Part shown: positions 1-64,000 of the stretch, piece after piece
Layout: each line of letters begins with the position of its first letter
Numbering within the stretch: the first letter of the stretch is position 1
From: Alentia gelatinosa
Taxonomy: Eukaryota; Annelida; Polychaeta; Phyllodocida; Polynoidae
Reading direction: 5' to 3'
Length of the DNA: 64,000 nt
Assembly (NCBI GenBank): GCA_950022655.1
Contig: OX465589.1
Coordinates: 31,101,970-31,165,969 of the forward strand
The notes under the pieces: generated by a model
Told to the model about the DNA's origin: nothing
Databases searched by the model: none
What the model saw: the letters and a program-made list of their open reading frames with translations, nothing else
Translations under genes and position numbers: made by a program

Positions 1-398
1 TTCGCTGGTTTCGAGGATGTCTGTCAGCGACTGGGTGCGGAATTAGCTCCGGAAAAATCTGTTTTCCCGACGACCCACCTGGAGTGGCTCGGGTTCACCA
101 TTGACACCATCGACATGCAAATCACCATCCCCTAGACCAAGCTCCAAGCCGTGGTGGACGAATGCCGAGCCTGGGAGGCCAGGACCCACGCCACCAGGCA
201 GCAACTGCAGTCCATCTGCGGCAAATTAAACCACATATCACAATGCATACCTCAGGCGCGGCGATATATGTCCCGGCTGTTGGACACGCTCCGCAGATCG
301 AACAACGCGGCCCCGGTCGAGCCAGACCCCGAGTGCAAGAAAGACCTCGCTTGGTTCTCTGACTTCGCAGACAGACAAACGGGAGGAAGCTCATCATA
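1..398 (+). pseudogene. DIRS/Ngaro-type retrotransposon, reverse transcriptase C-terminal part (5' truncated by window)
   Basis: Frame 1 from base 1 reads a reverse-transcriptase thumb/connection region. The motif around residues 22-40 (PEKSVFPTTHLEWLGFTID) matches the conserved 'eKs..P...leFLGf.iD' block of DIRS/Ngaro and other retroelement RTs. It continues through KLNHISQCIPQARRYMSRLL, the usual link to RNase H. A TAG interrupts the frame at 133-135 and the frame is lost near 398, so the copy is broken. The upstream catalytic part of the RT lies outside the window. GC content is clearly higher than in the flanking DNA, as expected for an inserted element. In a live element this enzyme copies the element RNA into DNA. 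Class assignment rests on the downstream recombinase and the split repeats. Confidence 0.8.
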
Positions 399-884
399 AA
401 GGACCAGCCCTCGGTTGACATCAAATGTGATGCCTGCCCCAAAGGCTTGGGACCCTTCTGCGAATCCGCGGGGATGTACTACAGCATCCCTCTGCTGGAT
501 GCGTATCGGGAGGCCTACCACATCAGTCAGATAGAGGCAATTAATTGTGTCCTCTCAGTCAAATCATTGAGACCGACCAGAACGCGAGGTCACGTCATAC
601 GCATAACCACAGACAATATGGCGGCGATGTACGTGCTCAATTCCGGAAGGACACGCGACCCTGTCCTCACGGCCTGCGCCCGAGAAATTGCATTAATCGA
701 GGCTCTCCACGATGTGGTCATCCGGGTCGTTCTCAAGCCGGGGGACCAACTTGTTCTGGCGGACACCCTTTCTCGCGCCAATTTTGATAATAACAAAGCC
801 AAACTCGCCCTGAAATTAGTTAATGAACGGAATCTATCACGCCGAGATCCCGCCCCCCTATCTTATGTGCTGCCTCCAACGTAG
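399..884 (+). pseudogene. DIRS/Ngaro-type retrotransposon, RNase H domain
   Basis: The reading continues in a different frame from the RT, so there is a frameshift near 390-400. The RNase H acidic residues are recognisable in order: D in the KCDA block, E in QIEAIN, D in TTDN (with MAAMYVLNSG after it) and D in the LADTLSR block. LADTLSR, just after LKPGDQ, is the usual C-terminal RNase H signature of DIRS/Ngaro and gypsy-like elements. The frame ends with a stop at 882-884, then about 120 bases of broken sequence lead to the recombinase. The domain degrades template RNA during reverse transcription. Confidence 0.8.
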
Positions 885-1010
885 CTTCTTTATTCTACTT
901 CCAGATGCTGCAAACCTCCACCTCATCTCACTTCTCCGGAGCTCCTGGACAACGGTGGCATCCATAGGCACGACCGGCAACCTCCACCGCCAGATGCGTC
1001 TCCTTCATTT

Positions 1011-1856
1011 TTGTCCATGATTTCGACTTCCTCGCTCCGTCCCCGACTCAACTCGCCCTCTTCATACAGTTTTTGGCGAATAGCTTTAAAAGTCCGGCCT
1101 CCATCCGGAACTATTTCTCGGGCGCGCGCACAATTCTACGTGCTCGTGGCGCCGACACCGGAGTCCTACCTGTTGACTCGCGGGATCAAAGGCACACAGT
1201 GCCTCTCAACCCATCAGGCATCCCCGGCCGCGCCGGTACCGCTTCAAACCTTCAAGACTGTCCTCACAGCCCTGGGCATTCCCGGCCTGGTCCTGCTGGC
1301 GGCCCACTCGGTCCTCCTCCTTGGATATACCACCCTACTACGCCAGTCTAACCTCCTAGTGACTGGCCCCCTTGGGTCCTCCTCTCATACGCTTCGCCGA
1401 AGAGACATCATCATCTCGGAAGAGGGCCTTACACTCACCGTCCGGTCCACGAAGACGTCAGCTGGACTGGCGGCTTGTTTCTCTATCCCCGTCACACGCA
1501 CACCTGGACCTTTCTGCCCCGTAGTGGCGTAGGAGAGATACCTACACTCCGTCCCGGCACCTCCATCGGCCGCAGCTTTTGTATCAAGAACTGGCACCCC
1601 TCTATGCACTGACACCATACTTCCGGTAGTGCGCTCAGCCCTCCGGGCGGCAGACTACCCTAACTGGCACGCCTTTACTCTCCACGCACTCAGGAGAATG
1701 GGGGCTCAAGAGGCTGCTGCCTCAGGAGTACCTGAGGATAAAATCATGGCCCACAGGGCCTGGACCTCGGTCGGGGGTTTCCGAGCTTATGTCCCCAAGC
1801 CGGTCCCCCCTCATACTTCTACTGCCCTAGCCTCCTCTTTGGCTCATAATGTGTAA
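1011..1856 (+). pseudogene. DIRS/Ngaro-type tyrosine recombinase
   Basis: Two open segments (1011-1532 and 1629-1856, in different frames) read as a tyrosine recombinase, the integrase of DIRS-like retrotransposons. The first holds the N-terminal SAM-like region and the first catalytic Arg in LLRQSNLL. The second holds the HxxR box (HALRRMGAQEA), the later His/Trp (MAHRAW) and the nucleophile Tyr (FRAYV). All catalytic positions appear kept, but a TAG at 1530-1532 and a frame change before 1629 break the gene. Such recombinases join a circular DNA intermediate to the target without making a target duplication. The frame ends at a TAA just inside the first terminal repeat. Confidence 0.8.
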
Positions 1857-2671
1857 TCGTTTACCTCTTATCAATTTCTTTTACCTGAAATGTATTTATA
1901 TCACTTTTACCTACAATATTCTTATATATGGATGTGCAATAAATACATTTTATCTGCAGCCTGGCGTAAGTCAATTGTACAGTAATTGTAAATTACACAT
2001 AATTTATGGCCAGGCTGTGTTACTTTATACCTAGTCAAATAATCGAACTACACTGTGGTGGTTTTAAGCAGACCTGTCTTTAGAGTTTCGAAAGCGGTTC
2101 TGTTTTTATCTCACCCTCAACACGTACCTTACAGTCGATTTTAAGCAATAATATAATTATGTATTGAATTGTTCAAACAATGGCGTCGGAACTATTGTTG
2201 CTGTAGCTGCGGTTCAAACACTGGCGCCGGAACTATTTTCTTTTCCGCGACGTTCGTTGGTCGCACCATACATAGATTCTCCGCCACTGCAATGGCAGAG
2301 AATTGACACTCTACGTAGGTGAGCGTGGCATATTTTATTTCAACGTTAACTCAATGGCACAACCTGTACCAGGGATGGGATAAAATCGAACACTCCGCTA
2401 ATTTATTCTATTGGTCACATGACCAGAAAAGAACACTCATTCCTGTCTTTGCACTTGCCGCTGGTGCACGGGAATTTTTTCTTTACCCACCCACCCACAC
2501 CTTTTTTACTTTTATGTCTATCGCCCATAGGGCTCATAATGTGGAATCGTTTACCTCTTATCAATTTCTTTTACCTGAAATGTATTTATATCGCTTTTAC
2601 CTACAATCTTCTTATATATATGGATGTGCAATAAATACATTTTATCTGCAGCCCGGCGTTAGTCAATTATA
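1841..2671 (+). repeat. Split direct repeats (B1-A2-B2) at 3' end of the Ngaro-like element
   Basis: A 139-bp sequence at 1841-1979 (starting GGCTCATAATGTG) recurs with few differences at 2531-2671, with 551 bp between the copies. B1, then A2, then B2 after the recombinase gene is the split-direct-repeat layout of Ngaro/PAT elements. The matching A1 would lie at the 5' end, outside the window. Each copy contains AATAAA-type signals (GCAATAAATACATT). The right edge of the element is placed at about 2671. Confidence 0.7.
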
Positions 2672-3048
2672 GAAATATAAGCTCTTGTTTATTCGTTTAT
2701 TCTCTCCTTATGTAAGTATTTTCACAAACTCCCTATGGATATAAGTTTGTGGAACGTGGCTAACAGCTTTAGCGACTATGGATATAAAACAAAGGAACTT
2801 TTACCACAGGCCGGTAGTGCACCTTGTCTACCTGGATACGGGACTTGCTTCGGCAAAATAATCACCTGGCAACGCATTCTTTAGCACTGGATGACTGAGG
2901 GTATGATTGAATACAGTTCTAATATCAATTTAGATTATGTCTAGAGAAAGAACAGAGATTTCACCTATGGTACTCTAGCGCCAATCTGGTGGGTTATACA
3001 TGTATATTAGATAAGACATAAATACCACAAGCTGCTGTATTGGCTGAT
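2672..3048. other. Unassigned intergenic sequence
   Basis: AT-rich unique sequence between the Ngaro-like element and the first tandem array. No coding frame, RNA gene or repeat was recognised. Confidence 0.4.
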
Positions 3049-3235
3049 ACTCTCACAGCTTTACCTCACAGAGCAGAACTCTCACAGCTTTACCTCACAG
3101 AGCAGCAACTCTCACAGCTTTACCTCACAGAGCAGACACTCCCACAGCCTTATCCCACAGAGCGGCCACTCTCACAGCTTCACCCCACAGAGCGGCTGAT
3201 CTCATGGCTTAACCTCACAGAGCTGCCACTCTTAG
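3049..3235 (+). repeat. Imperfect ~30-bp tandem repeat
   Basis: About six units of CTCACAGCTTTACCTCACAGAGCAG-like sequence in a row, each about 30 bp and increasingly diverged to the right. The short open frame through it is a product of the period being divisible by three. Confidence 0.75.
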
Positions 3236-3239
3236 ACAT

Positions 3240-3632
3240 TGAGGTGTGGTGTGGAGGTGGGATGTATAAGTGTGGTGTTTAGGTATGGTGTGGAGGTGTG
3301 GTGTTGAGCGTGAGATGTGATGTGGTGTTGAGGTCGGGGTGTTGAGGGTGAGGTATGGAGGTAAGGTATTGAGATCGAGGTATAGAAGTGTAGAGGTGAG
3401 GTGTGGAGGATGAGGTGCTGAGGTCAACGTGTAAAGGGTAAGGTGTGGAGGTGTGAGGAAGAGGTGTGGTGTTGTGGTCTAGGTGAGGAGGTATGGTTTA
3501 GAGGTGTGCTGTGGATGTGTGGTCTAGAGGTGAGGTGTGGAGGTGAGGCGTAGAAGTGTGGTGTGGAGGTGTGGTGTGGAGGTGTGGTGTGGAGGTGAGG
3601 TGTGGAGGTGTGGCATGGAGCTATGCTGTAAG
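3240..3632 (+). repeat. GGTGTGGA-rich low-complexity tract
   Basis: Irregular repeats of GGTGTGGTGTGGAGGTGAGG. The plus strand is nearly free of C, giving a strand-asymmetric G/T-rich block. It has no fixed period. Open frames on the minus strand here (Thr/Pro/His-rich) are artefacts of composition. Confidence 0.7.
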
Positions 3633-3959
3633 GTTGAAACTCTGTCAAAGACTCTCAGACTTGTAATGCCTCATATCTCAGCTAGTAAGCGACGATCCCT
3701 GCATTCCGATCACTTTCTCCCGATTCACAATGTGCATTGTTCAAACACAACCACCACTCAGCAGGCAGTTGCGTCCCGGCAACGCGGCCGACGTCTCCGT
3801 GTTCCCCGGCAACACATTAAAAGGCTATTTCCTTGTCAAATACTGCCACAGAAGGCACCCCCTCCCTCTGCCGACCACAGGCAGCGACAAGATATCTTCT
3901 GTGTAAATATAGAGGGGCGCGCAATCAATGCTCGCTTGTGGAGCTCTGTGGCGCTGGAG

Positions 3960-4030
3960 GCACAATAAAACGTCACAATGGCGGCCGGCGTGCTCTTTAC
4001 GTCACTTAAAATGGCGGCCTGACAACGGGT
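3960..4030 (+). promoter_or_regulatory. Possible CpG-type promoter elements (YY1-like, CRE-like)
   Basis: Two YY1-like cores (CAATGGCGGCC near 3977 and AAAATGGCGGCC near 4008) lie around TACGTCAC, a CRE-like half site, in a local CpG-rich patch. Such clusters mark housekeeping promoters in animals. No downstream gene could be assigned, so this is suggestive only. Confidence 0.25.
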
Positions 4031-4461
4031 CAAAAGACTCCGGTCACAGTCTGCTCGAGTGTTATTTCACGATTTGGTTTTTAGTCCGCTTCACATCCGA
4101 AGTAAACGTATTGAAAGTGCATGTTTTTGTTCGGATTGCCGGCAATCATCTGCTGTGAATGTAGATCAGCGGAAGTGAGAATGAGAAGGTGACACAGTAC
4201 GCCACTGTACAGTGCAGACACTGCGCATCACCAGCCAGTAGCTCACAGAGATTTCTATTGTCTCGGGCTTGTACTTTACTCAATGACGAGCCATTGCTCA
4301 AATCTCTATTCGAGACAAAAAGGGGATTTGCCAGAGACAAAGTATGATTTCTGGCAGTTTTATGTTAGAAGTCCATTAGACTGCATAGGAAAGAGTGGCT
4401 ATACATGTATGTATATGGAAAAGCAATGAATAGGCTAAAAAAAAAAGAAAAAAAGGGGGAA

Positions 4462-4855
4462 ATACCCGGAAACTGCAAACCCACGAGCGGGTAGTTTGGA
4501 CAAAATTCTAATGCCAGAGTGTGCTATACATATTCATCACATCAACCCCTATTTTTATTTAGCTGAATTATTTGATTAAACGCAATATTCACGAGCTGAA
4601 CCCTCCTGGACCCCGGACAATACTGGTATGCATCTGTAAGCTTTCCCAGCATCTGTATTGACTGCTAACCGCCTCCACTGCAGCAGACGCAGTCAGGGAC
4701 TTGGGCATTACCTGGGAACCGCAAACCCTTGAGTGGAGGCCGAAAGGTCAGACAGTTTCGGTAGTTTGACCAGAATTTGTGCACCAGAATCTGCTATACT
4801 CACATATCTTTATTTACCTTCATTGTTCGGTTAACCGCAATATTTAGCTGAAATT
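4462..4855 (+). repeat. Diverged direct duplication (~140 bp, two copies)
   Basis: 4462-4595 and 4710-4855 share a colinear set of words: ACCCGGAAACTGCAAACCC versus ACCTGGGAACCGCAAACCC, then GGTAGTTTG, AATTCTAATGCCAGA versus AATTTGTGCACCAGAAT, TGCTATAC, and finally a TTAACCGCAATATT-like end. Identity is low, so the duplication is old. Confidence 0.5.
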
Positions 4856-5099
4856 GAAGAGGTTTCGATCACTGTACTGTAGAAATTCCAAAATGGCATA
4901 CTGCACCAATCGATGTGCCCCCTCACCTAGACAAACTTCCCGATACACTTCGGTTCAATATGTATACAAAGTACTATGACCAATGAGTCAAATCATTTAT
5001 TTGAATTTGGAAGCCAATCATAAGGCCTATCAGGAGCACAGTGGGTGTATGGTTTTAAGAATCTAAACCGATATCCTAAATTCAACCTCTCTGCCCTCA

Positions 5100-6070
5100 G
5101 AATCCCCCCCCCTCATCTTATACCCCAAGGTACCAACCCCTTCACTGCAAACATACCCTGCCCTCATCCTATACCCCTCCTCCTCACCCCTGAACATCCT
5201 CCACCCTCATCTTATACCTCATCCCCTCCATATTAAACATCCCCTGTCCTCATCTAATACCCCTCTCACTCTACCTGAAACTTTCCCCGCCCTCATCTTA
5301 TATCCCGACGCTCCATCCTGAACATACACCACCCTCATTTGCTACCCCTTCCCCTTTACCCCAAACATCCCCAGCCATCATCTTATACCCCTCCACTCCA
5401 AACATCTCCCACCCTCATCTTATACCCCGACCTCCACACTGAACATACCCCGACCTCCACACTGAACATACCCCGACCTCCACACTGAACATACCCCGAC
5501 CTCCACACTGAACATACCCCGACCTCCACACTGAACATACCCCGACCTCCACACTGAACATACCCCGACCTCCACACTGAACATAGCCCGACCTCCACAC
5601 TGAACATACCCCGACCTCCACACTGAACATAGCCCGACCTCCACACTGAACATAGCCCGACCTCCACACTGAACATACCCCGACCTCCACACTGAACATA
5701 CCCCGACCTCCACACTGAACATACCCCGACCTCCACACTGAACATACCCCGACCTCCACACTGAACATACCCCGACCTCCACACTGAACATACCCCGACC
5801 TCCACACTGAACATACCCCGACCTCCACACTGAACATCCCCTGCCCTCATCCTAAAGCCCTCCACATTGAACATGCCCGGCCCTCATCTTGTACCCAATC
5901 TCTCCACACTGAACATCCCCTGCCCTCATCCTAAAGCCCTCCACACTGAACATCCCCTGCCCTCATCCTAAAGCGCTCCACATTGAACATCCCCTGCCCT
6001 CATCTCATACCTCGCCACACTGAACATCCCCCACCCTCATCTTAACCCCGACCTTCTAACCTGAACATCC
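5100..6070 (-). repeat. 23-bp minisatellite with degenerate flanks
   Basis: 5426-5836 is about 18 near-perfect copies of a 23-bp unit (CGACCTCCACACTGAACATA plus CCC). 5100-5425 and 5837-6070 hold looser relatives built on CCTCATCTTATACCCC and CACTGAACATCCCCTGCCC. Because 23 is not a multiple of three, each minus-strand frame cycles through the same three phases and all stay open (repeating MFSVEVGV, CSVWRSGY, VQCGGRG). These long frames are not genes. Confidence 0.9.
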
Positions 6071-6179
6071 CTTATAGACATCAATGACTGGCAAGTAATA
6101 TTTTCCTCACCCGCAGAATGGCGCAATGCCCCACATACAGGAAGGTCCGGAAGCACGTGGCTCTATGGGGAAATGATTT

Positions 6180-6480
6180 CCGGTGACGTATGGATGACGT
6201 CAGACTCGTCACGACCCGACGCCCAGCACTTTATGGGGCCCTAATTGGGTCGCCGCCGGCGCGATGGGCATGCTGGGAATGATGGCACGTTGGTCACGTG
6301 GTCATAAATAACGGCAAAACGAGAACGAGGCCGCCGGGCGATAATAGGGGATTATTTGTGTGTGATGAGGCCGCTAGGGTGAGGGATAGCGCTGCAGTCG
6401 GTGTAAAAGAGTTCTACGCATGCGCTCTCTGCTTGTTCTCTGCAGGGTTCCGGTTCCGGTGTCTCGTGAGTCGTGATGAA
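6180..6480 (+). promoter_or_regulatory. CpG-rich promoter-like patch
   Basis: A cluster of classic proximal promoter words: a full CRE (TGACGTCA, 6195-6202), a USF/MYC E-box (GTCACGTG, 6293-6300), CATGCTGGGAA near 6269 (reverse complement resembles the ZNF143-associated TTCCCAGCATG), an NRF1-like CGCATGCGC (6417-6425) and paired ETS-like CCGGTTCCGG near 6451. CpG density is well above that of the surroundings. No coding exon was recognised within 1 kb on either side, so the transcript is unknown. Confidence 0.35.
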
Positions 6481-6489
6481 TGTGGAAAT

Positions 6490-7720
6490 CATGAGGAGGG
6501 GAAGAGACCAGACATGTATTATGAATCTGACGGCCAGTCTGATTGATACAGATGTCTCTATGATAGCAGAGAAGAATCAAGCCAATCTGTAAATATTCCA
6601 GGAAAAACCATCGCGTTTTTACGTAGACAAAACGCACATAAACTTTTTATGTAATACATAAGTTATTGTATGCATATTCAGCAAACTGGTACTTTTGTCA
6701 TCAATACTTTTGGTCACTTTCTTCCTTGAGGGATGCCAGTTTTCCATGGTTCCATTGTGATTTTTATTTTCAGAATAAAAAGATTGTTTTCCGTTGTGTA
6801 ATATTAACATAACAACTGCTAAATTACCCAATTGAGCCACAGGTCATGATCTCCCACTGAACTTGCCCACTGACTCATGTAATAAACTAAGCTTTCCCTT
6901 AGTCCCTTGATTAACCATTCATTGAACCTCCTCCACAGATCCCCCCACCCTTCCACTGCTGCCAACCCCGGCACGTTTTCAATGGTTTCCCGCCTCCCTG
7001 AGGCAGCAATAAAATTGTAAAAACATGGATTGAAACCGGGACATGGCTGTGATTGGTCAATTGATACCAGAACTATGCAGGGAGATTTTTTTCACATTCG
7101 ACATGTTAATCTTGACATGCTATAGCTGAATTTCCCCATTGTTTGATTAAGGATCATATTTTCTAAAATAAGATTCAAATGTATTTGTCATTATCAACCA
7201 GCTGGCAGCACTCAAATTCTAAAATGGTACCATAAAATACTATAGCCACCAGAGCAAAGGCTTGCTACGTTTCAGGAAAACATAGACAGGGCTGGGCTTC
7301 GGCTGGTTCACCCAAATAAGTACTAAAAAGTAAAGACAAAATTTATAATTTCATTATCGTTTTTGGCATCCCCAATTCGAACCCAAATTCGTATGGAAAA
7401 TCGCCTTAGTGGATCTGGCGCTTACGAATCTCATAAATCACGTATACATGTATTTTCCATTATCAATCACCTTATACAACGATGCCTATGAATCTCAATG
7501 ATCATCTATTCCACTATTATCCACCTAATACAACTTGTCCATAGAAAGCACATAGGGGTCGAGCGTATATCTTCATACCCGGCGCATACGTTGGCCGGGG
7601 CGCGATAAAGCGCGCATTAGGGGAAAATAACGCATATGTAAACAAAATTGTGCATAACTAGAGTGAACTAATATCAGCACGCCGCATGTCGGGAAAAGGT
7701 GGATGATAAAAACAATATAG
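6490..7720. other. Unassigned intergenic sequence
   Basis: AT-rich, no long open frame on either strand, no tandem structure noticed. Several short frames look random. Confidence 0.4.
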
Positions 7721-8015
7721 ACCTGGGACCTGCTTCACTAGTTTCGTGACATATCTAGATGGCGTGTCCGGTTTGTCCGGTTTCATAAGAACTAGACATT
7801 AGACTTCGTTTTGTCTGTTCTTGCTTGCACTGTTGGTGCCACTTTTGTGACGAAACTAGTGAAACAGGTCCATGATGTGTAGATTCGTCTAATTCTTATG
7901 TCTGAGGACTGTCTTTTCCTAAGGGCAGCTACTTGTGTTGTCACGAAACTAGACAACCCCAATGTCTGTATGGTGTCACAGACATGTCACGAAACCAATG
8001 AAACAGGTCCCAGGT
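7721..8015. mobile_element. Foldback/MITE-like element, family F1, full copy
   Basis: A 295-bp unit starts ACCTGGGACCTGCTTCACTA and ends with the near reverse complement ...GAAACAGGTCCCAGGT, with TIRs of about 32 bp. Internal copies of the same word (CGAAACTAGTGAAACAGGTC near 7850) make it a nested palindrome. Further copies or fragments lie at 42700-43106, 45222-45524 and 59846-60084. It has no coding capacity. A clear target duplication was not identified. Confidence 0.7.
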
Positions 8016-10483
8016 AACAACGGCTGTATGTTTCGAAAGCAGTGAATATTGTGCAATTGTGTGTGATGCTCACACATTCTGAGACTCATATTGCACTTGC
8101 ACATTTCTCCCGATCCTCTCATATCCGTCTAGTGTAGATATATGTCATCCTTTTGGTTCACGACACACTTCTAAGTGAACATTCTCCAAGTATTTATATA
8201 TCCTACTAGCCTGGAAGTCTGTAGTATCATATGTTCTTGTGTCATGGGCGTCACATCTGTGGAATGCTTTAAAAAACATAAATGACAGAAACTACTATGG
8301 CCTGAGCTTGCCATACAGACTGCTTTGTGGACCCTGTGAAAAGTGATGGTCATTGTGTCTAACAGTCAGTTTTTGATGAAACATGCTAATAAGTTATTTT
8401 CTTTAGTGGTTGGACGGTTGGTCTTTAGGTTATTGCTATAGCCTACTGTAGTACACCTGCTTGTAGAGTCACTAGGTGACCTTACCACATTTTTGCTTTT
8501 ATAGCTAACCAAGTAAAGATAGGAATGTGATTTATGTTTTTGACAGACGGTTTTATGGCCATGCAATATCTTTTTAGTATTAAGTATTTTGACATGGATT
8601 TTTAGATAAAAGAGATTTCACTTTGGAAGGGGACTCTTTTGAGTCACAGATCTATTTTATGGACATATTCTACCTATAAAACTGGTTCTATCATGATATG
8701 GCTCATTTGAAAGAGAATAAAGACAGGTGCTTGGAAGTGGTTCTGACAGTGCTTACATCCTAGGAAGTGTCATTATATAGGTAAAACCTATATCTGATAT
8801 GATATTCATGTATTTTTGTCTAATTTCATTATGTTGAGAGGTGAGGGAGGGCAACATGGCTGGCCAATTTGACACCAAATTGATCAGCCAAAACTAGTCT
8901 CATAGCTTTCACGAGAGATGCAGTGTGCAAATTTGATGTCCAACCCAGTTAGACAGTTCTAGCCCTGTAGACTGATATATGACATGATTATATGCTTACG
9001 TTCGTTTTCAAAATGATTAATCACCTCGAAAAGACCACATACCTTCAATTTAACACTCTGAGTAAACAGGCCAGGGGTCAAGGTCAGGCCTCAAGTTGTA
9101 GGCATTGGATACCAGGGGGCACCACCAGTGAAAGACCGAGCTGAAAGTGGGTGTACCATAGGCCAGATAGGCAAAAAGGGGACTATGGTGGGTTCCATTT
9201 TCAATAAATTTCCATAAAAAATCTTATAGATTGACTCATTCCTTGAAATTAAGATATCAAAATATTGTATTATTTCCAACAAAGTCAGTCATTTTCAACA
9301 TGTCTGATGTTACTTGTTTTGACTTTTAAATGCGCTCACCCGTTCATTTGGCATTTTAAAGGCCAATGATTCTATTTCAAAATGCACACTTAGCCCTTGT
9401 ATTTTAGTTCATTTTCTATTGTCATTCATTTTAAATTAATGTAAATCGGTTATAAGGGGGGATCTCGTGAGGGAGAGAAGCTTGTTTGGTAAAGTTCAAG
9501 GTAGCTCAGAATATCTCTTTATCTGTCCTTTTATTATTTTGTTGAGGTTATAGCCACTAACCAAGAATCCCCAAGTTCTGTCTTCTTTTCCCAGTATTTA
9601 TTATTGATCACAAACAGTGGTACATTAGATTTCATGTTCTTACTATTCAAGTATTGTCCAACTAGTTTCGGCTATCTGCTTCATCAGGGACTGATTGGTG
9701 ATTTATTATTTTGGACAGGGAACCAGTCTAAAATCCTGCGTCCTGCTTGTGTCTCTGTACCAAGGTACCTATTTGGTACTGCCACATATGCTAATATTTC
9801 AAGCCTCTCAGCGTCTGATTTGAAAAGTGATTTGTAATCTATTTCAGAGAGAGATATATAAACAAGATACACTTATTCCTGTTGTGTTTGGTGTAAAATC
9901 AGGCACAGTCTCTTGGACCACCGTTTCATATTTTGCAGGTTTGTGTTTTGTGAACAAGGTCCATGTGCTCATTAGAAGGGACAGTCGCATCAACTGTGGA
10001 GTCACACTATACAACTGGTGGTTTATAGCTGAATAAGAAATAGCTGGATTGTCTTTAAAGCTCATTTAGCTAGGACGGTTTTCCCTAATTCTTAATATAT
10101 GAGTGATGTAGCTTTAACATCCGTTTCACAGATCCACTGTTGCAGTACCTGAATGTGGTACCTGAATGTAGTATCATTTTCTGGTATTTAACATGAAATG
10201 GTTGGAAAAGAGATTCGTGAGCACAAGTGCCACGGAAGATCAGGAGGGAGAGTGCTAAGTGAGGCTCTATCAGAAGAATGATATGTTTTCTTCTGTGGTA
10301 GTGATTTCCAAATTTAGGCTTTAGGCTTCTGTTGTCGGAGATATTTCATCTGATTCTTATAAAATCTAAACAAAAAAATTCTTCTTCTTCTTCTATGATA
10401 GTGGTAATCAGGTGAAACTGGTATATTGCCATCACCACAAGACTGTACATATTAGTCTAACTAAACTCACCATACGATTGACA
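8016..10483. other. Unassigned intergenic sequence
   Basis: About 2.5 kb of AT-rich unique sequence with only short random frames. A short TTC run lies near 10380. Nothing else supported. Confidence 0.4.
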
Positions 10484-10976
10484 TAAAGTGGGATTCACAC
10501 GTAGAGACCCACGTACCTGAGACTGGTGTACCTCGCACCTTTCCCCTAGTCTCAGACAATTCTCGGTTGGAAACAATTCTCATGGCAAAGTGCTTTGATT
10601 AGTCTCAAAGAAAAATGGCGAATTTGATTCACATGGGAGGACACACCTGGTACATGATCTCAGACATAGTCACTTTGAAGAATCACCCTGGGACTCAAGA
10701 ACCCTTGAGGTGAGGGGTGTTACAAACACATATAATCATGAATGCTGGCCTCCTATTGGCTAGTTCAAGTACATAGTCGCAAACCTGTTTAAAGTCAAAA
10801 TTTCATGAGATTCTGTTATTCGTAAGAGGTGAATGTCGCCGACAATTCCCAGGTAAAAAACTTGTCTCAGCAAAATGGAACCATACAATTCAGACGAGGA
10901 AATTGTGTTCCAGTACCGAATCTCAACAGGATTTGTCAGTGAGGTACATGGACCCCATCGTGTGAATCCCACTTAA
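10484..10976. mobile_element. PIF/Harbinger-like MITE with TAA target duplication
   Basis: A 15-bp perfect TIR, AGTGGGATTCACACG at 10487-10501, recurs inverted at 10959-10973. The inner similarity extends imperfectly to about 38 bp (GTACCT blocks on both sides). Immediately outside each end lies TAA (10484-10486 and 10974-10976), the 3-bp duplication typical of PIF/Harbinger elements. The 487-bp interior has no transposase frame, so it is non-autonomous. The superfamily is inferred from the duplication only. Confidence 0.7.
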
Positions 10977-11329
10977 GACAAGTTCACAGTTAAGGGTTCA
11001 TTCCTCCCTTGTCACCGAGCTCACCACGAGACCGACATTTAAGGAGTTCTCTCGTCTTCCCACAACACTAAGCTCACACTTAGACCGACGTGTGCTCCGA
11101 TGTCACGTGTCTGCGCAATAATATGTGCTCCGGCCTGCTGACCTCCACACATGGCCTTGACCTCATCTCCCATCTAGACGTCATTTCCTCTCACGTGACC
11201 GTCTCGAGATTTCCCCGGGTTGATTGTCAACGCGCGCACACGGTCACATGGTTACGTGTGCCGGCAGTGGTGGTGTAAATGGTGGCTTGGGGCAGTATGG
11301 AGGTGTTACTGTGGAGGTATACTATGGGG
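10977..11329. other. Unassigned sequence left of the minisatellite
   Basis: Contains CACGTG-type words near 11103 and 11192 and some CpG, but no gene. It grades into G-rich sequence from about 11270. Confidence 0.35.
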
Positions 11330-14300
11330 TGAGGGTGGTGGGGTTGGTTATAGGGGGGGTTGTAGTATGGGGGTAAGGGTGATGGGGATGGTTATAGTGG
11401 GAGGGTGTAGTATGGGGGTGAGGGTGATGGGGGTGGTTATAGTGGTAGGGTGTAGTATTAGGGTGAGGGTGATGGGGATGGTTATAGTGGGAGGGTGTAG
11501 TATTAGGGTGAAGGTGATGGGGTTGGTTATAGGGGGAGTCGTAGTATGGGGGTGAGGGTGGTGGGGTTGGTTATAGTGGGAGGGTGTAGTATGGGGGTGA
11601 GGGTGGTGGGAGTGGTTATAGTGGGAGGGTGTAGTATTAGGGTGAGGGTGGTTGGGGTGGTTATAGTGGGAGGGTGTAGTATGGGGGTGAGGGTGGTGGG
11701 GTTGGCTCTAGTGGGAGGGTGTAGTATTAGGGTGAGGGTGGTTGGGGTGGTTATAGTGGGAGGGTGTGTTATGGGGGTGAGGGTGATGGGGGTAGTTATA
11801 GTGGGAGGGTGTAGTATCGGGGTGTCGGTGTTGGGGATGGTTATAGTGGGAGGGTGTAGTATCGGGGTGAGGGTGATGGGGGTGGTTATAGTGGGAGGGT
11901 GTAGTATGGGTGTGAGGGTGGTGGGGTTGGCTCTAGTGGGAGGGTGTAGTATGGGGGTGAGGGTGGTGGGGGTGGTTATAGTGGGAGGGTGTAGTATGGG
12001 GGTGAGGGTGGTGGGGTTGGTTAGAGTGGGAGGGTGTGTTATGGGGGTGAGGGTGGTGGGGTTGGTTATAGTGGGAGGGTGTAGTAAGGGGGTGAGGGTG
12101 ATGGGAGTGGTTATAGTGGGAGGGTGTAGTATGGGTGTGAGGGTGGTGGGGTTGGCTCTAGTGGGAGGGTGTAGTTTGGGGGTGAGGGTGGTGGGGTTGG
12201 TTATAGTGGGAGGGTGTAGTATGGGGGTGAGATTGGTGGGGGTGGTTATAGTGGGAGGGTGTAGTATTAGGGTGAGGGTGGTTGGGGTGGTTATAGTGGG
12301 AGGGTGTGTTATGGGGGTGAGGGTGATGGGGGTAGTTATAGTGGGAGGGTGTAGTATCGGGGTGTCGGTGTTGGGGATGGTTATAGTGGGAGGGTGTAGT
12401 ATCAGGGTGAGGGTGATGGGGGTGGTTATAGCGGGAGGGTGTAGTATGGGTGTGAGGCTGATGGGGGTGGTTATAGTGGGAGGGTGTGGTATGGGTGTGA
12501 GGGTGGTGGGGGTGGTGGGGGTGGTTATAGTGGGAGGGTGTAGTATGGGTGTGAGGGTGATGGGGGTGGTTATAGTGGGAGGGTGTAGTATGGGTGTGAG
12601 GGTGATGGGGGTGGTTATAGTGGGAGGGTGTAGTATGGGTGTGAGGGTGGTGGGGTTGGTTATAGGGGGGGGGGGGGTTGTAGTATGGGGGTGAGGGTGA
12701 TGGGGGTGGTTAGAGTGGGAGGGTGTGTTATGGGGGTGAGGGTGGTGGGGTTGGTTATAGTGGGAGGGTGTAGTAAGGGGGTGAGGGTGATGGGAGTGGT
12801 TATAGTGGGAGGGTGTAGTATGGGTGTGAGGGTGGTGGGGTTGGCTCTAGTGGGAGGGTGTAGTATGGGGGTGAGGGTGGTGGGGTTGGTTATAGTGGGA
12901 GGGTGTAGTATGGGGGTGAGGGTGGTGGGGGTGGTTATAGTGGGAGGGTGTAGTATTAGGGTGAGGGTGGTTGCGGTGGTTATAGTGGGAGGGTGTGTTA
13001 TGGGGGTGAGGGTGATGGGGGTAGTTATAGTGGGAGGGTGTAGTATCGGGGTGTCGGTGTTGGGGATGGTTATAGTGGGAGGGTGTAGTATCAGGGTGAG
13101 GGTGATGGGGGTGGTTATAGCGGGAGGGTGTAGTATGGGGGTGAGGCTGATGGGGGTGGTTATAGTGGGAGGGTGTGGTATGGGTGTGAGGGTGGTGGGG
13201 GTGGTTATACTGGGAGGGTGTAGTATGGGGGTGAGGGTGGTTGGGGTGGTTATAGTGGGAGGGTGTGTTATGGGGGTGAGGGTGATGGGGTTAGTTATAG
13301 TGGGAGGGTGTAGTATCGGGGTGTCGGTGTTGGGGATGGTTATAGTGGGAGGGTGTAGTATCAGGGTGAGGGTGATGGGGGTGGTTATAGCGGGAGGGTG
13401 TAGTATGGGGGTGAGGCTGATGGGGGTGGTTATAGTGGGAGGGTGTGGTACGGGTGTGAGGGTGGTGGGGGTGGTTATAGTGGGAGGGTGTAGTATGGGT
13501 GTGAGGGTGATGGGGGTGGTTATAGTGGGAGGGTGTAGTATGGGTGTAAGGGTGATGGGGGTGGTTATAGTGGGAGGGTGTAGTATGGGTGTGAGGGTGG
13601 TGGGGTTGGTTATAGGGGGGGGTTGTAGTATGGGGGTGAGGGTGATGGGGGTGGTTATAGCGGGAGGGTGTAGTATGGGGGTGAGGGTGATGGGGGTAGT
13701 TATAGTGGGAGGGTGTAGTATCGGGGTGTCGGTGTTGGGGGTGGTTATAGTGGGAGGGTGTAGTATGGGGGTGAGGGTGATGGGGGTGGTTATAGTGGGA
13801 GGGTGTAGTATGGGTGTGAGGGTGATGGGGGTGGTTATAGTGGGAGGGTGTAGTATGGGTGTGAGGGTGATGGGGGTGGTTATAGTGGGAGGGTGTAGTA
13901 TGGGTGTGAGGGTGGTGGGGTTGGTTATAGGGGGGGGGTTGTAGTATGGGGGTAAGGGTGATGGGGGTGGTTATAGCGGGAGGGTGTAGTATGGGGGTGA
14001 GGGTGATGGGGGTAGTTATAGTGGGAGGGTGTAGTATCGGGGTGTCGGTGTTGGGGGTGGTTATAGTGGGAGGGTGTAGTATGGGGGTGAGGGTGATGGG
14101 GGTGGTTATAGTGGGAGGGTGTAGTATGGGTGTGAGGGTGATGGGGGTGGTTATAGTGGGAGGGTGTAGTATGGGTGTGAGGGTGGTGGGGTTGGTTATA
14201 GGGGGGGGGGTTGTAGTATGGGGGTGAGGGTGATGGGGGTGGTTATAGCGGGAGGGTGTAGTATGGGGGTGAGGGTGATGGGGGTAGTTATAGTGGGAGG

Positions 14301-15190
14301 GTGTAGTATCGGGGTGTCGGTGTTGGGGATGGTTATAGTGGGAGGGTGTAGTATGGGGGTGAGGGTGATGGGGGTGGTTATAGTGGGAGGGTGTAGTATG
14401 GGTGTGAGGGTGATGGGGGTGGTTATAGTGGGAGGGTGTAGTATGGGTGTGAGGGTGGTGGGGTTGGTTATAGGGGGGGGGGTTGTAGTATGGGGGTGAG
14501 GGTGATGGGGGTGGTTATAGCGGGAGGGTGTAGTATGGGTGTGAGGGTGATGGGGGTGGTTGTAGTGGGAGGGTGTAGTATGGGTGTGAGGGTGGTGGGG
14601 TTGGTTATAGGGGGGGGGGGGGTTGTAGTATGGGGGTGAGGGTGATGGGGGTGGTTATAGCGGGAGGGTGTAGTATGGGGGTGAGGGTGATGGGGGTAGT
14701 TATAGTGGGAGGGTGTAGTATCGGGGTGTCGGTGTTGGGGATGGTTATAGTGGGAGGGTGTAGTATGGGGGTGAGGGTGATGGGGGTGGTTATAGTGGGA
14801 GGGTGTAGTATGGGTGTGAGGGTGATGGGGGTGGTTATAGTGGGAGGGTGTAGTATGGGTGTGAGGGTGGTGGGGTTGGTTATAGGGGGGGGGTTGTAGT
14901 ATGGGGGTGAGGGTGATGGGGGTGGTTATAGCGGGAGGGTGTAGTATGGGTGTGAGGGTGATGGGGGTGGTTGTAGTGGGAGGGTGTAGTATGGGTGTGA
15001 GGGTGGTGGGGTTGGTTATAGCGGGAGGGTGTAGTATGGGGGTGAGGGTGGTGGGGGTGGTTATAGCGGGAGGGTGTAGTATGGGGGTGAGGGTGGTGGG
15101 GGTGGTTATAGCGGGAGGGTGTAGTATGGGGGTGAGGGTGATGGGGATGGTTATAGTGGGAGGGTGTAGTATGGGGATGGTAATGGTGGC
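11330..15190 (+). repeat. 45-bp G-rich minisatellite with higher-order structure
   Basis: About 85 tandem copies of a 45-bp unit built on GTAGTATGGGGGTGAGGGTG, ATGGGGGTGG, TTATAGTGGG and AGGGT. The unit is a multiple of three, so the plus strand reads an endless 15-residue motif (MGVRVMGVVIVGGCS variants) in frames of up to 419 codons, and the minus strand is also open in places. Breaks in the frames fall at G homopolymers (TATAGGGGGGGGTTG). Blocks of about 270 bp (six units plus a G-run) recur from 13632 to about 14900. Substitutions change amino acids freely and no signal or domain is seen, so this is a satellite, not a gene. G-runs give strong G-quadruplex potential. Confidence 0.92.
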
Positions 15191-15924
15191 TGGGGGACGT
15201 ATGTAGGTGAGGGTGAGGGTAGTTGGGGTGGTTATGATGGGAGGGTCGAGGGAGAGGGAGGAAAGTGGGGACAATCTGGGGATGAGGGTGGTGGTAGTTA
15301 TGGTCGGGGGAGACGGAGGGCTGTGGTGGGATTATTACCAATCGACTCGCCTATTCTCCCGGCATCCCTCGGGTGCGGACGTCACTTGATCTGCCTTTCC
15401 TCCAAGAGTGCATCATTAGTTTTTTTTGCTCTACTTCGCAGGGCTGAGAAAACAAGAGATACGGCGGAGAGCGCGGGGGTTTGGGGAGATGGTGCTGTGG
15501 ATTGTGTGAGAAAGGGACAGTGATGGGAAAGTTGGGAGGAGTGAGGGCAGTGTGTTGTCAGGGTGAGGGCAGAGTGTGGACGTTGTGTGGGGCAGGATGA
15601 GGGCACTGTGTGGGTAGGCTATACGGCAGAGTAAGGGGAGTGAGTGAATAAGGCGAGCACAGGATGAGCGCAGGGTGTGGGTAGGGCACAGTTTGGGCAT
15701 ATTGTGGGTATGGTGTTTACAGGGAATGGACAGGCTGATGGAGGAATGAGGGGTTAGGGTAGGGTAGGGTTAGGGCCGAGTGAATACAGGGGAAGGGTAT
15801 GGTGAGGGTAGAGTCATAGCATGGGCAGGCTGAGGGCAGGCGGAGGGCAGTGTGAGGGCAGGCTGAGGGCAGTGTGAGGGCAGAGTGAGGGCGAAACGAG
15901 GGGAAGGGTAAGGGCAAGGTGAAG
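15191..15924 (+). other. G-rich junction between the two minisatellites
   Basis: Degenerate GAGGGCAG/GGTGAGGG sequence with a short unique island at 15340-15480 (oligo-T, TTCGCAGGGCTGAG). A small telomere-like run, GGGTTAGGGTAGGGTAGGGT, lies near 15751-15775. No gene seen. Confidence 0.5.
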
Positions 15925-17290
15925 GTAGGGTGAGTGAAGGGTGTAGGCCAGGTTGTGTGCAGGGTGAGGGCAGGGTGAGGAGTGAGGGCAGGGTGAGTGA
16001 AGGATGTAGGCCAGGTTGTGTGCAGGGTGAGGGCAGGGTGAGGAGTGAGGGCAGGGTGAGTGAAGGGTGTAGGCCAGGTTGTGTGCAGGATGAGGGCAGG
16101 GTGAGGAGTGAGGGCAGGTTGAGGGTAGGGTGTAGGCCAGGTTGTGTGCAGGGTGAGAGCAGGGTGAGGAGTGAGGGCAGGGTGAGAGTACGGTGTAGGC
16201 CAGGTTGTGTGCAGGGTGAGGGCAGGGTGAGGAGTGAGGGCAGGTTGAGAGAAGGGTGTAGGCCAGGTTGTGTGCAGGGTGAGGGCAGGGTGAGGAGTGA
16301 GGGCAGGTTGAGGGTAGGGTGTAGGCCAGGTTGTGTGCAGGGTGAGGGCAGGGTGAGGAGTGAGGGCAGGGTGAGAGTACGGTGTAGGCCAGGTTGTGTG
16401 CAGGGTGAGGGCAGGGTGAGGAGTGAGGGCAGGTTGTGAGAAGGGTGTAGGCCAGGTTGTGTGCAGGGTGAGGGCAGGGTGAGGAGTGAGGGCAGGTTGA
16501 GAGAAGGGTGTAGGCCAGGTTGTGTGCAGGATGAGGGCAGGGTGAGGAGTGAGGGCAGGTTGAGGGTAGGGTGTAGGCCAGGTTGTGTGCAGGGTGAGGG
16601 CAGGGTGAGGAGTGAGGGCAGGGTGAGAGTACGGTGTAGGCCAGGTTGTGTGCAGGGTGAGGGCAGGGTGAGGAGTGAGGGCAGGTTGAGAGAAGGGTGT
16701 AGGCCAGGTTGTGTGCAGGGTGAGGGCAGGGTGAGGAGTGAGGGCAGGGTGAGTGAAGGATGTAGGCCAGGTTGTGTGCAGGGTGAGAGCAGGGTGAAGA
16801 GTGAGGGCAGGGTGAGTGAAGGGTGTAGGCCAGGTTGTGTGCAGGGTGAGGGCAGGGTGAGGAGTGAGGGCAGGTTGAGGGTAGGGTGTAGGCCAGGTTG
16901 TGTGCAGGATGAGGGCAGGGTGAGGAGTGAGGGCAGGTTGAGGGTAGGGTGTAGGCCAGATTGTGTGCAGGGTGAGGGCAGGGTGAGGAGTGAGGGCAGG
17001 TTGAGGGTAGGGTGTAGGCCAGGTTGTGTGCAGGGTGAGGGCAGGGTGAGGAGTGAGGGCAGGTTGAGGGTAGGGTGTAGGCCAGGTTGTGTGCAGGGTG
17101 AGAGCAGGATGAAGAGTGAGGGCAGGTTGAGGGTAGGGTGTAGGCCAGGTTGTGTGCAGGGTGAGGGCAGAGTGAGGAGTGAGGGCAGGTTGAGGGTAGG
17201 GTGTAGGCCAGATTGTGTGCAGGGTGAGGGCAGGGTGAGGAGTGAGGGCAGGTTGAGAGTACGGTGTAGGTCAGGGTATGGATCAGGGTG
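15925..17290 (+). repeat. 63-bp G-rich minisatellite
   Basis: About 21 tandem copies of a 63-bp unit (AGGGTGTAGGCCAGGTTGTG, TGCAGGGTGAGGGCAGGG, TGAGGAGTGAGGGCAGGTTG and so on). Both strands stay open: plus reads 21-residue units around EGCRPGCVQGEGRVRSEGR, minus reads PSLLTLPSPCTQPGLHP for up to 520 codons. Variants are short alternations (GGTTGAGGGTA / GGTTGAGAGAA / GGGTGAGTGAA) shuffled between units, as in unequal exchange. Not considered coding. Degenerate copies trail to about 17400. Confidence 0.9.
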
Positions 17291-17399
17291 AGTGATTGGT
17301 GTATGCAGGGTGAGGGCAGGGGATGAGGGCAAAGTGTGGAGCAGGGTATGGCCAGAGTGAGGTTAGGATGTGGAGCAGAGTAAGGACAGAGCTCTCAGT

Positions 17400-18260
17400 A
17401 GCAGATTCAGCCTGTTGTTGCTCCATAGAATGATCCCGAAAGCGTACCCTGTATCTTGCTTCTGAGCAGCTTTTGGTCATCGTCTAGAGACCTCAAGGCA
17501 TTGCTCTGAAGGTAGACAGGTTGATCCAGCATTGGTCAAACATGCAGTGTTCATGGTCAAGGAATGTTGATAAGAGCGTGAGGGCATATTTCTAAAAACC
17601 GATCTAGTGAATCTTCCCCAGGCATATAGTAATGAAATTAATTCCGCGGTTACAGCATCTAGCACAGTGACGTCTTTGTTGATAAATCGCCAAACTCCAT
17701 TCTCAGTGAGTGATTATCTTTTGGTTATTGGGGAGTTAAGTTTTCTCATGATTTTCCTGAGGCAGGAATTTGGTAAAGACTGATGTATTTCCATTTTATT
17801 GTAGACGAGGGTAATACAAAAAACGAGAGAAAGTTCACTTCTAACCCACCATGTCTCGGTTATCACGTCGTCCATGCATCCTGTACCGACTACGTGCCTC
17901 ATGTGGATACTCTTGTCTGTGAATATAAACTCCCATACAACACATTTACATGACCATGCTTTTGAGCGTGGGCCACACACTCATGCACTACCCCGGTTAA
18001 GGAGAGCAGCTGACCAGGACCAATCACCAGAAACAGACATCCGCTTTTGCTATATTTGAACTCGACAAAAGCAGCTGTAAACGTGGCTATAGCTGCCCTC
18101 GCCTAGCTACGTCCACCTACCCCGAGCCAAGTACTATAGAACTCCATATGAAGTAGACTTCCCTGAGAAAAGAAAAACGAAGAATCTCCTATAAATCGCC
18201 CTGCTTACAGCAAAGACTACGGAATATAAAGATGATCGAGCGATAGATACCCAAGCAAGT
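17400..18260. other. Unassigned intergenic sequence
   Basis: Return to average base composition after the minisatellites. Only short frames, none recognisable. Confidence 0.4.
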
Positions 18261-18420
18261 ACACGTAGTACTAAAAGTACCAAAACCTAATTGTTACCTG
18301 TTCTCCAGATGTGTAGCGTACCAAACTGTTGTATTATGGAATAACCTTCCATCGAGCGCTCGTACCAATGAAACTCCTACATCCTTCTTATTTATCAAGA
18401 TAAACATAAGAATGCATTAG
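18261..18420 (+). pseudogene. Non-LTR retrotransposon ORF2, C-terminal remnant
   Basis: Bases 18310-18420 read VAYQTVVLWNNLPSSARTNE followed by a Phe/Lys-rich end and TAG, matching the conserved 3' end of CR1/Jockey/RTE-type ORF2 (TR... rt..y..s....WN.LP..ir....l..FK). A preceding TRSTKSTKT segment lies in the same orientation but is separated by a stop. A short decayed 3' fragment of a polyprotein that copies itself into chromosomes. Confidence 0.6.
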
Positions 18421-18463
18421 AAATATTAATAAAAAAAAGCCAGCATAAAAGTGTAGAATTTTA

Positions 18464-18754
18464 GTGACAGATATGGAAATGCTACACTCAGTAAAAACCA
18501 ATAATCACCCTCGTCACATTGTGAGAAAAAGTAGAATACCGACTACCTTTAATAATGAATGGGCAGTAAGCCTTCTGATCCGGTTGAATGACTATTCCCC
18601 GACCAGTCTGACAGAACTACATTTACTAGCAATGATTTATTTTAGTGGTAAGTCTATCAGCAAGAATGAGCTGTGTTATTATGCACAACTGGCCCAAAGG
18701 AAGAAAGGCCTAGAGCCTAAAAGGAAACAGTATAAATTGACGAATCAAAAATAA
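18464..18754 (+). CDS. Small ORF of unknown function (96 aa)
   Basis: ATG at 18464 to TAA at 18752-18754. The product is basic and has a Leu-rich stretch (SLTELHLLAMIYFSGKSIS) followed by a Lys/Arg/Gln-rich tail. It is not recognised. Composition looks more coding-like than the neighbouring random frames, but there is no signal peptide, motif or splice evidence. It sits 44 bases after a decayed non-LTR 3' end, so it may be part of unrelated inserted DNA. Low confidence that it is expressed. Confidence 0.2.
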   Translation: MTDMEMLHSVKTNNHPRHIVRKSRIPTTFNNEWAVSLLIRLNDYSPTSLTELHLLAMIYFSGKSISKNELCYYAQLAQRKKGLEPKRKQYKLTNQK

Positions 18755-19150
18755 AAGGGGAAAAAAGAGAATGGTGGTATACCTCCAGTCAGACTAGTTT
18801 ATGAGTTTAATGAAACTGGCTTCAGACATTGCTTGATTTTAAGTCTTTGATTCCTGGACCTGTCTGAGGAAGGGTACTATTGTAAAACTGGATGAGTTTT
18901 AATCTTGGCGAACGTATGCCACGAACGGAGTTGCACAGTGATTTCAGGAGGAAAGGTCTTGGGAAATTTATAGCTAAAACTCATGGAATAGTATGCAGCG
19001 GCCAAGACTAAAACGAATTAGGTTTCAATTGTATTCTACCAGTCTTGACGATAATTGTAAAAATAATTACTGAGAACATTTTGGCATGCCTGCATTTCCT
19101 CTTTTTTTTGTCTATTTGTTGATTGACCCTGTCCCATATATAAAACAGAC

Positions 19151-19589
19151 AGTAGTATACATAGCTGTATAGACCACAGAATCAATTGTTTAAAATCAGT
19201 CATGCGTGGTGCTCCGCAGATTGTTCTTTCGTTTGTTTATTGCCCAATCTATTGTCTTTTGGTCGAGGTTGTTTGTATTATGAGCATACCGTGCCGGGAA
19301 GTCTGCGCCGGGTCACCTTAAGGGATTATCTCGGGTATTGTTCGCGTTCAGCGGAGCGTGGTGCTCCGCAGGGGCAAACATTGTGCTCCGCAGGGGTAAA
19401 CACGGCCGAGCACACATTTCGGGGCGGCTCGAGCTGCGGGGTAAACACGTCTCGGAGGGGTGCGGTGTTTGCCGTCCGTAATTAGTTTAACTAGAAAGCC
19501 TCTGTGTATGTATGTATGTATGTATGTATGATCAACAAGGTGTTTAACTTATGCGCGCCCCTCCTGTAGGTGAAGTACGGAACTAGATT
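19151..19589 (+). repeat. Left terminal inverted repeat (439 bp)
   Basis: Matches the reverse complement of 38383-38821 with 2 mismatches (near 19551 and 19557). It contains GC-rich repeats of GCTCCGCAG, a (TATG)n run at about 19507-19530, and a 99-codon frame starting at 19186 that also exists at the other end only because the ends are copies. Outer terminus AGTAGTATACATAGCTG. Confidence 0.93.
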
Positions 19590-19974
19590 GATAACACTAA
19601 GTCTATGGAATATAAGTATTATATATATATGTATATATGTATATGTACATATGTATATGTATATATGTATATATGTATATGTATATAGTATATATGTATA
19701 TATATATGTATATATGGTGCATATTTATATATGTATGTATGTATATAACATGTATTAGACATAATTAGAGTATAAGTATGTATATGACACGTATTAGATA
19801 TAATTAGAGTAATATATACTGATATTGATATAGATAATGTATAAGATATAAGATAAACATTATATGTGTATTACATATATATATAAATAATATAATAATA
19901 AAACCTAACAGAACAGTTAAGTTAATAGTTAAGTATTAATACTTTATTACTATATATATAATATATATCCCTCC

Positions 19975-20110
19975 GTAATTAGTTTAACTAGAAAGCCTCT
20001 GTGTATGTATGTATGATTAACATGGTGTTTAACTTGTGCGCCCCTCTCCTGTAGGTGAGGTATGGAACTAAATTGATAACACTAAGTCTATGGAATATAA
20101 GTATATCAGG
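19975..20110 (+). repeat. Direct subterminal copy of the inner TIR edge
   Basis: Repeats 19475-19620 in direct orientation with moderate divergence: CCGTAATTAGTTTAACTAGA, the (TATG)n run, CTCCTGTAGGTGA, then AACACTAAGTCTATGGAAT just inside the TIR. The copies are separated by TATA/TATG microsatellite DNA. This suggests the left end was extended by an internal duplication. Confidence 0.75.
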
Positions 20111-20559
20111 ATAAATGCGAAGAGGAGACTGAGTCTCATGACTATCCTTCTGTGTATGGGAGGTGACTGGTGCGCAGTACCTGTACCGGCGCACCTGTCC
20201 CATACCGAACCCCACCTGGTGAGGTGTGGAGGTATCAATTTAGGGTAGACCCAAGCGACCTCTGTAATTAATACATCAAATAACCCACATTATTTGTATA
20301 CATATGTATATATGTATATAAATGTATATATGTATATATTATGCATATTTATATATGTATGTATGTATGTATGTATAGAACACATATTAGACATACTTAG
20401 AGTAATATATATTGATATTGATATAGATAATGTATTAAGATATAAGATTAATAGTTATATCTGTATTAGATATATATATATATAAATATAATAATAATAA
20501 TTTATAAAGACCTAACAGAACGCATCTAGTTAAGTATTGATACTTTATTACTATACATG

Positions 20560-21235
20560 TACATACTGAATCACAAGTGTGGTATGGTATGGTATGGTAC
20601 AGAATGACAACATTATAAATATGATAATATAATATATAATGTCATATGATATGGTATAGTATGGCATGATCAAACTACAAAACTATTCTATTTTTTAGAG
20701 TGTACACATACACATACACACGGTTTGAATGTAAGGATTTATTTACAACCTCTAAGTTTAACTATCCTATACTATACTATAGGGTAACATCACAAACTAA
20801 TCAGAAATCATTCCCAGTCTTTTAGACATGCTATGGTAGGTTAAGGTAAAGGTAATAACAATGAACCATTCATATAAATCAATAGTATTCATTTAGCTAA
20901 GCTAAGCTAAGCTAAGTTAAGATAAACCAAGTAAACTATAGTAAATTAAGTTAAATAACTGCACCATGTTCGGTCATCCTCCTGAATACCTATCTGTATG
21001 GTTCTACGAGAACTACTATGTATGAAGCTAAAAAGCTGAGCTAAGCTAAGCTAAGTGTGACACGGGATCATGTCTTAAGAAACTGTTTTACTTAACAAAA
21101 ACTATGGTAAAACTAGTTAATGGTATATACTATATATGAAATATACCATTAGTCAGCACCACCTGTTTGAATACCAGTTTGTATGGTCCAGTGTGGAACT
21201 AAAGCTAAAGCTAAAGCTAAAGCTCAGACAAAGTC
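20560..21235 (+). repeat. Cluster of pentamer and hexamer simple repeats
   Basis: Short runs of GGTAT (20577-20600), AGCTA (20897-20920 and 21035-21055) and AAAGCT (21198-21222) in AT-rich DNA between the left end and the LRR gene. On the minus strand this is 3' of the LRR gene stop codon, and an AATAAA-type signal lies at 20738-20743. No other function seen. Confidence 0.6.
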
Positions 21236-21268
21236 ATAACTGAATCACTATTCACATTGTCCGTTGTA

Positions 21269-23083
21269 TCACTGGTCTGAATCACTATCTTCGTATCCGT
21301 GTTCCATGTGTGATACTTTATCAGGAGGTGTCAAACCTGTGTGTACTCCATCACAGTGTCTTTTGAAACCACTATACTTTACAACACCTTTCACCACTCC
21401 GACGTTATGTGGTTTCTCAACCGTTGTAGATGACTCGCTAGGTATAAGTGGTTGTGTGGGGGGTGATGGTGATGGTGGTGGAATTAGTGAGTCGAGTTCT
21501 ATTAGCTGTGGTGACATCTGTGAAGAGTTAGGTGGGCGTGACGAGGTTGAAGGTCTTGCATAAGGTTTATCATTCTTCCTTTTGTGGGAGCGGGGTACAG
21601 GACCAGGACCAGGACCAGTATCAGGACCGCACAGTTTTGAAGGTATCATTCCTGGCGACGTCTTGCACTCGGTACTGTATCGAGAATATGATATCATAGC
21701 TATTATATCGATATACATTACATAATTAATACACATACAATAATTAATAATAATATAGATAATGATAATGATAATTACTTATCATACATACATTACATAC
21801 ATACATAGTAATACATAGGTGCTATTTAATGTGATATCATAACAATACATATTAATATAATGTATATAGATAATCATCTGATAGTTGTATACAAGAATAC
21901 ATGATATACAGAGATATATTGATGGTTATAGTATGATAATAGTATCATATCAATAGACACTTACAAAGAATCATCTACATGATGTAATAACAATATTAAT
22001 AGTATGATAATTATAATAACCTTACCTCAAATCTATAGGTTCGGTACACCGATCATTTTCCTCTTCATTTCCCGTGGAGGTATCTTTTTCAGGTAACTGT
22101 ACCGTGAGTTCGGTATCTTCTATACGGAAGGACTCACATGGTTCTGCTGGAGGCACTACATGTTTTACACGCATTGTTGAGGTTCCACGGTCATGATCAA
22201 ATCCTGATATATCATCAACATTGTCGGACTCGATATCCAATCCACTGTTGTTTGATGATCCAGGTGTATTGACATTATCCGTAGATGTATTGTCAGAAGC
22301 ACATTTTCCACATACACGGTCACAACATTTAAGTAATATTCCTTTCCGGGCAAGATGAATTAATAAGCTTATGAGAATGACGAATACTACACCTACTCCT
22401 CCGGCACCGGTCGCGCTGACCACGACAACCATCATTCGACCGGATCTGTTAACCACTTTATCAATACCCTTCACGTTAGAATCGCCCTCAACGGTGTTTG
22501 GTTTAACAGTTTTATCCTTATTACCGATAGTGTTATCCCTGACTTTAACTGTATTTTCATGAACCACGACTTCAACACCGCCTAGAACCTTTTCGGTAGA
22601 TGTATTGTCATCCATGAGATCTTCGATGTCCATGTTAGTGTCTAATTGCATATGTGTTTCAAGTTCATCGTTCGACGAAGTTATCCTCTTACATTGGTCA
22701 GTGTCTATCACGCTTCTTGGTAGACTTGAACACGAATCAGCTATGGGATTCCTTCTGAGGTCTATTCTGGTGAATCTATCCGTTGGGAAATCACCTATAG
22801 TCCCGATATTGTTGCCGCGAAGGTCAAGTACAGGATACCCGGTGGATTTTCGGTGATGGACATCGGGCATGCTGTATAATCCAATGTTGGTGCATGAAAT
22901 TACTCCACGTGATGGGTAACAGACACATCTTTTACCAGGTCCGCATTCCAGTAAGGCCTCAATTTGCATGAGCAATATAGCAAAGACGGGTAGTATAAAG
23001 AATGGCCTCATGATGGCTATGAAGATGACTGACTTGATCCTGTCGATGTCCTTAGTATTCTGAGTCAATAAGATTAATGACAT
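21269..23083 (-). CDS. Two-exon gene: short LRR single-pass membrane protein
   Basis: Exon 1 runs 23083 to 22026 and exon 2 from 21674 to the TGA at 21271-21269. The 351-bp intron has donor TTTGAG/GTAAGG and acceptor CGATACAG/TACCGAG; the junction codon is AGT and the frame is kept (about 487 codons from the first ATG, 463 from the preferred ATG at 23011). From the preferred start there is a signal peptide (MRPFFILPVFAILLM), an LRRNT-like Cys cluster (CGPGKRCVCYPSRGVISC), one or two leucine-rich repeats (LDLRGNNIGTIGDFP, IDLRRNP), a short Cys-bearing C-cap, an acidic stalk, a membrane segment (VVVVSATGAGGVGVVFVILI region), a juxtamembrane CCDRVCGKC, and a Ser/Pro-rich tail completed by exon 2 (GPDTGPGPGPVP, PPPSPSPP). 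Likely a cell-surface recognition or adhesion protein. It lies inside the giant transposon, so it looks like captured or resident cargo. An uninterrupted reading of exon 1 would stop at TAA inside the donor. Confidence 0.65.
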
Positions 23084-24009
23084 CTTCTTATACTAATCAA
23101 AGAGGAAAGGGGTGTCACTAAACCCGGTGTCAGCCCGGTGTCAGTGAGGCGGTAGCGATACCGGAGAGGGTGACACTATCCAATGACATCTTGATAAGAT
23201 CACCTTTCAACCGACACATGTGTATCCGACCGCTCGCGGTAGCTGCCTGCAATACACACTCATTCATTTGTAGCAGTAGATAGTCAATGATTATCACTGA
23301 TCTCTAAATGTGGTAATGATATGGGTATTGACACTGACATTAACACCGACAACGATGTCAATATTTAACATGCCTCTTGAACATGTATTTAAATTATTCC
23401 TCAATAGAAAGTTAAATATTCAATTCAAACTACTCACGAATTATATTTCATTATTTCATGATTTAGATTTTTAACTATCCAGTTATCCCCTACTCATTAT
23501 TTCAGATGTAACCTTAACATAGTCAAGATCGCATTGCCTTATTGTAGACATTACCTGATAAGGTATACACTCTAATACCAATTTTGATTAATTAGGTTTA
23601 GTTATTCAGTCTTAAAAGGACACTTTACATAAAGTTACAGCCCCTTTTAATGTATAGCTGAGATGTGAGACACCTACATATACAGGCTACCTACACAGCT
23701 ACAAAACCTTGAGTAGGTGACATGTAAACAGTGACGCATTCTGATGACATTGATACAACTCATAGAGGTGTATGGTAATTTTACCCTCTGCCAGGGGAAA
23801 TGCGTCATTTTTTTCCGGGGAGACGTGTTGTACTAGTATACAGTCAATAGGATTTTTTTTACCATTATCATTATTACACGGGTAAAAATTACTCACCATT
23901 GTGGATGTACTGGGAAAAATTACCAATTCTCAAGGGTGTTTATCCGATTACTATAATCCCTTTTTAATCGGTATTAGATTATTACAACACACTACAGTCG
24001 ATTAAATCC

Positions 24010-24285
24010 ATGCCTCAACCTGTTGATTCTTTACCGCACAACAAGGTGGATGTTTGGTTTATATACGGGGTATTACACTGTCTATTCATCACATCGCTCT
24101 ATGGGATATCCTTGCTGTTAGACTACCTGCTGATTTCAATCCTACCATGGGAAACCTTACCATCACCATCGCAGATTACCGAATGGGATTTTCTACACCG
24201 TAGATTGATTGAGCATCAATTACGTGAGGTCACGTTATTGGCATATTCTATCTACCATCATCGACGTGAGAAAACCCAACACTAA
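24010..24285 (+). CDS. Small putative membrane protein (91 aa)
   Basis: ATG at 24010 to TAA at 24283-24285 in the first copy of the tandem duplication. The product has a central hydrophobic stretch (VLHCLFITSLYGISLLLDYL) that could span a membrane once or twice, then a charged tail with HHRREKTQH. Not recognised. The second copy is cut by a TGA. No homology or splice evidence is available, so coding status is open. It lies upstream of and opposite to the LRR gene. Confidence 0.3.
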   Translation: MPQPVDSLPHNKVDVWFIYGVLHCLFITSLYGISLLLDYLLISILPWETLPSPSQITEWDFLHRRLIEHQLREVTLLAYSIYHHRREKTQH

Positions 24286-25097
24286 AGGTATGTATCATTG
24301 ATTGCAACCTGTATCCTACAGCTCGCGGTAGCTGCCTGCAATACACACTCATTCATTTGTAGCAGTAGATAGTCAATGATTATCACTGATCTCTAAATGT
24401 GGTAATGATATGGGTATTGACACTGACATTAACACCGACAACGATGTCAATATTTAACATGCCTCTTGAACATGTATTTAAATTATTCCTCAATAGAAAG
24501 TTAAATATTCAATTCAAACTACTCACGAATTATATTTCATTATTTCATGATTTAGATTTTTAACTATTCAGTTATCCCCTACTCATTATTTCAGATGTAA
24601 CCTTAACATAGTCAAGATTGCATTGCCTTATTGTAGACATGACCTGATAAGGTATACACTCTAATACCAATTTTGATTAATTAGGTTTAGTTATTCAGTC
24701 TTAAAAGGACACTTTACATAAAGGTACAACCCCTTTTAATGTATAGCTGAGATGTGAGACACCTGCATATACAGGCTACCTACACAGCTACAAAACCTCG
24801 AGTAGGTGACATGTAAACAGTGACGCATTCTGATGACATTGATACAACTCATAGAGGTGTATGGTAATTTTACCCTCTGCCAGGGGAAATGCGTCATTTT
24901 TTCCGGGGAGACGTGTTGTACTAGTATACAGTCAATAGGATTTTTTTACCATTATCATTATTACACGGGTAAAAATTACTCACCATTGTGGATGTACTGG
25001 GAAAAAATTACCAATTCTCAAGGGTGTTTATCCGATTACTATAATCCCTTTTTAATCGGTATTAGATTATTACAACACACTACAGTCGATTAAATCC

Positions 25098-25238
25098 ATG
25101 CCTCAACCTGTTGATTCTTTACTGCACAACAAGGTGGATGTTTGGTTTATATACGGGGTATTACACTGTCTATTCATCACATTGCTCTATGGGATATCCT
25201 TGCTGTTAGACTACCTGCTGATTTCAATCCTACCATGA
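25098..25238 (+). pseudogene. Truncated duplicate of the 91-aa ORF
   Basis: The duplicate ORF starts at 25098. Trp codon 47 (TGG in the first copy) is TGA here at 25236-25238, leaving 46 residues. The remaining downstream sequence is still similar to the intact copy. Either it is a pseudogene or neither copy is coding. Confidence 0.45.
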
Positions 25239-25936
25239 GAAACCTTACCATCACCATCACAGATTACCGAATGGGATTCTCCACACCGTAGATTGATTGA
25301 GCGTCAATTTTGTGAGGTCACGTTATTGTCATATTCTATCTACCATCATCGACGTGAGAAAACCCAACACTAAAGGTATGTATCATTGATTGCCACCATT
25401 TGGTATTCAGTTTATCCAATGACTAGCTAATAATGATAATTAGTTAGACAGTTATTAATTAATCATTGTTATATCATTATCATACTACTAATGACAATGA
25501 TTAATTAATATTAATAATTTATTCAGTTTCAACGATGTTATTAATGATAAATAGATGTATAACAAAAGCACTAATACAATATAATATAATATAATATAAT
25601 ATAATTTTTTGATAACTTCACTTTATTGTCACATTTTGAGAATACATGGTGTTTTCTTGTCCTTTGTGGGAAAGTATATATGTGTAACAATGCAGTAGGA
25701 GAAGACCGTTAGTGACACATATCACTGGTTTCAATCGGCTTCCCGATATATACCCTTTAGTCTTCCTTAGGATACAGAACAAGATTTTTTCGATACAGCG
25801 AGACATAGAAAATTGGAGATTCATTAAATAGCGTATATTAAACATTCACTCATATTGGTTACTTGGAATAATCATTTTGTGATTGTTGGTATAGTGGACT
25901 AGTCTCAACAATATGTTTTATAACTGGAAGTAATTC

Positions 25937-25940
25937 CTAC

Positions 25941-25972
<32 letters not shown>

Positions 25973-26506
25973 AGTTCCAAGTAGAATTATTAAATTTGTT
26001 GGATGGAATCCTTCATCATTCTTTTTTGTCAGGCTTTTAAACTCACGAAGGGTTTCCATCTGTCTCATGAGGGGCGACAGATTGCTCCATTTGTGATACA
26101 TAGATACTCCGTACTGGTTGTGTATACCGTACAGTAAGGTTTGTGTACCTTTAGTACGGGTGCTGTTCTCATCCTTGTGGATGGGTGTGGTGACATCGAG
26201 ATTTTCTACATTCTGGGCTCGTTTATAGACATATTTTAACAAGTGAGATTTCCTTCTCTTCTCTAATTTTGGCATATTGTATAATGCATGTGCATAATTT
26301 GTGTGCGTTCTTTGTTCTACACGGAGGATGGATCTCAAACATCTATTTTGCATGACCTGATACCCTGTACAGGGAGGCGGTGAGACTAACATGAGGGTGA
26401 GGACTTTCTTTATAACCCGCTTACTAACAAAATGAAACAAAAGACTTCTTTTAACATAAATAAAAGACATGTTTTTTATCACACAAATTGATTCAGTATT
26501 TCTCAT
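25937..26506 (-). pseudogene. Non-LTR retrotransposon ORF2, C-terminal fragment
   Basis: The minus strand reads MQNRCLRSILRVEQRTHTNY, then LYNMPKLEKRRKSHLLKYVY and MYHKWSNLSPLMRQ...LREFKSL. This matches the conserved tail after the RT domain in CR1/Jockey-like elements (LQNR..R.IL......T....L..L..RR..HLL..yK; W..L...mR....l..FK). The catalytic RT part is missing. The frame runs out into a (CA)n tract at 25942-25970, possibly its original 3' tail. A nested insertion in the giant element. Confidence 0.65.
25942..25970. repeat. (CA)n microsatellite
   Basis: About 14 uninterrupted CA units at the 3' boundary of the non-LTR fragment. Confidence 0.95.
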
Positions 26507-26699
26507 TGTGTTATGAATAATTGTATGATACTTCGCGTGTTATCTATCAGTATATCTTATGTTAAAGTATCTGCTGTCAATCTGATTTTTTTTTCATGAG
26601 ATTTTCTGTTTTGATTCTCGAGATTTTCTGTTTGGATACTATGGCCAATATAGACAAACTTTATGATTTTAAACAAGTACAACTCAACAACTGCCCAAC

Positions 26700-27621
26700 T
26701 CGGTTTGGATCAAGGTTTTATTAGTTTTAAAATTATTTACAATTAATCACAGGTGTAATCACTCCCTCCGCCCGCCACACATCTGAAAAACAACAAACAT
26801 ATACTGAGTCATGAATACAATTCCTCAAAATATTTACATGATAATAGGAAATCATAGCAAGATTGCATGTAAGTGCCACCACCATATACGATAGTATCAC
26901 TGTGTGCTAAATAACATAGTAATCATTGTGAAAAGCCTAAATAACCTAGTAATCATTGTGAATAGCCCTATAGGCGTTTTTTAATATTAGGAATAGCACA
27001 CTAACCATCGCGGTCTATCCATTCCCTGGTCATATCAACGATTTGAATTGAAAAGAAGAAAAGGATAGGGTTCCTATTATTATTATTATTATTTTATGTG
27101 GCACAAAGAAACATCTTTTTTCATGAGCGACCCTAACGAATGTACACAGATATGAAAATCTTTTGCCCCAGATACCTTCCCTTCTTTTAATTTTTCTGGA
27201 ATTTTTTTGACACGTATCCGTGTAGAACGGGTCCTAGGTCCCCCCTAGCGTTAGAATAAAGGTCGTAGCAGTATTGCCCTCTGGTGTAATTTGTACCGTT
27301 TTCTAATTAAACCAAAGAGTGACAAGAATGATGTTTTGGTGAAACTATCATGAGGGTAAGGAATTTCTTAAGGAAGTTTATAACTCACCTTAAAGTTCAT
27401 CAAAGTTGTAAAAAAACGAAAAAAACCCACAAATCACTTCGGAGTTCTTCTGATTGGACGACTGAAAATGGAGAAAAGTTTGTATCAGTTTCAAGTTATA
27501 TAATTTTGGATGTAGTACAATAACTTAGATAATGTAGATAAAAACTTAGATAACGTAAATCAAAAGATTCGGGCCCCACATTACAACTGAAAGTGATAAA
27601 TACAAACAGATTAATGTGTGT

Positions 27622-27679
<58 letters not shown>

Positions 27680-30600
27680 ATTGTAGGGAGACAAACAGTA
27701 CAGCATATCACCTCACACGGGATAAGTAGCATTTGAGCCCATTTCTTATAATAAAACAATGATGTATTGGTAGAAGGGGTGTACTTCTTGGCACGTAGAT
27801 AAAAAAAACTTCTGGCTCCACATTACATTTGAATGTGATAATACAGACAGATTAATGAGAGTCTGTGAAGTTTCTGCAGGTTATTTTTGGTTTTTAAATC
27901 GGGCTCTTTTAAAGAGCCCTGCAAAAAATTATTCTCTGTATTCGATTGAATGGTAAGCTAGTGATTTTGGTGTATAGTGTAAGGTGGTACGCATACATTT
28001 GAAGGGTAGATTCATGTTCTGTGAAAGGTGTCACAAACCCTTGATTTCCATATTTTGTGAGATACACCATGCTTATAATGGAGTGGTATATTAGTTTAAC
28101 TACCCTTCAAATTACAGTTTTTACCATCCTTCATAATTACATTTTTAGTTAACCTAGCGACGTTAGACAAGATTTATTTGCATTCATGGTTTTATATGAG
28201 CAACCTTTTTTGAAGCGACCTCTAGTGGATACACTGGTAACCTGAGCTACATATACGATCGAGTATAACATTATCTTAGATTGGCCGCCACCTCTGTCTA
28301 CACTACGTTCCAGCTAAGAGGTTGGTAACGTTAAACCATGGACGTGTCCACGGATTCTCACTCTCGGACCAAATAAGTATGTTCTACATGGGTTCTAAGA
28401 TCCCAAATACTTGCAAAGAAATATTTATATGACAATAGATTCATAAAAAACTTATATCTGTGGGAATTTATCAAAATACACCTTAAAGAAGATGACAACA
28501 TAGAAAAGATAAGAATCCAGGACTCTTTACAAGCAGAGTAAACAGAGGAACCAGTCACGTGAACCAGTTACAACTGACAGCCCAGAGTAAAAATAGATAT
28601 GAAAAATAGCTAGAGTGACGTTCCTTTACCCGCTACCACGCCAGGTCACGGTCACGGTCAATTCAACGTGACCAGAGCTAACGTAGTATAGCTCGCGTGG
28701 CCAGTGTAACATTATCTTAGCCTGGAATAGTGAGCTAAAGTGAACCCGCTCCAACCACAGATAGCCGGTCACAAAATACTATTTCCCGATATAGGCGCAC
28801 AGTACTTAGACTATGTAGATTCGAGATTATATGTCTCATTCTCCAATCTTATAGATCCATATTTTCATAAACTTAACAACTGTCATCGTAGGGCTTAGCA
28901 TACAAACTCGTTCTCAACAGGCTTGCGAGAATGTTAACTCGTTCTCATTGGGTGATAAAGAGATGAATATTTCCAGCCTAAGATAAATCAGAAACTTATT
29001 TGTGCCTGGTTAGTGTCCTCGTTCGCCATCGAGTTTGGAGTGCACAGTAATATGAAGGAGGTGGTAGCTCGTAAGTGATATACTCAACCTATAACAAGAT
29101 AGAAGTATTGACTTCTACGGGCTATATAATAGGTGCTTTACCTATGTTTTTCCGAAACCTTTTGAGAAACGATCACCACCTATGTACCACCTATGTTTGA
29201 AGCAAAACCTTGGATTGAGTATGTGAGCTTCTGCAAGCGTGGTTCTATTTTTTGGTTTTAGTTAGAGCTTTTAAAAAAGAGCTCTTACAAAAAAAAAAAA
29301 AAATCCTCTCAGTAGGCGACCAAAAGGCAAACAAACCGGTTAGGGAAGCATTAGCACTGATGGCAAAAGTAGATATATAGGAAAAGGTACTAACTCACCT
29401 TAACATTCTTTAAAGTTACGGAACTATCCATCAACTGTTAGAAGAAGTAAATTGGGTTTGTTCATTTATTTTGATAATACTCAAAGGAAAAGTATCCTAT
29501 TTGATATAGTAAACGCATGCCTCTCCCGTGTGTACCGCTGAAACCAATAGAAATTATGGGATAAACGAACTGCTAAGGGGACCTGGGCAATACGGAAATT
29601 TTAAACTTGACCAACCAAGCAAAACCGTTAGAGGGGTCGGGAGTAAGAAGAAGTAAATTTGGTTTGTTCATTTATTTGATAATACTCAAAGGAAAAGTAT
29701 CCTATTTGATATAGTAAATGCATGTCTCTCCCGTGTGTACCGCTGAAACCAATAGAAATTATGGGATAAACGAACTGCTAAGGGGACCTGGGCAATACGG
29801 AAATTTAAAACTTGACCAACCAAGCAAAACCGTTAGAGGGGGCGGGAGTCACAGTGTGAATATGGATGGCTAAGCAGTTTCTTCTACGCAATGACTTTGT
29901 CAAATGGTCTATTAACAAACACAATGGAGCACAACAGTTCCTATATAAGACTGTTACCTACGAGAGGATATCAATGTTCTGGTTGGAAACCAAACTACAG
30001 TACTGTTAATACAGTGATAATTACGGATATTCATTTTAAAAAAATAGGCGTGAGGTGCAGTGACATGTCTGCTACAGCATTTGCTACAACTTCATCGGAG
30101 AGACACTACAATGCAGTGGACGAAAGCCCCCCCGGTTTGTAAATACATAGTCACGTCAAATTACAAAGTTGAGTTTAATGGAAGCCATGTAACTGCTGGA
30201 AAGATAATATTTGACATAACCAAAGCATCCTATTGCTTTTTTTCCGCTCACGAACGGCACATGGTGGAATAGAAACAGGTAGGAGACTATTTCACACCTT
30301 TGGTACACACCAGAGCAAATGCTTCGTACCTATGTTTGTCTAATTAAGCATAATGATTGAAAATCTAAGGTTATCAGAAATAATACCAAGAAATAACTTA
30401 GGTATAATCTATTTTCTCCCGTACCAAATGCTATGCTGGATTTTAGTTCATGCAGACTGACCGCCGTGTGGCACTACCGTCTGCACAGTGTCACATCATA
30501 ATATGGGAGTTGGGTTTCTTTGGTTATAGTTCTTTGATCATACTACACAGAATATTAATAGTTTAAAGTAGTTTTTTTACTCACCGTGGTGCCACAAACA

Positions 30601-31793
30601 CGTCAATGTAGCCATGGTAGCTACCTAAATGTAACATAAACTAAAGGTCAGCATTGAGTTCTATTCATTCGAGTAAAAAATTGTGTTGAAAACAGGGTTT
30701 AATATTCAATCGTTTTTATTTTGTATCAAATATATTGTATGGTTAGGACACACCATAATTACTCGTTCACAGTGATTATACTCGGAATAAGCCCGTTTGG
30801 CGTCTATACAGAAAGGGTTCTCAACCCATTACGCAGTGTGAAGAAGCACACGCCATCTACGGGAAAAGCGGCACACCACTCAAATGGGCGCCCTCTCGTG
30901 TATAGTGCTAACGTAAGCTACAGTAAACTACTTCCGCTGTTGGTACCGCTGCGCAAATACACGGAGGAAATATTATAGCTGTGTCACATACTAGGAATAG
31001 GAAAAGAATGGTTGGTATTGCCCTTGTACAAACTAATTTCGTGGTATCAGATGCATAGGTAATTTTGTTAAATATTGATAATATTGATTGTGTTACATAT
31101 TAAATAAGACGAACTCACCATCATCCCTCTCCTCCAGCCCTACAACGATTTCCACGCGCCTGTGAAAAGAATTGCGGATAAATTTTCACAGATTCACACA
31201 GAGGCATTAGTGCCTTGAATTTCATTTTGAAAATGTAGTTCATAATATGACATGTTAAGTTTGAAATTTGACTTGATTGATGAGGATTTCGAATGGTAGA
31301 GAAATTTCACTACTTTTGGACGATAATAGAGGGATTATAGAAACGGAAGCTTTTGGACAAATAAGCAGAACATCAGTGTGAGAAGGGGTGGTGGGGGGGC
31401 TTCATTTTGAAAAATGTAGTTCATAACCTGACATGTTAAGTTTGACATTTGAGTTATTTGATCAGGTTTTCGGGCAAATCCGATTACAAAACTAATACGA
31501 CATTACGGTATTGATCGACTACACCCGTACCGAGAGTGGGTGCAGGGGAGGATTTCATTGCTATGGCGGGCCGCTTGAATAGGAAGGTGACCAATTCGGG
31601 AAAAGTTAAGTGAGAACTTATTCATTTTATTCGTGTTAATACCATCTAATACTCACCGAAAAGGGATGTTGGCACTCGCCACACGCCTGGCGACCCGCCC
31701 CAGGAAAGACATGATTGCCGGCCATGCCCTCCAGAAAAGGAAAAAACCTCCTGCTGCCAAAGAAAACGCCGCAAAAACACTTCTTGCGTCCAT
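26700..31793 (-). CDS. Candidate multi-exon gene with very small exons (partial model)
   Basis: Three consecutive exons have consensus GT-AG sites and compatible phases. E1 is 31793-31657, opening at an ATG with a hydrophobic start (MDARSVFAAFSLAAGGFFLF), donor TTTTCG/GTGAGT. E2 is 31159-31119 (41 nt, acceptor TTCTTTTCACAG, reads RVEIVVGLEERDD). E3 is 30624-30585 (40 nt, reads SYHGYIDVFVAP, donor CACCACG/GTGAGT). Introns 1 and 2 are both about 495 bp. Other possible exons are 29434-29399 and 27461-27389, which share a TTAAG/GTGAGT donor. A possible last exon starts at 26782 after TTGTTTTTCAG, with AATAAA at 26722-26717. E3 leaves phase 2, which 29434 does not accept, and 27461 hits a TAA, so the middle is unresolved. 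The N-terminus suggests a signal or anchor segment. The product is not recognised. Confidence 0.4.
27614..27678. repeat. (TG)n microsatellite
   Basis: About 32 TG units with one interruption. Flanked by a diverged duplication: CACATTACAACTGAAAGTGA at about 27576 resembles CACATTACATTTGAATGTGA at about 27818. Confidence 0.9.
28377..28898 (+). other. Two short coding-like segments of unknown identity
   Basis: 28377-28541 reads 54 codons rich in Lys/Glu/Ile/Tyr (contains KKYLYDNRFIKNLYLWEFIK), and 28734-28898 reads 54 codons containing IGAQYLDYVDSRLYVSFSNL. Both lie between stop codons and have amino-acid composition typical of real protein rather than AT-rich noise. No start codon, splice pair or family was identified. 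They may be fragments of a decayed gene of the giant element. Confidence 0.2.
29440..29848 (+). repeat. ~206-bp tandem duplication
   Basis: 29442-29646 and 29648-29848 are near-identical direct copies (both contain AAACCAATAGAAATTATGGG and GGGGACCTGGGCAATACGGA). The left copy borders the possible 29434 exon of the minus-strand gene. Confidence 0.9.
29891..30142 (+). CDS. Coding-like block C of a three-copy unknown family
   Basis: ATG 29891 to TAA 30140-30142. Contains KPNYSTVNTVIITDIHF and VRCSDMSA, which align with blocks A (to 32241) and B (32953-33141). It diverges from them after the SDMSA motif and runs into a short Pro-rich end. The aligned region keeps frame across many substitutions. 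The family is not recognised. The neighbouring GAAACAG/GTAGGAG near 30278 could be a splice donor of a continuing exon. Confidence 0.3.
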   Translation: MTLSNGLLTNTMEHNSSYIRLLPTRGYQCSGWKPNYSTVNTVIITDIHFKKIGVRCSDMSATAFATTSSERHYNAVDESPPGL

Positions 31794-31929
31794 TTTGAAA
31801 ACTGCTTGAATGATGAAATCTGGGTCAAAGCCGATAAATCTGGGTCAAAAACAGACCCATTCGTAGTTTATAAAAAAGTCACTAGATAAGAGATGGGTTG
31901 TGCGTACGAGCAGGGGTTGTTATTAACTC

Positions 31930-32241
31930 ACGATTATCATTATTTAACACACTTTTCTGGGAAGGGGAGGAGGGAGCGTCAGTTATCTTCACACGAATTC
32001 CATATATTATGGCGGAAATCCAAAAGACAGTGTGGTTAATACGGTGATAACTTCTGATCTTTCAGCCAGAAGAATACGTGTCAAGTCCAGTGACAAAGCC
32101 ATGTCTGCTAGACTGTCAAGCCACAAAATTAACATTTATATCGTCCTATGGCGTCAACAGTGTAAAATGAAACCAGCACCACATTCCTCTGATCAGCAGC
32201 TGTACGAAGGTGACAGACTTGATACGGCGGAATTAACCTAA
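31930..32241 (+). CDS. Coding-like block A of a three-copy unknown family
   Basis: Open frame ending TAA 32239-32241. Readable motifs are YYGGNPKDSVVNTVITSDLS, RRIRVKSSDKAMSARLSSHK and KMKPAPHSSDQQLYEGDRL. It shares its C-terminal half, including the stop, with block B, and differs by a 12-nt (frame-preserving) indel. A TTTCAG precedes RRIRV at 32065, a possible splice acceptor. Function unknown. Confidence 0.35.
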
Positions 32242-32369
32242 CGATTTGAAAGTAAGTAAGTAAGTAAGATAGGTAAAGCCTCGTAGACTATAAGGTTGAA
32301 TCTATGGGAAGCCGTGTCACTGCTCGAACCAAGGGTGATCGAACTGTTATTGGAAATCAGGTCGCACCG

Positions 32370-35300
32370 GTTTAAACTTTTAGATTAATGATTGATAATA
32401 AATATATTCATATTCTACATACTGTAGTTTTGTATCTATAAGGATATTGTTTGTATCTATGGTTAGCCGAGTTTCGAATTAAATAATTCATGTGAATCGG
32501 ATTAGGCTAATGTGTCACTGCTCAAAACGAAGGGTGGTCGAACTGTCATTGGAAATCAGGTCGTACAGGGTTTAAACTTTAGATTAATGATTGATAATAC
32601 ATATATTCATATTCTACATACTGTAAGGTTTGTATCTATGGGAATATTGTCCAGGTTAGACGAGTTTCGATTTAATAATTCATATTTAACCTTAGGCATT
32701 ATACAGTCAAAATTAATTTATCATGAGGATTTAACTTAAAATATAGGTCTGGAAACATTATTATTATTCGTAAACTACAGATTATCAGGTTTCTCCTTAT
32801 AGGTATTTGTGTATTTAGGAATATGTGGGATTATTTATGGAATTTAGAAATTAAAAGCTATACTATAGGCTTCGTAGGGAGTGGTGCACTGGTAGAGATA
32901 TGATTAGAAAATCATTTAATATGAGATCTATTTTGAAATATCTCACTTTCAGCCGGGAAGGATACGCGTCAAGTCCAGTGACAAAACCATGTCTGCTATG
33001 CTACGAGTCGATTCGACAAGTCACAAAATTGACATTTATATCGTCCTACGGCGTCAACAGTGTAAAATGAAACCAGCATCACATTCCTCTGATCAGCAGC
33101 TGTATGAGGGTGGCAGACTTGAGACGGTGGAATTAACCTAACGATTTGTAAGTAAGATCAGCAAAGCCTCTATAGAGTACTGTCTAGACTATAAGGTTGA
33201 ATCTATGGGAAACCGTTTCACTGCTCAAAACGAAGGGTGGTCGAGCTGTCATTGGAAATCAGGTCGCCCAGGGTTTAAACTTTAGATTAATGATTAATAA
33301 TACATATATTCATATTCTACATACTGCAGGATTGTATCTATGGGAATATTGTCCAGGTTAGACGAGTTTCGATTTAATAATTCATATTTAACCTTAGGCA
33401 TTACACAATCAAAATTAATTTATTATGAGGATTTAACTTAAAATATAGGTCTGGAAACATTATTATTCGTAAACTACAGATTATTAGGTTTCTCCTTATA
33501 GGTATTTGTGTATTTGGGAACATGTGGGATTTATTATTTATGGAATTTAGAAATTAAAAGCTATACTATAGACTTTGTAGGGAGTGGTGCACTGGTAGAG
33601 ATATGATTAGAAAATCATTTAATATGAGATCTATTTTGAAATATCTCACTGGAGACATTAATATTATTAAACTATGGGTTCTTAGCTTTCTTCTCATATA
33701 TATATATAATTTTGTATTTTGGATAATGTGGGAATTAGTTATAGAATTTAGAATTTAGAAAATTAAAAGTACTCAGTGATTAAAATAGCTTGTACTGCCA
33801 TAGCTAGGTTCGAAGACATGTTTTCGAATGGTTTATTTTTGGTTTTGAGCATTGAATCTATGGATGGGGACTGGATTAGGGGGAACTATACTGTATGAGG
33901 TTTGTTTATACGAAATATCATTCACTTTGAACCAGTGTAGGATTTAGAATCGAATTGACAGAAATGCTCATCTATCTTAGGCTTTACTATAGGAAAGGTA
34001 TGGGAGTAGAGTTCAGGTGAGGATAGTATTAGAAAATTGTTTTTAATATTGTTTTACTTCAAATAAATGATAGGAGACAGTAATATTCGTAAATTAGAGA
34101 TACTGAGCTTTCATTTGATATATATCTTGACCATTTCGGAAGAGTTGGGACTTAGATATTGATTTTTTTAACTTAGATTCGAGCAGTGGATAGATTGACT
34201 ATTTCGCCATAGCTGGGTTATAAAACATCTTTTTCAAAAAATTTCTTCCAGGCTTTTAACCATGAAGCTATGAACGGTGAATTGGATTAGAGAGATACTG
34301 AGCTTTCATTTGATATATATCTTGACCATTTCGGACGAGTTGGGACTTAGATATTGATTTTTTGAACTTAGATTCGAGCAGTGAATAGATTGACTATTTC
34401 GCCATAGCTGGGTTATAAAACATCTTTTTCAAAAAATTTCTTTCAGGCTTTTAACCATGAAGCTATGAACGGTGAATTGGATTAGGTTAATCTACACACA
34501 CTCTAGGGTTTCTAATCTAGAGATTAGAATCAAAAGCAAATATAGTTTGTGTCTATAGACTTAATTCACGGTTGAATCATATATGCAGGAATTTGTCAGG
34601 TTGATATACATAGATCAGTGTCTAGCTGGTACTCGAGGTAGTGGGAGGTAGGGGGGATTTTATCGTCGATATAATAATCTATTTAACCGCTTCTGATCGA
34701 AATATTTCACAAAAAATTTGTTCATCGTTTCGCTGTATCGGGACATGCTCTGTGAATAACTCAACTCGTCCATAGGCGCGAGTGGATTAGGACTTTGTTT
34801 TATTTTTCTCTGTGTTCTACTTGAATCGATGATTGGCGACTTAGCTTAGAGCAAACTACACTGTCTCAGGTATGATTATACAAGATATGATAGACTTTGA
34901 AACAGGAGAGATTGATAAATTAATTAATTAATTAATGAAAATGGTACTCAACGCTGAACCTTCAACATGGGAGCAGTAGGGGAGATGGGCTCTAGGCAAG
35001 ACACCATTTCGAAAAACATTTTTTACGAGCATTTACTGAGAAAAAACACTGGAGGATGAAATATTCCTAAACTAGGCAGTTTCAGCTTTTTTCTCATATA
35101 TTAATGTGCAATTCAAGCATGAGGGGGGACTGAGATATTGATTTATGAAATTAGATTCGGACGGTACCTATAGGAAACTACTGAAACATTGTGACCTTAC
35201 ATTGCGAAGATCATACAACCGTTTTTATCTGAAAGCAGTCTAAATTGTATTCATTATCGACCTTTCCTGACAAGTGGCGTACAGATATTAGTTCATTTAG

Positions 35301-37740
35301 GTACGTACTAACTTTCCGTATGCGATGGGGTTTGCAACCCAGAGCATATAACATATCTGTATGCTCCGGTATGTAGATATACGCTGTCCATATGTTTCTA
35401 TGGACACTAATCTATGCATCAAGTGGATAATAAATAAAGGAATAAATATGCTATAAATATAAACATCAAATGGTATTATAGGGAGACATAGTTAGTGTGG
35501 CTGAATGGAATCTATTTTCTGGCTGAAATATTCACCTCGTTCGAAGTGTATATGTGATGTCATATTGTTTTCATTCATTTAATTTCTCATGATATTGATT
35601 ATTTTCTTATCCTTTATCTAACCCCCTAGTATTTTGTCCTATAGGTTTAACATTTGTAACTTGCTATCCATGCCCTCAGTATTCTCCATATATTTATATA
35701 AACACTGATCTTCCTTTTGCTCACAGGTATTGACGAATGGAGGCTGTTCGTCTGCGTAAAGAAAACCAGATCTACAGTGTAGATGAAAAAAAAAACGAGC
35801 GCTTGCCAAATTCACCCACGTAGAGCGAACCAAGCGAGAAAACAGATCCTCTAACAGTTCAAGCACGGTGGTTCAGCATTATATTCTGCTGCTCCTGGGA
35901 CATTATGAAAAAATTTGTTTGAAAAACAATTTATTTATTTATCGTAAAATGTTCCACTATTTTATAGTTAATTATTAAATTTTATCACAAGAGACATTAA
36001 TATTCATAAACTACAGGTTCCAAGCTTTCTTCTGAGATATAATTTGTGTATTTAGGACAAGTCGGTACTTAGATATCGGATTTAGGAGAATAAAAGTACT
36101 CTATCAATAAAATGGCTTATGGTACCATAGCTAGGTTTTAAGACATCATTTTCAAATGTTTTAGTTTAGGCTTTAAGCATTGAATCTATGGACGGGGACT
36201 TGGATTAGGGTAAACTACACTGTCTGAGGTTTGTTTATACGAAATATCATTCAATTTGAACCAGCGGAGAAATTAGAATTGAATTAAAAGAAATGATCAT
36301 CTAAGCTGAGCCTTTACTAAGGGAGCGGTAGGGGGGTTAGGCGTTGGGCCAGGCACGATTTAGAAAATCATTTATTATGAGGATTTAACTTGAATTCTAT
36401 TACTGGAGACATTAACATTCGTAAACTACGGGTCCTTAGCTTTCTCCTCATATATATATTTGTGTGTTTTGGACAATGTGGTATTTAGTTATCGAATTTA
36501 GAATATTAAAAGCTTTACCATAGGCTTGGTAGGGGGGTCACGCACTGGTCGGGATACGATTTAGAAAATCATTTATTATGAGGATTTCACTGGAATTTTA
36601 TCACTGGAGACATACTGGAGACATTAACATTCGTAAACTATGGGTCCTTAGCTTTCTCCTCATATATATATTTGTGTGTTTTGGACAATGTGGTATTTAG
36701 TTATCGAATTTAGAATATTAAAAGCTTTACTATAGGCTTGGTAGGGGAGTCACGCACTGGTCGGAATACGGTTTAGAAAATCATTTATTATGAGGATTTC
36801 ACTGAAATTTTATCACTGGAGACATTAATATTCGTAAACTACAGATTTCTTGTGATATAAATATTGTGTATTTCGGGTGATTTTGGACTTAGATATTGGT
36901 TTTTGAAAATTAGATTCGAGCAGTGACTATTTTGACTTATTTAACCATAGCTGGGTCATAAGACTTCTTTTTCAAAATGGTTTCTTTGAGGCTTTCAGCA
37001 TTGAATCTATGGACTGGGCCTCATATTAGGGTAAACTACACTGTCTGAGGTTTCCTTATATGAAATATCATTCAATTTGAACCAACGGAGAAATTAGAAT
37101 TGAATTAAAAGAAATGATCATCTAAGCTGAGCCTTTACTATGGGAGCTGTAGGGGAGTTAGGCGCTGGGCCAGGCACGATTTAGAGATCATTTATTATGA
37201 GGATTTAACTTGGATTCGTAAACTACGGGTCCTTAGCTTTATCCTAATATATATTTTGTGTATTTCGGACAATGTGGGATTTAGTTATCGAATTTAGAAT
37301 ATTAAAGCTTTACTATAGAATTGGTAGGGGGTGTCAGTCACTGGTCGAGATACAATTTAGAAAATCATTTATTATGAGGATTTCACTGGAATTTTATCAC
37401 TGGAGACAAAATATTCGTAAACTACAGATTCTCAGCTTTCTTGTGATATAAATTTGTGTATTTCGAATGATTTGGGATTAGATATTGATTTTTTGAAAAT
37501 TAGATTCGAGCAGTGACTATTTTGGCTTATTTAATCATAGCTGGGTTATAAGTCATCTTTTTCAAAATGGTTTCTTTGAGGCTTTCAGCATTGAATCTTT
37601 GGACGGGGACTTAAATTAGGGTAAACTAAACTGTCTGAAGTTTCAGTATATGAAATATCATTCAATTTGAACCAGCGGAGAAATTAGATTGAATTAAAAG
37701 AAATGGTCATATGACTACAGATTTACTATGGAAAAGGTTT
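32370..37740 (+). repeat. Long array of diverged repeat modules in the giant element
   Basis: About 5 kb built from recurring modules in direct orientation. Typical words are ACTGGAGACATTAATATTCG, TAAACTACAGGTTC, TTAGCTTTCTCCTCATATAT, TTTTGGACAATGTGG, AGAAAATCATTTATTATGAG, GAATCTATGGACGGGGACTT and GGGTAAACTACACTGTCTGA. Examples are 32528-32940 versus 33238-33655, 34140-34290 versus 34310-34480, 36180-36600 versus 37000-37390, and 36600-36720 versus 36400-36500. Spacing varies (about 170 to 700 bp), so the array grew by several duplications. Apart from block B, no coding frame is kept. Confidence 0.8.
32953..33141 (+). CDS. Coding-like block B of a three-copy unknown family
   Basis: Follows CTCACTTTCAG (32943-32952). 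Reads GRIRVKSSDKTMSAMLRVDS, then HKIDIYIVLRRQQCKMKPAS and a tail ending at TAA 33139-33141. Compared with block A it has an extra four residues and several replacements, but no frameshift. It is part of a larger duplication in which the following ~500 bp are repeated as well. Confidence 0.35.
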   Translation, partial: PGRIRVKSSDKTMSAMLRVDSTSHKIDIYIVLRRQQCKMKPASHSSDQQLYEGGRLETVELT

Positions 37741-38382
37741 TAACAAATAGTAACGAATTGTAAATACGTTGTCAGAAATGAAAAGCCTGCCTTTCTACCT
37801 ATATGTACCAAATTTCAGGCTGATATTCCAATTAGATAAAGGTAAAAGCAGGGTGGTCCCTTAAGCGGGGTGGTCCCTTAAGCGGGGTGTCCTGGAAGAG
37901 GGGTTTTACTGTACTACATGAGTTTCAATATGTACTCCCAGTTCTGAACGTATTCCCATAGACTGAGCATTATCAATTTAGTTCCAACCTCTACCTATAG
38001 GGGGCAGCACAATATGATTTCTAATATTTTTTAATGGAAGTTATAACAAATTCTTGATGAAATATTAATTTAAAAGCAGTTTTAGTTATAAAATCTTAAT
38101 AGATAATTGCAAAATATCAAGACCTTCATTTGTTAATTTTTGCAAGTGTTATTGAAGCATTCTTGACGAAAATGATGTGTAAACACCATTTCATAGTAAT
38201 ATCTTATTAATATATATATGATCCCTTCAGATTCATATCTGAGCACTCTGTGCTAGTTGTCATCTCCTACACTGAGCCATCATACATATCTGAAGGCAGC
38301 GAATCGCTTGCTTATTGTATGTATGTACAGGCTCAGAGGTGTCAACTTGTCCTCAGGGGTGCAGCCCGACCCGTGGCGGCCG

Positions 38383-38821
38383 AATCTAGTTCCGTACTTC
38401 ACCTACAGGAGGGGCACGCATATGTTAAACACCTTGTTGATCATACATACATACATACATACATACACAGAGGCTTTCTAGTTAAACTAATTACGGACGG
38501 CAAACACCGCACCCCTCCGAGACGTGTTTACCCCGCAGCTCGAGCCGCCCCGAAATGTGTGCTCGGCCGTGTTTACCCCTGCGGAGCACAATGTTTGCCC
38601 CTGCGGAGCACCACGCTCCGCTGAACGCGAACAATACCCGAGATAATCCCTTAAGGTGACCCGGCGCAGACTTCCCGGCACGGTATGCTCATAATACAAA
38701 CAACCTCGACCAAAAGACAATAGATTGGGCAATAAACAAACGAAAGAACAATCTGCGGAGCACCACGCATGACTGATTTTAAACAATTGATTCTGTGGTC
38801 TATACAGCTATGTATACTACT
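38383..38821 (-). repeat. Right terminal inverted repeat (439 bp)
   Basis: Inverted copy of 19151-19589. It ends ...CTATGTATACTACT at 38821, directly followed by the ACAGAC duplication. The 99-codon frame at 38487-38786 on the minus strand is identical to that of the left end and is not considered a gene. Confidence 0.93.
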
Positions 38822-38827
38822 ACAGAC

Positions 38828-39190
38828 CAAGAGCAAGTCATGATGCATGCATTGATACTGTAGAGCACATTATATATCTCAGCGGCGGTTGGTCAGCCCG
38901 CTTATGACTAGAATATAGTTCACAATGGTGTTACTGCAGTTATTGAAATCTTTATGTGTAAGAGTGTATAAATATCTAAATTAGTTTGATATTAATGTAT
39001 ACAAGACACGTCTCATGACATATGCTTTAAAGATGTTGAAACAATTGGCTCAACATTGTGCCTCCAAGATCTTTTAAAAAGTGACAAACAGTAGAAAATC
39101 ACAGTTTTGTGGATTTTCACAAAGAATTTGCTAGAAAATATTCAAATTGACACTTCATGAATACAATTGAAATATTTTTGTAGTAGCTCA
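38828..39190. other. Unassigned flank right of the giant element
   Basis: AT-rich unique sequence following the right ACAGAC duplication. No gene or repeat recognised. Confidence 0.4.
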
Positions 39191-39209
39191 TGTTCTGCTT
39201 GCTTCTTTC

Positions 39210-39590
39210 TCAATACTTGTGCAGGGGTCAGGGGTTTTCACTTCATGCTAGGTGGCACAAGTGCTGATCCCTGCTGTGCGGTAAGGCCGGCGGACCCATG
39301 TATGCAAATACCACGGGGTCGCCCACATTACGTAACTCAGTCAGTATATAAGGACTGAGTCCGCAGCGGGTCAACAGGTCTTCTCACAGTGCCTCTCAGT
39401 TGAGTGAACGCATGGAGCCTCATAAGTTGGTAAGGTTTCTTTGGGACCTTTCAACGGTGAAGAGACCCGAATCTCTTCCCATGCTAGTTGGTGCCCCGCA
39501 GCACCAACGAACTGTAACTGAGGATACAATAAAACTGCTTGTATCTAAAAAGTCTGGAGTATGGTCTTGTGTCTGTAGTTAAGCGTTAGG
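39210..39590 (+). promoter_or_regulatory. TATA promoter/terminator unit, possible solo LTR
   Basis: TATATAAG at 39345-39352 is enclosed by a perfect 8-bp inverted repeat (ACTCAGTC 39335-39342, GACTGAGT 39353-39360). An AATAAA lies about 170 bp downstream (39528-39533), followed by a GT-rich stretch. A compact TATA-to-poly(A) spacing like this is typical of an LTR. Clear TG...CA ends and target duplications were not found, and a second copy is absent, so a solo LTR is a guess. A 60-codon frame (39400-39582) overlaps it and is not recognised. Confidence 0.35.
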
Positions 39591-39612
39591 TTGTAGAACC
39601 CACATCTCCCTA

Positions 39613-39690
39613 CCTTTCTGGGATTCAATCCGAACCCACCCGTGCTGAGGCGTTAGCACGGGGTAACGACTATAGTCTCAGCCACTGGTT
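39613..39690 (-). tRNA. tRNA-like sequence, probably a pseudogene or SINE head
   Basis: On the minus strand: an A-box-like CAGTGGCTGAGACTATAG, an anticodon-arm hairpin (CCGTGCT...AGCACGG, longer than standard) and a T-arm/B-box region (GGGTTCGGATTGAATCCC). The B box is expanded and the acceptor stem is not convincing, so it is not called a functional tRNA. It lies just after the possible LTR. Confidence 0.3.
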
Positions 39691-39857
39691 GACTGCCGCT
39701 TCTCGGAAAGTGGTCACACACTTTCAGCAACCCTGTGGTCCGCTATACTTGTGTCACATGCCATTTCAATGTCCTGTGTGCCACAAGTGGCATATGAATC
39801 ATCATATGTGAGGTACCGTGGCATATGTTTACACACTGTTAAGCCTATGGGATCATA

Positions 39858-39950
39858 TGATAGGTGTAGGATACATATTTTAATGCATTCATCCTGATTC
39901 AGTTAATTTATTATTGAATGTTCATGATAAAAGACTTGAGCAATACAATG
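39858..39950 (+). repeat. Dispersed repeat family R2, copy 1
   Basis: GGATACATATTTTAATGCAT through AAAAGACTTGAGCAATAC matches 48246-48325 (plus) and the reverse complement of 56455-56540. Non-coding. Confidence 0.55.
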
Positions 39951-40159
39951 ATAAACTGTCTGCAGGTAAACACCACGCCAAGCTTTCTGTTCTGCTATTG
40001 TGGTATTGACTGAGCGATATCCACTCCCCCGAGGTCCAACATGATCTACGCCCATAGAGAGAATGAAGGGTGTGTGGGTGTGGGGAGGGGGTGGTGATGG
40101 ATAGGTGGGTCTACATAATACAGGCCCGAGGCGTGCCATATATTCAACATGAAGATAAG

Positions 40160-40355
40160 TGTTGTATATCGTCATGTTTGACTTTGTCCTCACTCTACAC
40201 ATTAATATGAGTGTTGTACATCTATCCCTGTTCTCACTGAACATATCGATATGAATGTTAGAATATTGTCATGTATTATAGACTTTGTCCTCACTGTACA
40301 CATTAATATGAGTTTTTGTAAATCTATCTCTTTCTTCACTGTACTCTGTGGATGT
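40160..40355 (+). repeat. ~110-bp imperfect tandem duplication
   Basis: TTTGTCCTCACTCTACACAT (40184) and TTTGTCCTCACTGTACACAT (40286) begin similar blocks that continue with TAATATGAGTGTTGTACATC versus TAATATGAGTTTTTGTAAAT. Confidence 0.6.
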
Positions 40356-40359
40356 TTGA

Positions 40360-41050
40360 TTCTTTTCTCCGCACTCAATTAATCTCCCATGGTCCCATTG
40401 ATAGGGATTAAAAGAAAAATACAGATTTCAATCTGTGATTAATAAGTGAAGTCTGTTAATTAATTAATGTTGTGTTTGATTAAAGCCGGGCACGTGACCA
40501 GGCGGCACATGTCAGTAGATTAATGGAGTGCATACGCTATGGCGGGATTTTGTTCAGAAAGAGGACTGTAAAAACCTCTCATCATGCACGCTCAGCGATA
40601 TTTTTACAATCTATTCAGAGTACCTTGTGAGACTCATTTGGATTAATGGCATATATACAACTGAACTAAAGTATGATTCCTTTTTTATGTCTGTTTTTAG
40701 GAGTGTTAGCTGATAAGGTTTAGTCAGGTGGCCCACATTTACAGGTCTGTAGTTGTTTAGTGGTGGTTTATGCAAGTAATTGCCAAGGTCAACGAAAGGA
40801 AATCACCAGCAGATGTGCAAATGGAACCAATTTACTTTTGACATATATGTCTGTTGATGATGATTAAAAAGACATGTTATATCTCTGACAATGATAGAAA
40901 GGACATTTTATATCTGTGATGATTATTAAAAGGGCATTTTATATCTAGCCCCCAATCCCAGCACCTTCTTTTTTTTGTTATTTACAAATCCATGCCTGTC
41001 TAGATTCACTAAAGAGTCTACCACTTGTTATTGGTTGGTCAGATAACAGT
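40360..41050. other. Unassigned sequence upstream of a non-LTR fragment
   Basis: No frame or repeat recognised. Short GACATTTTATATCT-like repeats occur near 40870-40950. Confidence 0.35.
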
Positions 41051-41064
41051 TCCTGGAAGAGAGA

Positions 41065-41490
41065 ATGAAATATCGAATGTATGTCTACATGTACAAGTTC
41101 ACTAGGTGTTTAGTATCGACTGACAACCCACGCACACGTAATGAGCACAAGGTTTGTATAAAAATGAGGAGGCCGAACACGAGTTTCTTCAGAAAGAGCC
41201 CGATTTACAAAGGAATGATTTCCTGGAATGAGTTGGGAGAAAACTTAAATCGTAGTAGTGTTGGAACGTTTAAGAAAGAGATAAAACATCTGTTGTACAA
41301 GTAGTATGGGACAAACAACGATCATTCCATCATCCATGTCGATCATTATCACCCTGCCTTCTAGGCATGTATATATTTGTATTTTTGAACCGGAATTGTA
41401 GTTTTCAAACTATGTAAAATGGTTATAGAGGTGTACGTTACCTGTCAACACAGTTGTCACCTATGCTTTCTTATGGCGCAAATAAAAAAA
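41065..41490 (+). pseudogene. Non-LTR retrotransposon 3' end (ORF2 C-terminus plus tail)
   Basis: 41065-41304 reads an ORF2 tail: MYKFTRCLVS, RTRNEHKVCIKMRRPNTSFF, then SPIYKGMISWNELGENL and GTFKKEIKHLLYK before TAG. The order 'yK....TRN.......RTN.F..S..Y.G...WN.L.......FK' is conserved at the C-terminus of many non-LTR RT proteins. About 180 bp of 3' UTR follows and ends in an A-rich (AAT)n tail near 41460-41490, typical of 5'-truncated insertions. A target duplication was not identified. Confidence 0.7.
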
Positions 41491-42009
41491 AATAATAATA
41501 AAAAAATGGAGATATGGCGCTCACTTGTTACCAACAGTGGCAGCTTGCAGTAAACTCACTTTTTGGTCTGTTAGTGCAAAATGACGGCTGCAGAGGTAGC
41601 TCACGACCACAGTGAAGAAAGGCTGTCCCTTGCTGGTTTATATACCAGTGGTCTTTCCCGCCCTTTTTGAGGGTCGGATTGTTATTGGTTCTCATGTTTA
41701 GATGTCCTTGAATACACCGGCAGTGTGTGTTACACAATGCGTTGGTCTGGTCTATTTCCCTCGCCTGTGAGTGTGTCAGGTGAGGTGTCGGTTGGGTTGT
41801 GGGGTAGTTGTGGTGGCTGAGTGTGGGAGGGGGCTGGGAGGGTGAGGGAGGGTGTGGGTGGGTGCTGGTCCTGAGTGGTAGACTGACTGGTATGTAGGGC
41901 GTTTTTGGTTCTATGGCAAGCCAGATGTGTCCAAAAAACGATTTTTCATGAGATGACCTTTTATTTGATTTTGCCTTCTGTGGTTTTGACCTTCCTTTAG
42001 AGGTCTCAT

Positions 42010-42487
42010 CAGGTGAGGTGCTTTCCAGCTGCTAACGTCTGTGGTCTAAGTGGAGTTTTGAGTGGTTCTCCCCTTAAAAATAATTTTTGTGGGAAAAATT
42101 ATTCATTTCTTTCTAAGACTTTTTTAGGGCCAACAAACGGTAGTTGGGACATCCGTTGCCTTTCTTCCAGTGGTGAGGTGCTTTGCAGCTGCTAACGTCT
42201 GTGGTCTATGTGGAGTTTTGAGTGGTTCTCCCCTTAAAAATAATTTTTGTGGGAAAAATTATTCATTTCTTTCTAAGACTTTTTAGGGACAAAAAACGGT
42301 AGTTGGGACTTCCGTTGCCTTTCTTCCAGTGGTGAGGTGCTTTCCAGCTGCTAACGTCTGTGGTCTAAGTGGAGTTTTGAGTGGTTCTCCCCTTAAAAAT
42401 AATTTTTGTGGGAAAAACTATTCATTTCTTTCTAAGACTTTTTTAGGGACAAAAAACGGTAGTTGGGACTTCCGTTGCCTTTCTTCA
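42010..42487 (+). repeat. ~160-bp tandem triplication
   Basis: Three near-identical copies begin GGTGAGGTGCTTTCCAGCTG (42012) or the TTTGCAGCTG variant (42172), then 42331. Each runs through CTCCCCTTAAAAATAATTTT to GTTGCCTTTCTTC. The word AACTCACTTTTTGGTCTGTT, found after the last copy, also occurs at 41552. Open frames here follow the repeat. Confidence 0.9.
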
Positions 42488-42513
42488 ACTCACTTTTTGG
42501 TCTGTTTCCACAG

Positions 42514-42690
42514 CCAAAAGCTGGATGATTTACGATTTATGAAGCAAGTTCTTCAGTTCCCCCATAAGCATTATCACTCTGTCAGTACAATGAGTGTCTT
42601 TTGTGACTTGACGATCCATATTTGTGTAATTTCAACAGAGTTTCAGTTTCAACCCGCGTGTCACTGCGTCAAGCTGCTGTCCAATATAGC
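42514..42690 (+). other. Possible exon after a good splice acceptor
   Basis: TTTTGGTCTGTTTCCACAG precedes an open stretch reading QKLDDLRFMKQVLQFPHKHY and HSVSTMSVFCDLT. Composition is protein-like. No matching donor was fixed, and the frame continues into a foldback element. Not recognised. Confidence 0.25.
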
Positions 42691-42699
42691 AGACAAGCA

Positions 42700-43106
42700 G
42701 GGCCACGTCTGTATGGTGTCACAGACACGTCACGAAACTAGTGAGACAGGTCCCTGGTCCATTTGTACTTTTGAGAGGTCTTGGAAGCTGCACTTGGTTG
42801 TTTCTGAACCACCGTCAGCAGCTCCTCCTTGTCACTAGGAGTCTTGGTCTTTTCTGGGCTTGGGTGGAGCACCTTTGCCCTTTGGTTGTCTAATTTCGTG
42901 ACAACACAAGTAGCTGCCCTTTGGAGATGACAGACCCCAAACGTAAGAATTAGACAAATCTAGACACATCATGGACCTGTTTCACTAGTTTCAACAGTGC
43001 AAGCAAGAACGGACAAAACGAAGTCTAATGTCTAGTTTTTATGAAACTGGACACACCATCTAGACACCATCTAGACATGCCACGAAACTAGTGAAACAGG
43101 TCCCAG
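42700..43106. mobile_element. Foldback/MITE family F1, two rearranged fragments
   Basis: 42700-42757 matches the right end of the 7721 copy (GTATGGTGTCACAGACA...GACAGGTCCCTGG). 42888-43106 is an inverted, 5'-truncated copy (CGTGACAACACAAGTAGCTG, GCAAGCAAGAACGGACAAAA) ending ...CGAAACTAGTGAAACAGGTC. About 130 bp of other sequence separates them. Confidence 0.65.
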
Positions 43107-43138
43107 TTCAGAGAGCTAATGACGGTTTTCATGGATGA

Positions 43139-43343
43139 GAGCGAGCAGATTCAAACTCTGACGGCAACCTCGAGTGCGGGCAGGTGGCCTGCGGCAAGGA
43201 CCCAAAGGATGTTGCTGACAGTTATCATGACGTGTTGTGTGTTATCACAAATGCCGGAGATAAGACTGGTCCAGGGGTCTCAGACATGGTGGTCAGGGTG
43301 TTATCCCGTGTTGTAGGGCCGCCATTACAGAAGTCAAGGAATA
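43139..43343 (+). other. Coding-like exon candidate, unknown protein
   Basis: An open stretch reading SDGNLECGQVACGKDPKDVA, then DSYHDVLCVITNAGDKTGPG and VSDMVVRVLSRVVGP ends at a possible donor (GGAATA/GTAAGA at 43344). The mixed residue content with high-complexity codons looks like real coding sequence. The upstream edge may be an AG near 43149. No family recognised. The frame continues to 43615, but that part enters a MITE and is not trusted. Confidence 0.3.
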
Positions 43344-43527
43344 GTAAGACAGCTTTCCTACACGATATTATACCTACCTTCTGTGAAGATTTCATCTATA
43401 TTGCTCTATGTTTGTCTTTGTTTATTTCTTCTGAGCGTCTGGATCAGCTCCTGCTCCCCAAAGAGGGCGCCACCCGGGTCCCCGCGATGGTGCCTCCCTC
43501 TTCTGTTCTCAGTTCTCCTCGAATAAT

Positions 43528-43966
43528 TAGAGGGTGCGTCCACCAACTACGACAGTGCTGCGACACACGCCGACAAGAAATTTCCAATCGGTGCCTTGTC
43601 GCAGCCCTGTCGTGAGGAGAGGAGCTCTACGACAGCGTTGTCGGGGCATGTCGGGAAGAGCAAGCTCCACCTAAATTTTCTATCGCAGACCTCTGCGACA
43701 ACCTCCCGACATGCCACGACATGCCACGACAAGGCTCTAAAATCGAACATGTTCGATTTTGTCATAGCCTTGTCGGAAGGCCCCCGACAACCTCCCGACA
43801 AGCTTTGTGTCGCAGCCTGTCAGGGCCTTGTCGTAGCCTCTTGTCGGGAATTATGGTCCACCAACCACGACAAGGCTACGACATGCCTTCCAATCGTAGA
43901 GCTGTCGTGGACCTTGTCGGAAAGCCATTGTTGCAGCCCTGTCGTGGTTGGTGGACGCACCCTCTA
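43528..43966. mobile_element. MITE with TA target duplication
   Basis: Inverted ends GAGGGTGCGTCCACCAAC at 43530 and its near complement (GTTGGTGGACGCACCCTC) ending at 43964, flanked by TA on both sides (43528-43529, 43965-43966). The interior is full of alternating GACAAGGCT/TTGTCGG words that also fold back. A TA duplication suggests a Tc1/mariner-type source. No transposase inside. Confidence 0.65.
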
Positions 43967-44480
43967 ACTTGCCAAATTACAGTTGGCCTCAATTCACAGG
44001 GCGGGGATTACGGGTTGTCGTATAACTAGACTGAACTCCTAGCATTTGCTCGGATATTACTAGCCGTCTAATCCTCGGAGATTACACCCCCTTTTATCTG
44101 AAACCACTTGATATTGTGTATTTCATCTTACACCATAAAACGGAAATGTAGGAGTAAATGAGGGTATAACAAGAGATGTGGATCTTCTGCAGTAGGGGAT
44201 TTCTTTCTTCCCTCAGATCCGTCAATCAGTGATCAGCACAAAAACAATGCGGCCCGGCGATGAGAAGGAGCGACACAGAGGGAGACGGCGCTTCTAGTGG
44301 AGGCTGGCAGCTGTTAAATGAGGTGTGAAGATATCGATGGTGATAAAAACAATGCGGTATGTCTTCCGTCTCAGATCCTGCCCCGGTGGACGGTGCTGAT
44401 TACACAGAGTGTGCACTGTGTGAGTGACTGGGGCACAGGACACGGACACTGACAGGATCAAAGCTATTCATGCTCGGACT
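43967..44480. other. Unassigned intergenic sequence
   Basis: Contains a small direct repeat (AAAAACAATGCGG at about 44239 and 44346) and no recognised gene. Confidence 0.35.
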
Positions 44481-44499
44481 CACTAATGATTGACAACTG

Positions 44500-44720
44500 C
44501 CACGTGATGTTGTATTGTTGTGCTTGTCACAATTATCATACGTTTGTCATGTATTGTCATACTTATCACGTATTGTCATTGTCACATGTTGTCATGGTTG
44601 TCATATGTTGCCATGATTGTCACATGTTGCGACAATTGCCACATATTATTAAGATCGTCATGAGTGTCAATTGTCGCATGTTATCGTTGTTATGTGTTGT
44701 TGCAATTCTCATGTACTGCT
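44500..44720 (+). repeat. Degenerate GTCACATGTTG-type tandem repeat
   Basis: Irregular 15-20 bp units such as GTCATGTATT, GTCACATGTTGTCATG and GTCATATGTTGCCATG. An A-rich run follows. Confidence 0.65.
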
Positions 44721-45221
44721 CGCATTAAAAAAAAAATAAAAAAAATATTGACGTAGCGTCATCGAACCTGTTTTTCAGATGAGGGGCCTTCTCACCTATT
44801 TTTGCTCCCGACGCGAAAATATTGTGGAACTATCGTAGAGCTCAGCGTCAATTAGGTGGGTTTTGTCGCCGAGCTCTACCATGCGCAGCGACGCGCTACG
44901 ATGAAAAGACGTTAATCGTAGAGAGTCTACGAACATCAAACATGTTTAAAATTCGTCCTCCATCTTGATAAAATATCCTGATATTCCCTTTATTATATAC
45001 CTAATGATATTAGAATAAAGTAAAATAAATACTTTAATAGCCTGTAATTCGTTAATCCATAAGTTAGCGATTCATAACCAACACGTAGAGATGTCAGCCC
45101 TGCACGCTTTGAACTCACTGCTTTTCAAAGTGACAACAAGTATTGTTATGCTGTTTTTATGCGATATGCGTGTTGCTATGCGGGTTTCGGGATGAACTAA
45201 AATAGCTCTTACGTCTTAGAT

Positions 45222-45524
45222 CAGGGACCTGTTTCAGTAGTCTTGTGATATTAGGTCTAGACAGACATCAACAGCGGCACCAACAGTGCAAGCAACAGCG
45301 GAAAAAGACTAGCAAATATCAGAAGATCGAAGTGGCCAATCTTCTTCATATTTGGAACGAATATAGATTATATGTATCTCCTACTCATGCTAAAGTTTCA
45401 TTGCTTAATTACTATGAGAAGTGAGCGAAACTCCGTGTGTCATTGACTGCAATCTTGTGATCTGTCCGTATGGTGTCACAGACGCCATCTAGACATGTCA
45501 CGAAACTACTGAAACAGGTCCCTG
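45222..45524. mobile_element. Foldback/MITE family F1, copy with different core
   Basis: Ends are CAGGGACCTGTTTCAGTAG and its perfect complement CTACTGAAACAGGTCCCTG. Shares GCACCAACAGTGCAAGCAAC and CCGTATGGTGTCACAGAC with other copies, but about 130 bp of its centre (45303-45440) is unrelated. No coding frame. Confidence 0.65.
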
Positions 45525-47381
45525 GTAAATAAATGAACGTTTTGGAGATATGTCTTTTTTTGTTTATTTGATGTCGATCTCAGATCTGTGGGTAGTGCTT
45601 GGCGATCGTATTGTGTCAGAATACCTCTGAATCAGGGAAACGTCCGCAATTTTGTTTGTCTATTTTTTGCTCCCATTGTCAACAAGTTACGTGGTACAGA
45701 GGATAGTACTTACTGCACACTGTGCAATTTGGGATTTTACTGCACACTCTGTGAATATTTTACAGTTACTATTTGCTTAGCAGAATTTACTAATTGTAAG
45801 ATATATGTGCATCGGTGAACTCGTGAAGCAGTAGTGTCTGCCCTTCTGAAATTTCCCGCCCAGACGCGTGTTTCCGGCCTCTCAGCCAATCAGAATGCGT
45901 CATATCTTCAAAGCACACAATATGTAGTTCAAAGCATACAAAGGTACACGGCCTACTACGCAGTATGTACAAAATTAGTACACCCCCAGCAGCAGTGCGC
46001 ATTTACACTGGGTTTGTGCACATGATAATATATAACACCAGACATAGCGATGTGGAAGCACCCACTAAACATGTTGTTTTTTTTGTTCCAATGTAGTCAG
46101 TGTGACTGCGTGGTTGGAAATTTTTTTTTTATTCTTGGTCGCATAGCGGTGGGAGAAAGACTTGCTACTTGCTACGCCTCGTCTACCAATATAAACAGCC
46201 GCTAAACATGCATAATTCCTCACCAACATTATTTTAATATACAATACCCACTGAACATTCACCTCGCCTTCTCTATTGATTTTGCATTGAGCTTTAATAA
46301 TCTTCATGGAAAGGAAAATGAAACAAAAGCTACAGTGCCACTTTGCTCTCTTCCCATGACGTGTTTTTTTTTAAAATACAATACCCCGAAGCTCGAGGGA
46401 GCATGAATTGACTGCTGCAACACAAAAATGTGTTCAGTAAAATTTTGTGCATGTTCCGTTTCATGATGTTCTTCTGTCGTTTCTCAAAGAGATGGATTGT
46501 TCTGATCGATAAAGATCCATACATGCATATTATATATACGTTTCCCAGTTGGCAGACCTGTAACCTAAAGGCCACATTTAGTAAACTATAACAAATATTA
46601 CTTGATGTTTTAGGTTTGATGGCCCATCACTAGCCTCAGGGGTAACTCTATCGATCCATTCTGATTTACTTTTTAAAGTACATCCTATACACAGTCTACA
46701 CAGAATAGGCCGTAGTCTGGGAATGCCAGGGGACTTATAGCATCCACGATCTGATAGGTGTATGTCTTTACAAAAGGAGATCTGCTTTGATGGATTTAAG
46801 AAAAAGATAACGCCAGCCTGAATTGTAGCCATAAAACCTGTTCCGTTGTCATATAAAATATGAGACTAATTAGATGTGGCTATGGAGGCTGATCACGTTA
46901 CGACGGCAGTCTATATTGTTTGTCCACTGTGGATACAGATATGAATATTCATAGAGAGCCCTAATACCTGCTCTGTCCGATTACCATATCTAGAACAAGG
47001 CTATTGTTTTCTCATAAATGATACAGAGATCCTCAGTCAATGTCCTGTCTCACTGCTGACATGGCAGTTCTGTCGTCTATCATTCCTGACTTTATCTCTA
47101 ACATGACAAGTTTCTGTTTTGATAGTGAAGTGAGTGTGACAGTTTACTCATGAATACATCAGAAAGTCGTTTAGGTGGTATTTGTGAATATTACTCTAAC
47201 GTGGCAATTTAAAACACTCAAGAACCGAAGAGCCACTATCCCATCGCGCTAAAAGATTCTGTACAAGGATTAGGACCTGCTTATACCAAGTGTTCTGCGC
47301 TATTATCAACTCTGAATATTGCATCTTCCAATTAGCCAATCACAACCATTTCAGCCTCAAGCCGAGTACTATACGGAAACT
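45525..47381. other. Mostly unassigned intergenic sequence
   Basis: Apart from the promoter-like words at 45851-45894, no coding or repeat structure was recognised in this stretch. Confidence 0.35.
45851..45894 (+). promoter_or_regulatory. E2F-like site and CCAAT box
   Basis: ATTTCCCGCC (45851-45860) is an E2F-type site and AGCCAATCAGA (45884-45894) an NF-Y CCAAT box, 24 bp apart in a small CpG-containing patch. The pair is common in cell-cycle promoters. No transcript could be assigned. Confidence 0.25.
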
Positions 47382-47511
47382 GGCTTACTGTCTTCGTACG
47401 TCAAAAATACTTGGTGAAACTGTTGATCACATACATCCCGATGCCGTAGGCAGAGGGACGTATTTGATCAACAATTTTACCAAGTATTTTGACGTACGAA
47501 GACAGTCAGCC
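47382..47511. repeat. Long imperfect hairpin (48-bp arms)
   Basis: 47382-47430 pairs with 47465-47511 with about four mismatches and one bulge. Arms contain CTGTCTTCGTACGTCAAAA and its complement, with TGATCA at the inner edge. The ~35-nt loop contains CATCCCGATGCCGTAGGC. It could be a relic of a foldback element or a hairpin RNA source. Confidence 0.85.
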
Positions 47512-47556
47512 TATTTTCGTATTATTATATACCTAAAAATGGCGAAATTTTACCTG

Positions 47557-47607
47557 GTCACGTGATCACATACCCCGTACGTCACAGTGTGGCGTACGGG
47601 TATAAAT
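47557..47607 (+). promoter_or_regulatory. Possible TATA promoter with E-box and hairpin
   Basis: GTCACGTGAT (47557-47566) lies upstream of CCCGTACG...CGTACGGG, a short inverted repeat, and TATAAAT at 47601-47607. The spacing would fit a start near 47632. A GTAAGA lies soon after (near 47637). No coding exon recognised. Confidence 0.25.
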
Positions 47608-47874
47608 GCGCCATGGGTAGGAGCAGGAAGTATGTGTAAGATATACTATCACAGGTATATAATAATAGCAACTATCACTGACCTGAAATAAGTCGGCGCT
47701 TCTTCTGAGAGAAACCTCACAGCAATGTGAGCATGATCATGTACTCACAAAAACACGCTTGTACACGAGGTATCTCATTCACCAAACTCAGAGATTGTAA
47801 AGTTGGCTTTTTTATGGTTATGGCGTTGCTTTTATCTCACCCCTGGTATGGTTTCTCCATAGACTTAACATTGG

Positions 47875-47939
47875 GAACCCGTATCCAATGCCCGTTAGAT
47901 ATTAAGGAAAAATATCTAATGGGCATTGGATACGAGTTC
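47875..47939. repeat. Strong hairpin (29-bp arms, 7-nt loop)
   Basis: 47875-47903 and 47911-47939 are inverted copies with 27 of 29 positions paired (GTATCCAATGCCCGTTAGAT against its complement). The preceding words (GGTTTCTCCATAGACTTAAC) recur inverted near 51455-51475, so the hairpin belongs to a dispersed repeat. Confidence 0.85.
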
Positions 47940-48179
47940 ATCTGATGGCGACCATGTAGAGTCTCTGTTTCCCCGGTTTTTATACATCTTGAATTTCGTG
48001 GAATCTTTCCGCATTGAATATTCTCCAATCTCTCATTTGGGTGAGAGCGCTATAGCTGGCGTTGGTGGTTACTTCTACCCATTCGCCTGTTAGTATTGGA
48101 CTGCTCCTACTTGGGCTTGTCTCTAGGCTGACTGCCTTGTCAGGAATACAAGATGCATTGGTTCTTTTCTGAGTGTTTT

Positions 48180-48325
48180 GTAGACTGGCTCCAGTCCCTG
48201 CATCCTATGGCTACCCTCCTCGCTGGGATACATGGGCCAGTCAAAAAAGGATACATACTTTAATGAACTTTTAGTTTTGTTTAATCATTTAATGAATCTT
48301 CATAATCAAAGACTTGAGCAAGTCT
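48180..48325 (+). repeat. Dispersed repeat family R2, copy 2
   Basis: ACTGGCTCCAGTCCCTGCAT through GGATACATACTTTAATGAAC and AAAGACTTGAGC matches the reverse complement of 56455-56600 and part of 39858-39950. Confidence 0.65.
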
Positions 48326-48834
48326 AAGTGTTTTGTAATTATTTCTCTTCTGGGTAATCAGGTTTCATGTTGTTTTTGAGAGTCCTCCTTGGTCCTTCCG
48401 TTGTCTTGATGAACCTTTGGAAGATCTTTTATCTAAAATGCTTCTAACCGGACTTTGATGTTATTGCCTGTCAGATGCATGAGAACCTCATTCTGCGCGC
48501 CCAGAGTAGGCTTCCCTTACTCCCTGGTGTCAAACATTGGGATATATCCCTTCACGAGTGCAGCTATCGGTGACCCTAGATATCTCACATGCTTTACTAT
48601 TGAACTGCACTATGGCTTTAAAAAGGGCATATCAATGTGGTAACTATCTCCTGACCAAACTCATTAGTGTTGACACACTTTCAAACATTCATGAAGAACT
48701 TGACGTTAAATAGACAATCTGCGGATGAATCACTGACATGCTGTAAAGGTCTTCTCTACTGCAGGCCACCTTACAGCGAGACTAAGTATTTGGTTGGAGA
48801 GTTGAATGATTCCACGCCCGCCCTGGCAATCACC
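48326..48834. other. Unassigned sequence
   Basis: Several short frames. One (from 48667) runs in frame into the peptide ORF at 48835, but its upstream part is not recognised. Confidence 0.35.
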
Positions 48835-48999
48835 ATGGTAACGTTAGGGCCAGAATCGTTGCTATGTGTATTGCTATGCGCGTTGCTATGCGACAATGTC
48901 ACGGGGACGCCATGGCCACATCACACGGTAGAGGTGAGGCGTATGGTTCAGTTCGACCCTTGTGTGCCCAAATATGGATGTTTTCTAGGTATATGGTAA
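48835..48999 (+). CDS. Candidate small secreted peptide precursor (54 aa)
   Basis: ATG at 48835 sits in a strong Kozak context (CACCATGG) and reads to TAA at 48997-48999. A hydrophobic signal-peptide core (SLLCVLLCALLC) with a plausible cleavage after VTG is followed by TPWPHHTVEV, a dibasic RR, then a segment with one disulfide-sized loop (FDPCVPKYGCF). Signal peptide, dibasic site and small Cys-bracketed loop is the layout of neuropeptide/hormone precursors. CTAG/GTATAT before the stop could instead be a splice donor. The hydrophobic core comes from three TTGCTATG repeats, so chance is possible. No known family recognised. Confidence 0.35.
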   Translation: MVTLGPESLLCVLLCALLCDNVTGTPWPHHTVEVRRMVQFDPCVPKYGCFLGIW

Positions 49000-49219
49000 A
49001 ACTAAAACGTTGTACCTGTAAACATACAGACTTCACTCTCCAGAGACAGCGAACCAAAGGCGACTATTTTGCATGGAACAGTTCTGAAGCTGGTCCCTGG
49101 CTTCAAAACTGTATGCACTGAAACCAGCGAAGAATTGAAGTCGCATTGCCTTCTCTGAGGATAAGGAGATCAGTCAACTACAGCCCTAAAATCTGTTTTC
49201 CGTATGGGTAGAATTATAT

Positions 49220-49510
49220 CATAAGAGAATTGTTTGTTTGTTGGTTTGATTTAACGTCCAGTAAACCATCTAGGTCCTTACCAGACTTTCTCAAGGTATG
49301 TGATGAATTCAGGTAGAAATCTCACCCCTACACATTTCCCACACACTTCCCACACCACATAGGCATGGTATGAGAAGGATTGGCCTTTTGATATAGCAAT
49401 AAATCTACCACTGCTGGGGTGGGATTCAAACCCACAAAGTCGTACCACCTTGGGGTTACAAGTCCAGTGCTCTAACCTCTGAGCTAACTCCCCACCCCCT
49501 CATAAGAGAA
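49220..49510 (-). mobile_element. tRNA-derived SINE with perfect target duplication
   Basis: Minus orientation. The head near 49500 has a Pol III A box (GTTAGCTCAGAGGTTAGAGC) and a B box (GTGGGTTTGAATCCC). The tail ends in a TTTGATTTAACGTCC-complementary motif and TTTG repeats near 49230, a tail widespread in mollusc SINEs. The body 49230-49500 is flanked by the 10-bp duplication CATAAGAGAA (49220-49229 and 49501-49510). It depends on a LINE partner for movement. A young-looking insertion. Confidence 0.85.
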
Positions 49511-50095
49511 GAAGCACATCTCAGTGTAGACCTGCCAATAGGATTAGCAGCTTCAAGTTCTTCTCCCGACGAGCTTCTCATTCTCGTGGTGCTTCAGTCT
49601 CTAAGCCTAGATCTCGTGAACTATATCTCTATGCACGGGAGAAACTACAAGCGAATCCAACAAGATTTACACGTTTTATATGTGGGAGGTAATTATCCAT
49701 CCTAGTCCCGATTGAAAATGTATGTGGTATGGAGGACTTTGTGCACCGCCCATTGTAGAAAGACTGTCGGATACCATAACCATTGTATATGGATTTCAAA
49801 TCCATTGTATATAGCCTCGAAATAATTGTAGACGGGAAAATAGACAGGAAAATGGTTAAAATAGTGTGCCATAGAGTAAAGAGACAGTAATTGATGGTTT
49901 TGTGAACAGTTAGCTCTGTAATCCACTCGAACAGATGTCATAATACATGTCAGCCTCCTGTGGTTTATGCCCGTCTGTCCACAAAACTATCGATTATTGT
50001 CCATACCTTGCCTCAATCAAATCCCCCGTCATGCCATCTGGTTATTTCACATTGGAGCTTTCTTCATGTGTGTGTGTCATGCCATCAGAGTGAGA
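49511..50095. other. Unassigned sequence
   Basis: No gene recognised. A short open stretch at about 49540-49690 is basic and Ser-rich but not identified. Confidence 0.3.
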
Positions 50096-50385
50096 AAATT
50101 CTAAAACTGTGCCTTATTACGCACCTTACGTCACATCTTAAAAGGCTTCACCTCATGATACACCACGATGTCACGTCATCCTATCAGTGCGCTCTCCATG
50201 AAGACTGAGGTTCAGAGAGAGGAGAGTCTAAAACTGCACCTCATGATACACCTTACGGCACACCATTCTCTCAGCACACCACCCATGGAGACTGAAGAAC
50301 AGAGTGAGTTTAAAATTATGCCTTATGATACACCTTACATCATATCATTCATCAGTAGTTTTCATGAAGTCGGCGACTGATGATG
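50096..50385 (+). repeat. Imperfect tandem repeat (CTAAAACTG...CATGATACACC)
   Basis: Three diverged units of about 85-120 bp, each with TCTAAAACTG or TTTAAAATTA followed by TATGATACACCTTAC and CATGGAGACTGA-type words. Confidence 0.6.
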
Positions 50386-50667
50386 ACAATACTGTCCACC
50401 TTTGACGTCGAGCCACATCATGTCCAATGAAGGAAATCAGCTTAAGCAAGCAATCATTAATGCGAAATAAAACAATAAAATGTGAATTAACTACCGAAAA
50501 AAAAAAAACAGTCAAACTGAGATGGGATGGTATTTGAGCTCGTTCTCGCCCTTGTCTTAAAACAACTAACGTTTTGAAAAAATGAAAAGAGAAAAAGATA
50601 TCAAACTCTTTGATGCTTTTAGGATTTATCCTTTATCACACACAGAAATCAGGCTAAATAGTTTTAA

Positions 50668-50760
50668 CGGATATTCCCCGTTGACGGATATAGAGTTCCC
50701 CTTTGACGACTATAGAGTTCCCCTTTAACGGATATAGGGAACCCCTCCGCTGGTTGTCCG
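50668..50760 (+). repeat. ~26-bp imperfect tandem repeat
   Basis: Four units of ACGGATATAGAGTTCCCCTT-type sequence. Confidence 0.7.
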
Positions 50761-50769
50761 ACGTACTCT

Positions 50770-51160
50770 GTATGCTGAGTGAGTCTGCTGGGTACCAGAT
50801 TAATGAAGCTGGGCCAACGAACGCGCAGATTACAAGATGGCGCCAGTTCATTTGCATATTCCGATAGAATGCACTGACACCAGTCTAATTAGCTCACAAT
50901 CTCCAAGCTGAATCTAGGATCTGCTTGGGATTACCACTAGTTGTTCAGGATCTCAGCTCGGAGAGTGGTTCGCTTCCAGGACCGTTCGTAGCGGGGAGGG
51001 GGTATGTTAGGTCGGTGGGTGAGATTCTTCTTTCACTATTACAATCATATCAGTCCTTATCACCATGTCACTCTACATCACCATAGACCCTCTGTAAAAA
51101 TAATGTATGAAGACTACGCAGAGAAGCTAATTACCACGATGTAGTGAGCTCTGTTTGTAG
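50770..51160. other. Unassigned sequence
   Basis: Contains CAAGATGGCGCCAG near 50833 (YY1-like word) but no recognised gene. Confidence 0.3.
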
Positions 51161-51266
51161 TCTGACTCAATAAAACAGCGGGTATCAGAGATAGCGGGGG
51201 CGTGGACTACAGGGAGTCGGTTATTGATGTGTTAGAATGAAACCCACGAGATGAAAATAGCTTTTA

Positions 51267-51355
51267 GTCCGTACTCCACCGAATTTGACTACAGAGTAAT
51301 TCACGAAGTGAGGCTGAGTGAATTACTCTGCGGTCAAATGAGGTGGAGTGCAGAC
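51267..51355. repeat. Hairpin (37-bp arms, 15-nt loop)
   Basis: 51267-51303 and 51319-51355 are inverted copies (CAGAGTAATTCA at the inner end, GTACTCCACC / GGTGGAGTGC outside) with about 7 mismatches. Confidence 0.8.
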
Positions 51356-51496
51356 CAAGTTCATTTCATCGAGTGCTTTTCTGATTTTATCTCTCACCCA
51401 ATTCGCCGTTGAGTATTAGGTACACGAACTTCACGGCCGTGGAGTACGGGTTTCTAATGTTAAGCCTATGGAGAAAAATACCGGGGTGGGATAAAA

Positions 51497-51890
51497 GTAG
51501 AGACCTCACAGAGAGACTGGTATAAAACAGCGGGTGTCAGAGACAGGGTGGACTACAGGCAGTCTGGTAATGATAAGTAGAGACCTCACAGAGAGACTGG
51601 TATAAAACAGCGGGTGTCAGAGACAGGGTGGACTACAGGCAGTCTGGTAGTTATAGGTAGAGACCTCACAGAGAGACTGGTATAAAACAGCGGGTGTCAG
51701 AGACAGGGTGGACTACAGGCAGACTGGTAGTTATAGGTAGAGACCTCACAGAGAGACTGGTATAAAACAGCGGGTGTCAGAGACAGGGTGGACTACAGGC
51801 AGTCGGGTATTGATAAGTAGAGACCTCACAGAGAGACTGGTATAAAACAGCAGGGCACAGGGATAGGGCGGTCTACAGAGATCACTTTAT
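51497..51890 (+). repeat. 80-bp tandem repeat, about five copies
   Basis: AGAGACCTCACAGAGAGACT recurs at exactly 80-bp steps (51499, 51579, 51659, 51739, 51819), each followed by ATAAAACAGCGGGTGTCAGA. A diverged outlier lies at 51170-51235. Confidence 0.93.
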
Positions 51891-51894
51891 CTCT

Positions 51895-52440
51895 ATAATT
51901 GTATGTTATGGGTCACTATCCCCTGCTGTCCGTGGGTTTTTATGATTTACAATATGTATGTAATTCTCTTGAGTATATCAATCTGGAAAATTCAACGCTA
52001 GAGGAAAACCCAAATAAATAGCTGAGATTTGGTATCAGAACAGACAATGGGTAGATGTATGTTGTGTTGATACAAATATGACTGATTTTGTTGTTGCTCA
52101 AAGAGATACTAAATATACCAACTTGTTGTTAATTTTTCATATTCTCTGTTATGCAGATGGATTGTAAAGTTTGAATTATGTGCAAGGTGTTATCTTCAAG
52201 ATATCTTATATTGTAGAAATGGTTGATATTGTATGTATTGCTAGAATGACTAGTAATACACACAATTAGTACTCTATAGGAATCATCTTTGAAGAATTAC
52301 CGCATCTAGATGTACATGTAATTGGATTTCTTTTGTAAAAGACTATGTTACAATCGACTTTGCACTGAGCCCGTACGCAAACCAGTACATATGTACTGAT
52401 CGGGTCTCAGTATAAATAAAGAACATAAAAAAACCAAAAA
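51895..52440 (+). other. AT-rich sequence ending in a poly(A)-like tail
   Basis: Ends CTCAGTATAAATAAAGAACA followed by A-rich runs (52410-52446), resembling the 3' end of a non-LTR retrotransposon or processed transcript on the plus strand. No coding part recognised. Confidence 0.35.
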
Positions 52441-52508
52441 AAAACCATATATGAACAGAGATTTGGCAGAAACCAGTGTGAGGCGTGAGTAGACTGCGCA
52501 GGTCCGAA

Positions 52509-54005
52509 TTATGGCACGTGACTGCGTGACGTCATCGCCCTAAAGGTCAATGTTCCCGCCATTCTCTGGAAATTCCGAGAGGGCTTTAGCGAGCTGGCGG
52601 ACAAGAGATGACAGCACAAATTGTGTCGTCCGTCTGACCGGACGTGATGGGCGAGACTGGCCACATGAGAACGTGCAGCAGGGTCTAATATCACGTTGAC
52701 GGGAATCACAGCTGGCCTTGTATCATCTGTCTGACCGGACATGACGGGTAAGACTGGCCATACAAGGATATCAGGGATAGCAGGGCCTGATGTCAGGTTC
52801 ACATGGATGGGAATCACAGCTGGCCTTGTATCATCTGTCTGACCGGACATGACGGGTAAGACTGGCCATACAAGGATATCAGGGATAGCAGGGTCTGATG
52901 TCAGGTTCACATGGATGGGAATCACAACTGGCCTTGTATCATCTGTCTGACCGGACATGACGGGTAAGACTGACCATACAAGGATATCAGGGATAGCCAA
53001 GTCTGATGTCAGGTTCACATGGACGGGAATCACAGCTGGCCTTGTATCATCTGTCTGACCGGACATGACGGGTAAGACTGGCCATACAAGGATATCAGGG
53101 ATAGCCAAGTCTGATGTCAGGTTCACATGGACGGGAATCACAGCTGGCCTTGTATCATCTGTCTGACCGGACATGACGGGTAAGACTGACCATACAAGGA
53201 TATCAGGGATAGCCAAGTCTGATGTCAGGTTCACATGGACGGGAATCACAGCTGGCCTTGTATCATCTGTCTGACCGGACATGACGGGTAAGACTGGCCA
53301 TACAAGGATATCAGGGATAGCAGGGCCTGATGTCAGGTTCACATGGACGGGAATCACAGCTGGCCTTGTATCATCTGTCTGACCGGACATGACGGGTAAG
53401 ACTGGCCATACAAGGATATCAGGGATAGCCGGGTCTGATGTCAGGTTCACATGGATGGGAATCACAGCTGGCCTTGTATCATCTGTCTGACCGGACATGA
53501 CGGGTAAGACTGCCCATACAAGGATATCAGGGATAGCCGGGTCTGATGTCAGGTTCACATGGATGGGAATCACAGCTGGCCTTGTATCATCTGTCTGACC
53601 GGACATGACGGGTAAGACTGGCCATACAAGGATATCAGGGATAGCCGGGTCTGATGTCAGGTTCACATGGATGGGAATCACAGCTGGCCTTGTATCATCT
53701 GTCTGACCGGACATGACGGGTAAGACTGGCCATACAAGGATATCAGGGATAGCCGGGCCTGATGTCAGGTCCACATGGACGGGAATCACAGCTGGCCTTG
53801 TATCATCTGTCTGACCGGACATGACGGTTAAGACTGCCCATACAAGGATATCAGGGATAGCAGGGTCTGATGTCAGGTCCACATGGACGGGAATCACAGC
53901 TGGCCTTGTATCATCTGTCTGACCGGACATGACGGTTAAGACTGCCCATACAAGGATATCAGGGATAGCAGGGCCTGATGTCAGGTTCATATGGACGGAA
54001 ATCAC
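52509..54005 (-). repeat. 108-bp minisatellite with a continuous 498-codon frame
   Basis: About 12 copies of a 108-bp (36-codon) unit. The minus strand reads repeating DILVWPVLPVMSGQTDDTRP, AVIPVHVNLTSDPAIP from an ATG at 54005. Variation between units is small and often amino-acid changing (WPVL/WAVL/WSVL, DPAIP/GPAIP/DLAIP). The last unit (about 52690-52600) continues in a shifted frame, so its protein differs there. No signal peptide or domain. The plus strand has stops in every unit. Most likely a satellite, although a repeat-protein exon cannot be excluded. Confidence 0.8.
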
Positions 54006-54215
54006 AACTGGCCTTGTATCATCTGTCTGACCGGTTATATGTTAGAGAGTACTTAAATGTGAATGAAGTAATTCATTCTCAATTCAACACTAGTACGAAA
54101 TTAAAAAAAACCGCCTTGGATAAGTTTTCAACTACCGAACACTAGACAAATAGATATAGGTACCATATTTAGGGCCCCAGGCCCAAAGACGAAGGAATTT
54201 TGTCAGGGATGAGGT

Positions 54216-54577
54216 GCAGAAGCAACGCAAATAACTGAAAATAAAAAATAGACTTATTTTTAATGAGGGATATAGATATTGATTATCTTCTAAAAAAGAT
54301 GATGATGTTAAGGAGTTGAAAACACTTGAAGGTTTATTAGGTTTCAAACAACTTGTTGTTGAACCAACTAGACATGGCTTAAAGCTTATATAAAGCAAAG
54401 CAACGCAAATAACTGAAAATAAAAAATAGACTTATTTTTAATGAGGGATATAGATATTGATTATCTTCTAAAAAAGATGATGATGTTAAGGAGTTGAAAA
54501 CATTTGAAGGTTTATTAGGTTTCAAACAACTTGTTGTTGAACCAACTAGACATGGCTTAAAGCTTATATAAAGCAAT
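54216..54577 (+). pseudogene. Non-LTR retrotransposon endonuclease fragment, tandemly duplicated
   Basis: Two near-identical 178-bp direct copies (54222 and 54400). Each reads DDDVKELKTLEGLLGFKQLV then VEPTRH...KLI, matching the APE-type endonuclease motif 'l...GlkQlV.epTR....LID' with a decayed NIDLL-like word before it, in a shifted frame. The D/H catalytic parts are missing. Confidence 0.6.
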
Positions 54578-55555
54578 TAAGCTCTGTTAATTAATTCTAA
54601 AAATTAGGCCCCGCCCACAAGCATGTGTGGATCGGGGCATACAGGTGCATACATCGGGTGAGGTGAAGGGTACGGTCGCGACCAGCTGACCAGGCCTGGA
54701 CCACCTATATAACCATTCTGAGCACTGTGTACGCTTCATTGACTCTCTGAGTCTCAGTGAGAGCACATACACCCGGCTGTATTTAGTAGGGTGAGACTGG
54801 AATACACAACTACACAACATGACACATTGTTAGAGTGAGTATCATAAGTTATGATATATAAAAGTTATACCTTATAGATTTGGACTGGGCTATTATAATG
54901 TATAAATCTGTGTGTTTTACCAGTGTATGTAGAGCAATGCCTGCCTGTGACTGTGTGTGTGACTGGACTGTGGGAGCACATGTGTGTCTGTTACACACAA
55001 TTTCGACCTGTGTGATTCTCTGTGTGCATACTGCATATGTATGTATCTATATATATTTTCCTATCTGTGTCTGTGTATCTGTGTCTGTCTGGTTATCACT
55101 CTGAATAAGTTCTACAATTCCTCATATTGAAGGAAATAGTTACTCTGACAGGTATCCCACCATGGCCGACCTCTTACCTGTAGTGACCCATGCATATTAA
55201 TGAGCTCTGGACCCCCTCCCACCTGCCTTATATGCCCCCTGACTGGCCCTGCTGATGACCTGACTGGTAGCGACCGCTCACCCACAAACAGGCTCGTACT
55301 CTCACTGTGTGAGGGGCGGGCCTTTATTTTTAATGAATTTCTCATCAAGACTCATTTCTGTACTTCATCTTTAAAGCAGTCTTCTTGGCCACATTTATGT
55401 AAATGATGAAAATTATATTTCGTGTTTCATGATACTCATTCCATGGCGTCCCTAGAATGAATTCTTCTCATGTTGTACCTTACTGTCAAGCCCACAAAAT
55501 GAGGAGCCATCATTCTATGAACGCTCAGATTGAAGGCATAACTATCAGCAATTTA
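54578..55555. other. Interposed sequence with a TATA box
   Basis: Separates two non-LTR segments. TATATAA at 54706-54712 follows GC-rich sequence and precedes CTCTCTGAGTCTCAGTGAGAG, a small palindrome. It may be an inserted LTR or a promoter. No gene recognised. GTGTGT-rich stretch at 54945-55090. Confidence 0.3.
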
Positions 55556-55559
55556 AAGA

Positions 55560-55915
55560 AAAACTGTTAGAGACGCCATGGAGTGAGTATTATGAAACAC
55601 ACGATCCTGATGTATTGTGGAACTATCTTATGAAGGTGATATTATACAACTTAGATAAAATGTACCCTATTAGATACTATACAACAAGGGATATAAAGGA
55701 TATTGGATCAATAACGAATTATTTGAGAAATTAAAAGACAAAGATAGACTTTATAAAAAATGCTAAAAAGGAAACAACTTTGGATTGCTGGCCGGAGGCT
55801 AGGAAAGCAAGATATGAAGTGAATTTATTGATAAAAAGAGCCAAATGCGATTTTGTTAATGAAACTCGTAATGTTGAGAAGAATCATGTTCTGGTAATCA
55901 GGGTCCAAGAATATT
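55560..55915 (+). pseudogene. Non-LTR retrotransposon linker between endonuclease and RT
   Basis: Reads WSEYYETHDPDVLWNYLMKV and LDKMYPIRYY, then in another frame WINNELFEKLKDKDRLYKK, and after a further stop WPEARKARYEVNLLIKRAKC. This order (W......d....w......i....d...P......pWi..el......rd.l.kk....w...r..RN.vn..ir.aK) is typical of the region just before the RT of CR1/Jockey-like ORF2. At least two frameshifts or stops break it. Same orientation as 54216-54577, so probably the same element. Confidence 0.65.
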
Positions 55916-56449
55916 CCCCCTTATCATGAAAATTATCTTAAAATTCATCCTCTCAGTCTCTGTTGGCGATCTTGAAAGGTGTGTCTGTGTGTAGAGGTGT
56001 ACCCGATGTTGGTGCAACTTGCTCTAAGCGTTAAAGATTGTTTCTTCGGAATTTTACTTGCAAATCAACATCGACATGGTACTATACAAACTCAAAACAC
56101 AGGTTTTCATTGAATATGCATTGCTTTATTTATATATGGAAGGTTTTGTAACCCTTTCTTGCCTCAATCGACTGAAAATGCGAATTTAAAAATAAAGACG
56201 AGTTTATAATGCCTCCAGGCATGATGCTGTGGTACCCAGGGGAATGCCTGGTGGCATCATGCTGCGCATTTTATAAAGTATTAATTGCAGTTGGTGGCTT
56301 TCACTTATAGAAATAATCGAATGGCCAAATATTTCACGTCATTTATATCACTGGCCATTACTTACTGTTTATAAATGTGGTGTTGGAAATATCTACAGTG
56401 TAAATGATTACATTGAAAAACATCCCCGAGGACTAGTATTATTCGAGCT
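55916..56449. other. Unassigned sequence with a small palindrome
   Basis: ATGCCTCCAGGCATGATGCT (56211) and AATGCCTGGTGGCATCATGC (56242) are both near-palindromic and inverted with respect to each other. Nothing else recognised. Confidence 0.35.
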
Positions 56450-56610
56450 AGACTTACCCAAGTCTTTCATTATGAACATTCATTGAATGATAAATCACTA
56501 TCAGAATAAAGTTCAATGAAGTATGTATCCCTCTCTGACTGGCCCCTGTATCCCAGCGAGGAGAGTAGACATAGGATGTAGGGACTGGGGCCAGTCTATA
56601 TTCGAGAGAA
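56450..56610 (-). repeat. Dispersed repeat family R2, copy 3 (inverted)
   Basis: CCCAAGTCTTTCATTATGAA through TGTATCCCAGCGAGGAGAGT and CAGTCTATA is the reverse complement of 48180-48325 with moderate divergence. Confidence 0.65.
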
Positions 56611-57021
56611 TGCGAGATATTGCATGAAGTTATATACGTTCGGCCGTAGGTTTGTAATAATAAATTCATTTGATTCACTTTTATTCCCGCAAATACGCCC
56701 TTATAAAGGATTCACAGTGTGCACTTTCATATCGCTGACTTCTGATATATGAAATCGATCCGGAAATATTCCACGCTTGTTACACATTTTTGATGGACGC
56801 CTACAGATACTTTTAGACTTATTCTTGACCCCTCTTTCAATTGCTACTTGTGTTTTTATTTTGTAGTGTGATGTCATGACATTCACATGATGACGCTATG
56901 TGACGTCATCGTGACGTAAGAAGTGACGTCATGGTCCACCTGACGCGGTCACGTGTGGCCATCAGCAGTTCCATCGTCGCCATCTTCACCATCGCCCGAG
57001 GTATCGTCATGTGTTATAGTC

Positions 57022-58198
57022 AAGTTACTGTAGATCGTGAATAATGTCTGCTCGCATTAGAAGTTCAGAGGTACCATCCCGTAGTATTGTAAAGTTACTG
57101 CAGATCGTGAATAATGTCTGCTCGCATGAGAAGTTCAGAGGTACCATCCCGTAGTATTGTAAAGTTACTGCAGATCGTGATTAATGTCTGCTCGCATTAG
57201 AAGTTCAGAGGTACCATCCCGTAGTATTGTAAAGGTACTGCAGATCGTGATTAATGTCTGCTCGCATGAGAAGTTCAGAGGTACCATCCCAGAGTATTGT
57301 AAAGTTACTGCAGATCGTGATTAATGTCTGCTCGCATGAGAAGTTCAGAGGTACCATCCCGTAGTATTGTAAAGCTACTGCAGATCGTGAATAATGTCTG
57401 CTCGCATGAGAAGTTCAGAGGTACCATCCCGTAGTATTGTAAAGTTACTGCAGATCGTGAATAATGTCTGCTCGCATGAGAAGTTCAGAGGTACCATCCC
57501 GTAGTATTGTAAAGTTACTGCAGATCGTGATTAATGTCTGCTCGCATGAGAAGTTCAGAGGTACCATCCCGTAGTATTGTAAAGTTACTGCAGATCGTGA
57601 TTAATGTCTGCTCGCATGAGAAGTTCAGAGGTACCATCCCGTAGTATTGTAAAGTTACTGCAGATCGTGATTAATGTCTGCTCGCATGAGAAGTTCAGAG
57701 GTACCATCCCGTAGTATTGTAAAGTTACTGCAGATCGTGATTAATGTCTGCTCGCATGAGAAGTTCAGAGGTACCATCCCGTAGTATTGTAAAGTTACTG
57801 CAGATCGTGATTAATGTCTGCTCGCATGAGAAGTTCAGAGGTACCATCCCGTAGTATTGTAAAGTTACTGCAGATCGTGATTAATGTCTGCTCGCATGAG
57901 AAGTTCAGAGGTACCATCCCGTAGTATTGTAAAGTTACTGCAGATCGTGATTAATGTCTGCTCGCATGAGAAGTTCAGAGGTACCATCCCGTAGTATTGT
58001 AAAGTTACTGCAGATCGTGATTAATGTCTGCTCGCATGAGAAGTTCAGAGGTACCATCCCGTAGTATTGTAAAGTTACTGCAGATCGTGATTAATGTCTG
58101 CTCGCATGAGAAGTTCAGAGGTACCATCCCGTAGTATTGTAAAGTTACTGCAGATCGTGATTAATGTCTGCTCGCATGAGAAGTTCAGAGGTACCATC
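57022..58198 (+). repeat. 70-bp tandem array, about 17 near-identical copies
   Basis: The unit is built of TATTGTAAAGTTACTGCAGA, TCGTGATTAATGTCTGCTCG, CATGAGAAGTTCAGAGGTAC and CATCCCGTAG. The first unit is diverged (CAAGTTACTGTAGATCG) and the last ends GGTACCATCATG. A lone, diverged unit follows at 58514-58565. High identity between middle units points to recent expansion. Not a CRISPR: there are no spacers and the host is an animal. Confidence 0.95.
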
Positions 58199-58225
58199 AT
58201 GTATTATTTATATAGAACGTCCTGA

Positions 58226-58346
58226 CCATGCTGTACAAGCTACAAAACGAGATGATAATTTGTGGTCTGTACGAAGCTAGGCGTATACGCCGAGTTCCGT
58301 ACAAACCGTAAATTATTATCGAGTTTTGTGGTTTGTGCAAGCATGG
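58226..58346. repeat. Long hairpin with a palindromic centre next to the 70-bp array
   Basis: Arms 58226-58279 and 58292-58346 pair imperfectly (CCATGCT outside; ACAAAACGAGATGATAATTT against its partner), around a perfect 12-bp palindrome GGCGTATACGCC. It lies only 28 bp after the array. Similar GTACGG-rich inverted words follow at 58425-58465. Confidence 0.8.
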
Positions 58347-58569
58347 GTGAACGTTATATATTTACTATATGCCCGTAATTAAGAAAAGCCATTCATTTTA
58401 TTTGGCTTAAGAACAAGTGTTCCGTATATTCCCGTACGGGACACTGTTCCGTACGGTATTTTTACGTAATATGGCTAAACGGTGCGTATTTACAGAATAT
58501 ACGGCATGGGTATATATTGTAAAGTGAAATTAATATATTTTGTGATTAAAGTCTGCTTGCATTAAAAGC

Positions 58570-59752
58570 TAGACTTTGCCCCGATCTGTCAGAGCACAAC
58601 TTGTGTTATGATGACTGTAGCGACACCGACGGTTTACCTACCTCTGAACTTCGTTATATAAACTTAAGGAATAGATACATTTCGAGAAGTCGCATGTCTG
58701 TTATCAGTCACATGTTTCTGAGTTACGTATGAGTTCGTATGAGTTCCTGGAGATCGATTTGTAAATCATAAAGTCAATAACGTAAATATTCCTTAAATGA
58801 ATCTGCTAGACGTGGCTTAGCTGGACACCTTCTTTTCCTACCGCTACCGTAAATATTCCTTGCCATATTCTCGTGTTGCATATTTTTCAGTGCAGAATAA
58901 GTATATCCTGCTACAATATTTAACCTCTGGTTAAATATCATCAGTTGTTGGTACCCTTAAGATTTACAGATGGTAATAAACACCCACGTAGGTTAACTAC
59001 TATCCGACAAAAGGTACTTTGACGTTATAACTTTACTATTCATCATACATTTAGCTGTGTAGGTTTTATTATACACCAGCGCACATCTGTCTTACAGTTA
59101 TTGACATCGGCTCAGAGCATCGTAAATAAATCATATTGTCATGTCCTGTTCTTGCCCCGGTCTTGTCCTGTTCGCGACCTGGTTCCGTCCTGGTCAGTCA
59201 CTCACCAAATAGCCACACATACTTAATTTTAACTGTTTGGCCCTTTGCAAATTGTTAGACTTGATAAGAACCAAATATGTTAGAAAATATGTGCACAGCC
59301 AGCAAAACTTGGAAATGCGTAACCTTTGCATCGGAATCTCTCACACTGATATGATATTTTATATAAGTATAAAGAAACTAGTATGGCCACATTAATCTTA
59401 CCTCACAGATGGAGAATGACAAGAAGAAATGAAAAATAGACTTCTTTCTGCCTCTCATATACTCTATCAGGCAAACTAAATTTTCTGGTAATGTAGCTAA
59501 CCCCAGACAAAGCCTCTGCTTGGAGAATAAGTTCTGATAAATGATTGTCATGGAAAACAGAGTGGAGGTGTATCAGGGCCATATAGACATAAAACTGGAT
59601 CAAAAATCATATAATACAAAATACTCCACGAATTTGGATGCGTCGCAATCGTCATCGAGGCGAAGTATAGTGATGATTATAGCGCAACCAAACAAGTGGA
59701 GTATCAGGAGAAAAGGTGGTTTAATACTGAGCCCTACACCTCAGGCAGAGGG

Positions 59753-59753
<1 letters not shown>
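58570..59753. other. Unassigned intergenic sequence
   Basis: AT-rich, with only short frames. A 59541-59786 frame ends in the (AT)n tract and is not trusted. Confidence 0.35.

Positions 59754-59784
<31 letters not shown>
59754..59784. repeat. (AT)n microsatellite
   Basis: About 15 AT units. Confidence 0.95.
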
Positions 59785-59786
<2 letters not shown>

Positions 59787-59845
59787 CCTCAAAAGGCCGA
59801 GAACAGCATCCCTATGGGCTCAGTTACTACGTTTTCTTATTATTA

Positions 59846-60084
59846 TCGTGACAACACAAGTAGCTGCCCTTGGGTAAAGACAGACCCCAAACATAATTAG
59901 ATTAATCTAATGGACCTGTTTCACTAGTTTCGTGACAAAAGTGTTAGACAGACATGAAAACCAGCACCAACAGTGCAAGCAAGAACGGACAAAACGAAGT
60001 CTGATATCTAGTTCTTATGAAACTGGACACACCATCTAGACGCCATCAAGACATGCCACGAAACTAGTGAAACAGGTCCCAGGT
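59846..60084 (-). mobile_element. Foldback/MITE family F1, truncated inverted copy
   Basis: Inverted relative to 7721-8015. Starts at CGTGACAACACAAGTAGCTG and ends AACTAGTGAAACAGGTCCCA plus GGT. Shares nearly the whole sequence of 42888-43106. The far terminus is missing. Confidence 0.7.
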
Positions 60085-60189
60085 GTTAAATATGATTACT
60101 CACTCAGCGACATGAAGATATGCCCCTCCTGACTTAGTCGTTGGGGCAAGTATTTTCCGGTCTGTGAGGTGGTAACAGTTAACAGATTA

Positions 60190-60425
60190 AATGCCACTTC
60201 AGTTTTCACAATGTCCCAGTTGGAATAACATTTGTCTGTCTAAGTTTGTACCAGTTGAGTTGATATTTGACTGTGTATATTTGTCCCTGTGGAGGTACCG
60301 TTTGGTGTGTATGTTTGTTCCAGATGAGCTGCCGTTTGGATGTATGTTTTTACCAGTTGAGTTACCGTTTGGTGTGTATGTTTGTTCCAGATGAGCTGCC
60401 GTTTGGATGTGTATGATTGTATTAG
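60190..60425 (+). repeat. ~67-bp imperfect tandem repeat
   Basis: TTTGGTGTGTATGTTTGTTC and CAGATGAGCTGCCGTTTGGA recur near 60300 and 60367, with half-unit ACCAGTTGAGTT variants before and between. Confidence 0.75.
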
Positions 60426-60642
60426 TTGAACTAAAGGGTGTGTATATCGTTGTGTCTTTTAATAGTTGTCTACGACCAGAGCGCCATCTCAGCTCTACAG
60501 AAACAAGAAGACGTCACACCCACCGCTCCACCAGGGGGCAGCACAACGGACAGGGTAAGTACTTGCTACACATAATGCACCATAATGTTAAAAGACAGGG
60601 TGAGTAAGATGCCAAGATGCAGCTTCAAGTCTTATTAACTAT

Positions 60643-60695
60643 TTATGCATACATACTGTGTACTCTAGCCGTCGGACGGTATATATAACGACAAT
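60643..60695 (+). repeat. Dispersed repeat family R3 (three copies in window)
   Basis: TATTTATGCATACATACTGT, GTACTCTAGCCGTCGGACGG recurs at 62285-62335 (GCACTCTAGCCTTCAGACGT) and 63672-63725 (GTATTTAAGCATACACACTG, GGACTCTAGCCCTCAGACAG). Confidence 0.6.
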
Positions 60696-60765
60696 TATTG
60701 AGAGTTTTTTTTAACATGTGGCCGTAAACCCCCTCATGGTTTACGGCCAGAGGGTTTACTGTTGT

Positions 60766-61045
60766 AAGACTGCAACAGTCTTGCAGTCTTACAAGTCTCG
60801 CAACAGTCTTGTAACAGTCTTGCAACAGTCTTACAACAATCTCAAAACAGTCTTGCAACAGTCTTGTATGAGCATTACAACAGTCTTGCAACAGTCTTAC
60901 AACAGTCATACAACAGTCTTGCGAAAGTCTTGCAACAGACTTGCAACAGTCTTACAACAGTCTTACAACAGTCTTACAACAGTCTTGTTTTAGTCTTACA
61001 ACAGCCTTGTATCAGTCCTATAACAGTCTTACATACAACAGTCTT
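60766..61045 (+). repeat. 11-bp minisatellite (ACAGTCTTGCA)
   Basis: About 25 units alternating CAACAGTCTTGC and CAACAGTCTTAC. All frames are open for parts of it because 11 is not a multiple of three. Confidence 0.93.
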
Positions 61046-61289
61046 GTAAATAAATGAAAATTATGTATGTATATTGCTAGCGATCAAGGCCTTTCAGCAC
61101 TCTGTTGTTGTTTCGCCACTGTGCAACCCTGAGAATAACATTGTTGACCGGAGAGAGTGCGTGATTTAACGTCAGTGACCATGGACAGAGGCCATCATAG
61201 CGAGACCCTGTGCTAACTAAGTGCACTATGCCATAAAATATGAGTGGCAGTAGGCAACAGCGAGAGTTGTTCCCACCTCAACAGCGAGA

Positions 61290-62285
61290 CCACTGATGAA
61301 ACACGATTTTGGAATTGACACTGTTGGTGCCACTGTTGCGGTCCTATCTCTCGCTTTGACCCCACTACTAGTGAAACGGCTCCCTTGGGGTTGTTTCACT
61401 AGTAGAGATAAGTCACGTTGTTTCTATCAGTGGCACCACAGCGGCAGTGTACGTGTCATGAGTAGGTGCACTCGTGCGTGAACGGCACTTTGAAAAGGAG
61501 GGGTATCAACCGCGGCAGTGACCATTTTATGAGTATAGTAGCTCTCGTTGTTACTGCCACTGTGATGCCACTGTGGTGCCATTGATCAAAACAACCATTT
61601 TAAAACATACCATATGAATAAAATAAAAATGCTCCAAGCAATTCCATATGTATCTTTTACCCACATCTCGATTTTCATAATTCTCTAGTGGTCTTTGTTA
61701 GAACTATTATACTATTTGAACCAAGACCTACAGTCACTGCACTACGCGGTCGGTATCCAACTGTGCCACTCGACCATAGGCTATCACTCGACCATAGGCT
61801 ATCACATACCATCGCTACAGTGTCGGCAACATAACGCAGTCAACAATGCACGTAGGGACGTCAAATGAATAGTGAAATATGGGGAATGACACAAGGAATG
61901 ATTTGGAATTATCAAATTATTTATTTGTTATTGATTCATAAAATATTCCGTTTGCTATGCTGGCACAGCAAAGGGAATGGCTACCTCAATAGCGACACAA
62001 CGCATGAAACGCGATTTTCGGTTTACAACTGTTGGTGCCAATGCTGATGCCACTGTTGGCGTTTTACCTATCGCTATAAGCCATGGACTTGTGAAACAGC
62101 ACCCAGGAATAATTTGAAAGTATCAAGCACTTCATTCACAATGCTGGCATAGCGAACGGAGCCGGATTCTCACCAGCGATGAAGTTTCTGAAACGAGACT
62201 TTACTATTGTTTCCGCTTTGATACCGCTATTTCGGTCCTCCGCTTATTATGAACCCAAAACTATTGAAACGGATCCCTGATTAAG
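61290..62285 (+). repeat. Three diverged units of a foldback-related repeat
   Basis: 61290-61480, 61990-62110 and 62165-62280 each read roughly GATGAAACACGATTTT..., ACTGTTGGTGCCACTGTTG..., TATCGCT..., ending GTGAAACGGCTCCC / GTGAAACAGCACCC / TTGAAACGGATCCC. The words GTTGGTGCCACT and GAAACxGxTCCC resemble family F1, suggesting a distant relationship. Confidence 0.5.
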
Positions 62286-62628
62286 TACAATGACTATGCA
62301 CTCTAGCCTTCAGACGTATAGATATATACTAGGTACAAATGTTATATCGATTTATAATAAAACAGCGTCTAAAATATATCATCAGCCTAAAGTTACTATT
62401 ACGTGGTTACTGTACGCCTGATTCTTGTATACATATTTTGGCAAACACAGCGGGACAGAGCGGAAGAACGGCTCAGCCAAGCTCTGACAAATGATGTATC
62501 TTTAACCTGAATAAAACGTGCCTAAATCATTTCATCAAATAAAAGTAAGAGATATTATAGGAAATTATTGATTGGTAAGCCATTTGTATCATGGCACATA
62601 TGACATTTAAATCAAAGTGGCATCAGGC

Positions 62629-63105
62629 CTAGAGTGTTATGAATAGGTTTGTGTATTTTTCAGGCTTCTGCTGAACATCATTAAGTCTCTTTTTAAAGAC
62701 ATCATGTGAACCTTTTATTTTATAAATACGTTGGCATATTTCTTTTGAGGTGTGTGTCATATGTTGCCTAACGTTTTTTATTTCGACTTATGCCTGGTCT
62801 AGCATATCACACATCCCATTCAACTGTCACCCTGACTAGTCACTGTTGTGACTGAATTTTTCATTGAGGGTCTTGGTCAACTGCCCCATTTCTCTGGTTA
62901 ATAGGTCAACTATGCCACTCACTTTGCTCTCTGATAGCCCCTTAGCGTTTGATGCACTAATGTTTGTTTGGCTTAAGGGTACTTCATTCGGAGTACAACT
63001 AGTGCTCTTGGTAGTCCTCTTACCAACATGTCTGTTATCTGTTTTCCCTCTCCTTCTATGAATTCTTTTGACATCTTCAGATCGGGTATCTTCTGGAACA
63101 TCCAT
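62629..63105 (-). CDS. Two adjacent coding-like ORFs, unknown (possibly retroelement-derived)
   Basis: 62836-63105 (89 aa, ATG at 63105) is hydrophilic and basic, with a short amphipathic C-terminal helix (GIVDLLTREMGQLTKTLNEK). 62629-62787 (52 codons, no ATG required) contains KEICQRIYKIKGSHDVFKKR followed by LNDVQQKPEKY. The DVFKKRLND ending resembles the tail of some retroelement ORFs, and a basic protein with a short coiled coil would suit a retroelement ORF1. Neither is recognised and no splice link is visible. Confidence 0.25.
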
Positions 63106-63109
63106 ATAT

Positions 63110-64000
63110 ATTAGATACTATCATTATGGTCCTTTGAGATAATTTCTCCAGGTTGACTAACAGCTATACTGTTAAATACAGTCAACCAAATCAATATTCA
63201 CCATTGGTACTCACACCTGATCGTTCACAGGTCAATGTGTCAGTGTTTTGAGGTTTTTTCCTCTGAAATACTGATCATTTTTTGTACACTTATTGAACTC
63301 AAAATACCATAATTGTCCTTTCTCTGTGCTCTTGAACTTTTTAGAGAATCCTGGTTCTCATCTTGAGTATTTTATACCTTGTAGATATGTGATTTCTGTT
63401 GATTTGCTACAGTGCAGCGCACACACCATCACAAGGTCACTCAGCCTTGAAAGTTCTATTAAAAGGAACCAAGTCAGTAGTGGGCAGGGGTTATGGTAAG
63501 ACTTGATACTGGACCCCTGCTTATTTAACCAGGCCTTTATAGTTGGAACATTGATAGTGAAGTGTTAGATTCTTTGCAGCAAGCTGAAACCCTGTGTGAG
63601 CATTCTAACCTCTAGATGACGGATATGAGCGCGATTTCGCGCGCTCAACAAGTCCGGCTTTAGAGCCTCATTAGGTATTTAAGCATACACACTGTGGACT
63701 CTAGCCCTCAGACAGTATCGATACACAAATACAGCTATGAGCCTGATTATATACTTAATGTTATTGCTGACACAATGGTTATAAGAAATGAAAACAGATG
63801 TTCAATCTTTAATTACCGGTTCCAGCCCGAGGCGCCATGCCTTTATTCTGCATGCAATACTTCAATAAATCATTCTATATCAATCCCGAAAGGCAGTGAT
63901 TACAGGCGCTACATTGACCTAATTCTCTAGTTAGATTCCTGCAAAAGTAACACAGCTTGGAACCCTCAATGCTACAAGATTGGTGAAGCTTTTAATAATT
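63110..64000. other. Unassigned sequence to window end
   Basis: Includes the third R3 copy (63672-63725). A 78-codon frame (63694-63930) starts within that repeat and is not recognised. Nothing else supported. Confidence 0.3.

Follow-up and report, generated by a model that had tools for sequence, protein, structure and literature searches.

A 19.7-kb element within the 64,000-nucleotide stretch of Alentia gelatinosa DNA analyzed here (the window, whose positions are used below) is a recently moved transposon and apparently represents a Maverick-derived satellite, one without detectable core genes that still carries a single Maverick membrane-protein gene. The element has long inverted ends, target duplications, and many near-identical copies, and both its ends and one of its genes are common to a polymerase- and ATPase-bearing Polinton of the same genome. 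Our favored reading, to which we assign a probability of about 0.88, is that it depends on one Polinton/Maverick lineage as a non-autonomous satellite of full-length size, which would be mobilized in trans.

Ends, target duplications, and copies of the element

The left terminal inverted repeat (TIR; 19151–19589, plus strand) starts with AGTAGT, and the right TIR (38383–38821, minus strand) finishes with ACTACT. As the original prediction had described, the two are inverted copies: comparison of the left TIR with the reverse complement of the right one gives two mismatches in 439 bp (zero-based positions 398 and 405). The predicted 6-bp target duplication, ACAGAC, likewise lies exactly at the TIR boundary on both sides (19145–19150 and 38822–38827, no strand). 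In addition, a partial copy of the inner TIR (TIR positions 322–439, ∼82%) is located at 19969–20074 on the plus strand, as seen in the genome row C11:31121938-31122043.

A genome-wide TIR search returned many inverted pairs of the same end ∼19.65 kb apart, and because of this recurrence the inverted-end pattern is not a chance arrangement. The 20-bp end has 137 + 148 occurrences in the genome as compared to 7 + 3 for the reversed pattern. Of the 100 ends at the head of the listing, 76 belong to inverted pairs (38 pairs) and 24 stand alone, so the outcome that the original prediction had named as refuting, ends that always occur singly, was not found. The 3.4-kb end loci that were read revealed a perfect 6-bp duplication in six of six pairs. 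Other TIR pairs had been predicted to carry duplications of their own, and all ten full copies read, which are distributed over nine contigs, have perfect 6-bp duplications that are all different. An eleventh and slightly longer relative, C1:12766934-12786798, has GATTCA at both flanks, bringing the 6-bp duplication to 11 of the 11 satellites with both flanks read. The predicted empty sites could be approximated at two insertions into tandem arrays, where joining the flanks with one duplication restores the array (these sites are repeats and not an allele). The element is 19.67 kb long with TIRs of 435 to 439 bp. Relative to the window copy, the other nine full copies read carry 13 to 41 substitutions per 19.67 kb (0.07–0.21%), and its right junction recurs in 14 copies. 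Taken together with the two TIR mismatches, this small divergence agrees with the predicted young transposon.

An interior without detectable core genes

Six-frame Pfam scans (E ≤ 0.1) detected no Polinton core gene in any frame of the element; the only matches were a relic of the host NKAP gene and a single hit below threshold, to DUF5376 (E 0.012). A Pfam scan of ten ORFs likewise gave sub-threshold matches only, the best of which (E 0.003) was to ZrgA and fell on a His/Thr repeat, and the ORF list contains no open frame above 200 aa in the element besides the membrane-protein gene described below. None of the genes that define a Maverick (pPolB, integrase, ATPase, protease, and capsid) was therefore detected by ORF list or Pfam, for which reason the element looks non-autonomous and was classed as a non-autonomous derivative rather than a Maverick proper. 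It should be noted that Pfam recognizes some Polinton proteins poorly: its best match to the ATPase of the helper-type Polinton has an E of 0.005, below the cut-off.

The interior contains simple repeats, duplications, and the broken-frame relic. A 1,089-bp unit is tandemly duplicated at 23221–25397 (two copies, no strand), as compared to three copies in the C10:22156887 element. The relic at 35727–35845 (plus strand; Pfam scan and genome rows) is a degraded NKAP exon whose frame is broken, and it serves as a marker of the satellite family: the relic and the membrane-protein gene occur together at 40 loci in the genome, and in 16 of the 40 rows the 261-bp NKAP piece, which contains a slippery A run, has undergone a net change of length. 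Separately, Rfam gave one tRNA-like match at another place in the window.

It is unlikely that the element is instead a self-sufficient Polinton, or another large transposon, whose enzyme genes are rich in introns or so diverged that they escaped recognition here. Such an organization would be in keeping with the seemingly two-exon membrane-protein gene and with the weakness of Pfam for Polinton proteins, but it is difficult to reconcile with the ORF list, with both Pfam scans, or with an interior of repeats, duplications, and a broken-frame relic. Moreover, the core genes of vertebrate Mavericks called intact are intronless (PMC8097293).

Ends and a membrane-protein gene common to polymerase-bearing Polintons

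The ends of the element, AGTAGT...ACTACT, correspond to a conserved Maverick end motif. According to PMC8097293, vertebrate Mavericks most often end in (AGT)2//(ACT)2, with (AG)3//(CT)3 as the other conserved motif; their TIRs measure 46 to 1,447 bp, and their total lengths range from 12.7 to 24.6 kb. The TIR length and the 19.67-kb size of the element fall inside both ranges. The Maverick/Polinton family reading is thus supported at the level of sequence by the ends, the 6-bp duplication, the size, and a polymerase-bearing relative, and to this extent the original prediction holds; the idea of a full Maverick does not, since no core genes were detected. The element differs from a Maverick/Polinton in that genes for a polymerase, ATPase, integrase, protease, or capsid were not detected and in that noncoding repeats, together with captured host sequence, make up most of it.

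The host genome (1.23 Gb) contains many Polinton polymerase genes, of which 70 of 216 candidates were scored. The element at C2:90061322-90087700 is a Polinton with polymerase rows from 90076975, an A32-like ATPase, and a perfect 6-bp duplication, AGAACT/AGAACT. At 26.4 kb it is longer than the published vertebrate Maverick range. Its right TIR has one mismatch in 321 bp relative to the window TIR, and its left TIR has three mismatches in 266 bp and then diverges. The element in the window therefore shares its TIR with a core-gene-bearing element of the same genome. More broadly, this exact end in the right orientation lies within 35 kb at 12 of the 27 listed polymerase loci (C1–C4:67 Mb). Inspection by eye revealed that the first matched segment ends at model position 163–166 at all 12 of these loci, and at 190–209 at 14 of the other 15, the last having no first segment. 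Another polymerase-bearing element, C4:65206199, has a duplication matching at five of six positions by eye (CTCGAG/ATCGAG). No integrase was seen in the ∼4.7 kb read of three polymerase-bearing elements, flanks included (3.0 kb from C2:90061322-90087700).

The Polintons of the same genome have in common with the element not only a near-identical TIR but also one accessory gene. This gene is a 329-aa open frame at 22025–23011 on the minus strand, and its product has a signal-peptide-like start, a Cys-rich LRR-like ectodomain, one TM-like helix, and an acidic tail. A predicted second exon (21269–21674, minus strand), with splice sites placed by eye, would add a proline/serine-rich tail; a CAG precedes 21674, and the frame is open until the stop at 21269–21271. 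One satellite copy has a frame-shifting insertion in this predicted exon (21457). The gene is on the minus strand ∼2.6 to 3.9 kb from the left end in both the window element and C2:90061322, and all five of the listed end pairs with a scored polymerase between them contain it. Because the gene occurs within polymerase-bearing Polintons, its origin as a captured host gene was dropped. Another 19 listed end pairs carry a gene copy of the ≥94% class without any scored polymerase, and their sizes, 17.4 to 22.7 kb, fall inside the Maverick range given in the literature; polymerase absence in the unread satellites rests on the scoring of 70 of 216 candidates, and for the window copy on the frame scan.

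Searched from residue 2, the membrane ORF has no relative in the protein database at E ≤ 0.01 and none among PDB sequences up to E 10, and PHROGs gave none at E ≤ 0.1. A single-sequence AlphaFold model (mean pLDDT 44.8) was too poor for use. As compared to the Polinton copy, the ORF has a dN of 0.068 and a dS of 0.134 (NG86), with 44 amino-acid changes, where 300 random placements gave 52.7 ± 3.9 (minimum 42), and with no stop, which 239 of the 300 placements created. Within the ORF, the ten satellites that were read show three silent changes, two replacements (that at 23005 scored by eye), and one stop change. All 49 rows of the ≥94% class keep the ORF at 987 bp, unlike the NKAP piece with its changes of net length, and three of these rows contain a stop. 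Strong purifying selection was considered for this ORF and set aside; these comparisons give moderate support for purifying selection.

A captured host exon relic flanked by long TIRs and an apparent reliance on enzymes from elsewhere are also features of Pack-MULEs and other non-autonomous gene-capturing DNA transposons. We regard it as very improbable, however, that the element is a Pack-MULE-like cut-and-paste transposon of the Mutator or another superfamily that is Maverick-like at its ends only. Mutator target duplications are 8 to 11 bp, whereas those of the satellites are 6 bp in 11 of 11. In one large survey no Pack-MULE exceeded 7 kb (PMC6431247), and the element is almost three times as long. 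Above all, its ends match those of a polymerase-bearing Polinton nearly base for base, which largely refutes this explanation. Segmental duplication or assembly error in place of transposition is less probable still, as one C7 locus where two left ends 4.5 kb from each other share a flank (L014/L015) is outweighed by the ten differing perfect duplications on nine contigs and by the periodicity restored on removing the element from two arrays.

Proposed mobilization in trans and its significance

In the satellite reading, the element would keep the cis-acting TIRs of its lineage and one accessory membrane-protein gene, while duplicated and captured host DNA would fill the remaining space. The protein-primed polymerase would come in trans from Polintons of the same genome, with linear DNA being copied from the AGTAGT ends, and a Polinton integrase supplied in the same manner would insert the satellite with a 6-bp stagger. 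That the proteins of the lineage act on the satellite, as well as the mode of replication and any packaging, is what we infer from these features.

A dependant that retains its ends and is without core genes resembles the PICIs and virophages. These carry replication, interference, or capsid genes of their own, whereas the element retains a single membrane-protein gene and has no known particle. PICI particles package 15 to 30 kb (PMC6431247). One tentative extension would make the element the satellite virus of a Maverick, in which the filler would hold the length in the Maverick range for capsid packaging. The membrane-protein gene would then be kept to aid spread, or to guard the host against or exploit the helper in the manner of virophages and phage satellites.

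The findings suggest that Polinton machinery may spread mostly non-Polinton DNA in lengths of ∼20 kb, well beyond the 7 kb that bounds the Pack-MULEs surveyed in PMC6431247. The membrane-protein gene, with no relative found beyond the host genome in the protein database, offers a lead to a Maverick role at cell surfaces. Maverick particles are reported not to have been observed (PMC8097293). A near-identical family that lacks detectable core genes but has the full Maverick length, both ends, and an open membrane-protein gene is what one would expect if such elements were packaged into particles, and the 19.7-kb satellite is a concrete sequence to seek in such particles.

A family of near-identical elements

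The satellite (19151..38821; 19,671 bp, G+C 36.4%) is a member of a transposon family. The original prediction had described a young element with Maverick/Polinton traits, and its terminal inverted repeats (TIRs) were confirmed as inverted copies at 19151-19589 and 38383-38821, with mismatches at 2 of 439 positions, as was the ACAGAC adjoining the element at both ends. The genome search proposed as a check was carried out with the TIR (1.234 Gb, 101 contigs) and returned at least 65 rows, with 40 of 284 candidates scored, among them numerous inverted pairs with a spacing of ∼19.65 kb. In the coordinates of this genome, the window spans C11:31101970-31165969. The 6-bp duplication is perfect in all 10 full copies, including the one in the window, and all 10 sequences are different. 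The proposed search for empty sites could be answered on repeats, where the copies at C15:30884767 and C9:3134394 lie inside tandem arrays; joining the flanks with a single copy of the duplication leaves the array unbroken. A genome search for the exact right-hand junction gave 14 occurrences, each without mismatch, as compared to zero for the reversed control. Two left ends, at C7:9748526 and C7:9753053 (pieces L015 and L014), have an identical outer flank and lie 4.5 kb apart, which is either a local duplication or an assembly artefact.

Nine further full copies were read as 20 pieces, and their long alignments to the window element revealed 99.5-99.9% identity, with 13 to 41 substitutions per copy (counted only in alignments of at least 3 kb). 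The C10:22156887 copy contains a third unit of a 1,089-bp tandem repeat, and the C7:25886997 copy contains a nested LTR element with two identical 391-bp LTRs. This LTR-type insertion (L044/L045) is ∼9.4 kb and sits at element position 16128. Two further pieces, L056 and L057, represent a sister satellite subfamily whose right TIR is 98.5-99.6% identical to that of the window element over 266 bp; inward of this match, ∼60 bp are unmatched, followed by 96-97% identity to the interior. Both TIRs of the window copy carry a 4-bp insertion, as do both of C9:20380069, whereas the remaining eight copies lack it at both ends. In addition, 4 of the 12 right TIRs read (C9:20380069, C9:3134394, L009, and L017) match the left-hand state at two inner positions. 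The two TIRs of one copy thus seem to evolve jointly. This is expected for linear DNA with ends copied off each other; chromosomal gene conversion would also give the same pattern.

The satellite interior

Only one open frame in the satellite exceeds 200 aa, the 329-aa membrane gene at 22025-23011 on the minus strand. Pfam analysis of ten ORFs, and of the sequence from 19590 onward in six frames, detected no Polinton polymerase, integrase, protease, ATPase, or capsid domains. The ORF scan gave sub-threshold matches only, the best being ZrgA (E 0.003) on a His/Thr repeat. The six-frame scan gave two matches below the cut-off, DUF5376 (E 0.012) and an NKAP piece (E 0.00026) at 35727..35845. The latter was confirmed by a match of 21 residues to a PDB chain of NF-kappa-B-activating protein (E 2e-5). 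By eye, it is preceded by an intron-like 3' splice site and its frame breaks within an A run, and it is therefore captured host DNA that has since decayed. A 200-aa frame at 25940-26539 presumably resembles a LINE end.

Elsewhere in the window, long coding-like minisatellite arrays at 5386-5883 and 11200-17390 contain repeat-built open frames of up to ∼530 aa, open frames at 363-1529 are by eye like DIRS-type retrotransposon products, and a tRNA-like match lies at 49415-49493 (31.3 bits, cut-off 29).

Polintons that share the end and the membrane gene

The Polinton-type protein-primed polymerase (PF03175) has at least 156 matches in the genome (70 of 216 candidates scored), many of which have open frames of 1,400-1,500 aa, whereas 14 control genomes gave no match. 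The first 20 bases of the TIR, allowing up to two mismatches, occur 137 + 148 times versus 7 + 3 for the reversed pattern. The first 100 places listed, all exact, form 38 inverted pairs and 24 singles, and five pairs enclose a scored polymerase. Of the polymerase loci listed for the region covered by these places, 12 of 27 have a correctly oriented copy of this end no more than 35 kb away. By eye, the first matched polymerase segment stops at model position 163-166 in all 12 end-linked loci, whereas it stops at 190-209 in 14 of the 15 others and is absent in one. Therefore, the genome contains at least two Polinton groups, one of which uses the satellite's end. The second polymerase class (first segment 7-200/209), with many frames near 1,500 aa, was linked to this TIR at none of the other 15 loci. 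Two shorter end pairs of ∼11.2-11.5 kb, C1:28066780-28078242 and C1:174426369-174437598, hold neither a scored polymerase nor a listed membrane gene and are possibly another non-autonomous family.

Ends were read from three polymerase-bearing elements. The element at C2:90061322-90087700 has a perfect AGAACT duplication, a right TIR with 1 mismatch to the satellite's in 321 bp, and a left TIR with 3 mismatches in 266 bp that is divergent beyond. Both ends of C4:65206199 and the left end of C2:115776803 are ∼83-86% identical to the satellite TIR over some 340 bp; the C4 target duplication matches at 5 of 6 positions by eye. A 298-aa ORF with Pox_A32 as its best Pfam match (E 0.0051, below cut-off) lies in a 1.2-kb piece read close to the right-hand end of the C2:90 element. 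Among the 81 relatives of this ORF at E ≤ 0.001, several are labelled Pox_A32 or PF02456 (adenovirus IVa2), and its predicted product is a packaging-type ATPase.

The membrane-protein search returned at least 128 rows (122 of 192 candidates scored). These comprise group A (49 rows at ≥94% identity to the satellite's gene, 46 without a stop), group B (16 rows, 82-87%), group C (22 rows, 62-72%), and 41 rows outside these groups. Scored polymerase rows were found at a distance of up to 30 kb for 0 of 49 rows in group A, 6 of 16 in group B, and 7 of 22 in group C. One group B row, C2:90063924-90064913, sits within the C2:90 Polinton and matches the satellite's gene both in orientation and in the end at which it lies. 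When 37 end pairs were compared, all five with a scored polymerase also held a group B or C membrane gene, and 19 pairs of 17.4-22.7 kb held a group A gene but lacked a scored polymerase; among the remaining 13, five have a gene of group B or C, and eight have neither. Thus, the membrane gene is a Polinton-lineage accessory gene that was retained by the satellite. The NKAP relic has at least 40 rows in the genome (40 of 58 candidates scored), and all 40 have a group A gene within 25 kb, while 8 of 49 group A rows have no nearby NKAP row. The satellite family therefore has at least 40 copies.

Between the satellite's membrane gene and the C2:90 copy, dN/dS is ∼0.5 (NG86) to 0.67 (YN00); the comparison contains a single in-frame codon indel and no stop, and amino-acid changes are below the chance expectation. 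This makes it likely, and no more than that, that the satellite's own copy is under selection, because part of the history is that of the Polinton branch and the deficit is moderate. A protein database search recovered no relatives (E ≤ 0.01). The protein appears LRR-like by motif reading (Pfam LRR_6, E 0.18; poor structure model).

Proposed mobilization and precedents

Our best supported proposal is that the satellite TIRs would be recognised by proteins of Polintons with the same TIR. The Polinton polymerase would then copy the satellite as linear DNA, starting at the AGTAGT ends, and the Polinton integrase would insert it with a 6-bp stagger. The analysis establishes the common ends, the helper polymerase and ATPase, and the 6-bp duplications; we infer that the helper carries an integrase and that it acts in trans on the satellite. 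Based on the size and the retained membrane gene, we hypothesize that the satellite is packaged.

For comparison, intact vertebrate Mavericks are described in PMC8097293 as 12.7-24.6 kb long and constrained in size, with TIRs of 402 ± 276 bp, 6-bp duplications, intronless core genes, and (AGT)2 and (AG)3 as end motifs. A giant-transposon review (PMC6431247) gives at most 7 kb for the Pack-MULEs of one survey. Among the matches listed in our literature searches for non-autonomous Polintons or Mavericks, and for an LRR membrane gene in them, titles and abstract openings described no comparable satellite, and in one search 'non-autonomous' or 'nonautonomous' with Polinton or Maverick did not occur as a phrase. 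Some non-autonomous Polinton entries exist in repeat databases, and therefore elements of this type are not entirely without precedent. Novelty seems to lie in the near absence of genes from a full-sized element, the single retained gene, and the tie to one helper lineage.
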